Below are positions 1 through 64,000 of a DNA stretch of 64,000 nt, one piece after another; the stretch's first letter is position 1; every line of letters starts with the position of its first letter. The translations under genes were made by a program, and so were the position numbers. Under the pieces are notes generated by a model. That model did not search any database. It had not been told where the DNA came from and saw only the letters and a list, made by a program, of their open reading frames with translations. The stretch covers positions 24,611,398-24,675,397 of the forward strand of contig NC_092577.1 of the NCBI RefSeq assembly GCF_037975245.1. The letters run 5' to 3'. Source of the DNA: Apostichopus japonicus. Its lineage: Eukaryota; Echinodermata; Holothuroidea; Aspidochirotida; Stichopodidae.

Positions 1-184
1 AACATGCAAGAAGCTCATGTTTCCTTGCCATTCACTAAAACAAAATACAAGGTTCTTGGCTGTACTTTAACATAGTTGTTCACACAAGGAGGCATTGATG
101 AAAGTGATGACTGGTGTGACCCACAGAGTATAGAGGAGTTCGACCTTTAAGATGACTGGTTCGACTGCAAGGAATCCCCTCCTA

Positions 185-958
185 TCCATGATGAAGCAGA
201 AGATGAAGCACGTAAACCACTTTATGAAGGTGCTCCACTAACTTTGGCAGAAAGTATGTTGATGATCCTGATGTTTTCAAGAAGCCATAGCATTACTGGT
301 GTTGCTCTGGTTGATTTGCTTGTGCTGATTTCAATCCAAAAGCCAAATATCTGCAAGACAACACTTCATGTGTTGAAAAAAATTTAGGGAACTCTAAAAA
401 TGTCTGTGAAATTCCACAAGTTCTGCAATTTTCGTAATTATTTACTAGGCTCCTCTGATTATGTTAGGTGCCCAGTATGCAGCAGTCATGTCTCAGAGAA
501 CAGTGGAATATCCTACTTTATAGAAATACCGATTATTAATCAAATTTGCATCTTAATGAAAAGGCAGGGATTTTATAATGACTTGCAGCATAGGTTCAAC
601 AGAAAGAAGAAAAACAGTGACAATATTTACGATGGAGAGCAGTACAACACGTGTTTTTGCTCCAGGAAAAGTTTTACATGAACCAAGAAACATATATCTC
701 TTATGTGGTATACAGATAGATGTCCCATCTTCAAATCATCAAAGGCCAGCCTTTGGCCTCTTTTTTCAATCAATGAGTTGCCGTATGAAGAACGGTTCCT
801 TAGAGAGAATTTGATTTACGCTGTATTGTGGCTTGGTTCACAACCGGCTGTGGGCACTTTTCTGAAACCATTCCTTGGTTCCATTAAAGAACTTGAAGAT
901 GGTGTAGAAGTTTACGCTCAGGACAAAAAGGAAATCGCATCAAAGGGCCACGTTCATT
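185..958 (+). pseudogene. Decayed tnp2-type (CACTA/EnSpm) transposase, 5' half
   Basis: Remnant of a tnp2-family transposase, the enzyme that cuts and pastes CACTA-type DNA transposons. Blocks line up in order with the better copy at 60.4-62.6 kb: a leucine-rich N-terminal block near 235-360, a CPVC zinc-type pair followed by YFIEIPI (about 470-535), an IYDGEQY motif near 625-645, then FKSSKASLWPL and the LWLGSQP...FLKPFLGSIKELEDGVEV stretch (703-920). The blocks lie in different frames with stops between them, so this is a pseudogene. The first catalytic-type DG motif upstream of the FKSSK block is altered. The coding stretch stops at LINE copy 1, which inserted after base 958; the remainder resumes after base 5880. 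The N-terminal limit is uncertain because the window starts nearby. Family assignment rests on motif order and the second copy, not on a database search. Confidence 0.7.
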
Positions 959-1174
959 GGCAGTTGGCTTTCGTGGAGTGCGGACGTGTTTTTCGCTCTC
1001 GCTCTTCATCTGTTACAGCTGTTTTTGTACTGTGCTGTGCTATACTTCCCGCCAGGCGGGTGTGATAGCTTGTGTTCGTGTGTTTTCCTCAGTTCGTATA
1101 TCGTTTGTTGTTTCACTATCCGGTCTTTTGTTTGTTTTGTGTTACTCCCCTGTGGCCTAGCCACCTTCGGTATC

Positions 1175-2317
1175 ATGGCATCGCGCCGTGATTCTCGGAT
1201 AGTTAAGTTGTCGTTCACCGGTGAACAAGCTGTTCCACCGGTGCAAGTTTTTAGTATTTTGAAGAGCAAGGGTGTTGTTGTGCCTGGAGAGGTTGATGCT
1301 TTGCAAGCTCTCCAGGGTCGTAATACGTACGATTTACGTTTTACCAGTGACGTGGCCCGTCAGAAAGGGGTCACTTTGCTGAGTAACGTCGAGGGGATGA
1401 CAGTTACTCCATACGAGCGATCCGTATGGGTAACTATCATCCACGTAGGACTAGAGGTGCGGCAGGAACTTGTCGTAACGGTTTTGGGTCGGTTCGGGGC
1501 TGTCAAGGCTGCCAAAATGTGCTCCTATGCACAAGCCCCTGGGGTGTTGAACGGGCACCGACAGGTTCGGATCGACCTGAAACAGGACATTCCCTCCTTC
1601 CTGTTTATAGCAGGGCACAAAGCCCACGTGCGGTATCCCGGTCAGCCCCGTACCTGCTTCAGGTGTGGGGAGACCGGGCACGAAGCCAAGGGCTGCCCAA
1701 ACAAGAAATGTGGGCGCTGCCTTCGTCTTGGGCATGATAGCACCGCTTGCCCAAACGAGGTTGTGTGTTCACTATGTGGGAAGGAGGGACATGTCTTTCG
1801 AGCTTGTCCCTCCTCTTATGTCTCTAGGACTAAGAGTGGGGGTAAGTCAAGTTCCGACGCACCTAGTACTTCACGAGAGGAGGGGGAATCTGGTGGGATT
1901 TTACCCTCCCCTGCACCTGGTTCACCCTCCCCCGTCGTTGCAGACCCCAACCCCGTGCCCGCACCGAGAAAGTCTCCACCAGCTTCCCCCACCAACTCGT
2001 CCAGTTCCGTCCCCAGTCCGCCGCCGGTATCGCCAGATCCGGAGGCTTTGTCTGACGGAGAATCGGTGGTCATCGATTCTCCGGAGGTTCTGTCCGACGG
2101 CGACTCCGGGGACTCGGTGGTCATCGGGTCTCCGGAGGCTCTGTCTGACAGCGACTCCGGGGGCTCGGTGATCGTCGAGCCAAAACGTGCCACTGGGACG
2201 AGCTGGTACGACGAGATGGGGGAACCCTCTCTAAAAAGGTCGGCCTCAAGTGACGACTCGGACGACGATATGTCGTCTAGAGCGCGCTTGAAGCTTACAG
2301 AATCGTCGTCGGCGTAG
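1175..2317 (+). CDS. LINE ORF1 protein (RRM-like plus three CCHC knuckles), intact
   Basis: A 380-residue ORF1 product, expected to bind the element's RNA and form the retrotransposition particle. The start is the ATG at 1175 (MASRRDSR), which copies 2 and 3 share; the frame is open further upstream but that stretch is 5' UTR. Residues about 80-150 look like an RRM-type fold (WVTIIHVGL ... VRIDLKQDIPSFLFIAG). Three zinc knuckles follow: CFRCGETGHEAKGC, CGRCLRLGHDSTAC and CSLCGKEGHVFRAC. The tail is Pro/Ser-rich, then an acidic block with three LSDG/SVVI-type modules (copies 2 and 3 have two). ORF2 begins 20 nt after the stop. No disabling change is visible. Confidence 0.9.
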   Translation: MASRRDSRIVKLSFTGEQAVPPVQVFSILKSKGVVVPGEVDALQALQGRNTYDLRFTSDVARQKGVTLLSNVEGMTVTPYERSVWVTIIHVGLEVRQELVVTVLGRFGAVKAAKMCSYAQAPGVLNGHRQVRIDLKQDIPSFLFIAGHKAHVRYPGQPRTCFRCGETGHEAKGCPNKKCGRCLRLGHDSTACPNEVVCSLCGKEGHVFRACPSSYVSRTKSGGKSSSDAPSTSREEGESGGILPSPAPGSPSPVVADPNPVPAPRKSPPASPTNSSSSVPSPPPVSPDPEALSDGESVVIDSPEVLSDGDSGDSVVIGSPEALSDSDSGGSVIVEPKRATGTSWYDEMGEPSLKRSASSDDSDDDMSSRARLKLTESSSA

Positions 2318-2337
2318 TTTTGCCCCATTGCCCTCTC

Positions 2338-5300
2338 ATGGCCCATACATTTTCAGTTGCCACTTTGAACGTGAATGGCATGAGGGATCATCGCAAGCGC
2401 AGTCGCATTTTCCAATATTGTATTTCAATGGAGGTCGACTGCGTTTGCCTGCAAGAAACACATATTTTGGAAGAAGATGTCCCTCTATGGGCTTATGAGT
2501 GGGGTGGTGGGCTGCATGCTTCGTTTGGTTCGTCTTCATCCTGTGGCACTGTCATCCTTCTGTCACCTCGTCAGGCGGGTTGTGCCACTAGGGTGGAGAC
2601 GGATCACGAGGGCCGATTGGTTTGCATTCTTTTCAAGTATCCACAGGGTAACATCTCCCTCTGCAATGTGTATGCTCCCAATCGGCCTTCTGCTAGACGA
2701 GAATTTTTTAACACGCTGCCTTCCTTTGTTCCTGGTAGTGCACCATGTGTCATGGTCGGAGACTTTAACTGTGTCGCAGACTCGGGTCTTGACAGACTCG
2801 GGGCTTCTGTGTCTGCTAGTCCTGACGCTGGGATCACAGAATTGGAAAGATTCACTTCGGCCCACCTTTTAGCCGATGTCTGGAGGCATATGCACCCGTG
2901 TTGTACGGTGTATACGTGGGTGAGGCCTAACGGAGAAGATGCCTCCAGGATAGATCGAGTGTATGCGCCCGTAAGTTTTACATTTTCGGGTTGCGAGACG
3001 CTCAGCTGTCCGCTCTCTGACCATGACACTGTGGTAGCACGTTTTGTTTTGCCTTCCATTTTCCCCATCGGGCGGGGCCTATGGAAGCTTAACTGTCGGA
3101 TTCTTGGCGAGGCAGAGTTCCGCCAGGGTTTCGAGACCAGGTACAAAGGATGGCAAACATTGAAGCCGGCCTTTGCTTCTACATCCCAGTGGTGGGATGA
3201 TGTCAAGTTGCGCATCAAACGCTACGCAATTCAGTATTGCGTGACCCGCGCAAGGCGTCGAAGAGAAAAATTCTCGAAGCTGTGCGCGGAGGTGAAGTTT
3301 GGCGACCCTTCGGCTGTCATCGCTTTGCAGACTTATCTCGATGAAAAGTACCACGGTGCCCGCGTCAGGGCCCGTGTCGAAGCGGTGGAAGCCGAGGAGC
3401 GCCCTTCACTGAGGTTTTACCAGTCCGTTAGCTCATCGGCAGGTGACAGACGCGTCCCGTCTGTGCGCGCTACTGATGGGACCGTGGTTAGTGACCCTCA
3501 CGGCATTGTCCGCGTATATAAAGAGTATTATTCGAGTTTGTTTACGCGTGGCAATGTCGACTTGTCGGCACAGGCTAAATTATTGAGGGGAATCTCAAAA
3601 ACCGTTCCCCACGATGTCAATGATATTTTGGGGGGGGGGGGGGAATTACCACTGTTGAGCTTTGGAAGGCGCTTTCGAAGATGAAGAATGGCAAGTCCCC
3701 GGGTTCGGACGGGCTTCCGAGGGAGTTGTACCGAACCTTCTGGGCAATAATAGGACCCGACATCAGAGCCGTCTTCGAGGACGCCTTCCAAAACGGACTG
3801 TTAAACCAAAGATTACTTTGCTGCCCAAGTCTGGGGACTCCTTGGATCCCCGTAACAAGCGTCCGATCACCTTGTTAAATGTGGACTACAAGTTGCTGGC
3901 TAAGGCTTTGTGCAACCGCCTTGCACTGGCTATGCCGCATCTTGTGGGTGATCTCCAGACTTGTGCAGTGAAGGGTCATTGCATCCAGCAGAACTTGTGG
4001 TTGATGCGCGACTTGACCGACTTTGTTATTGAGCGTGATCTGCCATGTGCATTGGTGTCTCTGGACCAGCAGAAGGCCTTTGACATGGTGGATCGCGGGT
4101 TTTTAATGAACGTATTGGAGACGTTTCAGTTGCACCCAAATTTTCGTAAATGGATTTCTGTTTTGTATGAAGAAAGTTTCAGTTCTGTTATCGTAAATGG
4201 GTTTTGTTCGGAGGTTTTTAACGTAGAGAGGGGGGTGCGCCAGGGGTGCCCTCTGTCTCCATTACTTTATGTTTTGTTTAGCGAGTCCCTCTCTCGTCTT
4301 TTGGAAAGGGACTCCAGACTTGTTCCATTCGTTGTGCCAGGGGGTGCCAAAGTGAAATGCGCTCAATATGCAGATGACGTGACATGTGTTGTTTCGAGTC
4401 TGGGCTCCTTTCGCGCACTCTCGCAGGATTTATCTATTTTTGAGAGAGCTACCGGGGCGAAGTTGAATCCAGAAAAGACAAAGGGCCTTCGTCTTGGTAG
4501 CTGGAGATACAGAGACTTACCATTCGGTGCGTCGTGGTCGGATCAGAATATCAAAATTAATGGTATATGGTTCGGCTACGATGCACCTGGTGATGTCACC
4601 TGGAGCGAGAGGGCTGAGGTATTTGAGAGCAGGCTCGAAACCTTTGGCACCCGCTGGCTTTCGATCCTAGGGAAAGTCACCGTAGTTAATCGTTTTGTTT
4701 CGCCCATCTTGTGGTACCCGGGCGCGGTGTATCCAATTCCGCGTCGCGTCCTGGTGCGGTTGGAGAGAGCGATATTTTCATTTATTTGGTCGGGTGGTAC
4801 AGAGCTTGTCAAAAGGGCGGTCATGTACCAAAAACTGGAGAAGGGTGGGTTAGGGGTGGTTCATCTGGGAAGTAAGTTAACTTGCTTGTTATTTAAGCAG
4901 TTGTTTGTAGCGGTAACTGACCCAGGGTTGCCTTGTTCATATTTTGTACGTTTTTGGGGCGGTTTGCACCTGCGTCGATGGGTCCCGGCGCTGTTTAGCA
5001 ACAGAGAACCGCATAGTAGTACTCCAAACAGGGCGGTGCGTGTCATTTGCTCCGCTCTGATTGAGTTGCCCCCTGTTGACCTGTCACAGCCGGCCCTCGT
5101 TCACAGTTCGTTGCGGGATAGGGCCTTGAATGCAATTTTTGTACAGGGACGTCATCCTGTCGAAGTATGGCGTTCGGTGCATTCAAGGCTGAATGGTTGC
5201 AGGCTCCGTGACCTTGCATGGAGAATTGCACACGGTGCCTTGGTGACCAATCTGAAAAGGTATCACTGGCGACTGGGTGATGGACTGTGCCCGAGGACCG

Positions 5301-5719
5301 GCTGTGACAGCTTAGAGAGTACTGCCCATGTTTTTTGGCATTGCCCCTTTGTTTTGAACTTGTGGGAGTGGTTTCAGTCCTGGACCGACCGTTTAACGGG
5401 AGACCGTTCCTGGTCGGTAGGACAGGGTTTTGTTTTGTATGGATTAGATCCTCCAGTTTGTTCCGTTGCTGTGTTGCAGCGTATTATTTATGTTTGTTCT
5501 GTTGTAAAAAAACTTATTTGGAGGAATAGATGTGATGTTGTTTTTAGGGGGAAATTTGCCAGTTGGCAGGCAGTCCTGGAGGCGGTGAAGTCTGACATTC
5601 GCCTTCAGGTTGAAGGCGATTTTCGCCGTCTATCTAGGGCTGCCTTTTTTGGACGGTGGTGTGCTGGGGAAGGGTGTTTTGTTTCGCTGCGTGCTGGTCG
5701 TCCTTTTGTAGTTTTTTAA
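2338..5719 (+). pseudogene. LINE ORF2 (APE endonuclease-reverse transcriptase), frameshifted, copy 1
   Basis: ORF2 of about 1,120 residues, which nicks target DNA and reverse-transcribes the element. I take the ATG at 2338 (MAHTFSVATLNVNGMR) as the start; 2320 is only a TTG. An APE-type endonuclease opens the protein (LNVNG, QETH, MVGDFNC, SDHDTV). The RT core follows with ITLLPKSGD, SLDQQKAFDMVD, GVRQGCPLSPLL and the catalytic YADD (about 4368-4379). A CCHC-type C-terminal knuckle lies near 5290-5345. Two frame breaks disable it. A 14-G run at 3630-3643 replaces the GGGGGGCGG of the sister copies. A 16-base deletion near 3811 then moves translation into a third frame. The rest is open to the stop at 5719. 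Confidence 0.9.
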
Positions 5720-5890
5720 TATTTCAGTGGGGGGTTGGGCGTTTTGTCTCTGCAGGTCGGTGAGCGTATGTACTTTTTTTGGCTCGCTTGACCTGAGGTT
5801 CGTTTGTAAGAATGGGATGGTTTGGTAGTGCCGTTTGGCCGTGACGTTTTGTATCCCGTATGACGGGTCACGTAAAAAGCAACGTTCATT

Positions 5891-6790
5891 TGCTATGAAT
5901 CTTGCTGATGGAATGGCTATTGTGTAGAGGGACACAGTTCTGCTTGGAGTATGTAAGAAATTGTTGTAGTTACGGTTCGACACATCTCATTCCAAAGAAG
6001 TATTTTCTTCAACCAAACTGCTTGACAATATTGATATGCGACTTAGCAAGATAAAGCCTCCACATTTCATTTCCAGGAGTATTAAAGATCATTTGGGTTA
6101 TTGGAAGGCATCGGAATATAGAGCATGGCTGTTTAATTACTCTTTACCAGCTCTGAAGGGTTTAATGAATGACATTTTTTTAGCATTATGCATTACTAGT
6201 AGAGGCAGTTGTCATTTTGAATAGTGACAGTATTTCTGTCAATGATATTAAATGCTGTGAAAGTTTACTTATCCAGTTTTGTTACTCGTTTGGGACATTA
6301 TATGAAGACAGGTACTGCCTTTCTGTGGTTCATGGGCTTCTCCATCTTCCAGGTGTAGTGAGAAATCCTGGTCCACTGTGGGTGTATTCATGCTTTGCAT
6401 ATGAAGAATCAATGGGAAATTATTGCACATGGTGCAGGGCACCAAAAAAATTCATTTGCAAATAGCAAATAATTTGTCTTCTTTGCTGAAGGTTCCAGAG
6501 TTATTGCAAAATGTATCTGTTGGGGCAGATACATTGAAGTATGTTAAAAAACTATCAGTTAAGAAGAAACCTGCCTCAAAGACAGGGGTGATAGATGACT
6601 TCATTTCAGTGGTTGGTCGTCTTTTGCAATGTAATGAGTCAGATCTGTTGCCATTGATAGTTGAATGTATTGGTCATAAACCACAGCTTTTTTTCGTCTT
6701 CAGCTGAATGACATGTTATTTTACAGCAGTGACTACAAACTTGTGACCAAAAGAAATTCAAACACTGTCAGATACCTAGAAGAGGTAGTT
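5891..6790 (+). pseudogene. Decayed tnp2-type transposase, 3' half
   Basis: This continues the transposase pseudogene cut by LINE copy 1. Recognisable blocks match the 60-62 kb copy: a LLGVCKKLL-like piece near 5935-5970 (counterpart of the MHAVCEGVG region), YWKASEYRAWLFNYSLPALKG (about 6099-6160), SVNDIKCCESLLIQF and VHGLLHLPGVVRNPGPLW (about 6230-6390), and a C-terminal block near 6710-6790 (YSSDYKLVTKRNSNTVRYLEE). Stops and frame changes separate them. Roughly 100 residues present in the other copy between the two halves are missing, so the gene was probably internally deleted before or during the LINE insertion. Confidence 0.65.
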
Positions 6791-6920
6791 ACATTTTTTG
6801 GGCCACATAAAGTACTGTATTAAATGTTGAAAATGCTGCAGTTGCTCTGCGAAATGTATGTGCTCGTCAGATTATCTTGCTGTGATAAAGCACATGAACT
6901 CTGTGGCTGAAAGCATTGCT

Positions 6921-7095
6921 GCAAATTGTACAACAACATTAACATTAGACCATGTTTCGATGGTTAAAAATCAAGGTGATGTTTTTTTTTTCCTAGCTCA
7001 GCAATGTACTTCACATGTATGATATGAAAAAAAAACATCACCCTCATTTTTAACCATCGAAAGATGGTCTAATTTTAATGTTGTTCTGCAATTTC
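6921..7095. repeat. Long imperfect inverted repeat (hairpin)
   Basis: Two arms of roughly 65-70 bp (about 6921-6991 and 7027-7095) are near-perfect reverse complements around a loop of about 35 nt. The pairing runs through AACAACATTAA / TTAATGTTGTT, TAGACCAT / ATGGTCTA, CGATGGTTAAAAAT / ATTTTTAACCATCG and GATGTTTTTTTTTC / GAAAAAAAAACATC. The arms differ at a few positions and by a short indel. It could be a foldback or MITE-type insertion, the terminal repeat zone of the adjacent CACTA-type element, or a transcribed hairpin. Nothing in it codes. Confidence 0.85.
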
Positions 7096-7290
7096 GGCAT
7101 GTATTTTCATGCAGTTTGAAAATCCAGAAGAATCTTTCATTGCACAAGCTCCAAATTTACTACAGAGTGACTAAAGGGTGGAGTAATATTCTATCTTTTG
7201 CTGCTAGACTAATACCAATTTGAATGTTTAGTTTTCAGTAGGAAATCATTGTGAAACATGAATAAAAGCTGTGTATATATTCAGCTATTC

Positions 7291-7346
7291 TGCTCATATT
7301 AGGGCATTGTGCTCATATTAGGGCATTCTGCTCATATTAGGGCAAG
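7291..7346. repeat. Three-copy tandem repeat, 19-bp unit
   Basis: The unit TGCTCATATTAGGGCATTS occurs at 7291-7309 and 7310-7328, and a third, slightly shortened copy lies at 7329-7346. The copies differ at one or two bases. Confidence 0.9.
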
Positions 7347-7893
7347 CATGAAAAGGAATTGGTATGTATTTTGAGGCTGGGGGATTGAGTGGAGAAAGAG
7401 GTGTGGTAGTAATTGATATACGTAATTACAGTAAATTCCAAATTGTACTTCGTTATCAACAATGGAGCATTAGCCTCAAGTCAGTGGTGTAGTGCAAGGA
7501 ACACCCTTACTGGTTTTAATTATGAATTCACAATTGACATTCCATGTGTCATACTTATTTTGGCTTATTAACAAAAGATGGGTTTCTCCCTCTATTTTGA
7601 TATTCTTTCTATTGTTTGGGTGATACATTTCTGTATGATGACTGTAAATAAATTTCATTTCACTACATGTTCTTTGTGATGAGGTGTCTTCTTTCTAAGA
7701 TGTTGTTAACTTACATTAGATATTGTTTGTCAGTCTCTGAAAAAAATGTTGCCCTGTTTTCCTCCTATTCCCCAAGGTGCACAAGCATCTTGATTTCATT
7801 GAAGATCATTTGAAGTAACATTTCACTGGAAGCCTGCATTTTTATTTCTACTGTAACTATTTCTCATTGTAAGTGTGCCTCATGATTATTCAG
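7347..7893. other. No gene seen between tandem repeat and BEL element
   Basis: AT-rich spacer. Only short open frames occur and none shows a recognisable domain. Confidence 0.6.
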
Positions 7894-8054
7894 TGTGTGA
7901 GGTCATGCCCTCTGTTTGGTCATTCCTGCATGTGGCATTCAGAGTTCCAGGGACCTCACCTGCATTCCAGATCTGCGTAGAGTCAGTTGTGTGACCAGAT
8001 ACTTTATATATACACCTTATACTATACTTGTGCCAGGGTGTGGCAGCCAGTGCA

Positions 8055-8265
8055 ATCCATACCAATCGCTTCTCGGCCTTTTGGCTAAGATCATGTGTAG
8101 TATCTGTTCCCTTTCGGGAATGGTGATGCACACCTGACGATGATCACACAGTCACAGTCCCGATGCAAGGGGACTGGGGTTAGAAGCGGAACAGTCGTTC
8201 AGTAGTTTGGTTTTCGTGCCCAGGTTCATTCCTGGGCGACTTTTTCTTAAAGTATCCATACCAAT
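8055..8265 (+). mobile_element. U2 snRNA-headed SINE-like retroposon with 12-bp direct repeats
   Basis: A 187-bp body (8067-8253) is flanked by the perfect direct repeat ATCCATACCAAT at 8055-8066 and 8254-8265. The last AT of the left repeat is also the first AT of the U2 sequence. The first 45 nt (8065-8109) match the 5' end of U2 snRNA; the rest (8110-8253) is unrelated to U2. That second part contains three hairpins: TTCCC/GGGAA (8107-8120), CAGTCCC/GGGACTG (8155-8176) and GCCCAGG/CCTGGGC (8218-8237), followed by TTTTTCTT. There is no poly(A) tail. Known precedent: snRNA-headed SINEs (SINEU) in crocodilians. The SINE reading is inference from the flanking repeats and composite structure; a one-off chimeric retropseudogene is the alternative. 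Confidence 0.75.
8065..8109 (+). ncRNA. U2 snRNA 5' domain fragment (retroposed, not a functional U2 gene)
   Basis: Forty-four of 45 positions match the 5' end of metazoan U2 as I know it; the one difference is A to T at position 30. The stem-loop I region and the GTAGTA branch-point recognition sequence are kept. Stem-loop IIa, the Sm site and the 3' stems are absent, so it cannot act as a normal U2. Confidence 0.85.
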
Positions 8266-8897
8266 ACTGTGTGACTTTGTCACGGGATTTTCGTTTATAT
8301 AGGAGTAAAGGATACCAAAGAGGTACGATTTTACTGTTGCGGTTTACGGAGTTTTGTGATGCTTGCGATTTACTGATTATTTGTGATATATTTGTACGTT
8401 AATAGAGAATTTATATATATATATATTTTTGGTACTTTTCACGGATTGAATAGATGCGTAATCCGGTAGAAGCCTTAGTGTCCTCTTTTCTAACCTACAT
8501 CTCTACACCACTACGGCTACAGTGAAAACTCTCTACATCAGAATTTAAGCTACCTTGCATTCATACTCGTAATATGTGTATATGAGTTTAAGTGTTGAGC
8601 GGTTATGTAATGTGAGTGTATGCGTAGTAAGTACTATTAATTGCATTACTATTATTCAAGCCTAGCGATGCGTAAGCTAGACCGAACCACTTATTTTCGT
8701 ACTAGCTCAACACATGCATAATGCCGTTAACGTCTTTTTGTAAGTCTCACCATACGATTCGAGAGTAGTAGTTTTTGATTGTATAAAACTCCACATGTAT
8801 TACGTTGTACACGATATACCTTACTATGAGTATGACCGAGCTCTTAACGAAATCTAGTAGCAAGGGATCAGTTCAAAATTAAGCAACTGATGCTGCA

Positions 8898-9095
8898 TTG
8901 GGTAATACTCGGGAAAGAACTCATACCGAAAAGGGTTTGCAGTGGGAAATAGAACAGAAGGGAAGGATATTCAGAGATGCACTTTCTGCTTGGCGGCGTC
9001 AAGCAGGAGGATTGAGTAGTGAGCTTTGGGAAGCACGTAACTGCATACAAAATGCCATTACCCTTAAGGTCAACGTCAATGAATATACCGAATAA
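8898..9095 (+). pseudogene. BEL/Pao gag N-terminal remnant
   Basis: A 65-residue open stretch with the charged, tryptophan-containing pattern seen near the start of BEL/Pao Gag (RERTHTEKGLQWEIEQK, then FRDALSAWRRQAGGLSSELWEARN). It ends at a stop and no matrix, capsid or zinc-knuckle part follows. The next recognisable protein is already reverse transcriptase, so most of gag and all of protease have been lost. Assignment relies on position after the 5' LTR and composition, not on a diagnostic motif. Confidence 0.5.
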
Positions 9096-9889
9096 TCGAT
9101 CTCTTGCTTGGCATCTTTTCAGTAAACTTCAGAAAAGATTAAAAGGTGATATTGTATATGCTACAGATTATTGTGCTTTCATGCAAGATATCATCTCCAA
9201 TGGATTTGCAGAAAGGGGTTCCTGTTGGTGAAATGACTTCACAAAACGGTATTGTTAATTTCATACCACACCATGGAATCTATCATCCAAAGAAACCTGG
9301 CAAAATTCGTGTGGTGTTCGATTGTAGTGCTACGTTTAAGTGTGTCTCACTTAACGATTATTTGCTAACAGGACCTAATTTGACAAAGACACTTGTTAGG
9401 GTTCTTTGCCGGTTTCGACAAGAGAGTGTTGCATTTATGGGTCATATTGAAGCAATGTGTTATAAATTTAAGGTAAATAAGGAACAAAGGGATCTTCTAC
9501 GTTTCCTTTGTTGGAAGAATGGTGATTTTACTACTGAGCCTGTAGAGTATCGTATGACAGTTCACCTCTTTGGAAGAAAGGAGGTCTCAAATTTCAGAAT
9601 TGTGATGAGAGTCTGTTCCCTCAGAGGATCAAGCTGGAGCTCCTCAGGATTTCAATCTTTGTTTGGATCCCTTACCCATAGAAAGAGTATTATGTGTACG
9701 CTGGTGTCAGATGTATTTCAATTTAAAATCACCTTAAAGGATCAGCCCCTTACTAGGCGTGGAATTATTTCCACTGTGAATTCTGTAAACGATCCTTCAG
9801 GCTTTGTTTCTGCAGTTGTCCTTATAGAGAAGCAGATTTGTGAAAGTCTGTGTAATAATCATATGGCCTGGGATTTGCCCTCTGTCTGA
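9077..9889 (+). pseudogene. BEL/Pao reverse transcriptase remnant
   Basis: Two overlapping frames give RT pieces. The first is SLAWHLFSKLQKRLKGDIVY...FMQDIISNGFAERG (9098-9225), the start of the BEL-type RT. The second is GIYHPKKPGKIRVVFDCSAT...LNDYLLTGPNLTKTLVRVLCRFR (9275-9425), with the VVFDCSA block that precedes the catalytic core. Then comes MGHIEAMCYKFKVNKEQRDLLRFLCWKNG, where the expected catalytic D of the 'DIexMF' type motif has become GHIEAMC. No YxDD motif is found; the region after 9560 is degraded. It is not a working polymerase. Confidence 0.75.
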
Positions 9890-11890
9890 TGAGTTGAGAG
9901 CAACTTGGGAAAATCGGAGTAGAAACCTCTGTAAACTGGACGAATTCAAATTTCAAAGTTGTTATAAGCCTATTGGTTTTGGTAAGGTTGTCAGAGTAGA
10001 ACTACATAACTTTTGTGATGCAAGTACTAAAGGCTATAGTCATTGTTCGTTTCGTCTTCAAAATGGCTTGAACCAAGTACACTGCGCCTTTGTCATGGGA
10101 AAGGCAAGAGTAGCAGCGATAAAGTCAATCACAATTCCTCGTTTAGAACTAACTGCAGCCTTATTATCAGTCAAAATTAGTCTCTTACTTCGAAAAGAGC
10201 TTGAGTATGATAGCATAGTGAATTCTTTTGGACAGACAGTCAAGTGGTATTAGGTTACATCAACAATGAGGCACGTAAGTTCCATGTTTTTGTTGCCAAC
10301 CGCGTCCAACAGATACGAAATGCAACAGATCCCTCTCAGTGGAGGCATGTCAAGGGTTCTAATAACCCTGCTGACCACGCCTCAAGAGGCATGACTACAG
10401 AGGAGTTGCTAGGATCCAATTGGCTCACTGAACCTAAGTTTATTAGAAACGTTGAACCCCTTTTGCAAGTCATCTTGCAAATCTTTCTGCTGATGATCCT
10501 GAAGTTAGAAGGCTCAATTCATTACTTGTTCAAAGTGAAGGGTCTCCTTTTTATTTGGAGGTAGGAAGATTAAAGCATGTCTCAAGTTGGTTGAAAGCAA
10601 AAAGAGCTATTGCTGTGTGCTTGTTTCTGAAGGTTAATCTTAAGAATGGCCTACGTAGTGATATTCATGCTCAGGAATCCCCTAAATGTATTGGGGTCAA
10701 GGAACTAAGAACAGCAGAGCTTCAAATTCTAAGAATGGTGCAAGCTGATGCATTTAAGGTGGAGATAGACTTTCTGAGAACCTGCAAAACCTCAAGGAAT
10801 GAGCTTGGTACATTTTTAAAGACAGGGCCTCTTGGTGATCTTGATCCCTTTCTGGATGATAATGAAATTATGCGTGTCGGCGGACGTCTCTGTAAGTCCA
10901 GTTCAGAATTTCATGTAAGGCATCCTGTAATATTTCCAATGACTGGACATGTAACAAATTTACTTACATACCACTTCCATGAGAAGGTTTAAACACCAAG
11001 GTCGTAGTTTAAGAACCAACGAGATTAGGGTCAATGGTTTCTGGGTTGTTGGTTGCAGTAGTGCCGTTGCCAAAGTCATACGTGGTTGCGTAAAATGTCA
11101 AATATCGGGGTAAGCTTAACCAACAAAAAAATGGTACATCTACCAGCAGATCGAGTAGAGGCATCTCCTCCATTAACGTATGGCGGTTCTTAGCCGTTCG
11201 GGGTCCCATTAGAGTATTGCGCTCCGATCAAGGAACTAATTTTTGGGGGGCTAGTAACGAACTCTCTAGATGAGACGTATCACAATAGTGTCAGTAAGTT
11301 CCTTCTGAAACAAGGATGTGATTATTTCCAGTTCAAATTTAACGTCCCCCATGCCAGTCATACGGGAGGAGTGTGGGAACGTCAGATTCGCACTGCTCGC
11401 AATATATTTAATTCTACATTAGATAAGCCGCACAATGTCAGCAGACACACTCTATGATCCGATGTCTTCGGCACCACTGACCCCAAACCATTTGATCACC
11501 ATGAAGTCAAGGGTGCTCCTTCCCCTCCAGGTAGTTTTGATTATTCACGCAAACGTTGGCGTAGAGTGAGTCCAGTATTTGACCAATGTTTTTTGGTCTC
11601 GGTGGAGAGCAGAATATCTGCAAAATCTTCAAGCACGTCAATAGTGGTCTAAGCCCTCTCGTAACATTCAGATAAATGATGTTGTATTGGTAAAGGATGA
11701 AGATTTGCCTACAAATGAGTGGCCATTTGCCAGGGTGGTAGATGTTATTCTGGGTGATGATAACTGTGCAAGAAAGGGTAAGGTCGCATTAAGTGCACAT
11801 ATAGATAAAGGCAAACTTAAGGGTAAGGCAACAGTGCTTGAACGGCCAATACACATAGTCATTGTTTTGGTCGAAAACTTCAATGCGTAG
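9890..11890 (+). pseudogene. BEL/Pao RNase H and integrase remnant
   Basis: RNase H traces include HNFCDASTKGYSHCSF (about 10000-10050) and SITIPRLELTAALLSVKI (about 10126-10185). The BEL-typical WRHVKGSNNPADHASRGM lies near 10340-10395. After it come ELRTAELQILRMVQADAF and GGRLCKSS...RHPVIFPMTGHVTNLL...FHEKV (up to 10991), the N-terminal zinc part of integrase. The integrase core continues in scattered frames: an FRAVRGPIRVLRSDQG-like piece near 11190-11230 and PHASHTGGVWERQIR near 11350-11390. A C-terminal stretch, INDVVLVKDEDLPTNEWPFARVVDVILGDD, lies near 11670-11760. Stops and frame changes occur throughout. Confidence 0.75.
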
Positions 11891-12076
11891 AATTGCTACA
11901 AGGAGCCAGCAGGTTTTTACAGCTTCATTTATGGTTAAGTGCGTGTTCTGAATTTCATTTATATTATGTTTATTGTGTTTGACAAAATGTTTCCATTTGT
12001 ATTTCGTGTTTAACTTTAATTTCGTGTATTTCAATGGTATAAAATTAATTAAATTCATTTTGAGAGGGCATGTAAG

Positions 12077-12443
12077 TGTGTGAAGTCATGCCCTCTGTTT
12101 GATCTCTGTGACTTTGTCACGGGATTTTCGCTTATAAAAGAGTAAAGGATTCCAAAGAGGTACAATTTTACTCTTGCGGTTTATGGAGTTTTTAATGTGT
12201 AATTGTAGAAACTATTTCAGTTGCGTCTTTGAGGTTTGCGTTGTATTTTCTAGTCTTTATGTGCTATTTGGTATGTTTTGTGATGCTTGCGATTTACTGA
12301 TTATTTGTGATATATTTGTACGTTAATAGAGAATTTATATATATATATTTTTGGTACTTTTCACGGATTGAATAGATGCGTAATCCAGTAGAAGCCTTAG
12401 TGTCCTCTTTACTCGCCTACATCTCTACACCACCACGGTTACA
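12077..12443 (+). repeat. BEL/Pao 3' LTR
   Basis: About 367 bp, beginning TGTGTGAAGTCATGCCCTC and ending ACGGTTACA. It is preceded by a purine-rich GAGAGGG stretch, a possible polypurine tract. It matches the 5' LTR outside the indels described there. Confidence 0.85.
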
Positions 12444-14215
12444 CTCATGCTTTTAAAATGCTGTTCAAGAAACTAAGCCAGAAGTTTGTATGCGCACCGC
12501 ACCCCCTAACACAAGTCAACCACATGGTTAAGTCCAAGAACTACTTGCGCACAAAGTCCAAATTGTTTGCTTCAGAAGTCAGCAAAAGTATTTAAGTCCT
12601 CCTTGCACGCTTGACCAAGAACTGGCGCGCTAAGACAAAGCGCACACGCGCGAGGACGAAGCGCGCATGGCTTTCAAATTGCGTGCAGAATGAATATGTT
12701 AACCCTTGGAGCGCGTGGGTTGTGCTGAGGTTGCTTACTTTTGTGTAGAGGGGGGGGGGGAGTCCACAATTGTGTGTTGAAAATTGAAGGCACTCGCATT
12801 TTCAGCTTGTAGAGTTCGTAGTTTACATTTCTAGAACCCTTTTAAATAAAATTTTTTTTCTTCCTCATTGCATGGGCTATAAAACTTCCCAAATATTATT
12901 CGGGTTCAGTCATGAACTCGATCGAACTAAACAATCGCTTACTTGAATGTTCGACCAACAACACACGCAGGCTCCTAGCTAACAGTATGCACCTAGGCTA
13001 CGTTGTTCAACAACAACAAAGCGTTTAACCCCTGACCGACCTCGCGAGCGGTCCTACGGTGGATAATAGCATTGTTTTTTTTATAGAATACACACTTTGC
13101 AACTAGCATACCTAGCATCCTTTATGGCCAAGCAAGATGATACTGGTTACTCTGTCCCGTCCGTAAAATACATACTGTGCTGTGGCACCATAGACCTTCT
13201 GAGTACACACATTGTACAGCACACAGATGACAGAAACTGCGAAAATTAAAGTGAAAAGATCGCTGATTGCGAAGGACGGATTAACAAAACATATCTCAAG
13301 ATTGTTGTAACTTTAGTGTACGAATGTACAGAACAGAAAGATGGGCACCGGCGGCAAACAAAAAGACCACCATGCCAATTTGTTTGCCGTCGGTTGAGTG
13401 TATTTTATAGGGGCACAACGGCAAGCACGTCGCTTACTTCACTAACTGCAAGTGAGTCTGATGACTTTGCTCATATCTTGATAATTTATGACGTTGCAGG
13501 GTCAAATTAACATTTTCAAGTGGTATTAAGAACTGAAAACCATCATTTGGAATATCACCAAACTTGGTAGACTCTAAAAAGAAACGTCTTTTACAAAACG
13601 CGTTCTAAAAATGCCGTTAACAGCATCGTCCCGCATGGTTGTGCGCATTGGCTACTGGTGTTAATCCAGTTCTATAAACGCTGCCATTGTGTTTCCAAAG
13701 TTTTCATCGCGTAACGGCATTCAGCTCGACGTATGCCTCAAATGTTTGTATCAACACCAGCGTCTTTATGGTATATTAATATTAACAGCACGGCCCAAGT
13801 TGTATTAGCACCCAAGTGTTCATAGCAAATGATGTCACGAATTAAGCCACGCCTTCTTCAGACGCGTTGAAATATGATTGGTGGATTGAGGCTGACACCA
13901 CGAGCATGACACGCGAACGTCGTACGCCTGCAGTGCTTACCTATGTGTCATCACCTCCTGATTTGCCGTTCTGGATGAGATTTAAAGTAAACGAAGAGGT
14001 ATTTTGCAGTCTGCTTAGTTTGTATTTCCTAGATTAATAGGGTGAAATATTACACGTGAAAATTTAACATATTCCTAGACCTAGCGACCGTCAGGCCAGA
14101 ATTGTAAAACTAAAAGGCGGCAAATAACCTAACGTTAACCGACGCTACACATTGACACAAAGCGGAATGCAGATATCCTAACTTGCTGTCTGCTAACTTG
14201 CAACTAAGTCAGCAA
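12444..14215. other. No gene seen; non-coding DNA
   Basis: No frame longer than about 64 codons and no recognisable domain. It holds a G run near 12750-12759 and scattered TAGGCCTA-type words toward its right end. Confidence 0.6.
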
Positions 14216-14297
14216 TGCTAAGTTGGACGCAGTCAGTACGGTAGGCTATTTAGCCCTTGGCTGCTAAGCTGGACACAGTCAGTAGGCTATTTATGCC
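14216..14297. repeat. Imperfect two-copy tandem duplication
   Basis: TGCTAAGTTGGACGCAGTCAG followed by TAGGCTATTTAGCC (14216-14255) is repeated with small changes at 14262-14297. Confidence 0.75.
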
Positions 14298-14434
14298 TAG
14301 GCCTATGTTGTATTACGGGCCTTGGTTTGGGATCATATCTGCCTATTCAGTCAACATCCAGAAACTGACAAAGTAAGTATATAAAACCCTTCATATGATC
14401 ATAACAAAAAGGGCTAGCCTAAGCTACCTGGCTC

Positions 14435-14573
14435 TAATTTAGAATCTGTGACCAAACTCTCCCTACTTCATACCCAGGATGTAATTATAATGATGGAGTG
14501 TCTTTCTCAAAATGCACACCTCTACTGACTTAGTGCACAGTGTGATGTACTTCCTGTCACAGATTCTAAATTA
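14435..14573. mobile_element. Short inverted-repeat element (MITE-like)
   Basis: Perfect 18-bp terminal inverted repeats, TAATTTAGAATCTGTGAC at 14435-14452 and its reverse complement at 14556-14573, enclose 103 bp of non-coding DNA. If TA is the target duplication, the ends would begin one or two bases inside. No second copy is visible in the window, so mobility is inference. Confidence 0.6.
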
Positions 14574-17500
14574 TTTCCCTAGGCTATGGTAGTATGGGTC
14601 GATGTTCTTCCATTGACTTTTAGAGGATTAAAGGTGGTGTGCGAAATTCATTTCGTAGGGGCAGTATGGGCTGGATTGTCTCAGCGGTACCGCTTTCTCG
14701 GGACTGTCTTATGACGTGCCGCACCTGCTGGCCAGGAGAAGGACCGTCAGATTTTAGGTTATCTGGGGAGCGAACCCACAAACAAGCGCTATCGCTAGGC
14801 CCTAACTCCTTGTGATAACTTGTAATTTGTATGTGTTTGTTTGTTTCCCAAAATATTAAAATTAAGAGCCTGAACAACAATTAACATTTGCATTACGCCA
14901 CTATGTCATGTCTGCTACGTCATATCCCACAGCGCACTGGCGCAGCGCACAGCATGCAGCCGTGAACTTGAGTGATCATGATTTCTGAAAAGTTTCCACA
15001 TTAGGCAGAATAATTAATTTTAAGTAGAATAAACTGTAAGAAGTTAACAATTCTACCCTAACCCTATTGATTAAATAAGTATTAACTATAGAAATTGTAT
15101 TTGTAGCCTAACCTAGAACTATCTAGGCCTGAGTATAAACCAAAATGGAACCGGTAAAACTACTTAAAACTAGAACTCTCACAGTAACGTTAGCCTAACA
15201 ACAGTCAAAATGCATTAGGCCTGCTAAACAGGTTAGACTTTTTCGTAATTAAAACCCATTTTCCCTAGGCCTTAACTAGACGGTTACTAATAATGAAGTC
15301 GTACTTTGTGAAAATTGTCACTTCCTAACTTGTACTAGAACTTGTCTAGAACAGCTTCTCGTGTTAAAAATACTTATGTAACCCAGACTGGCAATTTGTG
15401 AGTGTATTGCCACCAGATTCATTACTGGTTTTGTTCCTAACATCTTAAAAATAGTAGAAAAAAATCCAATAAAAATCAACATTTTTGTGTTGAACATGTT
15501 GCTTACATCTGGCCAACCCATATTTCTTACACCATTACACGTAAGTGCCCCACGCTATTTTTCTCAGTGGAAGCACCGCAGCGAAACATGAAACGTTCTA
15601 CCATACCAACGTTAGGCTAACTTTATCAGTGGGCCTATCTTTAGCCTAGTATTTCAGTACAAACGTGTAGGAAAATAGCTATTTGGGGCCAAAGTGACCC
15701 CTAGATGACATTCGGACTTAAATCCCTGAACGCACCCGTACCTTTGGTCCTCGGTGATACAGACTAACTTTCATGATCATCCAATTTGATCTGTAGGAGA
15801 AGCACTTTACAATTTTTCACACAATGGCCGAAACTGACCGCCATGCTGACCTTCTAAACTTCCTGAACACCCCATATGTAATATTGGTCAATGGTAATAC
15901 TGACCAACTCTCATGATCACGACATTTAACCCCTGCAATTTTCCAATGTTCATTTGCTGTGTCTAATTTTCAGTACAGTACGGTCAAACTTCAGTACTGA
16001 TAGTTTTTAAAGACAGTAAAGGTCACTGGAGGTCACTTAATATGCCTAATTCGCATGACTTTTTTGGCCTGCAGGCTCCTGCCCAATGGCGCCTAGAAAT
16101 ATGCCAGGAATTAGTCGTAAAGTCAATAAGAAAATGTTAATATTGTTAAATTTGACCGTGAAAACATGGCTTTGTCATTATACATTTCTAAAAGAATGAC
16201 AATTCACTATAAACAAATAATGTAATTAGATTGAAACCCCAAAAGGAAACTCGGACCCAGAACCAGGATTCACACAGTCGGGGTCAAAACTTGTGGATTA
16301 ATGTTCCTAATGACCTTGTAAGTAAGTTTATTTATTTATTAACTTTTTTTGTTTCTCTCCACAGTGCAGTGACATATTTCTCTGTTGTGCTATCTCAAGC
16401 TTCTGTAAGTTAAGGATGGCGTCATTCGTGCAGTAAATTTGTCACTTTCATTGTTTTCAGATACCATGAGGTGTCTTTACTTCTAAAAATCTGTTACACA
16501 CTCATTCTTTGCTTGATTACATCTTATCACCCTAGGGAGGAAATGAAAGACACTGTATTGTCACCTGATATAGGCAGCCCTGATATCTGAGCAAGTGATT
16601 GACAGTACCAGATCTACTTTCTGGAAATCCTCATACTCTGCCATAGCAACAAGAGCATGTAGTAATTATCAGACTGTAGGTGTAACCAGAGAGGTGTAAC
16701 AATAATTCAAAACAAAGAAGTTTGCATTAGCCTATGATATTGGATTTCTGCTGCCAGTATTTGCACAGGGATGTTAATATTAGGCTAAGCGAAACAATTG
16801 CCTCCACATGGAGGTAAAAACAGACCTCCATGACTGTACTATCACCATGGGGCTATCTGCTCTGATTTAGCTATGGCAGCTATTGCAGGAATTGCTCACT
16901 GCAGGCAGCCTTTTGTGCCAAGGATGAAATGTGGAAGTTGGTGCCCTCACAGCATATGTAATTTTCTACTCTTACCTACTAAACTCCATGCCAACTGCTT
17001 AGTATGTAAAAGATCGAGAGAAGGAATAACATCACAATTTCTAACACCGCAACACAGAACACATAGTAGAAGGCTTTAAGGATGTTACTTTGTTTCAAAT
17101 ATGTAAGAAATATCTACATGTATTCCTAAAAGTTTGCCTTGAAACGTTTCTTCCAAGCTTTTATACAACTTTTCAGTCATGTTTTTGATTGCAGTAATTT
17201 GTAGGATATCATGCTACAGTGCCATTGGTAACTGGTACTTGCCTGCAGTGATGTGAGATGACTGTGGCTTTCACATGTGGTAATACCAATGGGTTATTAA
17301 TCTCATGTAAACTCCTTAGTAATGCCTTTGAGTTAATTTAGCATATTATTTCCTTTTACTTAACGAATGGTTTCCAAAGACGATTCAATGACACATGCAG
17401 GTATACAGAACTGCCTACATTAATTGATAAATATGGACGGGGGATATCCCCCCCCCCCTCCCCCTGCTTGCACATTATACACCTGAGGCATACTTGGTAT

Positions 17501-18112
17501 CCATTGTTGAAAATACAGAATTAGGAAGGGGGAAGACAGAGGGTTCCTGCTCCACTTCTACCCACCCCCTCCCCCAGCCATTTTTTCTTTTCTTTTCTTG
17601 AATTTGTTCTTGAGTAGGCCTAATACTGTGTACTATAATTTTTGAAATTCCCAGGGGCTGTTCAATATCTCACTTTATATACAAAAAGTATTAATACTGA
17701 TGAAATTGATTCGGCATGGAGTTGCACTGGCTTTGGATTGCTAGGCTTTATTCACAAAGTCTTTACTGAATTGTTAAATTAGTATGCAGGCTAGCCTTCT
17801 GTTTCATTGTTCTGAGACATCATGATGGATACTTGTTGGTTTGCGAAATAAGAGGAGATAAAGTTTGTATGTTTATGCTGATGTATTGAAATAATATTGG
17901 GTGACTGCAGATAGTAACTCTTCTGATAACAGCCCTTTGTTGTGTCTACCAAGTTTATTCTCAAAGAAGAAAGGTTCCATATACTGAGAGAGCTTTATGT
18001 TCCATAATATAGAAAGAGTTTTTGTTTAAAACTATTTACTACCTACAGCCCATTCCTTCCATCATCTCCTTGGACTGACCAAGAAATTAATAGCTCCTTT
18101 GCTTTGTGTGGA
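14574..18112. other. No gene seen; non-coding DNA
   Basis: Only short frames without recognisable domains. C-rich runs lie near 17450-17465. No tRNA or other RNA gene could be supported. Confidence 0.6.
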
Positions 18113-18157
18113 TGTGCACTGGACCAGACTAAATCTGTGCACTGGACCAGACTAATC
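18113..18157. repeat. Two-copy tandem duplication, about 22-bp unit
   Basis: TGTGCACTGGACCAGACTAA is present at 18113 and again at 18136. Confidence 0.9.
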
Positions 18158-18390
18158 ATGGCAGAGGTGATAAAGTTCTAGAGAGGCTGATGCTACATAA
18201 ACTACTGGTTTTCATATGCTAAGATACAGTGATATTCAATTTCAAACCTCAAGTGACTTATACCAGGGAGCTGCTATGTGTTAGAGTAGCAGTTCCATGC
18301 TTATACCATGGAAGTAGCACTTGCAAGCTTTTACCATGGGTTAAGTGTCCATTTATCATTAAAGCCTATGTTCTGTGTATTGCAAGGTTT

Positions 18391-18460
18391 ACACATTTTC
18401 ACTCATTTACACATTCACTCATTCATTTACTCATTCACACATTTACACACATTTACACCG
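18391..18460. repeat. Low-complexity CATTTACA/CACTCATT array
   Basis: A degenerate short tandem array built from ACTCATT, ACACATT and TTTACAC words. Confidence 0.85.
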
Positions 18461-19197
18461 GCATGGGGCAATTTTAACAATTACATATGTACAATTAATG
18501 TGTTGGAAAGGAACTTAAAGCAGCATTTTGGGTCCTTTAATGATTTTTCTCAACCTCGCTGACTCCACGATGCCATTAACCTATCTATTCAAATCTAACT
18601 TCAAATGGTCGCATCAAAATCAAAAACTTTACAACTTTCAACTTTATTTTTCTGGAAGATATTTTCGTTGGGATCCCAATAAACCTTCCCCATAATATTA
18701 ATATGTAAACACTTTAAATAAGCCTAGAACATAGTTCCATGACAACTCCCTGGTTGTACCAACGCAAAGTTTTTAATCTATTTTTAGCAACGGCTCATAA
18801 CTAAACCTGCATCTCTGATTGGTTGAATTCAAACTAGTGGGTTGGGGGGAACTGTATGCGATTAATTTTAAATGTGGAATTTGTCGGAGGACACTTTCTC
18901 ATTATCTGCAAATATCCCTAATTACTTGGCAGGCAACAACTTGGCTAATATTTTAGTTTGCTGCTTTGTGATTGATGTATGTAAAAAACTCTATGTACAT
19001 GTCATAAACGTGGAAAACTACGACAAAATGCACAATGCTGCTTTTAATACTGAGACATGTATTAAATAAGTCCCACTTATATGTCGACCTTTCTGTGGCT
19101 CCGTGACAGAATTACTAGAAGTTCCAATTTTTACAAATGGCAGCTCCGGTTGCAGTAATTTATTTGACAATTTCTTTCTTTGGCACATATGCATTTA

Positions 19198-19233
19198 CTT
19201 TAAAAGTTAAGGTTCAAACCTTAACTTTTAAAG
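19198..19233. repeat. Perfect 17-bp-arm palindrome
   Basis: CTTTAAAAGTTAAGGTT at 19198-19214 is followed by a 2-nt spacer and its exact reverse complement at 19217-19233. It lies 47 bp before the Ty3/gypsy 5' LTR. Confidence 0.95.
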
Positions 19234-19279
19234 GATATTTAAAACACTGATATATTTTCAGAAACCACACAATATACAT

Positions 19280-19522
19280 AGTTAATTACGTAAAGGGTAC
19301 TTCCCCCTACTCATGTGATAATCATTGTCCAATCATATGCATGTTTTACGTGACGGGTTTCCGAGGGTGGAAAATTAGAGGAAGGAGAAGAAGAAGTGTG
19401 CTTCGAAGTTGTAAGAAAGGAAGAGGAAATAAATCAGTTATAACAATCAAGATTCTACTAAGCCTACTTTATTGGTTATTTCGTAAAGGACAGGAAAAAA
19501 CCACCCCAAACGAACAAACACA
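19280..19522 (+). repeat. Ty3/gypsy 5' LTR (matching part)
   Basis: Runs from AGTTAATTACGTAAAGGG to AACAAACACA. The first ~25 bp expected from the 3' LTR is missing or diverged. Confidence 0.85.
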
Positions 19523-20775
19523 AAATGGTGCAGGAGCTGAGCTTTCGGCACATCTGCGGAACTTTATTCAAGCCGTATCCTACCGTACAGTTCAACCAAA
19601 CGTCTGACTAGCTTAGGTAGACGAAACTACGCTATAACGATGTAGCCTAGCCGAGACTACGTCTGTAACCATCAGCCTAGCTGCGATTGATGTAATGTCC
19701 GTCTTCAGGCATTTAAATAAGCCTAGAATCTTTGGGACTGAAACACACTTTCCATCATTTGTGAGTATGGCCATCAAAAGTTTAGGCTATCCCATGACCA
19801 ACCACTGATATTCGATGAACTTAGCCTAGCCTACGCACATCCAAATTAGCCATCCAGTGACGAAGCCACCATCGATCTCATTTTTTTGCTTAGAGTGTAC
19901 AACGCAACTTAGGCTCGAGACATCGTTAACGAATCCTATCATAGCCTATCGGTCGTAGGCCTACGTACATTGTCAGCCATAGCCAACCGTAAGTTCGTAA
20001 CGTAACTGGCATCGGACTGAAATTTAAAAGGCAAATTATAGAACCTCATTGATGACGTAGATTGGATTTTTTTTTCGACCTTATATTCACTGTGGAGCCG
20101 ATGACCCTGTGGCCAACCAAAGCCTAGCTCTACACTAACCTTCAGCTTGAATTCACCATAGCCTAGCCTATGCTTTCAACACAGAGCCATGAAGCCTAGC
20201 CCTTACTGGAGCTTACAGCACTGTAACCTGGAATAGCATACTGCAGCCTACTACACTAATGCAGCCTGAAGCATTGAAAAAACCTAGCCAACGCAGTCTT
20301 ACAAGGGAATTCAGCTCAACAATCTAGCCTGCCTGGACTAATCCTATTCGAAAGAAAACACGTTGAAGACTGTAGCATGGGAAAGTCCCTGCAGCAATTT
20401 CTAACCGTTCCTGAACTTTGGTATTAGCCAACATCTACCAACAGTTTTCTACCGGTGGCCTACCATACCAATACCTTCTACTCGAAAGCCTATGTGCAAG
20501 AAACTACAAACCAGTCTAACTGAAAAATTTATTTATAGTATCGTCAGTCGAGTTGTAACCTTACATAGCCTACAACAGATATTTGATACACTGGTCAATC
20601 TTTTCATGTTACTTGGTGTTGCATGCACATTAATCAAGGCAAATATTGGTCTGCCATACTGAAGGGCCTAGCTCTAACTTGTGCAAATTTTCAGATTTGG
20701 CCAAGCTTTGTCTCACAATTCACTTTGAGTTTTGTGGTATGTTTGATGTGAATTTATTTTGGGTATTAGTCGTTA
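19523..20775 (+). other. Ty3/gypsy 5' internal leader, non-coding
   Basis: About 1.25 kb between the 5' LTR and the first gag block. It is rich in AGCCTAGCC/TAGGCCTA words and has no supportable frame. This is long for a leader and may contain an older insertion. Confidence 0.5.
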
Positions 20776-21700
20776 GTGTTCCATCAGTTGACACAACCAG
20801 CACAACCAGCGCAAAAGTTAAGAGTAACAGATTTTCTTCCTACAAGATTTTGTGGTGATAGAATCGACCGTGAATTGTTTAGAGCACATTTTTATACCTT
20901 TGTAGATTACTTAGAGGCTCATGACCTGCATGAACCTGCTGATCAGGCAGAACTATACAATGTTGTACAACTTTTCAAAAGTAGCCTCCAAGGTACTGGT
21001 AGATTCTGCTAGATTATGGATTGAAGGAAAGGTATTGGAGACATTACAGGATTTACAAACTGTATTTGTCAATCGCTTCAGTCCATCACAGTCTCAATTT
21101 GCCCATGTCACCCAGTTTGAGAATATTACATATATTCCTGGGGAAAGTGCTGAGCAACACTTATCCAAAATAAGACAACTTGCTCAAATAATAGGGTATG
21201 GGGATGACCAAGTAAGAGATAAGTTCTTATCAACCCTGACATCAAAATGTCGCACTGCTGTACTAATGTCAGCTCCTGACAACATTTTGGAGACCATAGT
21301 TACTCGTACCCAGTGTTTTTTGATCTCCAGGATGAAAAAGCTTCTAAGGAGGTATCATTCTCTGCTAGAGAAGTAGCCCCTGCCCCAAATTCTGCAATAT
21401 ATGATGAGATAGCACAGTTGAAAGATCAGTTGCAGACTTTAAATATGGCACAAGGCGAGTTCAGAGAACCACGCAAATTACAGCGTGACAGTACTCCCAA
21501 CCGTAACAGATCAAATTCCCCATCAGTTAACAGAGGAGGTAAAGCCCTAACAGGCGAACCTCGGGATCGCACAATAACTTAGGGCAGGATACTGGTAGAT
21601 ATTACAGACGCAAAATTTTTTGTGACTATTGCCTGTATCCCGGTCATACATGGCGTAACTGTAGAAAACGGCAAAGAGACCTTGAACAACGCCAAATCCA
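20776..21700 (+). pseudogene. Ty3/gypsy gag, frameshifted
   Basis: Capsid-type Gag split over three frames. FLPTRFCGDRIDRELFRAHFYTFVDYLEAH starts the capsid (20833-20925). KVASKVLVDSARLWIEGKVLETLQDLQTVFVNRFSP...PGESAEQHLSKIRQLAQIIGYGDDQVRDKFLSTL follows after a frame change (to about 21240). A charged linker comes next (21313-21580). A single CCHC knuckle, CDYCLYPGHTWRNC, lies at 21621-21662 in yet another frame. Gag would coat the genomic RNA in a virus-like particle; this one cannot be translated as a unit. Confidence 0.8.
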
Positions 21701-21949
21701 AAGAGGGGCAAGACCTACTTCTGAAAGGGATAATCCTCACATTGGTGGTCAAGCATGACTCAGGATTTTTAGAAGGGGAGAGTTCTCAGTGTGCTCCTGA
21801 ACCCTCTCCCTACGTAAATTCTTTGAGGACACCAACTAAGCCTAATAAGAAACAAGGTGATAATAATCATCATAAGGCAGAATACCTGCACAAAGTTGAA
21901 GTTGAGATTCAGTTAAATTCCAACAATTATGCAAAAGGTTATTTACCTG

Positions 21950-24045
21950 ACAAGAAGGGGTGTTGTTGTACTATTTGATAGTGGGTCTACAAAATCTATC
22001 ATTGCTCATTCATTTGTTAACTCTTCTAAGTATTTGTCACAACTGAAATGTTCTCATGTGAATCCAGTCACTTTTCGTTTAGGAAATGGATCATATTTGA
22101 TAATCTGATTGGAGTTGATTTGATATTGGGATCAAAAACTGGCAGAATTAGATGGGACCTTGGAATTCAAAACTAACAGGTTCAGGATCTCGGCCAAACA
22201 GTTGCATCTCAGACCTTCTGCTTATGTTGAAATTAAACCTGGTCAAGAAAAATGCATCACTTTGAAAGGAAAAGTACCACCTTATTTAAGGAATGCAGAA
22301 GTAATCATTCAAACCAACGGTATCTTTCCAAATGGTGTCCATCACAAATGTTGGTGAAATTTAGAAGAGGTCGAACAAGTATTCCAGTTAAGAATATTTC
22401 TCGTCAGACTATACATGTTGTGTCAGATAAGCCAGTTGCTACTCTACATTTCAGCCAGTTGATTGATGTTGTACAACCTTTGCCATCACAATATGTAACC
22501 CAAAAGTCAAGTAATGATTCATTACACAAAGTATCTGTGGAGTCTAGCACTATTGTTGAGGAACGTCTTAAGAAATATCCACATTTGGATCTAGATGATC
22601 CTAATTTGAAATTGTCTGAAGATGAGATTATCCATAAATATGTCAGTTTGTCTCAGAGTGTGTTAACACCTGATGAAAAAGAGGAAGTGTATGACTTGCT
22701 CTCACAAAATAGACAAGCATTTTCCTTATATGGAGAGTTCTCAAGCTGCCCAAACTTTGAAGTTGATATTGAGCTATCCAATGATGAACCATGTTATATC
22801 AGACCTTATTTTGCTTCCGATAGTGGTAAGCAAGCCATTGACAAAGAGTTAAACCATTTGGTTAAATTAGGTATTTTGTCCATTGGACATCAGTCTTACA
22901 CATCTCCGGTGTTACTCATATCAAAGAAGGAATCAAGTGAAAAGAGGGTAGTTACAGATTTCAGATACTTGAATTCTATAATAAGGAAAATCAATCATCC
23001 TTTCCCATTGCTTTCTGAGACCCTGAAGACAATAGGGAATTCAGAAGCCAGAGTGTTGAGTGTAGTAGACATTAAGTCAGCCTTTCATTGCCTTCCACTT
23101 TCCCAAGCATGCACAACAGTATACAGGAATAGCTTCCTATAATGGAGGAAATAACTTTTACTATAAAAGATTGCCACAAGGTCTTAATGTTTCTCCTGGT
23201 ATATTTCAGGGGAAAATCAATGATATTCTTCAAGCTATACCTGGTTCTACAGAATTTTGTATTGCACATCACGACGACATCTTATTCAGTAAAGATAAGA
23301 GTGAACATAAGAAGCATTTAACGTTGTTACTGAAATGTTTGGCAGATAATGGATTGAAAGATTGTCCTAAGAAATGTAAATTGTTCAGAAACAGTGTATT
23401 ATACATGGGTCATAAGATTTTTGTGAATGAAAGGGGTTGTCTGTGTATACAACCACTCGCAGACCGATGTGAAGCAATTAGGAAAATGAAACGTCCAAAA
23501 ACTCCAAAAGAAACAAGGAGATTTGTTGGAGCGGTAAACTATATTTCAATTTTTTTCCCCAAAATCCAAAGTGTCTTAAGACCAATTCATCACCTTGCAA
23601 GAAAGCATAAAAGATTTGTGTGGAGTGATGAACATGAGGCAGCATTTGAACAGATAAGATCAATGATGACTAATCCACCAATATTGCATTTGCCAAGAAG
23701 TATTGGTACATTCAATTTGTACAGTGACACTTGACGTACTGCCACTGGGTCTTACTTAACTCAAACTGTTGAAGACAAACAATATATTCTTGGTTATTAT
23801 TCTAAAGTCTTACCACCTGCCTGCCAAAACTATAGTGTTACAGAGTTAGACATGTTTGGATTGTTGATAAACATCACAGCATTTAAGCATCTATTGAAGC
23901 CAAATGAATTCAATGCATTTGTTGATCATTCATCTATAGTTCAGATCTTACAATCTAAGGATGAACCTAGCACTTCTAGATTGCGAAAATTACTCCTGAA
24001 ATTATCCGATTATTCATTCAAGATTGCTTACAAAATGTGATCAGA
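21950..24045 (+). pseudogene. Ty3/gypsy pol: protease, RT and RNase H, broken
   Basis: Protease is marked by VVVLFDSGSTKSIIAHSF near 21963-22015, with the catalytic DSG. RT runs from about 22730 to 23735, with SPVLLISKKESSEKRVVTDFRYLN, the first catalytic D in LSVVDIKSAFHCLPL, and LPQGLNVSPGIFQ. The second catalytic pair is in AHHDDILFS, where the usual tyrosine of YxDD is histidine. RNase H begins FNLYSDT at 23714 and is interrupted by TGA at 23733-23735. It then continues TATGSYLTQT...SVTELDMFGLLINITAFKHLL and ends near ADFLSRNP (about 24070). A frame change near 23110 splits RT. Confidence 0.85.
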
Positions 24046-24046
24046 T

Positions 24047-27000
24047 TTGGTTCTAGCAGATTTTTTGTCAAGAAATCCAAATTATAGTCACTCCGAGATT
24101 GACGAAGTTGTTCCTATAGCATTCTCTCTGTTTACTTCAGAACTGTTGAATGATGAAGTTAGACAACCTGTACGTATCCCAAGGTCATATGCAAGGACAC
24201 ATGGTATAGATATTCCAGATTTGTCTCCAAAGGGCTCAAAGACAAATCAAACTGTTGCAGAGCCAACACAATCGCGTAGTGAAATCGCTCAAACTAATGG
24301 TGAAACGGCTAATCGGTCTTCTGATAGTGGAAACTCCAGAAGACAGTTTAAATTGCATAGACCTGTTAGTTTGCCAGAACATGATCACTTGCGAAATGGT
24401 GTTAGAGATCTCAGACCACATGTTAACACCAGACCACCACCATTGGTAGCCAATGAACCCAGACTGGTGGATAGGGAACCTGAAGAGTTGGCCAGAGATC
24501 CCCCTCCTGAATTGTATAGGGTACCCAAACCACTGATATCCAAAGTAGATGGTCTTGTGACACGTCATGTTCCAAAACAGGCCGAGTTAGATAAGATGAT
24601 GGATATTATAAAGAGGAAAATTATTACAGATTACAACTTACCAATTGATGTGCAGCAGTTAAAAATAGAACAGGAAACATCAATTTATTTTAAGCCAGTT
24701 TATGATTATCTAGCCTATGACATTTTGCCTAAGGACAGAAAAGCAGCAAAAAGTGTGCAAATCAAAGCAGAACAGTACATTTTATGCAATGGTGTCTTAT
24801 TCAGTTTATTCTTTCATGATAAAGATGATTTTACATTGCAACTAGCTGTTCAGAAACTATTATCTCTCGATATCATGACAGTTTATTATGCAATCTTCAA
24901 GGAGTTGTTCGTACATATGTCACTATCAGACGTAATTTTTACATGCCTAATATGTTTGACACAATTAGCAAGTATGTCAAGTCTTGTCTAAGATGTCAGC
25001 AGTTTAGAAATAAGCCAGATTGTTTAAGGCCTTATCATCCTAGAGTTCCTGACAATTACAGACCTTTTGATAGTCTTGATTTCAAGTCAATGCCGACTTC
25101 GCTTCCTAGTCACTTCGCCCAACAACCATTTCGCCCAACCAGCCTTGTCATTTCGCCCAACCTTATTTTGACTAATATTGAGTCAGAATAATATTACTTT
25201 TTTATTCCACTAGTTCAATTTGATTTATTTTGGGTCAGGTTACTTTGTAATAGGTAAATAAAAAAGTGAGGTCCGCTCGATATCGATCGGAGTCTGGGCA
25301 GTTATTTCGGGTATAATGGGAGGATTACACTACTTTTGGCGTTTACGCATACAATGGAAGTTATATTATTATACAAACACAGGGGAATCGGTCTTCATAA
25401 AAACCTATCAAACCTAACCCCTAAAACACTGATCCATCCTACTGACTAACAATTCCCGAACGTTTCCTTATTAAATTGAAAAAAAATATATAGAAAACCG
25501 GTCCGTAATATTAAATTACTATATTTAATCAATGTAACCACTTTATCAATGTTTATCAATGTACCCACATAATGTAGTCACATATGTAATCAATTTAACC
25601 ACGCCTTCAAGTTTCCTTAATACTCGGTTCGTATCCCGTAAGGTTAACAATTCCCGAACGTTTACTATATCAAACCTATCCAACCTAACCCATAAAACAG
25701 TGATCCATCCTCAAATTTCCTTAATATTCGGTTCGTATCCTGTAAGGCGTTAAAAATTCCCGAACGTTTCCTTTTGAAATATCATATTTAATCAATGTTA
25801 GGCGAAATGACCAGGCTGGTTGGGCGAAATGGCAGTTGGGCGAAGTGTCCTGCTTCCCCGACTTCACCTACACGTTTCAAGCACCTTATGGTAGCCTGTT
25901 GTGAAATAAAAAGATTTATTATTTGTGCACCACTGAAAAGTCTGGATGCCGAAACTATTTGTGAGGCACTTATTCAGAAGATCATTTGTATTTTTGGACC
26001 ACCATCAAGTCTTATAACTGATTCAGGATCTTCTCTGACAGGCAAATTGGTTCAATTACTATGTAACACACTTCAAATTTACCAGAAGATGATAAGTGTT
26101 GAAAACCATGGTAGTTTGCAAGTCGAACGACACATCCAAACAGTTGCAAACTTTATGAAGGTAAATTTAAACCAATTCGGAACAGATTGGGTGCGTTTTG
26201 TAGCGACTTCATGTTATGCCTATAATTAGTTCTCGTCGCCTTATCTGGGCAATTACAGTCCATATGAATTGGCATTTGGTAGAAAACGCCTGATTTGAGT
26301 AATTTGTCTTTCAACCCTATGTCGGGTATGTCTCATACTTATCAAGGTAATGTTCAACATTTCCAAAATAAATTTCAAACTGTTTCCAAAACTATTCTTT
26401 CTCTTCAGAGAAAACATCAGGAAAAGCAAAATGTAGAAATAACACAGAAGTTAAGCAGAATGGCTGTATATTCAATAGGACAACTAGTTTACCTATATAA
26501 ACCATCTTCTTCATCTTTAACAGCAAATTCAAGGAAGATTCGTGCTGAATGGTGTGGACCTTTCGTAGTTCATCAAATTCTTGATAGAACACATTACATT
26601 CTTGCTACACTAAAAGGGGAGATAGTACATGATGTTTTCAATTACAACAGACTTAAGCCTGCATTTATCAGAGCTTCTAGTCAGAAGAATATAACACATT
26701 TGCAAAAGCTAAAAGAAGCTTTGGGTAAAGCTACTGCAAATTCTACTCATCAAAAGACATGACATTCCATTGAGTTTACAGATGAAAAGGGGAACCTCAT
26801 TACCTACTCTTACACGAGAACAATTTATGTGTGTAAGACAAATAGAAGATTATATGAGTTGTCCATTAGTTAACAATGATTTAGCTGTACCGTATCCAAT
26901 TAGTAGAGATCAGCTTGAGAAACAGCTCAAATTAATTGTGCTAGATTTCAAGATGATGGCGAAAATCACATTTCTTATTTTTGGTGGAATGTTGAAACAT

Positions 27001-27098
27001 ATCGAGAGTCAAGGGATATTGTTACAAGCATTTTAAGACATCGTAGAATTCAGCTGAGTGGAAGTCCACAAAGGTTTTTCAGAAAGCTTCATGTGTAA
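24047..27098 (+). pseudogene. Ty3/gypsy integrase and C-terminal pol, split by a MITE
   Basis: The pol linker and integrase zinc region (KSCLRCQQ near 24985-25008) run to LDFKSMPTS at 25100. The MITE at 25101-25857 plus its 8-bp duplication interrupts the core, which resumes in the same sense as PTRFKHLMVACCEIKRFIICAPLKSLDAETI (25861-25955). Catalytic-type ITDSGSSL (about 26014) and HGSLQVERHIQTV (about 26110-26145) follow. A stop lies at 26227, then a frame change into the C-terminal region (26295-26762, SIGQLVYLY, WCGPFVVHQIL). A last block ends RIQLSGSPQRFFRKLHV at the stop 27096-27098. Confidence 0.85.
25101..25857. mobile_element. 757-bp MITE with 8-bp target-site duplication, in Ty3 integrase
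   Basis: A non-coding element whose ends form imperfect inverted repeats of about 65 bp. Each is built from the word TTTCGCCCAAC or CTTCGCCCAAC repeated several times (25111-25156 on the left; reverse complement at 25800-25845). The 8-bp string CCGACTTC lies on both sides (25093-25100 and 25858-25865). Removing the insert and one copy restores the integrase reading PTS-PTRFK, so the boundary is well supported. An 8-bp duplication fits hAT-like superfamilies, though P-like ones also make 8 bp. The interior holds near-duplicate segments with AATTCCCGAACGTTT three times and GGTTCGTATCC twice. No transposase frame is present. Confidence 0.85.
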
Positions 27099-27534
27099 TT
27101 TAGTGGAGGTTTTCTAAAACTATAGTCCTGTTTTAATGTTACAGTATATGATATTGTCAATCTCTTCACTTAAATGCTTCTGAGGTTGCATCGCCAGTTA
27201 TAGTATTATTGTGTATTTTGAAGTCCTCAGATTGACAATGTCAAGACAAAGTTTTTACTTGTAAGTCATTTACTTATAAGTAACAGGACCTATGAACATC
27301 AATGTTAATACATGTTATTAACCTATTACAGGAAATGATATTCTACATTTTGAAACTAACCATTTGACAGTATATTAGAGTGTTTGAGAGTTATTGTTGG
27401 TTGACAAAAGGAAACAAAAAGTTTTTGCACCATTTTCAGAGTTTTGGTGTAACAAGAGTTAAAAGAAAAAGAGATTTGTGTATCAAACTTTTTTTAATAA
27501 ATTAGGGGGATGTATAGTGATGTGAAAATTTCAG

Positions 27535-27776
27535 AGTTAATTACGTAAAGGGTACTTCCCCTACTCGTGTGATAATCATTGTCCAATCATATGCATGTTT
27601 TACGTGACGGGTTTTCGAGGGTGGAAAATTAGAGGAAGGAGAAGAAGAAGTGTGCTTCGAAGTTGTAAGGAAGGAAGAGGAAATAAATCAGTTATAACAT
27701 TCAAGATTCTACTAAGCCTACTTTATTGGTTATTTCGTAAAGGACAGGAAAAAAACACCCCAAACGAACAAACACA
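27535..27776 (+). repeat. Ty3/gypsy 3' LTR (part matching the 5' LTR)
   Basis: About 242 bp matching the 5' LTR with about six differences. The full 3' LTR probably starts at 27511, directly after ATTAGGGGGA. Confidence 0.85.
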
Positions 27777-30494
27777 ACAATAGCAAACTTTGTCATCCTA
27801 TAAATTTTGAGGTATCTGCAAGACTACAAGTGAATGTGCCCCATGGGTATGACCTGTAGCAAGTCTAAGTGACTTTACATGCTTCCTCCATGGGTGAGAT
27901 ATATTTGCTCTTTTTGGTAATGTACTTCAAAAGCATATCTGCTCTGTACATAAGGTAAGTTTAGGAAAATTACACCTTCTCATCACCTATCATGAAATAC
28001 AGAAATATATCCACCAAACACACATTTTAAAGGATATTTAAAAATAAATTTTTAGGAATAAATTGGTCAGTACTGTGGTTACTTCTTTGAAGGAGGAACA
28101 AGTGGGAAAGAAGATAAAAGTAACTTTTCTGTTTGATAAACTTTTATTTCTCACAGTGAGTTTAAGAGCACTTTCAAACAGTAAATAAAACATACAGATA
28201 AAAATAAATGCAGGCCTACAGTGCAAATGCCTTTAATAGTTCTAGCGACTAGAAAATGAAAAGTAAGTTATTTAAACTATAAGCTCTACATATAAATGTA
28301 AATATAACTTAGGACTCCAGAACACATGTATACTACCACAGCCTCCACAGGTTATGCTTTCTTTGTGTTCCTCATGAAAGCTTATGTGAATGTACACCTA
28401 TAAAATTACAATACTAATAATGACCAGATACCTTAACAGCTCCCATGGAAGAGTTGTGGCGACTGGAATAAAAGGAAAAATCTTGTCTCTCTTTCACTTT
28501 TCAATATGAAAGACATCTGCCATAAACTTTCTTAATATCACATCAGAAAGAAGACACAATGAAGCACACAATAACATCTTTACACATGAACAGAAACAAT
28601 AAATATATCTACTGAAACACAGTGCAGCAATAGCAACAAAGCTGACTTATTGGCTGCACACCATGCAAACATTTTATAAAGACATTACCTTAGTTTGGAA
28701 AAACACCAGATTGCAAACTCCCTGCCCACCACTCCTCCCACCCAAAAAAGGACTATATTTACATTTCTACATAAGAATATATTACAGATGTCAACAAAGG
28801 CTTGGACACAACAAAAAATACACTAAATACAGCCCCTGCCAATTGAACAGTGTGGACTACCTTGATCACAAATTCAGTGTTAAGAATTCAATAAGTGAGG
28901 CAAATATTACAAGTTCAATTGACAGGAATACCCAGCATAGACATGACACAATTTTTTTCACCCAGACGGAATGCAACTGAATTCAACATTGCATGATGCA
29001 CAGCAAAGACAACCATATATTTGCATACGCATACTGCACAGTACAATGCTGGTTACGTGTTAAAGGTCTGCAACCTTGATCACATTAATAGGCACCATAT
29101 CTTACATGATTACATTTACATGGCAAGTTTTTAATACAATGCTGGCCACTTCACCATCCTGTACACACAAAAGGGCAAGGAATTAGACTACTCAGAGAAA
29201 ATTGCTTCTCAGATTCCAGAGTGAAATTACACAGCAAATACTTTTGAATTCAAAATACAAGAAAAGAGCATAACACAAGCTATGTACTCAATGTTTACAT
29301 AACATGATCTCTCATGTTTAGACTCCTTGCCAGGTTAATCATTCAAACCTAACTCCCTATTATATTTGGCAGTGATAAAATGTAAACAGCTGTTTCACAG
29401 ACACAAGAGATGTACTTAATCAAATTAATCTCAACCCCCTTCCTAAATAACAGAAAAAAAGAAAGAAAAGAAATTGAGGATGGTTTACAACTTAACATGC
29501 ATTTGTTCCAGGATGTTGTTCCATAACTAACAACAATTAAAATGAAGAATGGCTTTATGAATACATCTTTAACTGATACTGCAGCAGAACGTGCTCAGCT
29601 TCAAAGAATCTGTGGCTGGCCGTATACTGTGCCATATACTACACATTGGCAAGATTGAAAATGATCAGGAAATTGTTAGGATGAAAGGGCTGCACTGCTC
29701 TTTAACTTGCTGATACACTGTTCCCTTTTCCCTGAGATTTTATGGTGAATATAAATTGGGTAATAAAAAAATGAGGCAATTAAACCCATGGAAACATGTG
29801 AAGGGACTTGGGTAACAATAAGGAAACTAAATCAGCAACAAAAGGCTGAAGGTGAAACAAACATAGGAACTAGAAACATGAGTACAAATTAAAAAGCTTG
29901 TAATATACACACCAAAAAAATTCAAATGGTTAACACATAGACACTTGTCTGTTACCGGTCAGTTTTTCTCTAAATGCAAGTATTCATGTTGTCATCGTGC
30001 TTGTAAAACAGCTATAAACCACAGTACATTGTAGTTGCACACACTGCACAATTTAGCTACACCATGAAAGAAAATGCACACACACACTCACAAACCAGAT
30101 TACTTAAAGAGTGATATAGTACTTTATAATTGATTTCACTGAGTGTTATGAAAGGTTCATACAATCATGCCAAATTGCTTATCAAAATATTGTTGGGAAA
30201 GACTTCTCATAAACCATCCATGCTACAGTACCATACTGTATACTGCTTATGATACAAGAAATTATACAAGAGTACACTGGACTCAGTGACAGTCCTATTG
30301 CACTTGTCAGTTGAATGAGTCACTCCACTAATCTTGGACAAGGCACACAACTGCATTGACAAAACATGTACCTTGATGCACACATCAGTCAGTTCTGTGC
30401 ATAACACTTTCGTTAAGATCAGGGGCTGTCACAAAAAGCTTGAGTAAGCTGGCTCAGTAATATTATTTCTACCTTGAAGTTCAATTTGGCGCTT
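27777..30494. other. No gene seen; probable 3' flank of the minus-strand BRCT gene
   Basis: AT-rich DNA with only short frames. It shares the 19-mer TTTTAAAGGATATTTAAAA (28025-28043) with 19226-19244 left of the Ty3 element. It lies downstream of the minus-strand BRCT reading frame and could include its 3' UTR; no clear polyadenylation site was chosen. Confidence 0.5.
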
Positions 30495-31757
30495 TCAAAA
30501 CTGTTCCTTACATAGCCTAACTTTTTCTAAGCATTCTGTGTACTCCCTCGATATATCCTCTTTCTGTTTATATGATAGATCAGCCCATTGTTTCAACATG
30601 TCACAATAAACCTTTTTACTCTCATGAAAAGTTAACCGTCTACGAGATGTCAAAGCCCTCCTTCTCGTCTGAGCAAAATAAACGGCAGCATTCTTGGCAA
30701 CTGTGGGAATTTTTAACATTTTAGGACTGTTCATCAATTCTTTTCGTGCCTTTTTAATAACCGATATTATTCTCTTACGCTTTATGAAGTGCTTGGCATG
30801 AAGGGACAATGTTTTCTTAATGTTCCATTTGCCTGGGTATTTCAGTTCATAGGTTTCGATATCCACCATTGCCCCTTGCTTAATGCAATCAGTTACGAAG
30901 GAATACTGTAAAAGATGATGGCCATGTCGTTGACAATCCCTCACTGCAGCAGGTATCTTGTTGCTATTAATAGGCCCAGATAGAAGAGTATAAACCTTAC
31001 TTGACCTCTTACTCCCTGATGGTATTTTATTTCTTACCCTTCCACCATTATCCAGAATCATCTGAATCATATCAGGTTGACGTATTCTCTTGCCATCAAT
31101 ATGAGGGATCAGTCCACTGAAGACAAAAACTTGTCCATAAAAGATCTGGCGGGGCTTTGAATCACATCCCACGCTGATAGCATTCTTGGTTTTCTTGAGG
31201 CGATATATTTTGAAGTTATGCTGGATAATGGATGTGATAGGACAGCCTTTTCCACATATTGTTTAATATGGCTAGTATTGGGTCCATTCGATGTCATGTC
31301 TGGTGGTATGCTGGTAGTAGTAGCAATTATGCATATAGTTTGTGTGCTCTCCTCCTTCAGACAGCATCCTACTAAGAGGAAATGGTAATGTCTTCATGAA
31401 AATAGCCCGATAGTCAATATATTTCATCATGTATGGTGTAAACGCTGAGCATGAATATCTTAATCGAAAGAGTTGGTAAAATTTCTCTGCCTCTGTCTCA
31501 TAGAGTTGTATTTCTTCTGAAGTAAACCCCCACTCATAATCATCAGTATGTCTGGAACCATTAAGGCAACCATCTTTCAGCTTTGGTTTTGACTCTTTGG
31601 CTAAAATGGTATGCATTTTGTAGAAGTGTCTCCATATAGACTGTACGAGTGCAATCTCTGTATACGAATCTTCGAATGCCAACTGTTTTTGTAAGTCTGC
31701 TGGAAGAGTATTCTTCACAATAGTGTTTGGTACAAGACCTGACAAGACATGAGAATT
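30495..31757 (-). pseudogene. C-terminal half of unrecognised BRCT-tailed gene, cut by LINE copy 2
   Basis: Reading from 31745 downward, a block runs LVQSIWRHFYKMHTILAK, SRHTDDYEWGFTSEEIQLYETEAEKFYQLFRLRYS, MMKYIDYRAIFMKTLPFPLSRM and SEGGEHTNYMHNCYYYQHTTRH (to about 31290). After a frame change, MDPILAILNNMWKRLSYHI follows in another frame, with an internal stop. A further change leads to a BRCT domain at about 31142-30860: FVFSGLIPHIDGKRI, MILDNGGRVRN, KVYTLLSG, LLQYSFVTDCIKQG. A basic tail ends at the stop 30495. BRCT domains bind phosphopeptides or partner proteins in DNA repair. The upstream block matches no named family I can place. At least two frame changes and the LINE mark this copy as dead. 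Confidence 0.6.
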
Positions 31758-32002
31758 GACAGTTGGCTTCGTGGAGTGCAGACGTGTTTTTTGCTCTCGC
31801 TCTCCATATACTACACTGTACTATATTAACTTATACTGTATTGCACTGTACTGTGCTTCCCGCCAGGCGGGAGTGGTATTTTCTGTTAGTACGTGCGTGC
31901 TACAGGCGTTGGTTTGTTTTTCGATATATTGTTCTTACTTTACTATTACTTTTGTTTTGGTTCGTTTCTTGCTCCTCCGTGGCCTAGCCACCTTGCGGTA
32001 TC

Positions 32003-33121
32003 ATGGCGTCGCGCCGTGATAGCCGTATTGTTAAGTTAACTTTTACCGGTGAACAAGCGGTTCCACCGGTGCAAGTGTTCAGTATTTTGAAGAGTAAGGG
32101 TGTTGCGGTTCCTGGAGAGGTTGACGCTTTGCAGGCTCTCCAGGGTCGTAACACGTATGACTTACGGTTCACCAGTGACGTGACCCGGCAGAAGGGTGTC
32201 ACGTTGCTGAGTAATGTCGATGGTTTGACAGTTACGCCATACGAACGTTCCGTATGGGTAACTGTCATCCACGTAGGACTAGAGGTGCGTCAGGAACTTG
32301 TCGCAACTGTTTTAGGTCGGTTTGGGGCTGTCAAGGCTACCAAAATGTGCTCCTACGCACAGGCCCCTGGGGTTTTGAACGGGCACCGACAGGTTCGGAT
32401 CGACCTAAAGCAGGACATTCCCTCCTTCCTGTTTATTGCAGGGCATAAAGCTCACGTGCGTTATCCCGGTCAGCCCCGCACCTGCTTCAGGTGTGGGGAG
32501 ACCGGGCACGAAGCCAAGGGCTGCCCAAACAAAAAGTGTGGGCGCTGCCTTCGTCTTGGGCATGATACCTCTGCTTGCCCAAGCGAAGTTGTGTGCTCAC
32601 TCTGTGGGAAGGAGGGACATGTTTTTCGCGCTTGTCCCCCCTCTTATGTATTTATGACAAAGAGCAGGGGTCAGGCAAAGTCGCAGAGTTCTGACGCACC
32701 TACTGCCTCGGAGGAAGCTCCACGCAAGGAGGGGGAACCAGGTGAGGATTCACCTTCCGCACCTGGTTCACCCTCCCCCGTAGTTGCAGACCCTAACCCC
32801 GTGCCCGCACCGAGAAAGTCTCCACCAGCTTCCCCCATCAACTCGTCCAGTTCCGTCCCCAGTCCGCCGCCGGTATCGCCAGATCCGGAGACTCTGTCCG
32901 ACGGCGACTCCGGGGACTCGGTAGTCATCGGGTCTCCGGAGGCTCTGTCTGACAGCGACTCCGGAGACTCGGTGATCGTAGAGCCGAAACGTGCCACCGG
33001 GACGAGCTGGTACGACGAGATGGGGGAACCCTCTCTAAAAAGGTCGGCCTCAAGCGACGACTCAGACGACGATATGTCGTCTAGAGCTCGCTTGAAGCTT
33101 ACAGAATCGTCGTCGGCGTAG
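32003..33121 (+). CDS. LINE ORF1 protein, intact, copy 2
   Basis: A 372-residue protein starting at the ATG 32003 (MASRRDSRIVKLTF). The RRM-like part and three CCHC knuckles (CFRCGETGHEAKGC, CGRCLRLGHDTSAC, CSLCGKEGHVFRAC) are kept. The linker after the third knuckle differs from copy 1 (KSRGQAKSQSSDAPTASEE). The acidic tail has two SVVI/SVIV modules rather than three. It is open throughout. ORF2 starts 20 nt later. Confidence 0.9.
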   Translation: MASRRDSRIVKLTFTGEQAVPPVQVFSILKSKGVAVPGEVDALQALQGRNTYDLRFTSDVTRQKGVTLLSNVDGLTVTPYERSVWVTVIHVGLEVRQELVATVLGRFGAVKATKMCSYAQAPGVLNGHRQVRIDLKQDIPSFLFIAGHKAHVRYPGQPRTCFRCGETGHEAKGCPNKKCGRCLRLGHDTSACPSEVVCSLCGKEGHVFRACPPSYVFMTKSRGQAKSQSSDAPTASEEAPRKEGEPGEDSPSAPGSPSPVVADPNPVPAPRKSPPASPINSSSSVPSPPPVSPDPETLSDGDSGDSVVIGSPEALSDSDSGDSVIVEPKRATGTSWYDEMGEPSLKRSASSDDSDDDMSSRARLKLTESSSA

Positions 33122-33141
33122 TTTTGCCTCATTGCCCTCTC

Positions 33142-36100
33142 ATGGCCCATACATTTTCAGTTGCAACTTTCAACGTCAATGGCATGAGGGATCATCGCAA
33201 GCGCAGTCGCATTTTCCAATATTGTATTTCAATGGAAGTCGACTGCGTTTGCCTGCAGGAAACACATATTTTGGAAGAAGATGTCCCTCTATGGGCTTAC
33301 GAGTGGGGTGGTGGGCTGCATGCTTCGTTTGGTTCGTCTTCATCCTGTGGCACTGTCATCCTTCTGTCACCTCGTCAGGCGGGTTTTGCCACTAGGGTGG
33401 AGACGGATCACGAGGGCCGATTGGTTTGCATTCTATTCAAGTATCCACAGGGTAACATCTCCCTTTGCAATGTGTATGCTCCCAATCGGCCTTCTGCTAG
33501 ACGAGAATTTTTTAACACGCTACCTTCCTTTGTTCCTGGTAGTGCACCATGTGTCATGGTCGGAGACTTTAACTGTGTCCCAGGTCTTGACAGACTCGGG
33601 GCTTCTGTGTCTGTCACAGAATTGGACAGATTCACTTCGGCACACCATTTAGCCGATGTCTGGAGGCATATGCACCCGTGTAGTACGGTGTATACGTGGA
33701 TGAGGCCTAACGGAGAAGATGCCTCCAGGATAGATCGAGTGTATGCGCCCGTAAGTTTTAAATTTTCGGGTTGCGAGACGCTCAGCTGTCCGCTCTCTGA
33801 CCATGACACTGTAGTAGCACGTTTTGTTTTGCCTTCCATTTTCCCGATCGGGCGGGGCCTATGGAAGCTTAACTGTCGGATTCTTGGCGAGGCAGAGTTC
33901 CGCCAAGGTTTCGAGACCAGGTACAAAGGATGGCAAACATTGAAGCCGGCCTTTGCTTCTACATCCCAATGGTGGGATGATGTCAAGATGTCAAGCGCAT
34001 CAAACGCTTCGCAATTCAGTATTGCGTGACCCGCGCACGGCGTCGAAGAGAACATTTTTCGAAGCTGTGCGCGGAGGTGAAGTTTGGCGACCCTTCGGCT
34101 GTCATCGCTTTGCAGACCTATCTCGATGAAAAGTACCACAGTGCCCGCGTCAGGGCCCGTGTCGAAGCGGTGGAAGCCGAGGAACGCCCTTCACTGAGGT
34201 TTTACCAGTCCGTAAGCTCATCGGCGTGTGACAGACGCGTCCCATCTGTGCGCGCTACTAATGGGACCGTGGTTAGTGACCCTCACGGCATTGTCCGCGT
34301 ATACAAGGATTATTATTTGAGTTTCTTTACGCGTGGCAGTGTCGACTTGTCGGCACAGGCCGATTTATTGAGGGGAATCTCAAAAACCGTTCCCCACGAT
34401 GTCAATGATATTTTGGGGGGCGGAATAACCACTGTTGAGCTTTGGAAGGCGCTTTCGAAGATGAAGAATGGCAAGTCCCCGGGTTCGGACGGGCTTCCGA
34501 GGGAGTTCTACCGAACCTTCTGGGCAATAATAGGACCCGACCTCAGAGCCGTCTTCGAGGACGCCTTCCAAAACGGACTGTTAAACCAAAGTCAACGTCT
34601 GGGCATGATTACTTTGCTGCCCAAGTCTGGTGACCCCTTGGACCCTCATAACAAGCGTCCAATCACCTTGTTAAATGTAGACTACAAGTTGTTGGCTAAG
34701 GCTTTGTGCAACCGCCTTGCACTGGCTATGCCGCATCTTGTGGGTGATCTCCAGACTTGTGCAGTGAAGGGTCATTGCATCCAGCAGAACTTGTGGTTGA
34801 TGCGCGACTTGACCGACTTTGTTATTGAACGAGATCTGCCATGTGCATTGGTGTCTCTGGACCAGCAGAAGGCATTTGACATGGTGGATCGGGGGTTTTT
34901 AATGAATGTATTGGAGACGTTTCACTTGCACCCGGTTTTTCGTAAATGGATTTCTGTTTTGTATCAGTACAGTTTCAGTTCTGTTATCGTAAATGGGTTT
35001 TGTTCGGAGGTTTTTAACGTGGAGAGGGGGGTGCGCCAGGGGTGCCCTCTGTCTCCATTACTTTATGTTTTGTTTAGCGAGTCCCTGTCTCGTCTTTTGG
35101 AAAGGGACTCAAGACTTGTTCCATTCGTTGTGCCAGGGGTGCCAAAGTTAAGTGCGTTCAATATGCAGATGACGTCACGTGTGTTATTTCGAGTCTGGGC
35201 TCCTTTCGTGCCCTCTCGCAGGATTTATCTATCTTTGAGAGAGCTACCGGGGCGAAGTTGAATCCGGAAAAGACAAAGGGCCTTCGCCTTGGTAGCTGGA
35301 GATACAGAGACTTACCATTCGGTGCATCGTGGTCGGATCAAAATATCAAAATTAATGGTATATGGTTCGGCTGTGATGCACCTTGTGATGTAACCTGGAA
35401 CGAGAGGGCTGAGGTTCTTGAGAGCAGGCTCGAAACCTTTGGCACCCGCTGGCTTTCGATCCTAGGGAAAGTCACCGTAATTAATCGTTTTGTTTCGCCC
35501 ATCTTGTGGTACCCGGGCGCGGTGTAGCCAATTCCGCGTCGCGTCCTGGTGCGGTTGGAGAGAGCGATATTTTCATTTATTTGGTCGGGTGGTACAGAGC
35601 TTGTCAAAAGGGCGGTAATGTACCAAAAACTGGAGAAGGGTGGGTTAGGGGTGGTTCATCTGGGAAGTAAATTAACCTTTTTGTTATTTAAGCAGTTGTT
35701 TGTAGCGGTAACTGACCCAGGGTTGCCTTGTTCATATTTTTTACGTTTTTGGGGCGGTTTGCAACTGCATCGATGGGTCCTCGCGCTGTTTAGCAACAGA
35801 GAACCGCATAGTAGTACTCCAAACAGGGTGGTGCGTGTCATTTGCTCCGCTCTGATTGAGTTGCCCCCTGTTGACCTGTCACAGCCGGCCCTCGTTCACA
35901 GTTCGTTGCAGGATAGGGCCTTGAATGCAATTTTTGTCCAGGGACGTCATTCTGCCGAAGTATGGCGTTCGGTGCATTCAAGGCTGAATGGTGGCAGGCT
36001 CCGTGATCTTGCATGGAGAATTGCACACGGTGCCTTGGTGACGAACCTAAAAAGACACCATTGGCGATTGGGTGATGGACTGTGCCCGAGGACCGGCTGT

Positions 36101-36515
36101 GACAGCTTAGAGAGTACCGCTCATGTTTTTTGGCATTGTTGCTTTTGTAGTAAACTTATGGGAGTGGTTCCAGACCTGGACCGACCGTGTTACGGGAGAC
36201 CGTTCATGGTCGGTAGGACAGGGCTTTATTTTATATGGGGTGGACCCTCCAGTTTGTTCGGTTGCTGTTTTGCATCGCATTATATTTGTTTGCTCTATTG
36301 TAAAAAAACATGTTTGGCGGAATAGATGTGATGTGGTTTTTAGGGGGAAATTTGCCAGTTGGCAGGCAGTCCTGGAGGCGGTGAAGTCTGATATTCGCCT
36401 TCAGATTGAAGGCGATTTTCGCCGTTTATCTGGGCCTGCCTTTTTTGGACGCTGGTGTGCTGGGGAGGGGTTTTTCGTTTCGCTCCGTACTGGTCGTCCT
36501 TTTGTGGTTTTTTGA
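33142..36515 (+). pseudogene. LINE ORF2 (endonuclease-RT), multiply broken, copy 2
   Basis: The same endonuclease-RT protein as copy 1, in at least four frame segments. The endonuclease part is open from 33142 but has small in-frame deletions near 33582 and 33614. A short insertion near 33988 (GATGTCAAGATGTCAAGCGC) shifts the frame. RT resumes at about 34026 and keeps SLDQQKAFDMVD and GVRQGCPLSPLL. A one-base loss in the G run near 35139 shifts the frame just before YADD, so the catalytic motif is not read in frame. At 35525-35527 TAT has become TAG. A further shift near 36140 separates the C-terminal part, which ends at 36515. Confidence 0.9.
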
Positions 36516-36689
36516 ATGTTTGAGTGGGGGGTTGGGCGTTTTGTCTCTGCAGGTCGGCGGGCGTATGTTTTATTGGCTCGCTTGACCTGAGTTTCGTTTT
36601 TCAGAATGGGATGTTTCGGTAGTGCCGTTTGGCCGTGACGTTTTATATCCCGCACGGCAGGTCACGTAAAAAGCACTCCTTCTCATTTT

Positions 36690-38210
36690 CTCCGGGGGGT
36701 CACATAAAATAGCCTCAGCATGTGATTATTTTAGTTTCACATCTTCTGGTACATTGCCTTTCATGATGACATGAAAGTTTCCTTGCCTTACACCACGTCT
36801 GTTAATATTACTTTCCAAGTTTTGGATACACTCCTTGATGTATGCTCCAGCATCTAGACTTCTCTGTTGGCAGGCAACATTTGCTGCTGAGAATACTCTC
36901 ACAATTTCCAAGTTCAGTAACTCTTGCAATCCCATGTAACAAACAAAACACTGTTCTGTGTATTGGAATAGACTTGAGGATATAATTAGGGAGTTTCAGT
37001 ACTAACTGTAAATGTTCCAGTCTGTTTTTGAAGTTGGTGATAATTCCCCCTGATCTGACAATATGTGTTCCAGAAACATCTGATCTCCCGAGAGGTAGAA
37101 CTCATTCTGAGCCTTCTGTGCTGCAGAAATTTCTTTGTCAAGGTATCCCTCTGGAAAACCAAGATTTTCTTCCAAATTATCTCTTGAGTCATCTTCGTAA
37201 AATATTGATATTGGTACAATTTCTGTCGGACTCTGGAAAGAACATCCATACAGCACCGCTTCATTATTAACTACACTAATTGCCATAAATGTACTCTTGC
37301 GTCCCCCCCCCCCCCATCTCTCTGCCATCACCATAAAGACGCCACTTCACTGGACTCTGAAGCCAGAAGTAACGAAATGAAGGTACTTCCATTCACCTAT
37401 CAAGGTTAATCTTCCAGCCTGTAGAGGTTCTCTGTGGAAGAAGAATACTCTCAAATTCTTTCCGATATAGCTTTTTCGGTTTCTTTTCTTCATACGTAGA
37501 TGGAATAAGTCCATGAAGTTTCTTTCTTAGCTGATCAAATTGTCTAGTGCCACCATACTTATCGTGAAGGTGTATAACATCTGTAGCTGACAAACGCATA
37601 CTGTTCATTCCAGCTTCCTTCACAATTTTGTCGAGCATAATTCTCTCTTTGTTTTTGGATTGCTGGAAACCCTTAATAAAGGTCTTCAAGTGGACTTTGT
37701 TGAAGTATCCATCAAAATTTGTCGTTTTGTTATGAATGTTATCACTGCTTGATGTGAAAAGTGTTGCAAATGTCCTAATGAGGCTTTCTGGGTTGCCCTC
37801 AAACTCTTTATGGCATAACTTTTTCATAGCCTTCCGCAAGACTGCCTTCTTCCTGTAACGGACTTTTTTGCCTATCATACTTTGAGAATGCTTCTTGGGT
37901 CTTTCTGATTTGCTACTGAGGTCAGGTGATTGGTCGTTTTCAAATGATAATATGCTCTTTCTATCTTCAGATGGTAACTTCCTCTTGGTAACATTGATGG
38001 CAAGCACTTTGTGTGGAAGCTGAAGCAAATCTTTCTTCAACAGATGGTTATGGCTCAGTCTGTTTCCTATGTTGCTTTCCAGTATATGTAACAAACTGCC
38101 CTCTTAAACCTTTGAAAAGGAATGCTTGCTCTTTTGCAATTTCTTTCTTTTGCAGCAAATTATCAATAAATGTATACCCTCGCCCTCCTTATGTGGTTAC
38201 TCGTTCCAGT
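36690..38210 (-). pseudogene. Unrecognised core with D...D...E pattern, N-terminal part of BRCT-tailed gene
   Basis: Minus-strand reading from about 38180: EGEGYTFIDNLLQKKEIAKEQAF then GLRGQFVTYTGKQHRKQTEP. After a frame change comes a Lys-rich stretch (about 38050-37400) with KKLYRKEFESILLPQ at its end. Past a TGA near 37390 the next block is VKWRLYGDGREMG, a C13 run (37303-37315) read as glycines, then KSTFMAISVVNNEAVLYGCSFQSPTEIVPISIFYEDDS, LEENLG, EFYLSGDQMFLE and LSPTSKTDWNIY. A last part, ESNINRRGVRQGNFHV (about 36840-36765), leads to the LINE boundary. GDG, SGDQMF and EGGEH (in the 31.3 kb half) have the spacing and motif style of an RNase H-fold nuclease; that is inference only. Confidence 0.5.
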
Positions 38211-38251
38211 TAATTGAAAGAGGTCTTTACATGCAAGAAACATTACCTCAC

Positions 38252-39043
38252 CTTGTTTCCATCCAGATTCACATGGCCAGTGTGAAGATCCATCCTTACT
38301 GTGTCTTGCTCAGTGGCAGGAGTCTTGGGGGTTGAAGTGTGATGGGGCCGGAATTGTTGGATTTTAGGAACTTCGTTAACTTTTTCTGTAGAGAATCTGC
38401 TGCCCTTGAATTCTATTTCTCCTTGATGTCATCATGTATTTTGGTGTAGTTAGTGAACCTCAATGGACTTATAGCACTGTTTACATTCTTCTGTGTTTCC
38501 ACTATGGAGGACTCTGTCTTTGGGTTGCTTTTCGTTGGAGTGGATCGCCTGCTTGGAATCTTTTTCACTGGAGTAGATTTACTGCCTGAGTACATTTTCT
38601 TCGTCCCTTTACTGCCTCTCATTTTGCTCTTGGGGGAAGAATGTGGTGAGCTCACTTCTACTGATGGGGACCAAGTGGTTTGGACATATTTTTTCAGTCT
38701 AGTGAAAACTACCAAGTGGATACCATCATGTTCCTCAGAAGTCACATGGTAAGGAGATGTCATGGCATGATTTTGATGAGCAGCAGCACTGAAAGTGTTG
38801 TACCACTCGCTCTCTTGGCACAGTCCATGCAGCCTTACAAACTGCTGCCCATATTTAACGATGCAGAGGAAATGATGGGGCTGAACTAGAACTGAAGTAA
38901 TTAACTCATAGCTGTCTCCAAACATACTGCACTTTTCTCGAATGGTAACTGGCTGATGGAACCTGTTTTTCCAATCTGTGACACTTAGTTCAGCAATGAG
39001 GAAATCTCTTGGAACCATTCTTTGTTTTCCAGCACTACAAGAC
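38252..39043 (-). pseudogene. Likely coding exon(s) of the minus-strand gene, linker region
   Basis: An acceptor-like TTTTTTGCAG precedes base 39043, and the open frame then runs CSAGKQRMVPRDFLIAELSVTDWKNRF, PHHFLCIVKYGQQFVRLHGL, EEHDGIHLVVFTRLKKYVQ. A Ser/Lys/Pro-rich stretch (SPHSSPKSKMRGSKGTKK, TPVKKIPSRRSTPTKS) continues to a stop at 38413. In another frame the sequence continues FSTEKVNEVPKIQQF...VRMDLHTGHVNLDGNK to a GTGAGG donor at 38251. The frame change near 38410 is either a splice event I cannot place or decay. Phase does not join directly to the exon at 39876-40588, so an exon may be missing between them. Function unknown. Confidence 0.45.
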
Positions 39044-39875
39044 CTGCATTTTTTTTACCTTTGTCTCTCTATATGGCTTACTTCATGTTCCAGAGACAGT
39101 TGAAAGATGCCATTGCTTTCTCAACTGACTTTGTAGTAAGTGTTACAATGGGCATACTTGGGTGAAGTAAACACAAACTCTTAAAACCTACTTTAGTACT
39201 TTGTTCACTTGTCATAGCAAGAAAAGCTACTAAGGATTCAGCTCAGCTGGTTTTTTGGTTATGACAAGAATGAAAAATTTGCAATCATAATTTGAGAAAG
39301 TAAAAAGTGCATACAGTAAAAAGATGCTTTGTCAGCTCACAATGCTGCAAGATGTTATGAACAGTAGCATTTAACACAGATTGCAATGACTAGTTGACTT
39401 CTACTTGCAAAAGGATCAAAACTGGAACATCCCATGAATAAACATTCTTGCATGTTCTCTCACATAGCACAAATTATATACTGTATGAACAATTACAGTA
39501 CATCCAAAATTAATTAAAAAACAATTACAGTACATCAAAAAGTAATACTGTAATACCAGTTAATGTAAACTACCCCAGAGGGTAACTTTTCCTGAATATT
39601 TTGGGTAAGAATTTTTTTTTTTTAGCAATGGCACTACGGTATAATGAAACAGGTCATTCGACTATGGCAGTACAAACCTCCACCAAACTTAATAAGGGTT
39701 CTTGTACTCAATATCACACAGCCACCTACTAAAAAGATATCAATACTTCCTACCCAGAGGTAATGTGTTTACAAGCTTTACCGAGGGTAAGCCCAGGTGA
39801 ACTTAGACCTCCACCAAAAACAATAAGGACCATCTGTTGAAAGTTACCCAACCCCTAAAAAAAAAGTCACTCTAC
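39044..39875. other. Intron-like DNA with small duplications
   Basis: No coding block seen. ACAATTACAGTACATC occurs twice near 39490-39535, and CCTCCACCAAA...AATAAGG occurs near 39677 and 39811. Confidence 0.5.
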
Positions 39876-40588
39876 CCCAGAGAAAGGATCATCTGCCGGT
39901 ATGGTCAGTCTCACTTCAGAAATATATCTTGCCAGTAACTCTCTTGGACCAAGTTTGGACCAAGTGGAGCTCCTGGATGAATAAACAGTTCCATGGATGA
40001 TACCATCTCGTAGCCAAACAATCACCTGAGTAACAAACTTAGTTATGTGCATTGGTGTACAGGACCGCATCCAAGTAGAGGCATCCAAAGTTCCCAAGGT
40101 GTTCTCTGTGTATGAAAATACACGCCTTTTCTTTGAAAAGAAGTCCAGCCCGAAGAGCTCCAGGTCAATGTCCATTGAACACAGGCCCAAGGAAAAAGTC
40201 ATTCGATGCGTTTTGCAATTAAGTGCAGCCTTGACTTCTTTTTGGATTGCTCTGCAAACATCGTTCTTTCTCACTAACTTCCTAAAGGCAAAGTCCTCTT
40301 TTAAAAGCGAGATACATTTTGCCATCTGATCATGCGCGATCTCATCCATCAATTTTCTATCCGGCCTTGAAAGGGTCAAGGTTGTGGGATGTAACCTTGT
40401 AACAGGGAGGAGCAAAGTTACATCAGTATCAATGCAGTTTGATTCCTGGTCCATTAAGAAACACACCGCTTTAAACTGGCTATCACACAACTTCAGTTCC
40501 CTGACGATGGCATTCAACCCTTGGGGCTTAATGTTGTAGGCTGCACCGCAAGAAACCAAACCACTGGCTGTGGAAATTTCATAGAAAC
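39876..40588 (-). CDS. Coding exon of unrecognised minus-strand gene (237 codons)
   Basis: A 713-nt exon with acceptor TCTCTCTCAG before 40588 and donor GTAGAG after 39876. The open frame reads GFYEISTASGLVSCGAAYNIKPQGLNAIVREL, then FKAVCFLMDQESNCIDTD, TRLHPTTLTLSRPDRKLMDEIAHDQMAKCISLLKEDFAFRKLVRKNDVC, and ends ELLARYISEVRLTIPADDPFSG. There is no stop and a cytoplasmic/nuclear-type composition with no membrane segment. Its start phase agrees with the end of the exon at 41416-41475. I do not recognise the fold. It lies upstream of, and on the same strand as, the D/D/E-pattern and BRCT blocks, so it may be the N-terminal half of that protein. Confidence 0.6.
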
Positions 40589-41415
40589 CTGAGAGAGAAA
40601 TGATAAAATGAGATCATGAGTATGCATGAAACAGTTTAACATTAATTAAAAAGTGTTACACTCTAGTCTTTGTTTCTCCAATGTACCAGAACCAAAATCA
40701 CCCAGAGCAGACACACCACTTTCTGTCTACCCGGCTGCCACTTGGTACAAAGAATCCAGTCCACCTTTAACTGATATAAATTACTATGTGGAAGCAAAGG
40801 CAACAGGGCACAATGGGTACCCATGGGATACTCGGACTGTGAGCTTGCTTACTAACTTTTCTGATCATTTTCAAACATGGTCAGGACTGCCTACTCATCA
40901 ATACAAATGAACATGATCATAGGATAGATGATAGGTTAAAGTCTGTTATTAATATTGCTGTGTAACAAAATCTGTCATATACGATATGTAGGGAATTGGA
41001 CATGTTATTTTTTAAGAATAACACTTTTTACATTAAGCACCACCCACTCATTACTATGCACCATACTGTCCACAAAAGCATGAAGGGCACAACTTAAGAC
41101 ATTTTGGCCAACAAACTGACTAAATGTGGTAGCTAACAGCCCTATCGTAAGTTTGCATGTTTACAAGCTAAAGTGTCGCATCCACACACATGTAAACCAA
41201 CTTGAATGGTACAGCTACAGCTATACAAAGCTGCCTTTGGTATCATTTACCGAAATGGATCAAGTGATCTTAATAACTAACATTGCTCTTAATTGGCTTG
41301 ATAATCTTAACCACCCTATTGTTGAGCTTGTATTGTTGCACATTGTTAGTGGGAAAGAACGGAGCCCTGTGACTCAGGGTTTCATACAGGCTATAATTTA
41401 TACATTCCTTCATAC

Positions 41416-41475
41416 CTTCTTTACTTTCATGGACCTCAGGTTGACCATGTACATCAGATGATCCTTGAGGTTGCC
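41416..41475 (-). CDS. Small exon of the minus-strand gene
   Basis: Sixty nucleotides between TTCACACCACAG and GTATGA. In the frame that joins the next exon it reads QPQGSSDVHGQPEVHESKE. The downstream phase matches exon 39876-40588; the upstream phase is off by one from exon 42739-42823, so a further small exon or an error lies between them. Confidence 0.45.
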
Positions 41476-42738
41476 CTGTGGTGTGAAGCAAAATGAAAAA
41501 AATTGTAAACCATAACAATGAAGATTTACCATATGCAGGTATACCAACCATGGTGCAAAATACCCACATCTCCCTTCTCCAACAACTTGAGTGCTCAGCA
41601 CTTACATTCGCGGCTCTAGTGAAAGAATGACAATTTGTATCTGACTTGAACTAAGGTTGCACTAAGGTTTGAAAGATAAGGTGTGGGGCTGTGGGTGACT
41701 GCTTACGTCCTTTCATTAGTTCATGAGAAAGACAAGGTATTCCTATTAATTTTGCCAGGGACCTGCTTTGGCAGAGTATTATAACAAAGAAAACCAACCG
41801 TGTCCACAATACAAAGACATTGCTTGTTTATGCAGCCAGTGCTGTGCATGCTTGAATGAACTTGACTCAGAGAGCACCAAAAATTTACTTTGTCTTGACC
41901 ATTTGGAAGAACCCAGTGATGCCAACTGTCAGCTGAGCAAAATGACTCATGTATCAATGATATTTTAAACCGTTGTGTGTAACATTTCAATGTTAAACAC
42001 TCCTGTAGAAATGATATTTTGTGCATGATTAGAATGTAAATGACTAGACTATCACTGTTTGCGCTCATTACAAAATTGGCTAAAAAGTGCGAACAACACA
42101 CTAAATCTGTAACTTCTACTTTTTAGGATAGAAATTGAAATAATTTGAACATATGCACCATTTTGTATATAGTCTATTTTGGGCATTACAGTCCATGCTG
42201 AGGGTGGTCAAGACATGTTTTTAGAGGTGACTATTTATAATTTATGAACAATTCATACAAATCCTGACTGAATTTATTGGTCGGTCTTCCTTTGGCCGGT
42301 CGGTTGGTCGGTCGGTCTTCCTTTTTACCTATTGTTATGCAGAAATTTGCAGCTACACAGTGGGGCTCTACTCTGATCTGACTGGTAGCAATGAACTGTG
42401 GTTTTATGACATAGGAGCAGACGGTTTAAAAAGCAGTCGTATTTAAGTTAAGTTGTTTTGTGTCTAAGGGGTTGAGAAGGTATTATAAAAAAAAAACAAT
42501 CTGGTAAACTATTTGTTTTTCTACATAGTTTGCTCCACACCTCTACCACCTCCCTTGACTTACATAAGATACTTAGCCATTTCTCACACAAACAGTAACA
42601 TATATAAATGATGTTAACACAGGGTACTGTGGAGCCGAATGTGTGGCTTGCAACCCCATTGTTGAGTGGCAAGTTTAAAAAGCACTGACAGCTGCCTATA
42701 CATGTAGTAAAACATCCAAAAATAGACTGGCATCTCAC

Positions 42739-42823
42739 CTTGTGTAACTGATTGTTGGTTGACTACATCTCTGACGCTGTTTTCTTGGCTTCGCTACTTG
42801 TTGTTCCTCATCAGATTGTGAAC
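42739..42823 (-). CDS. Small exon of the minus-strand gene
   Basis: Eighty-five nucleotides with acceptor TTATAAG and donor GTGAGA. It reads SQSDEEQQVAKPRKQRQRC, then SQPTISYT. Its phase joins exon 43819-44006 correctly (..EYEEG-SQSDEE..). The region is charged and low in complexity, probably a linker. Confidence 0.5.
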
Positions 42824-43818
42824 CTTATAACAATAGAAACACATGAACTGACTCAGACATTGTTCTGTACACGTAACAATTGGAATGGCAGATGGCCCTG
42901 ATAGGAATATAGAAATGGGTGGAATATGAAGCACAAACAGATCTCAAACCCATGTCTGAACAGACTGACCCTACCCTTCACAGCAGATTTGAATACATTT
43001 GAATATTAAATTGAGATCGTAAATTTTCTTCAAAATAAGCTACGCCGGCAGTATCCTAGAAACCCACAAATTGTTAACATTGTTTTGGCCCAATTTCATC
43101 CTTTGAGACATGACAAGACAACATATCAATTTCAGGCAATTCTGAGAGGGTCGATGTGGAATTGATCCAAAAATATTTTTATATATATTATACAACTCCG
43201 GATTAGGAATAAGCTCCTAGTCTACAAAATATGGTGACTGCTTAAATTCCTTTCCAATCAGTCTCAGTTTTACCAGGAATTCTTTATGCAATAAAAGTTG
43301 ATATGTTCCTAGTTTCTTCCAATCTGAATATCCTCAAACCTATTTTAAACCAAGTACAAATTAGACCTTGAATATAAGGACTGGACAGCTGGTGCAATTG
43401 CTCTCCTTGGTTTAACAAAAATAGTCTAAAAGGGGAAATAAATCACACTCCTTAAAACCATGTCAAATTGTTTCAATTCATCCTCCAAAACAAAATTGCT
43501 CACCTCAAACAATATATATGTGTAAAATTTGCAACCTTGTGACATTCATTAATGGATACAGCACAGGTCTAAGTATGTAATATATGGTAATACTTTCTGG
43601 AGTATCAAACTTGGTCTCATACAGGATTACTGTATGTTAATGTTAAAGGGTGCAAATAGTCTCCTAGTCACCCTAAGTAGGGCAAAATTGAAAAAGTGCA
43701 TTTGACAAGGAGGGCTAAATTATTTTCACAAGTGAGCATTTAGTGGCTCTCCTTGGTTTTCTAAAATGAGGTCTGACAAATATGACAATAAAATAACAAG
43801 TGAAAGGCTGAAGCCTAC

Positions 43819-44006
43819 CTTCCTCATATTCAAGCACTTCAACGTTCACCTCCACAATGCTCCCTTGTGAGAAGATCTTCACAGTTCGCTCGAACCGATC
43901 CACTTGTAAAATTTCTGCCACCTCTGGACTATTTGGGCCAGCTACTGACACAGCGCCAACTGAGTTCTGCTCACTTTTCTCTGGTTTCTTCTTTGTTTTC
44001 GCTGAC
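43819..44006 (-). CDS. Exon of the minus-strand gene
   Basis: A 188-nt exon with acceptor TTTAATAG before 44006 and donor GTAGGC after 43819. It reads a Lys-rich start (SAKTKKKPEKSEQNS) and then SPEVAEILQVDRFERTVKIFSQGSIVEVNVEVLEYEEG. The downstream phase fits the next exon. Alternating hydrophobic residues in the second half suggest a small beta-rich segment, but no family is recognised. Confidence 0.5.
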
Positions 44007-44029
44007 CTATTAAAGGTGTAAAACAAGAG

Positions 44030-46513
44030 GGAACATAAAGGTACACAAACTTCATAGCCAACAGATTCTTTACATAATGCAAAGATAAAACTTTGCCTAC
44101 TCTACAGTACCTTGTTTTGAGAGGGACTGAAAAGCGGGTGACTTGAAGCATGAATTACTGGTTGCCCTTTCGAAACGGTGGGTTAATGTTTTGTGAAACG
44201 AAGGGAAAAAGTCATGGAGACAACCATGAAAACAGAAAACCATGTTCACATGTTCCAAAAGACATGGACCCTCCAGACCAATATGTATGATATTTTGTCA
44301 TTTTCTTGACCCAACTTTATAGTGGAACATGTTGCTGACTCAGTGTGGGAAACCTTAAGCGACCTCAGGCTTTAAGTTTCCCCTGAATCGGCAGACTACT
44401 GTAAGGTATTCCTCAATCATGCTCTCGGCGACTGGCTTGTCACACCATGCACACAATAAAAATAATATAGGCCTAGCCTATGCAGAAAGGCCCATGGTGC
44501 AATTGCAATGAAGCCTTTGACTGCTGATGTAACAGTAGGCATAGGTAGTTGGAGTAGGTCTAATGTTGTTGGCACATCACAAACTCGGTGTTTGGGTGGG
44601 CAGGTGAATACCAATAATTTGTACAAGTGCTGGCGTTTACATTTGGTGTATGACAAACACTTTCCAGTTCATGGATTTTGCGAAGCCCGACGTAGGCTAG
44701 GCCTGTAACTGTAACAGTTATGCCTACTAACTCAGGTGAGACATTACCTTTTCCACCATCAATTGCTCCTGAATTCACAGTATTTGATTTTACAATTAAA
44801 TATGTTATGTTGACTGGAGACTGAAAAGTTTGGCTCAAATTCCTTTGTAGTATTTAAGTCATTAGTTCGTTTCCGGAACATACAGCCTAGCCATAGATCT
44901 TGGGATAGATGGTTAATCAAGCCTGAGTTGCCTTGGGGCCAAGTTGGTTTAGGTCTGAGCCCATACGTGTTCATTGCCTACACTATGTTACGATAGGCTA
45001 CACAAAATTAATATCCGCAGTCCGTACTAACTGGAGGTTTGAAAAACTGACAGTAATACCGAGCGGTATTCAACGGCAAGGTAGCCCTAGACAAAGTTGT
45101 TGTGTGAGTCTAAGTGCTATGAATAATCAGATGCGGCACAAGAGAATTGAACGCCATTGCCCTAAGTAATGTAATATGTTCACATAATCTGGTAAGAATA
45201 TATTATGATAGGCTCAGCGCCTGGACGTAGGCTACGGTTTCAACCCTAAAACTGTAAAAGTGTGTGACTAGTAGCGTTGTGCGGTAGTGCAAATTTCAAA
45301 CAAGTAGTGTTGCAACATGAATCCCATTACCGTAACCAACCTGGATTTTCCTCAACTTTCATCTACGGTTCAAAGCACTTAGTAACGAGACTGTAAATTC
45401 CATACATTCAATATGCATAGCCTATGTACATACTCTTACACGCACGGATATGAAGGGGAAAAAATAACACTCTAAGGGCCTTTGTTTTTTAACGTACAAT
45501 TTCAAAAAGAAAAACACAAACCTGGAAAAAAGCAACCCACACCATCCACCATTCATACTCGACGTACGATATTAGATCAGGGAGTTGCTATAACAACTCC
45601 CTGACTAGATTAACACGTTCGTACGTGGATTAAACTTGTAACTAATACGTACACAAACAACAAACAGAAATTGGGGCTTCCCCACTGTTCCATGATATTG
45701 GAATAGGGCAAACCTTCAAGATCAAAAGTTCACAAAGAAAAGTTTTCAACTATCAACAAGTCACCACGTGTTTGGAACTTTCAGACAAGAACAACGTAAC
45801 ATAGGGGCTACGTAAATACGGGATTATAGACTACATACATGACAAAGTTATTAAAAATAAAAAAAGGACCCAAAGATAACTATAAATGACATCGTGGAAT
45901 CCCCCGCATTAATAAACGAATCCATTCCATTACAGCATCAAATCCCAAGTACCGTACTGCACTTTGTGTATCAGTACCGTACCCTAGGCTATTATAATAT
46001 ACAGTCCCGGGTGAAAAAAAGGATTTAAACTGGATATACTCCCTGCGGTTTTGGCTAAAAAATTATGAAGTCGTTAAAATTAATATACCAAAATGGGGTC
46101 AAATACATAAGGGTAAGATTTTGTACATGGGAACCTTCACAATCATCAATTGAAGGAAGAATTAATAACGAAAATGTCAGAATAACTTTTTGAGTCCCGC
46201 AACGTGCTGAGCCCAAATTAGAACGTGAAAAGTTGATTCGTTAATATATAGATCTAGGCCAGTACGTTAAGTGATAAGATATTATTAAAACTAAGAACAC
46301 AGGAACTAGAAATAAACGTGTTTTCTTTTCTGTATTTCAAATAGTAACACGTAGGCCTAGATATTTTTATTATGTCCGGGAATACTACCGAATCGAATGT
46401 AACAACCGGTTGCTTTCCCACTACCGGTAGAATATACACATTGCACTGTGATCGGGACAGTCGATACCAGTACAATTAAAAACAATAAAAATGTAAATCT
46501 GAAATAAGCTTAC
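44030..46513. other. Intron-like DNA, no gene seen
   Basis: Non-coding between candidate exons of the minus-strand gene. It contains one perfect short hairpin (45577-45604) and TAGGCCTA-type words. Confidence 0.5.
45577..45604. repeat. Perfect 11-bp hairpin
   Basis: TCAGGGAGTTG (45577-45587) and its reverse complement (45594-45604) flank a 6-nt loop. Confidence 0.9.
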
Positions 46514-46672
46514 CGAGAGAATAAGTCTTGTAGTCAATCGGTTTCCGTATTTCCTCTTTTCCCGGTTGAACGTTAAACTCTTCACCCCATCCGATAAATT
46601 TGACGGTGAGGTGATCGTTCTCGACCTTCCAAGTTCGTCTACGGCTTGTACCTTTTCTCCGGTCTGGAACAT
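46514..46672 (-). CDS. Candidate first exon with Tudor-like signature, frame break inside
   Basis: Starting at the ATG 46672 the frame reads MFQTGEKVQAVDELG. Continuing in the next frame it reads KVENDHLTVKFIGWGEEFN followed by a charged tail to the donor GTAAGC at 46513. The combination 'G-E-V-A-D...KV...V-F-GWG-F' is the pattern of Tudor-like chromatin reader folds such as those in PHF20-type proteins. About five residues expected between the two halves, plus one base, seem to be missing near 46640. That means decay, a sequence error or an unrecognised splice. Phase with exon 43819-44006 does not fit directly. Confidence 0.4.
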
Positions 46673-46749
46673 TTTGATGGATGATTTTTTAATTTCTTCT
46701 ACGGACACATCTTTTATGATTCCATAAATATCTGTTTGGAAAAACAAAT

Positions 46750-47302
46750 CGTTTAATCGCTTTTGATAGCTAAATAAAGAATATATACGTTATCATATAG
46801 TATTGCACCATACAAATTTAGAATGAAATTGTAATTTATGAGATGTTAAAGTTATTTTGGTAAGACAAAGAAAGAAACTTCGCGGAATAATATCTCTAGA
46901 AAAAGTTTACCTATACCGTAGTAAGTTACGTAATGGGGAATATGTGCCACTCGAGCATGGTTAATTCCATTAGGGAAACAGTCCCCTTACACCGAAGGTG
47001 CAAAATTTTCCACTTGGCTATACCCCACATGGTTGAGCAGGTTTTGTAGGATGAGCAAGATAAGAATGACCACAAGATCAGATCGCTTATGCGAACTAAT
47101 TTAATTAAACCAGTTTCACAGGACATAAGGGATTATATGCACTTCAATGAGCAATCAAGACAGTATTGAGTGTATAGTTGAAATGATATTGACTTCTTAA
47201 CATGTACTGTGTTGAGTGGAAGACTTGCATTTAAAACTCATCTCTGTACATGTCAAGACCTCAACTATCTTGTAACTATGTTTCTATGTAATATATATCT
47301 TT
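46750..47302. other. No gene seen upstream of LINE copy 3
   Basis: Spacer with only short frames; the 5'-truncated LINE begins at about 47303. Confidence 0.5.
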
Positions 47303-47346
47303 AGTTTGTTTTGTTACTCCTCTGTGGCCCAGCCACCTTCGGTATC

Positions 47347-48352
47347 ATGGCATCGCGCCGTGATTCCAAAATTGTTAAGTTAACCTTCACCGGTTCCACC
47401 GGTGCAAGTTTTTAGTATTTTAAAGTGTAAGGGTGTTGTTGTGCCTGGAGAGGTTGGTGCGTTGCAAGCTCTCCAGGGTCGTAATACTTATGATGTACGT
47501 TTTACAAGTGACGTGACCCGGCAGAAGGGTGTCACGTTGCTGAGTGGGGTTGAAGGTTTGACAGTTACTCCATACGAGCGTTCCGTATGGGTAACTGTCA
47601 TCCACGTAGGACTAGAGGTGCGTCAGGAACTTGTCGCAACTGTTTTAGGTCGGTTTGGGGCTGTCAAGGCCATCAAAATGTGCTCCTACGCACAGGCCCC
47701 TGGGGTGTTGAACGGGCACCGACAGGTTCGGATCGACCTCAAGCAGGACATTCCCTCCTTCCTTTTTATTGCCGGGCATAAAGCTCACGTGCGTTACCCC
47801 GGTCAGCCCCGTACCTGCTTCAGGTGTGGGGAGACCGGGCACGAAGCCAAGGGCTGCCCAAACAAAAAGTGTGGGCGCTGCCTTCGTCTTGGGCATGATA
47901 CCTCTGCTTGCCCAAGCGAAGTTGTGTGCTCACTCTGTGGGAAGGAGGGGCATGTTTATCGCGCTTGTCCCTCTTATGTCTTTATGACAAAGAGTGGGGG
48001 TCAATCAAAGGCGCCAAGTTCTGGCGCACCTACTGCCTCGGAGGAAGCTCCACGCGTAGTTGCAGACCCCAACCCCGTGCCCGCACCGAGAAAGTCTCCA
48101 CCAGCTTCCCCTATCAACTCGTCCAGTTCCGTCCCCAGTCCGCCGCCGGTATCGCCAGATCCGGAGACTCTGTCCGACGGCGACTCCGGGGACTCGGTGG
48201 TCATCGGGTCTCCGGAGGCTCTGTCTGACAGCGACTCCGGGGGCTCGGTGATCGTCGAGCCAAAACGTGCCACTGGGACGAGCTGGTACGACGAGATGGG
48301 GGAACCCTCTCTAAAAAGGTCGGCCTCAAGCGACGACTCAGACGTCGTCTAG
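47347..48352 (+). pseudogene. LINE ORF1, frameshifted and truncated, copy 3
   Basis: The usual start ATG is at 47347. An 11-base deletion near 47393 (TTCACCGGTTCCACCGG) shifts the frame. The main body (from about 47402) keeps the RRM-like part and all three CCHC knuckles. A block of about 20 codons in the linker, present in copies 1 and 2, is missing near 48053. An 8-9 base deletion near 48343 brings TAG at 48350-48352, removing the last ~15 residues. Confidence 0.9.
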
Positions 48353-48409
48353 AGATCGCTTGAAGCTTACAGAATCGTCGTCGGCGTAGTTTTGCGTCAT
48401 TGCCCTCTC

Positions 48410-49106
48410 ATGGCCCATACTTTTTCAGTTGCCACTTTCAACGTCAATGGCATGAGGGATCATCGCAAGCGCAGTCGCATTTTCCAATATTGTATTTCAA
48501 TGGAAGTCGACTGCGTTTGCCTGCAGGAAACACATATTTTGGAAGAAGATGTCCCTCTATGGGCTTATGAGTGGGGTGGTGGGCTGCATGCTTCGTTTGG
48601 TTCGTCTTCATCCTGTGGCACTGTCATCCCTCTGTCACCTCGTCAGGCGGGTTTTGCCACTAGGGTGGAGACGGATCACGAGGGCCGATTGGTTTGCATT
48701 CTATTCAAGTATCCACAGGGTAACATCTCCCTTTGCAATGTGTATGCTCCCAATCGGCCTTCTGCTAGACGAGAATTTTTTAACACGCTACCTTCCTTTG
48801 TTCCTGGTAGTGCACCATGTGTCATGGTCGGAGACTTTAACTGTGTCCCAGACTCGGGTCTTGACAGACTCGGGCTTCTGTGTCTGCTAGTCCTGACGCT
48901 GGGATCACAGAATTGGACAGATTCACTTCGGCACACCATTTAGCCGATGTCTGGAGGCATATGCACCCGTGTAGTACGGTGTATACGTGGATGAGGCCTA
49001 ACGGAGAAGATGCCTCCAGGATAGATCGAGTGTATGCGCCCGTAAGTTTTAAATTTTCGGGTTGCGAGACGCTCAGCTGTCCGCTCTCTGACCATGACAC
49101 TGTAGT
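48410..49106 (+). pseudogene. LINE ORF2 endonuclease part, copy 3, cut by copy 4
   Basis: The endonuclease begins at the ATG 48410 (MAHTFSVATFNVNGMR) and keeps QETH and MVGDFNC. One G is lost from the run near 48873 (GACTCGGGC versus GACTCGGGGC), shifting the frame. The remaining part (SASPDAGITELDRF, SDHDTV) is in the next frame and stops at the junction at 49106. Confidence 0.9.
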
Positions 49107-51886
49107 GCTTTTTACGTGACCCGTCATACGGGATACAAAACGTCACGGCCAAACGGCACTACCAAACCATCCCATTCTTACAAACGAACCTCAGGTCAAA
49201 GCGAGCCAAAAAAAGTACATACGCTCACCGACCTGCAGAGACAAAACGCCCAACCCCCCCCCACTGAAATATTAAAAAACTAGAAAAGGACGACCAGCAC
49301 GCAGCGAAACAAAACACCCTTCCCCAGCACACCACCGTCCAAAAAAGGCAGCCCTAGATAAACGGCGAAAATCGCCTTCGACCTGAAGGCGAATGTCAGA
49401 CTTCACCGCTTCCAGGACTGCCTGCCAACTGGCAAATTTCCCCCTAAAAACAACATCACATCTATTCCTCCAAATAAGTTTTTTTACAACAGAACAAACA
49501 TAAATAATACGCTGCAACACAGCAACGGAACAAACTGGAGGATCTAATCCATACAAAACAAAACCCTGTCCTACCGACCAGGAACGGTCTCCCGTTAAAC
49601 GGTCGGTCCAGGACTGAAACCACTCCCACAAGTTCAAAACAAAGGGGCAATGCCAAAAAACATGGGCAGTACTCTCTAAGCTGTCACAGCCGGTCCTCGG
49701 GCACAGTCCATCACCCAATCGCCAGTGATACCTTTTCAGATTGGTCACCAAGGCACCGTGTGCAATTCTCCATGCAAGGTCACGGAGCCTGCAACCATTC
49801 AGCCTTGAATGCACCGAACGCCATACTTCGACAGGATGACGTCCCTGTACAAAAATTGCATTCAAGGCCCTATCCCGCAACGAACTGTGAACGAGGGCCG
49901 GCTGTGACATGTCAACAGGGGGCAACTCAATCAGAGCGGAGCAAATGACACGCACCACCCTGTTTGGAGTACTACTATGCGGTTCTCTGTTGCTAAACAG
50001 CGCCGGGACCCATCGACGCAGGTGCAAACCGCCCCAAAAACGTACAAAATATGAACAAGGCAACCCTGGGTCAGTTACCGCTACAAACAACTGCTTAAAT
50101 AACAAACAAGTTAACTTACTTCCCAGATGAACCACCCCTAACCCACCCTTCTCCAGTTTTTGGTACATTACCGCCCTTTTGACAAGCTCTGTACCACCCG
50201 ACCAAATAAATGAAAATATCGCTCTCCAACCGCACCAGGACGCGACGCGGAATTGGATACACCGCGCCCGGGTACCACAAGATGGGCGAAACAAAACGAT
50301 TAACTACGGTGACTTTCCCTAGGATCGAAAGCCAGCGGGTGCCAAAGGTTTCGAGCCTGCTCTCAAATACCTCAGCCCTCTCGCTCCAGGTGACATCACC
50401 AGGTGCATCGTAGCCGAACCATATACCATTAATTTTGATATTCTGATCCGACCACGACGCACCGAATGGTAAGTCTCTGTATCTCCAGCTACCAAGACGA
50501 AGGCCCTTTGTCTTTTCTGGATTCAACTTCGCCCCGGTAGCTCTCTCAAAAATAGATAAATCCTGCGAGAGTGCGCGAAAGGAGCCCAGACTCGAAACAA
50601 CACATGTCACGTCATCTGCATATTGAGCGCATTTCACTTTGGCACCCCCTGGCACAACGAATGGAACAAGTCTGGACTCCCTTTCCAAAAGACGAGAGAG
50701 GGACTCGCTAAACAAAACCTAAAGTAATGGAGACAGAGGGCACCCCTGGCGCACCCCCCTCTCCACGTTAAAAACCTCCGAACAAAACCCATTTACGATA
50801 ACAGAACTGAAACTTTCTTGATACAAAACAGAAATCCATTTACGAAAATTTGGGTGCAACTGAAACGTCTCTAATACATTCATTAAAAAAACCGCGATCC
50901 ACCATGTCAAAGGCCTTCTGCTGGTCCAGAGACACCAATGCACATGGCAGATCACGCTCAATAACAAAGTCGGTCAAGTCGCGCATCAACCACAAGTTCT
51001 GCTGGATGCAATGACCCTTCACTGCACAAGTCTGGAGATCACCCACAAGATGCGGCATAGCCAGTGCAAGGCGGTTGCACAAAGCCTTAGCCAGCAACTT
51101 GTAGTCCACATTTAACAAGGTGATCGGACGCTTGTTACGGGGATCCAAGGGGTCACCAGACTTGGGCAGCAAAGTAATCATGCCCAGACGTTGACTTTGG
51201 TTTAACAGTCCGTTTTGGAAGGCGTCCTCGAAGACGGCTCTGATGTCGGGTCCTATTATTGCCCAGAAGGTTCGGTAGAACTCCCTCGGAAGCCCGTCCG
51301 AACCCGGGGACTTGCCATTCTTCATCTTCGAAAGCGCCTTCCAAAGCTCAACAGTGGTTATTTCGCCCCCCAAAATATCATTGACATCGTGGGGAACGGT
51401 TTTTGAGATTCCCCTCAATAAATCGGCCTGTACCGACAAGTCGACATTGCCACGCGTAAACAAACTCGAATAGTACTCTTTATATACGCGGACAATGCCT
51501 TGAGGGTCACTAACCACGGTCCCATCAGTAGCGCGTACAGACGGGACGCGTCTGTCACCTGCCGATGAGCTAACGGACTGGTAAAACCTCAGTGAAGGGC
51601 GCTCCTCGGCTTCCACCGCTTCGACACGGGCCCTGACGCGGGCACTGTGGTACTTTTCATCGAGATAAGTCTGCAAAGCGATGACTGCCGAAGGGTCGCC
51701 AAACTTCACCTCCGCGCACAGCTTCGAGAATTTGTCTCTTCGACGCCGTGCGCGGGTCACGCAATACTGAACTGCGTAGCGTTTGATGCGCAACTTGACC
51801 TCATCCCACCATTGGGATGTAGAAGCAAAGGCCGGCTTCAATGTTTGCCATCCTTTGTACCTGGTCTCGAAACCTTGGCGGAACTC
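49107..51886 (-). mobile_element. Tx1/L1-type LINE copy 4, 5'-truncated, nested antisense
   Basis: On the minus strand this begins at 51886 within the linker before RT (EFRQGFETRYKG) and runs to the 3' end GTAAAAAGC at 49107. It has ORF2 features of copy 1 (HPVEVWR, NGCRLRD, SLRAGRP), so it belongs to a different subfamily from its host. The 5' junction shares CTC (51884-51886) with the host, typical of microhomology at truncated LINE ends. No target duplication is present. Confidence 0.9.
49272..51841 (-). pseudogene. LINE ORF2 RT and C-terminal part, broken, copy 4
   Basis: RT reading from 51841 (KPAFASTSQWWDEVK) through ITLLPKSGDPLDP and SLDQQKAFDMVD. A change in an A/T run near 50885 shifts the frame. 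The next segment (50967-50719) ends at TAG in place of TAT just after GVRQGCPLSPLL. YADD and the following region are open from 50715, then another shift near 50200 leads into the C-terminal half with the CCHC knuckle, ending at 49272. Confidence 0.9.
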
Positions 51887-54116
51887 ACGGCATTGTCCGC
51901 GTATACAAGGATTATTATTTGAGTCTGTTTACGCGTGGCAGTGTCGACTTGTCGGCACAGGCCGATTTATTGAGGGGAATCTCAAAAACCGTTCCCCACG
52001 ATGTCAATGATATTTTGGGGGGCGGAATAACTACTGTTGAGCTTTGGAAGGCGCTTTCGAAGATGAAGAATGGCAAGTCCCCGGGTTCGGAAGGGCTTCC
52101 GAGGGAGTTCTACCGAACCTTCTGGGCAATAATAGGACCCGACCTCAGAGCCGTCTTCGAGGACGCCTTCCAAAACGGACTGTTAAACCAAAGTCAACGT
52201 CTGGGCATGATTACTTTGCTGCCCAAGTCTGGTGACCCCTTGGACCCTCATAACAAGCGTCCAATCACCTTCTTAAATGTAGACTACAAGTTGTTGGCTA
52301 AGGCTTTGTGCAACCGCCTTGCACTGGCTATGCCGCATCTTGTGGGTGATCTCCAGACTTGTGCAGTGAAGGGTCATTGCATCCAGCAGAACTTGTAGTT
52401 GATGCGCGACTTGACCGACTTTGTTATTGAACGAGATCTGCCATGTGCATTGGTGTCTCTGGACCAGCAGAAGGCCTTTGACATGGTGGATCGGGGGTTT
52501 TTAATGAATGTATTGGAGACGTTTCACTTGCACCCGGTTTTCGTAAATGGATTTCTGTTTTGTATCAAGAAAGTTTCAGTTCTGTTATCGTAAATGGGTT
52601 TTGTTCGGAGGTTTTTAACGTGGAGAGGGGGGTGCGCCAGGGGTGCCCTCTGTCTCCATTACTTTATGTTTTGTTTAGCGAGTCCCTGTCTCGTCTTTTG
52701 GAAAGGGACTCAAGACTTGTTCCATTCGTTGTGCCAGGGGGTGCCAAAGTGAAGTGCGTTCAATATGCAGATGACGTCACGTGTGTTATTTCGAGTCTGG
52801 GCTCCTTTCGTGCCCTCTCGCAGGATTTATCTATCTTTGAGAGAGCTACCGGGGCGAAGTTGAATCCGGAAAAGACAAAGGGCCTTCGCCTTGGCAGCTG
52901 GAGATACAGAGACTTACCATTCGGTGCATCGTGGTCGGATCAAAATATCAAAATTAATGGTATATGGTTCGGCTGTGATGCACCTTGTGATGTCACCTGG
53001 AACGAGAGGGCTGAGGTACTTGAGAGCAGGCTCGAAACCTTTGGCACCCGCTGGCTTTCGATCCTAGGGAAAGTCACCGTAATTAATCGTTTTGTTTCGC
53101 CCATCTTGTGGTACCCGGGCGTGGTGTATCCAATTCCGCGTCGCGTCCTGGTGCGGTTGGAGAGAGCGATATTTTCATTTATTTGGTCGGGTGGTACAGA
53201 GCTTGTCAAAAGGGCGGTAATGTACCAAAAACTGGAGAAGGGTGGGTTAGGGGTGGTTCATCTGGGAAGTAAATTGACCTTTTTGATATTTAAGCAGTTG
53301 TTTGTAGCGGTAACTGACCCAGGGTTGCCTTGTTCATATTTTGTACGTTTTTCGGGCGGTTTGCACCTGCGTCGATGGGTCCCGGCGCTGTTTAGCAACA
53401 GAGAACCGCATAGTAGTACTCCAAACAGGGTGGTGCGTGTCATTTGCTCCGCTCTGATTGAGTTGCCCCCTGTTGACCTGTCACAGCCGGCCCTCGTTCA
53501 CAGTTCGTTGCGGGATAGGGCCTTGAATGCAATTTTTGTCCAGGGACGTCAGTCTGCCGAAGTATGGCGTTCGGTGCATTCAAGGCTGAATGGTGGCAGG
53601 CTCCGTGATCTTGCATGGAGAATTGCACACGGTGCCTTGGTGACCAACCTAAAAAGATACCATTGGCGATTGGGTGATGGACTGTGCCCGAGGACCGGCT
53701 GTGACAGCTTAGAGAGTACCGCTCATGTTTTTTGGCATTGTTGCTTTGTAGTTAACTTATGGGAGTGGTTCCAGACCTGGACCGACCGTGTTACGGGAGA
53801 CCGTTCATGGTCGGTAGGACAGGGCTTTATTTTATATGGGGTAGACCCTCCAGTTTGTTCGGTTGCTGTTTTGCATCGCATTATTTCTGTTTGCTCTATT
53901 GTGAAAAAACATGTTTGGCGGAATAGATGTGATGTGGTTTTTAGGGGGAAATTTGCCAGTTGGCAGGCAGTCCTGGAGGCGGTGAAGTCTGATATTCGCC
54001 TTGAGATTGAAGGGGATTTTCGCCGTTTATCTGGGGCTGCCTTTTTTGGACGCTGGTGTGCTGGGGAGGGGTTTTTCGTTTCGCTCCGTACTGGTCGTCC
54101 TTTTGTGGTTTTTTGA
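51887..54116 (+). pseudogene. LINE ORF2 RT and C-terminal part, copy 3 resumed
   Basis: Host copy 3 resumes at HGIVRVYKDYY. Trp has become a stop at 52396-52398 (AACTTGTAG), and one T is lost near 52540 (CCGGTTTTCG), shifting the frame. From 52560 the frame is open for 518 codons, with GVRQGCPLSPLL, YADDVTCVI and the C-terminal CCHC knuckle, to the stop at 54116. Confidence 0.9.
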
Positions 54117-54275
54117 ATGTTTGAGTGGGGGGTTGGGCGTTTTGTCTCTGCAGGTCGGCGGGCGTATGTTTTATTGGCTCGCTTGACCTGAGTTTCGTTT
54201 TTCAGAATGGGATGTTTCGGTAGTGCCGTTTGGCCGTCACGTTTTATATCCCGCATGGCGGGTCACGTAAAAAGC

Positions 54276-54660
54276 ACAAGTATTGTCAACAGCTCTAGGC
54301 AATATTCGTGATACTGACAACTCAGAACTCATTTTTTTTTAAGATAAATGTTAAATCAGAATTTCATGATGTAAAGGGGGGAAAGCTCTTCAGACTAGAA
54401 GAGGTAATCTCATTCTTTTAGAGAGAAAAGAATATCCAATTAATATATATTAAGACTAAATTTATACGTGCCAGTTTGCTCTCTCGCAATTGAAAAAGAT
54501 CCAGGGGTATGAAAACTTTGGAAAGTCTTAAACTTTTCAGCAGTTAAGCTAAATCTACCATATGTCATCCTCTAGCAAATATTGCGCCAAAACAATCCGT
54601 TATCTCTAAGTATTCAGTAGTCATATGTGTTCTTAAGCAGTATTACAGAACGTTGTAACC
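54276..54660. other. No gene seen; short spacer
   Basis: Spacer between LINE copy 3 and the 3' end of the minus-strand three-exon gene. Confidence 0.5.
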
Positions 54661-54666
54661 TTTATT
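54661..54666 (-). terminator. Candidate polyadenylation signal
   Basis: AATAAA on the minus strand about 100 bp after the stop of the three-exon gene. Confidence 0.4.
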
Positions 54667-54762
54667 TTCCATGTTCTTTTTTTTTTAATTCTTTTTAAGA
54701 AGGTTCCTCCTCAATAAATACATACTCACTGAAGAAGTTGAATTTATAAAACTTGTTCTGTA

Positions 54763-56472
54763 TCATTGGTTGGAGTATTTCTTTTTTACATTGCATATTG
54801 ATTTTGGATAGCCGCTAGGCGAATGTGTCGCATTGCCACTTGCATTCTTTTTGTGGGTGACATCCGACTCATGAAGTCTGTCCTTCAAAATTCCGTTTTC
54901 CCTCCTTAAAAACTCTAGCTTGGTTTCTACATCATCACTCCCATCATCACGATCATCGGAATGTGCCAAGTCTCCATCTTGGCAGCTGCCACGTTGACTC
55001 AGGAGAAGCTCTATTATGTCCTGACCTGCTGCAGACTTGGCCTTTTTGGAGGGGTTGACATTTTTCTGTAAAATAATAACATTTACACTATTACTAGCCA
55101 TGCTACATGATTGCTGGGGTACTGTTGTTGAGCGCAGCATACTTTTACTCTGGAATGCAAATCTTAAGTTGATCTTTGGAGAAACGTTACAAAAAAAAGG
55201 GTCCAACGGACTGGACCAAACTTAAAGCCAGGATTGTGTGATTGGGAAGTTGAAATATTTTTTTTTTGGGGGGGGGCAGGGGGGCCAGATAAGTGGGTGA
55301 CTACTCTTGCTTAAACAATCACACCACTTAACTAAATATGTAAATAGTGAATGAAAGGGTTATAGTTGATACCTGAGAGACTGATTGCTCTCGTGGTTCC
55401 TCCTCTCTCATGTCCCACGTAAAATCATCTGGCAGCTGTTTCCTCTTCACCGCCCGATGGCCTCGACCTTTGGGTGAATCTGTACAGCTTGATAGAGCCG
55501 GCTCAATCTGTCTCATCTGTCTCTCCATATCTTCTTGTCCTGATGAAAACATTAAGGACAGTATATAATTATACAGGCTAGCATACGGTACCTTTAAAAC
55601 AAAGTTCCCACATATACCGTTCTTCCAGTTTAGGCCTAGCCCAAATATACACAACTTCATATACTAATTGGGCCTCTGGAAGATCTTACAAATTGTTTGG
55701 GTTAATGAAAACAATATACAGCTTAGGCCTACCGATATCCCCCCCCCCCCTATTGCCTCAGTTTCACCAACCTACAACACAACTAATTACAATCCATATT
55801 CATGTGCCATAATTTAATAATTTTTAGTAATCACTAGTTACAAAGAAATTAGGCTAGAAGTGTAGCCTAACCATGTTCGATGATACAGTTCAAGTACTGT
55901 AGGCCAGGCCTAGCAGTACAAGCCTATATGTAAACCCATACGCCATATGGACCTAGTTTGTATATAGGCGTACCCAACTTTAATTAATCGAATACGTTGG
56001 GTTGAACCAGTATTATCATACAGCCTAGCATACAAAACATAGAGCCATAATATTTTTTTATAATTTAAAAAAGAAATTCGCTAGGCCGCACATTCCCAAT
56101 ATACCCAGGCTAGGCCTGTAAATTATAGGCACATAGGCTAGGCCTATATTGGGAATATGCGTTAGGGTTATTGAAGTGATAGCCTAACGTATCGCTATAG
56201 CTATTAATTTCAGTATTATACTAGAGGTAGTCAGGCTTAAATCAAAATATGACACTTCTGAATGGAATTTCAGATTTATTTCACCTGACTCTGAAATGAT
56301 ACAAAATTATTTCGATGTACTTACCACCTACAAACAGAACTTTTGCTGGCAAAAGCTTGTTGTAACGAGCTGTCACTTTATCTCCGGTCTTGCACTTATC
56401 ATCGAGGCTGAAAACATCCTTGCCTTTGTCACTTTGCCACTGGATAATAACGTGAGACATTTCAATTGACAT
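54763..56472 (-). CDS. Three-exon gene, about 205 residues, nuclear-type protein
   Basis: Exons are 56472-56325, 55539-55373 and 55065-54763. Every junction has GT-AG borders (GTAAGT, GTATCA; CATCAG, TTACAG) and the phases agree. Exon 1 starts MSIEMSHVIIQWQSDKG and continues to ARYNKLLPAKVLFVGG, a small beta-rich module like those before BEN domains in some invertebrate proteins. Exon 2 has a basic patch, GRGHRAVKRKQLPDD, a possible nuclear signal. Exon 3 has an acidic stretch and a predicted coiled coil (VETKLEFLRRENGILKDRLHESD), ending KKKYSNQ. No BEN domain is present, so the protein is either short or a further exon was lost. The BEN relation is inference. It is divergent from the tnp2 gene at 58-62.6 kb and might belong to the same transposon. 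Confidence 0.65.
56092..56156. repeat. Inverted repeat with TAGGCCTA core
   Basis: ATTCCCAATATA (56092-56103) and its reverse complement (56145-56156) flank two GGCTAGGCCT words. Confidence 0.85.
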
Positions 56473-56514
56473 ATTCACTTTTCTCTTTTTACAAAATTAC
56501 TAAGGAATAATAGT

Positions 56515-56548
56515 CAATAAATAATAAATAATAATAATAATAATAAAT
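56515..56548. repeat. AAT microsatellite
   Basis: Run of AATA/AAT units upstream of the minus-strand gene start. Confidence 0.9.
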
Positions 56549-58075
56549 AGGCTATAACTCATTTGGTTTTCGCGCTCGATGCCTAACCACAAATAGGGAG
56601 GTTCTATTTTTTGGAGGGTACTAACCGTAGTAATATACTTTTGAATGATTTTTATTGGTATTTTGTCAGAGGTATTTCAGTGTATTTTATATAGAAATAA
56701 TAGTAATTTACATGTTATTCTAAAACATGCAGCCAAAAAAGTTAATACAAACGTATATATTAAATATATAAGTATAAAAAACCCTATGTTCATATATATA
56801 ATTCTGTGGTCAAGCTATGCTCCGCGTCGGTACGCGTTTGGATATAATCAGATCATTCATACCCATGTGTCATAGCGATATAGCGGACTCTGGTGCACCA
56901 AAGTTAACGATAATACAACTTACAAGACTGATATCCGTTTAAATTAATTATACTTGATGGGTGACGTTTAAGACTGATTCTAAGTATGAGTAATCGGCCA
57001 AGACGATATAAAAGGTCAGAATTGATCCACTCCTAGCCTACAACACGTTGTATTGCCATTAGCGTAGCCTATTGTCAAACTATCATACTGTAGTTACTCA
57101 TTAGGCTTAGGCTAATGTTACTTTGTTGTACATATTAAATTAATGGCGGTGTAGGATCGTAATACCAAGCCAGTTAACGTACGGGACATTGCGCACATAG
57201 CACAAGAAATCACAGGTGGTAAACTTGTATGCTTATTGCGTGATTGATCAACATTGGGACAAATTTTTAAATATTCCCGGAAAATGTGAAATCAGTATAG
57301 CCTAGACTTATAGTATAGGCCTAACCTATTAATACTATAGGCTATAGCGTAGTAGTAGCTAGTTATATAGGCCTAGCCATAGGCTGATTCAGGTTCAAGT
57401 TTGTACAGTAGCCAAGGCTTATCAACTCTTGCACAATGAACCAAATACAAATGAACAAAATATGCATTTGCAACTAGCTTAAGGCCATGTCTAAAATTTA
57501 ACAGTCTTGTGAAATTAGGCAGCTAGACTAGGACAGTGGGTGCATTATATGATTATTCTGGAACTCAATTGTTAGACATACTCAAAGACCGATGTCCCTC
57601 AAAGTGCACATTAGGTGCCACAAAGGGTCCATCACGGTCAGTCAAAATGTATCTGATGTAGATGAAAGGTGTGCAATGTGTATCAAATTCACTTGGCAAG
57701 GGGTACGTCAATGTCCAGCTTTTTTTTATATTGACGCACCTATTCCGGGGGTGCGTTATGTGATAGGTGCATTATTCTGGAACTTATTGATGATAATATG
57801 ATTTTGAAAAAGGAAAATTTAGGGCGACTCGATAAAGTACTGTGAAGTGGTACTGAAATGGGTGTTCTGGCATTTGCCACACAGACCTATATGACAAGTA
57901 AAGAGGATCAGAGAGGTTGGATATGTTCCTTGCGGTGTATATATATAAAGTACACTAGGTCTAGACTAGTGAGTTTGTTACTAATATTGTTCGATAAGTA
58001 TTTTAACATGCAGCATGTTTTGGTACTTAAGAATGCAGCCTAATTCATTCATATACCTGTGTTTCACTTCAACAG
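56549..58075. other. Intergenic DNA between divergent genes, no gene seen
   Basis: Rich in TAGGCCTA-type words. It could hold promoters for both flanking genes, but no specific element can be supported. Confidence 0.5.
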
Positions 58076-58160
58076 ATACCTCGAGGAAATTGGAGTTGAG
58101 ATACCTAAAAGAACAAGAAACCGATGGAAAGCTGCTGCCGATGGCATTCCTAATCTTCAT
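58076..58160 (+). CDS. Exon of the second tnp2 transposase gene
   Basis: An 85-nt exon between TTCACTTCAACAG and GTAAGT. It reads YLEEIGVEIPKRTRNRWKAA, then ADGIPNLH, a basic N-terminal segment of the type seen before tnp2 domains. Its end phase (0) joins the exon starting at 60449 (HVLIEENGGVPPEE). An earlier exon with the start codon should exist upstream but was not identified. Confidence 0.6.
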
Positions 58161-60448
58161 GTAAGTTTTTCTTAAACAGTATTACAATTAAGGGGGAGCA
58201 AAACTTAAAAAGAACTTTTCCTTTAAATCCTATGTACCGTTTTGAGATATAGACAGTTGAAGTATAATTGTATTTTCTACCATAAACAGACTTGATGCAA
58301 ACAGGTATGATGTCATAAATGCACACTCACCAAAAAAGTTTTGTTTTTCATTTCTCAATCTGTTGTTTTAACCTTGATAGGCTAGGGTTGACTGTTTGCC
58401 TGAGGGTGATGTGAACATTCTGACATAACAATGCCTGTGGCAAAGTCACAGTATGGTTACATCAAATTATTGAGTGGAAAATCAGCTGCAAATCGTAAAG
58501 AAAAACAAAACTTTTCTTTGTGAAAACATGTGAATCGATGACATCACAACTGTTTGCCCAAGTTCACTTTTGGTGCTGGTGGTAACAACTTTAGCTGTCC
58601 ATCTCGGAAATAAATTTGAATATAATTAAGGCCCATTCACATATCAACATTCAAATTTCTTCTGGATTATCCTTTTAATTTGTGATTCAATAAGTATAGT
58701 CATACGTCTGTAATTGAAAACACAAATATTTTTAGGATAAATATAAAAGAAATCTTCAACCCTGTTTAGTCTGTAAATTAATAGTGATGAATCTTTCCAG
58801 CTCAATAAATGACAGCCTTGAAAGTATATTGCAGGGCTACTTGATCTCCCATGAATGGCTTTAGAGATTATAAAGAGTTTGCATCATCCTGTTTTATTTC
58901 TTCTCAAAGACTGAAGTATATGCAATTGTGATGGTATGTATATGTGTAAGTGGCGTCTTGGCTTCTAAACATATCTCAAGAAAGCAAACGTTTGTTAAAC
59001 TTCAAACTTGCTGATGAGGTAATGCAGTTCACAAATTAACCTTTGTTTTATAGTACAGAACTGTTAACATCCTGCTCAATCCGCTTACAGAAACAACTCC
59101 AATATATACAGTGATGGCGATTTGTTTCAAATATTGGGGGGGGGGGAGACATTTCCTTGTGTACATGCGCGTATCCATGAATTTGTAACCGGGTAGCGCG
59201 AAGTACTATCAAAGCGGAGCGCGACCATTGGTTGGTGCGCAGCGTACAAGATAATTTCTGTTTTTGATAGCCCCCCCCCCAGTTCACCAGAAACGGCACT
59301 TCTCGGGCTTGAAAATTACCAACCAGATGTACATTGTTGCCTGAGAACCAATTTTTTACCAATAGTTTTTTCCATCCATAACTATCTTCAAGAGTGTCAC
59401 AAATCATGTTCGACCTCATCGCATCTCCTGTGAATCGTTGTTTTATAGGTTATTACTACGTTACAGTCCACAATACCGGTCAGCCCCACTGTTCAAGGTT
59501 CTAAGCCCATTATTTGTTCAGAATTTGAATAACAAATTCACTTAAAAACATACCCATAATGTTGCACAAAATTTCATCTATGAGACACCAATACAGAAAA
59601 ACCCCCTTCAACCCCTAACAGACTGGCCAAAACTGCATGAGTCGAGGGAAGTATGATGAAGAATGTTGATCAGGGAATTTTGAAAAATTCAGACAAAGTT
59701 AATTTATTGGTGTACAAATATTAAAACCTCTTATAAAGGCTACTCTAAAACTTTGATATCATAAAAAAAATACAACAAATATTCTCGAGGGGGTCTTCCC
59801 CTTCGCTCCCCCCCCCCTTGGCTACGCGCCTGCGGTAAGAAATCTTGTTGGTAACAGGCCATATGAAAATGATGATCACAAACTGGCAACACTTTGCACC
59901 AGGTCGCAACTAAGGACCTTCAATTGTGCCAAATTATCTCAAAAGGGAGGGGGACATCTCATGAGTGACAACATGCATGAGTGACAACATGAGTGACAAC
60001 ATGACAAAAAATACGGTCACAGAAACGACCACCAAGAGTCATTTACTTCATGCAGCATGTGTTGGATGGACGTTTAGCCACCGCCAAATATGATTTGGAT
60101 TAATAATCTCACGCATTATTTTCTATTTATAACAACACAAAAAACTATCCCCAAATATTGGGGATATTAGATACTATATTCCCCCCACGTAAAGTATTGG
60201 GGGGGGGCATGTACTGACATAATCAAGTGGCAAACTCTGCAATATTAATATGTATTTCTGCCAGCTTTATACCTGACCTATTAGAATAACAATGATGAGA
60301 AGGTCTCTATGGTGCAAATTACACGTTTCGAAGTCCAGTATTTCATATGGAATGTGTATAACATTTTGTATTTTACATTGTTTTACATTGCATATGGGCA
60401 AGTTCTGAATAAAAATAACATGAAATTGAATTTCTTCTTTCCATGCAG
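58161..60448. other. Intron of the tnp2 gene, with small repeats
   Basis: About 2.3 kb with C/G homopolymer runs near 59137, 59272, 59808 and 60181, and a short ATGAGTGACAAC tandem array at 59961-60006. The minus-strand frame at 59048-59419 has no recognised domain. Confidence 0.5.
59961..60006. repeat. ATGAGTGACAAC tandem array
   Basis: Three copies of the 12-mer, one separated by ATGC. Confidence 0.9.
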
Positions 60449-62639
60449 CATGTTCTTATTGAGGAAAATGGTGGTGTCCCACCTGAAGAGTGTGTGCCAC
60501 TTTATGATGGAGCCATACATTATGATGGAGCCATATGACAGAGCCACTGAGTTCATTGGCAATTCTGGCCTTCGCTTTACGTCACATCTTAACAAAAGTG
60601 GCTGTTCGCGATCTCCTGCAGCTGATCAATATTCATCTACCAGTAAGCTGCCTTCCCGAGACATTCTATCTATTTGGAAATTGTTTTTATGAAAGGACAG
60701 AGGAAGTTGAATTTCATACTTATTGTAAGGCTTGCTTGATCTACCTTGGTATGGACAGTATTCTGTCCTGCACAGTTTGTGGCAAAAACAACATAATGAA
60801 GTCGGATCTAGTTGGATGGTTTCTATTTCATTAACTTGCCCTTATCCACGCAATTACGAGATATAATGGAAACCCCAGCACTGACCCAGCATTTTCTAAA
60901 CAAGGAACAAATTGAAGTCATTTGGAACTGCGATGGCATGCCTGCTTTCCAGTCGGGTAAAGGTAGTGTGTGGCCGATCCAGTGTTTGGTGAAAGCACTA
61001 CCACCAAATATTCGAAAGAAATACATTCTGATCAGTGGACTTTGGTTTGGTACAAGCAAACCACAATTCTCGACTTTCTTGAAGCCTTTTGTGGATGAAT
61101 TTCATAATCTTGCGGAGGATGGAGTGAGATTTACCGATGCTACAACTGGTGTAGAACACAACACAAAAGTGTTTGCTACTTTGTGTGCTTGTGACTCTGT
61201 TGCAAGATGCCAGCTACAGGGCATAACACAGTTCAATGGACATTTTGGATGTTCATGGTGCCTCCATGAAGGCGAAGTTGTCCCAAAAGGTGGTGGTCAT
61301 GTTATGACATACCCCTATGACTTTCCACCTCCAGAGCAAAGGTCTCAGAGGGGTATGGAAGACCAAGCCATTCGGTTAGGTTCTGGTAAGCCACAGGATG
61401 AAGGAGTCAAGGAAATATCCCCATTGTTGGTACTGCCACGATTTGATATAGTTAGAGGCTTTCCTGTGGACTACATGCACGCCGTTTGTGAAGGGGTGGG
61501 TCAGCATTTATTGAATCTGTGGTTTGACCGAACACACCATAACGAGGAATGGTTCATCGGCGACAGTCTGAGTACAGTTGATGAGAGGATAGAAAACATC
61601 AGCCCACCTAATGACGTTACTCGCCTCCCGAGATCACCATCTCAAAGAGCTCACTGGAAGGCTTCCGAGTTCAGATCATGGATCTTATTTTACTCACTTC
61701 CCGTTCTTAAAGGAGTCCTTCCCTCCGCATATCTTGCTCACATGTTATTGTTAGTACATGCTATTTGGATGTTGTTACAAGACAGTGTAAAGGAACATGA
61801 AATTTCCTTGTGTGAAATTATCCTTGTTAAGTTTGTGTTACAAATGAAGGAGTTGTATGGTGCCCACAACATGTCATACAATGTTCATCTCTTACTTCAT
61901 TTAGCTGATACTGTTAGGAATTGTGGTCCTCTTTGGAGCAACTCCTGCTTTCCATTCGAAGGGTATAATCGTAAAATAAAGAGTCTTTTTCATGGCACAC
62001 GATATATACAGGCTGAGATTGCTCAAAACTTTACATTACTGCACGTTTTGCGTAATAGGGTTGAACGACTCCCTGCCAATACCCCACCAGCAGTTTTGAA
62101 ATGTGTAGAAGGGCTTTTAAGAGGTTACCCTATCATAGTTAAGGCAGTTTCTTTAACATGTCAGAATTTCCATGTGTTGCTAGTAGGGAACCCATGTAAT
62201 TATGAACCATCGCCTACCATCAGAATCCTCTTGGAAGCCTATTTCTCTGATTCCATTGAAAAACTTGAATTACATAAATTTTCTAGTGTCATATTGGATG
62301 GTCAGATCTTCAGTCAATAAAACAACTGGTAGAAGGAAGAATTGTTACGTTGCATATGGTTCAAATCAAGTTGGTGAAATAAGAGCCATTGTCAGGATAA
62401 GAGGTCAAGAGGGCATGAAGGTTGTGTTTGTGATATCTGAGAAAAGAGTTAAAGAATGCAACTTTGGAAGTGATCAGCAAACTGGTGCAAAAGCTAGCCA
62501 TATATGTCAAATATCAGATTATAGGCAAGAGGTCCTTGTTGTTAAGTTAATAACTGTTAAAGTCATGAAATGTGTAACAGCTAACTTTGATAATAAAATA
62601 TATTGTATGAAACTGCCTAATAGAATAGAGTTGGATTGA
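60449..62639 (+). pseudogene. tnp2-type (CACTA/EnSpm) transposase, mostly open, three frame breaks
   Basis: Transposase of the PF02992-like tnp2 family. The exon opens HVLIEENGGVPPEECVPLYDG after the acceptor TTCCATGCAG. An 18-bp tandem duplication near 60500-60535 is followed by a frame change into TEPLSSLAILAFALRHILT and LSCTVCGK. A second change near 60815 leads into the 500-codon main frame: YFINLPLSTQLRD, WNCDGMPAFQSGKGSVWPI, GLWFGTSKP, FLKPFVDEF, CACDSVARCQLQG, HFGCSWCLHEGE, GFPVDYMHAVCEGVG and FEGYNRKIKSLFHGTRY. These supply candidate catalytic D, D and E residues. The main frame stops at 62320, and a third change gives a C-terminal block (NCYVAYGSNQVGEIRAI) to 62639. It may be inactive, or the breaks may be sequence errors. 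Confidence 0.8.
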
Positions 62640-63099
62640 ATATTTGTAATCACTTCAGGACATTGTCATCATGTTATCCTATGGAACAAAAACAAAAGTG
62701 TTAAGTGGCTTAATTTTAGTCATGGTCAATTGAACAAAAGTTTGGTTGAACATCAAGACTCATTTGAAAAATGTGAACCTTATGTGTATATCTCTCATTC
62801 CAGTTACTGATTCCTGTATTCAGAAATTTAGGTTAAAGAGTCTTTATTCCTCCTCTTGCAAGTAACCTAACAGTGTTTTCATGTTATCTGTTACCATTAT
62901 ATTACTTACTGACATTTTTCATCATGCCCAAGAATCGGTTACAAAATTAGGGCACTGATTGCATATACATTGTTGGCAGTTCTTTTGCCATGATGTAGCA
63001 GTAGTTTTTGATAAACTTATAGTACAATTTGGTTTGATAACCAAACAAACCCTACATGCCCCTTAATATTAGCCATTATACTATCTGTTATAAGGATAA
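62640..63099. other. No gene seen; 3' flank of tnp2 gene
   Basis: AT-rich. Terminal inverted repeats beginning CACTA could not be identified by eye. Confidence 0.5.
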
Positions 63100-63580
63100 C
63101 GAAGTACTTGAAAAGGTCCAGAGGAGGGCTACTAGGATGATTAGTTCCATAAAAAGAGTGTTCCTTATAATAGGCGGTTACAACTGTTGAATCTCACCAC
63201 ACTGGAGCTAAGGAGGTAACATGGGGACTTGATCCAGGTTTTCAAGATTGTGTATGGTTTCGACAATTTATCCTTTACCGACTTTTTCATGTTTGCTAAA
63301 AGTAGTTGTCTCCAAAAGTCACATAGTAGGATTAATATTTGGCATAATTGTTTTTCTTATAGGGTTGTGAATTATGAGAATGGTTTGCCTGAGAAAGTTG
63401 TACTTGCAAGTAGTGTCAACGGGTTTAAGAATGCTTTGGACAAGCACTTTAAGCATTGTAATCGGGTCTGAGTGTTTGTGTCTTCAGTTTTTTTCCTCTC
63501 TCTATAGGGTCCTTCATGGGGACTTAAGTGCCCCTCCTGATCCTTTTTTTTCTACTAAACTAAACTAAGGTTGCATTTTG
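63100..63580 (+). mobile_element. CR1/L2-like LINE, 3' end fragment
   Basis: The C-terminal part of a non-LTR ORF2 in two frames: LEKVQRRATRMISSIK (63110-63160), then LNLTTLELRR near 63186-63215. The last open stretch is DLIQVFKIVYGFDNLSFTDFF...SYRVVNYENGLPEKVVLASSVNGFKNALDKHF, ending at the stop 63469-63471. 'LEKVQRRAT', 'RGDLIQVFKI' and 'RVVNxWNxLP' are the usual end-of-ORF2 words of CR1/L2/Jockey-type LINEs. It is 5'-truncated, with a short 3' UTR ending in an ACTAAACTAA repeat. Assignment to one clade is not possible from this piece. Confidence 0.75.
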
Positions 63581-64000
63581 TAATAATAACAATGTAATAG
63601 CAATAACAACATTTGTAATAGAACTATTGATGAGGTTTGACTTTGTTTATACTGATAGTGTTGCAAGATTAGTACCAGGCTTGTTGGATTTGTTAGCGCC
63701 TTGAAATGTCACTCCATAAATTGTGTGTACCCCAATTACCATGTAATCATTTTAACCAGGGTTGCATATTCTTTATGGAGAGTGGTACATAATAAATGAT
63801 CATCAAAATTAACAAAAATATGTCTTCTTTCTTTGTGTAAGTTAGCAGAAGTTAACACTGTTATTACATTTTTTTATTCACGATTGCTGTACATATTGTT
63901 TATTGCTGCTGTGGTAACTAGAATTTGCATGCTTTCATGTTGCGGGAATTTGTTACTTCCCGTGGGGAAATGACAATTCCTGTGGGATTTTGTATCCTTT
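63581..64000. other. No gene seen to the window end
   Basis: AT-rich non-coding DNA. Confidence 0.5.

What the first reader, a model, noticed from the sequence alone, without database searches (positions are those of the whole stretch)
8055..8265. U2 snRNA-headed SINE-like retroposon inside an LTR
Seen: the first 45 nt match the U2 5' end at 44 positions, then 144 nt of non-U2 sequence with three clean hairpins and a T-rich end, all between perfect 12-bp direct repeats. Known: snRNA-headed SINEs (SINEU) are described from crocodilians; I know of none from a marine invertebrate. Inference: this is one member of a SINE family with a U2 head, or a one-off template-switch chimera. A family would be a new SINE class for this lineage.
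Basis: partly seen in the sequence, partly recalled or inferred. Interest (0 to 1): 0.85.

Follow-up and report, generated by a model that had tools for sequence, protein, structure and literature searches.

The report
SINE living in echinoderm U2 genes
A short jumping element with well over a thousand copies in an echinoderm genome begins with the first 45-50 letters of the U2 splicing-RNA gene, and some copies still sit inside U2 genes at the insertion site of U2-specific LINEs, which suggests how a jumping element without its own promoter can borrow one.

Summary
Window 8065-8253 is one member of a large U2-headed SINE family. A 35-nt body stretch (up to 3 mismatches) occurs 1,765 times in the genome, reversed control 0. 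Copies share head, body and 3' end and have their own target-site duplications. Four related LTRs show the empty site. The head matches the host's own U2 at 45 of 45 positions.

The new part is where likely sources lie. In the U2 tandem array on C16, SINE bodies sit inside U2 genes, under upstream sequence identical at 249-250 of 250 positions, and rejoin U2 at nt 36-38. Four U2-resident LINE families (A-D; APE and RT domains checked in A and B) rejoin U2 there too; LINE B enters at nt 50, the head length of one SINE group. Dispersed insertions prefer ATCT, which is U2 nt 38-41; A38 is present in 39 of 44 targets.

Best reading: a SINEU-like element mobilised by U2-specific Tx1/Keno-type LINEs, taking promoter and head from U2 genes by site-specific insertion. 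Transcription and exact partner are inferred, not shown. A new variant of a known kind (SINEU, R1/R2 SIDEs).

The parts
8055..8066 (+). left target-site duplication ATCCATACCAAT
   Evidence: read; identical to 8254-8265; single (slightly diverged) copy at four empty related LTR sites
8065..8109 (+). head: U2 snRNA nt 1-45 (first 2 nt shared with the repeat)
   Evidence: 45 of 45 identical to host U2; Rfam RF00004
8110..8253 (+). body and tail of the SINE, with a variable mini-hairpin at 8107-8120, hairpin GCCCAGG..CCTGGGC and a weak terminal hairpin
   Evidence: shared by the aligned family; fold
8252..8253 (+). GT ending = U2 nt 36-37 or an element-borne ending; absent from the pre-insertion target
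   Evidence: GT in 39 of 44 copies, in 4 of 44 pre-insertion targets; 11 and 3 of 14 among copies not chosen by their tail
8254..8265 (+). right target-site duplication
7892..8521 (+). 5' LTR of a BEL/Pao-like element that hosts the SINE
   Evidence: pairs with 12075-12443 in pieces
12075..12443 (+). 3' LTR of the same element, no SINE
9143..9886 (+). open frame with a partial Peptidase_A17 match (residues 204-245), remnant of the BEL/Pao pol gene
   Evidence: E 2e-5

Best explanation
This is a SINE with a U2 snRNA head that lives a double life. Source copies sit inside U2 genes, at the target site of U2-specific APE-type LINEs of the Tx1/Keno kind. There the U2 promoter drives a chimeric RNA, U2(1-45/50)-body-(A)nGU-U2(38-end). 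A LINE protein takes this RNA, nicks DNA at GT|ATCT, primes on it and copies back to the U2 5' end. In U2 genes this makes new sources, and truncated copies are re-headed by the U2 5' half. Elsewhere, at loose ATCT matches, it makes the dispersed copies, one of which landed in the LTR at 8065-8253. Shown: the family, TSDs, empty sites, U2-resident copies with intact upstream and downstream U2 sequence, LINEs at the same site, target motif. Inferred: transcription from the U2 promoter, which LINE supplies the protein, the nick, and that re-headed copies were sources.
For: Family. U2-resident copies: 6 of 6 exact matches to SINE tail plus U2 nt 36 onward lie in the U2 array region of C16 (31.007-31.135 Mb); a seventh with 1 mismatch lies in a diverged U2 copy on C20; the other 21 of the 28 matches, at 3 mismatches, are LINE ends joined to U2. 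Upstream 250 bp of five SINE-bearing U2 genes: identical at 250, 250, 250, 250 and 249 of 250 positions; downstream 220 bp identical at 220 of 220 in those five, 193 of 220 (ungapped) in L109. No BLAST match to the U2 upstream 250 bp in the flanks held of the 99 dispersed loci L001-L099, some 200-400 bp each. LINE B enters U2 after nt 50 in both copies begun in L107; one 3' junction read for each of B, C and D is ..AAAGT|ATCTG, for A ..AAAAGAA|ATCTG; 19 of 77 RT matches lie in the array. Some SINEs have the head U2 1-50 joined directly to GGGAATGG, 19 exact places. Dispersed target motif A38 39/44, T39 27/44, C40 19/44, T41 26/44, binomial P 8e-15 to 3e-5 for positions picked from the 22 tabulated; A38 is 26 of 30 in tail-chosen and 13 of 14 in other copies. 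GT of U2 nt 36-37 is in 39 of 44 copies but 4 of 44 targets. Best dispersed matches of full-length array copies: 99.5, 99.5 and 98.9% to L006.
Against: No RNA data. The four array copies compared belong to one subfamily and are less like other fetched copies (95% and below). The re-headed junction of L108 has 1 genomic match (1 mismatch allowed), itself, so no progeny seen; the U2 1-50 group has 19 exact matches, none in the array, so its parent is not seen. At nt 42 dispersed targets have T in 25 of 44 where U2 has G (5 of 44): the preference is ATCTT, not ATCTG. SINE body and tail show no real similarity to LINE A or B, the parts of C read or the D 3' end (best 10-11-nt matches), so a shared 3' signal is at most (A)4-5GT plus a hairpin. 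GT may be intrinsic to the element rather than U2 read-through. Sixty of the 99 dispersed loci were chosen by an exact tail ending in AAAAAG, which fixes the G, not the T.
Confidence: 0.8

Rival explanations
1. The head was added once by a template jump from element RNA to U2 snRNA; dispersed copies with some internal or neighbouring promoter are the sources, and insertions into U2 genes are a by-product.
For: Template jumps to U12 snRNA are reported for R2 (PMC3414825, abstract and passages). U2-resident copies found are few (6 exact tails) against 1,765 body matches.
Against: The head ends at nt 45-50, where the insertion site is, and starts at +1; a jump onto U2 would more naturally begin at the U2 3' end (inference). 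T4 and T5 runs inside the element should stop Pol III before the 3' end. U2 upstream regions of resident copies are intact.
Confidence: 0.12
2. Same life style, but the supplying enzyme is a different U2-targeting LINE, for example an RLE-type Utopia, not the APE-type families.
For: Utopia is listed from sea urchins and a starfish and shares its 3' flank with Keno (PMC4640811, passages). No LINE with the SINE's 3' hairpins was found.
Against: Crocodilian Utopia insertions rarely show recognizable TSDs (PMC4640811), whereas TSDs of 8-19 bp were found for 44 independent insertions here. A and B are present in the array with long open frames. Utopia was not searched for.
Confidence: 0.15
3. A single chimeric U2 pseudogene made by template switching.
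For: Only the window carries its exact junction 23-mer.
Against: 1,765 body matches; the same head, body and end in 43 aligned copies.
Confidence: 0.01

Closest known systems
SINEU of crocodilians (Kojima 2015, PMC4494074; not held; abstract recalled)
   Same: SINE with a head from a U1 or U2 5' end; as recalled, heads were added repeatedly and a Tx1-clade LINE (Tx1-Mar) was inferred as partner
   Different: Echinoderm host; copies found inside U2 genes under the U2 upstream region; U2-resident LINEs as likely partners; dispersed target motif resembles the U2 site. Body homology to SINEU could not be tested (no Repbase).
R2 SIDEs and R2/R1 hybrid SIDEs of Drosophila (PMC3414825, abstract and passages)
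   Same: Non-autonomous elements inside a multicopy RNA gene, relying on co-transcription and on the machinery of site-specific LINEs
   Different: SIDEs are made of LINE ends and use a ribozyme to shed the host gene; this one keeps the host gene 5' end as its head and has spread to well over a thousand places outside the gene.
Keno and Utopia, U2-targeting LINEs (PMC4640811, passages)
   Same: Same region of U2; Utopia in crocodilians also goes to loose U2-like sites
   Different: Those are autonomous; the finding is a 0.19-kb non-coding element. Families A and B resemble Keno (APE endonuclease, U2 site), but no Keno sequence was available for comparison.

Membership tests
SINE | short, repeated, with TSDs and a constant composite structure | tested here: met
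SINE | Pol III transcription from an internal promoter | tested here: inconclusive
   T4 at 15 and 147 and T5 at 177 of the 189-nt window copy argue against it; no RNA data; A and B boxes not scored by a model
SINEU | head from the U1 or U2 5' end | tested here: met
   45 of 45 nt of host U2; RF00004
SINEU | partner LINE of the Tx1 clade (recalled) | tested here: inconclusive
   same U2 site as LINEs A-D and a similar target motif; no shared 3' UTR; the clade name is recalled, no tree made
SINEU | sequence relation of the body to crocodilian SINEU | not testable with these tools
   no Repbase; paper not held
SIDE | derived from a LINE by internal deletion | tested here: not met
   body against A, B, parts of C, the window LINE and the D 3' end: only 10-11-nt chance matches; LINEs not sampled remain possible
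SIDE | lies in the host RNA gene and is co-transcribed | tested here: inconclusive
   location met; transcription not testable
Keno (LINEs A and B) | APE endonuclease and RT, insertion in U2 at the conserved site | tested here: met
   PF03372 and PF00078 in A and B; junctions
Keno (LINEs C and D) | APE endonuclease | not tested
   only RT matches and 3' ends were read

The most novel reading that the evidence does not exclude
A SINE that renews its own promoter and head: by inserting site-specifically into U2 genes it acquires the U2 promoter and 5' end each time, so even 5'-truncated copies become new chimeric genes, while the same enzyme scatters copies at ATCT sites across the genome. This would explain why snRNA-headed SINEs exist although snRNA promoters lie outside the transcript.
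Probability: 0.65. Interest if true: 0.85.

Novelty: new variant of a known kind. Interest (0 to 1): 0.73.

Why it matters
SINEs usually carry a Pol III promoter within them. A U2 promoter lies upstream of the transcript, so a U2 head should carry none, and how snRNA-headed SINEs are transcribed and re-headed has, as far as I know, been open. Copies inside U2 genes, at the insertion site of U2-resident LINEs, give a concrete and testable answer, extend SINEU-like elements to an echinoderm, and link two known kinds of parasite (SINEs and the SIDEs of site-specific LINEs). They also mean that part of the U2 array of this genome is chimeric (at least 6 SINE-bearing sites and 19 LINE RT matches beside 42 scored full-length U2 matches), which bears on U2 dosage and on automatic snRNA annotation.

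Tried and rejected
Partner LINE by its 3' end: the exact 26-nt tail gave 235 places, 100 listed; 60 loci (62 tails), taken in list order without those already held, were read by eye: SINE copies, full or 5'-truncated, none a recognisable LINE; the other 173 places were not read. The window's own Tx1-like LINE: no SINE match at its 3' end. Dispersed sister families L114-L122: 3' ends poly(A) or otherwise unlike the SINE, so not the partner. Body against Rfam at E up to 5: U2 and two sub-threshold matches. Progeny of the re-headed L108 junction: none. Empty site from the window's 3' LTR: impossible, neighbouring stretch missing.

Corrections. Labels and in my notebook are one too low; GTATC starts at U2 nt 36. 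The notebook says 43 array hits; the right number is 42 of 46. In one search the downstream U2 comparison came out as 70 of 220 because of that shift; one search repeats it correctly. I first took the 5' junction after nt 31 in L103 as LINE C; the LINE there was not shown to be C, so it is not counted for C. Rows dropped before the count of 44: 32 of 76, namely 21 loci that are amplified or duplicated forms of an insertion already kept, and 11 rows from tandem or nested copies (L006 two, L052 seven, L032 one, L085 one).

Literature: (search listings and abstract starts); passages of PMC4640811, PMC7245038, PMC8010984, PMC5753468, PMC3414825, PMC5638244 and PMC8580430. In what I saw there is no report of a SINE inside U2 genes or of a SINEU in an echinoderm; the key SINEU paper is not held, so this does not show absence.

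Full report
What is there. Window 8065-8253 starts with 45 nt identical to the first 45 nt of the host's own U2 genes, continues with 144 nt of unrelated sequence, folds strongly as a whole (z -3.96) and is bounded by perfect 12-bp repeats. It lies in the 5' LTR of a BEL/Pao-like element. Four related LTRs elsewhere read through the site with one copy of the target. The insertion is therefore real and its edges are known.

It is a family. A DNA search of the genome (671 Mb, 35 contigs) gave 2,503 first-look candidates, of which 40 were scored; the 43 matches reported are 91-100% identical. A 35-nt body stretch with up to 3 mismatches occurs 912 + 853 = 1,765 times, control 0; an exact 26-nt tail occurs 235 times, control 0. 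Forty-three copies, the window's included, align over head, body and tail, most from U2 nt 1, a few lacking up to 7 nt. Of 62 tail-selected ends, 31 begin within the first 10 positions (13 at position 1), 17 at 11-45, 5 at 46-60 and 9 later. TSDs were found for 76 of 115 element ends; 32 rows were dropped as amplified, duplicated or nested, leaving 44 independent insertions, TSD 8-19 bp, median 13.

Where U2 comes from. The U2 covariance model gave 46 scored full-length matches: 42 in a tandem array with a 645-bp unit on C16 (31.015-31.156 Mb) and 4 on C15; there were 40,968 first-look candidates, so this is a lower bound. The array holds insertions. LINE A (L106) leaves U2 after nt 30 and rejoins at nt 38; LINE B (L107) leaves after nt 50, in two copies, and the one 3' end read rejoins at GTATC, nt 36; the 3' ends of C (L103) and D (L130) rejoin the same way; a further LINE in L103, family not determined, leaves after nt 31. 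A and B have an open ORF2 with an APE-type endonuclease and RT. In one RT search 19 of 77 matches lay in the array: 6 of B (100%), 5 of C (53-54%, one with two stops), 2 of D (49%), 6 of A (36%) (letters assigned by identity).

SINEs inside U2 genes. The SINE tail followed by U2 nt 36 onward has 6 exact matches, all in this array region (31.007-31.135 Mb), and one with a single mismatch in a diverged U2 copy on C20; 21 more, at 3 mismatches, are LINE ends joined to U2. L108 holds three such genes, L110 and L111 one each, L109 a truncated copy behind a LINE C-like 3' end. Their exact U2 match is 45 nt in two, 42 (one base changed) and 40 in two, and 53 in a 5'-truncated copy whose body starts at CCTGACG: that one has been given a complete U2 head by its position. 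L110 holds two nested insertions. The upstream 250 bp of the five genes is identical to the SINE-free unit at 249-250 of 250 positions, and downstream U2 at 220 of 220. The flanks held of 99 dispersed loci have no match to U2 upstream sequence.

The dispersed sites resemble the U2 site. In the 44 independent insertions the pre-insertion target was read from the 5' flank, placed by the TSD. It matches U2 nt 38-41 (ATCT): A 39, T 27, C 19, T 26 of 44, against 13.9, 12.6, 6.4 and 12.6 expected from the 8 bases upstream; no such signal at nt 36-37, and at nt 42 T is preferred (25 of 44) where U2 has G (5 of 44) (labels are one too low; the positions were picked from 22 tabulated). The 30 tail-chosen and the 14 other copies agree (A38 26 and 13). 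The copies nevertheless have GT at nt 36-37 (39 of 44, against 4 of 44 targets), so GT travels with the RNA. The inferred nick GT|ATCT is where LINEs A-D join U2.

Mechanism. Shown: U2-resident copies with intact U2 surroundings, LINEs at the same site, target motif. Inferred: the U2 promoter makes the chimeric RNA; a U2-specific LINE protein copies it, into U2 genes and, less strictly, elsewhere; U2-resident truncated copies get new heads. The head lengths 45 and 50, the second joined directly to GGGAATGG in 19 places, fit more than one heading event, though at least 14 of these 19 places belong to inverted pairs or flanks of one amplified insertion. The T4 and T5 runs make Pol III an unlikely source.

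Results against it. No progeny of the re-headed L108 copy (1 match, itself); no resident parent of the U2 1-50 group (0 of 19 in the array); no LINE 3' UTR shared with the SINE (A, B, parts of C, D 3' end); the partner is open, and RLE-type Utopia was not searched. Two of the full-length array copies are closest to dispersed L006 (188 of 189) and L057 (187 of 189), L111 slightly less, the L110 body 97.4%; further fetched copies fall to 95% and below.

Host. A contig carries a COX1 that reads sensibly under the echinoderm mitochondrial code (table 9), with Asn at conserved places such as NHKDIG; table 14 reads alike but runs on past the stop. From recall, the protein and about 23 large contigs suggest a sea cucumber.

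Known kinds. It fits SINEU by its head; SINEU is listed as a SINE class (PMC5753468, passages), and PMC8010984 (passage) names avian, crocodilian and mammalian genomes for SINEU and SINE28 together. It works like an R1/R2 SIDE (PMC3414825, passages) but is not made of the LINE sequence read here. Keno and Utopia use the same part of U2 (PMC4640811, passages). Hence new variant of a known kind.

Noticed in passing
G000 C2:13.10, C3:5.85, C3:25.41, C7:5.90, C16:10.52, C16:23.43, C19:27.87 Mb: Inverted pairs of the SINE about 2-3.4 kb apart; the arms fetched share one flank and TSD: probably a single SINE insertion amplified inside the terminal inverted repeats of a DNA transposon. No transposase was looked for.
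   Followed up: partly
window 908-5719, also 35612-36675, 49106-50174 and 53214-54276: A LINE with CCHC, APE and RT domains (Tx1-like from recall) whose 131 listed matches crowd on C17 15.4-25.7 Mb, C11 13.1-14.5, C16 26-31, C12 about 21 and C7 16.4 Mb, with single ones on C3 and C23; perhaps a regional or centromere-like target.
   Followed up: partly
L114-L120: A dispersed sister LINE family (48% identical RT) with poly(A) ends; 2 of the 7 loci carry tRNA genes downstream (six tRNA-Gly in L117, three tRNA-Leu in L120). Possibly tRNA-gene associated.
   Followed up: partly
L104 at 855 and L105 at 1500 of the reverse strand (the same gene): Another insertion ends about 19 bp upstream of a U2 start and replaces the usual upstream region (79 of 250 identical).
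   Followed up: no
body of the SINE, AGAAGCG against the head CGCTTCT: Some copies have TTAGAAGCGG, others TTGAGAGCGG or CTGAGAGCGG; the first form pairs with the U2 5' end in the predicted fold.
   Followed up: no
G000 C29:14.7-31.2 kb: COX1 fragments on a second contig besides C35, perhaps a rearranged mitochondrial copy.
   Followed up: no
window 6923-7094; 19304-19523 and 27558-27777: A 68-nt inverted repeat with 36-nt spacer, and a 220-nt direct repeat 8.25 kb apart (98%), possibly another LTR pair.
   Followed up: no
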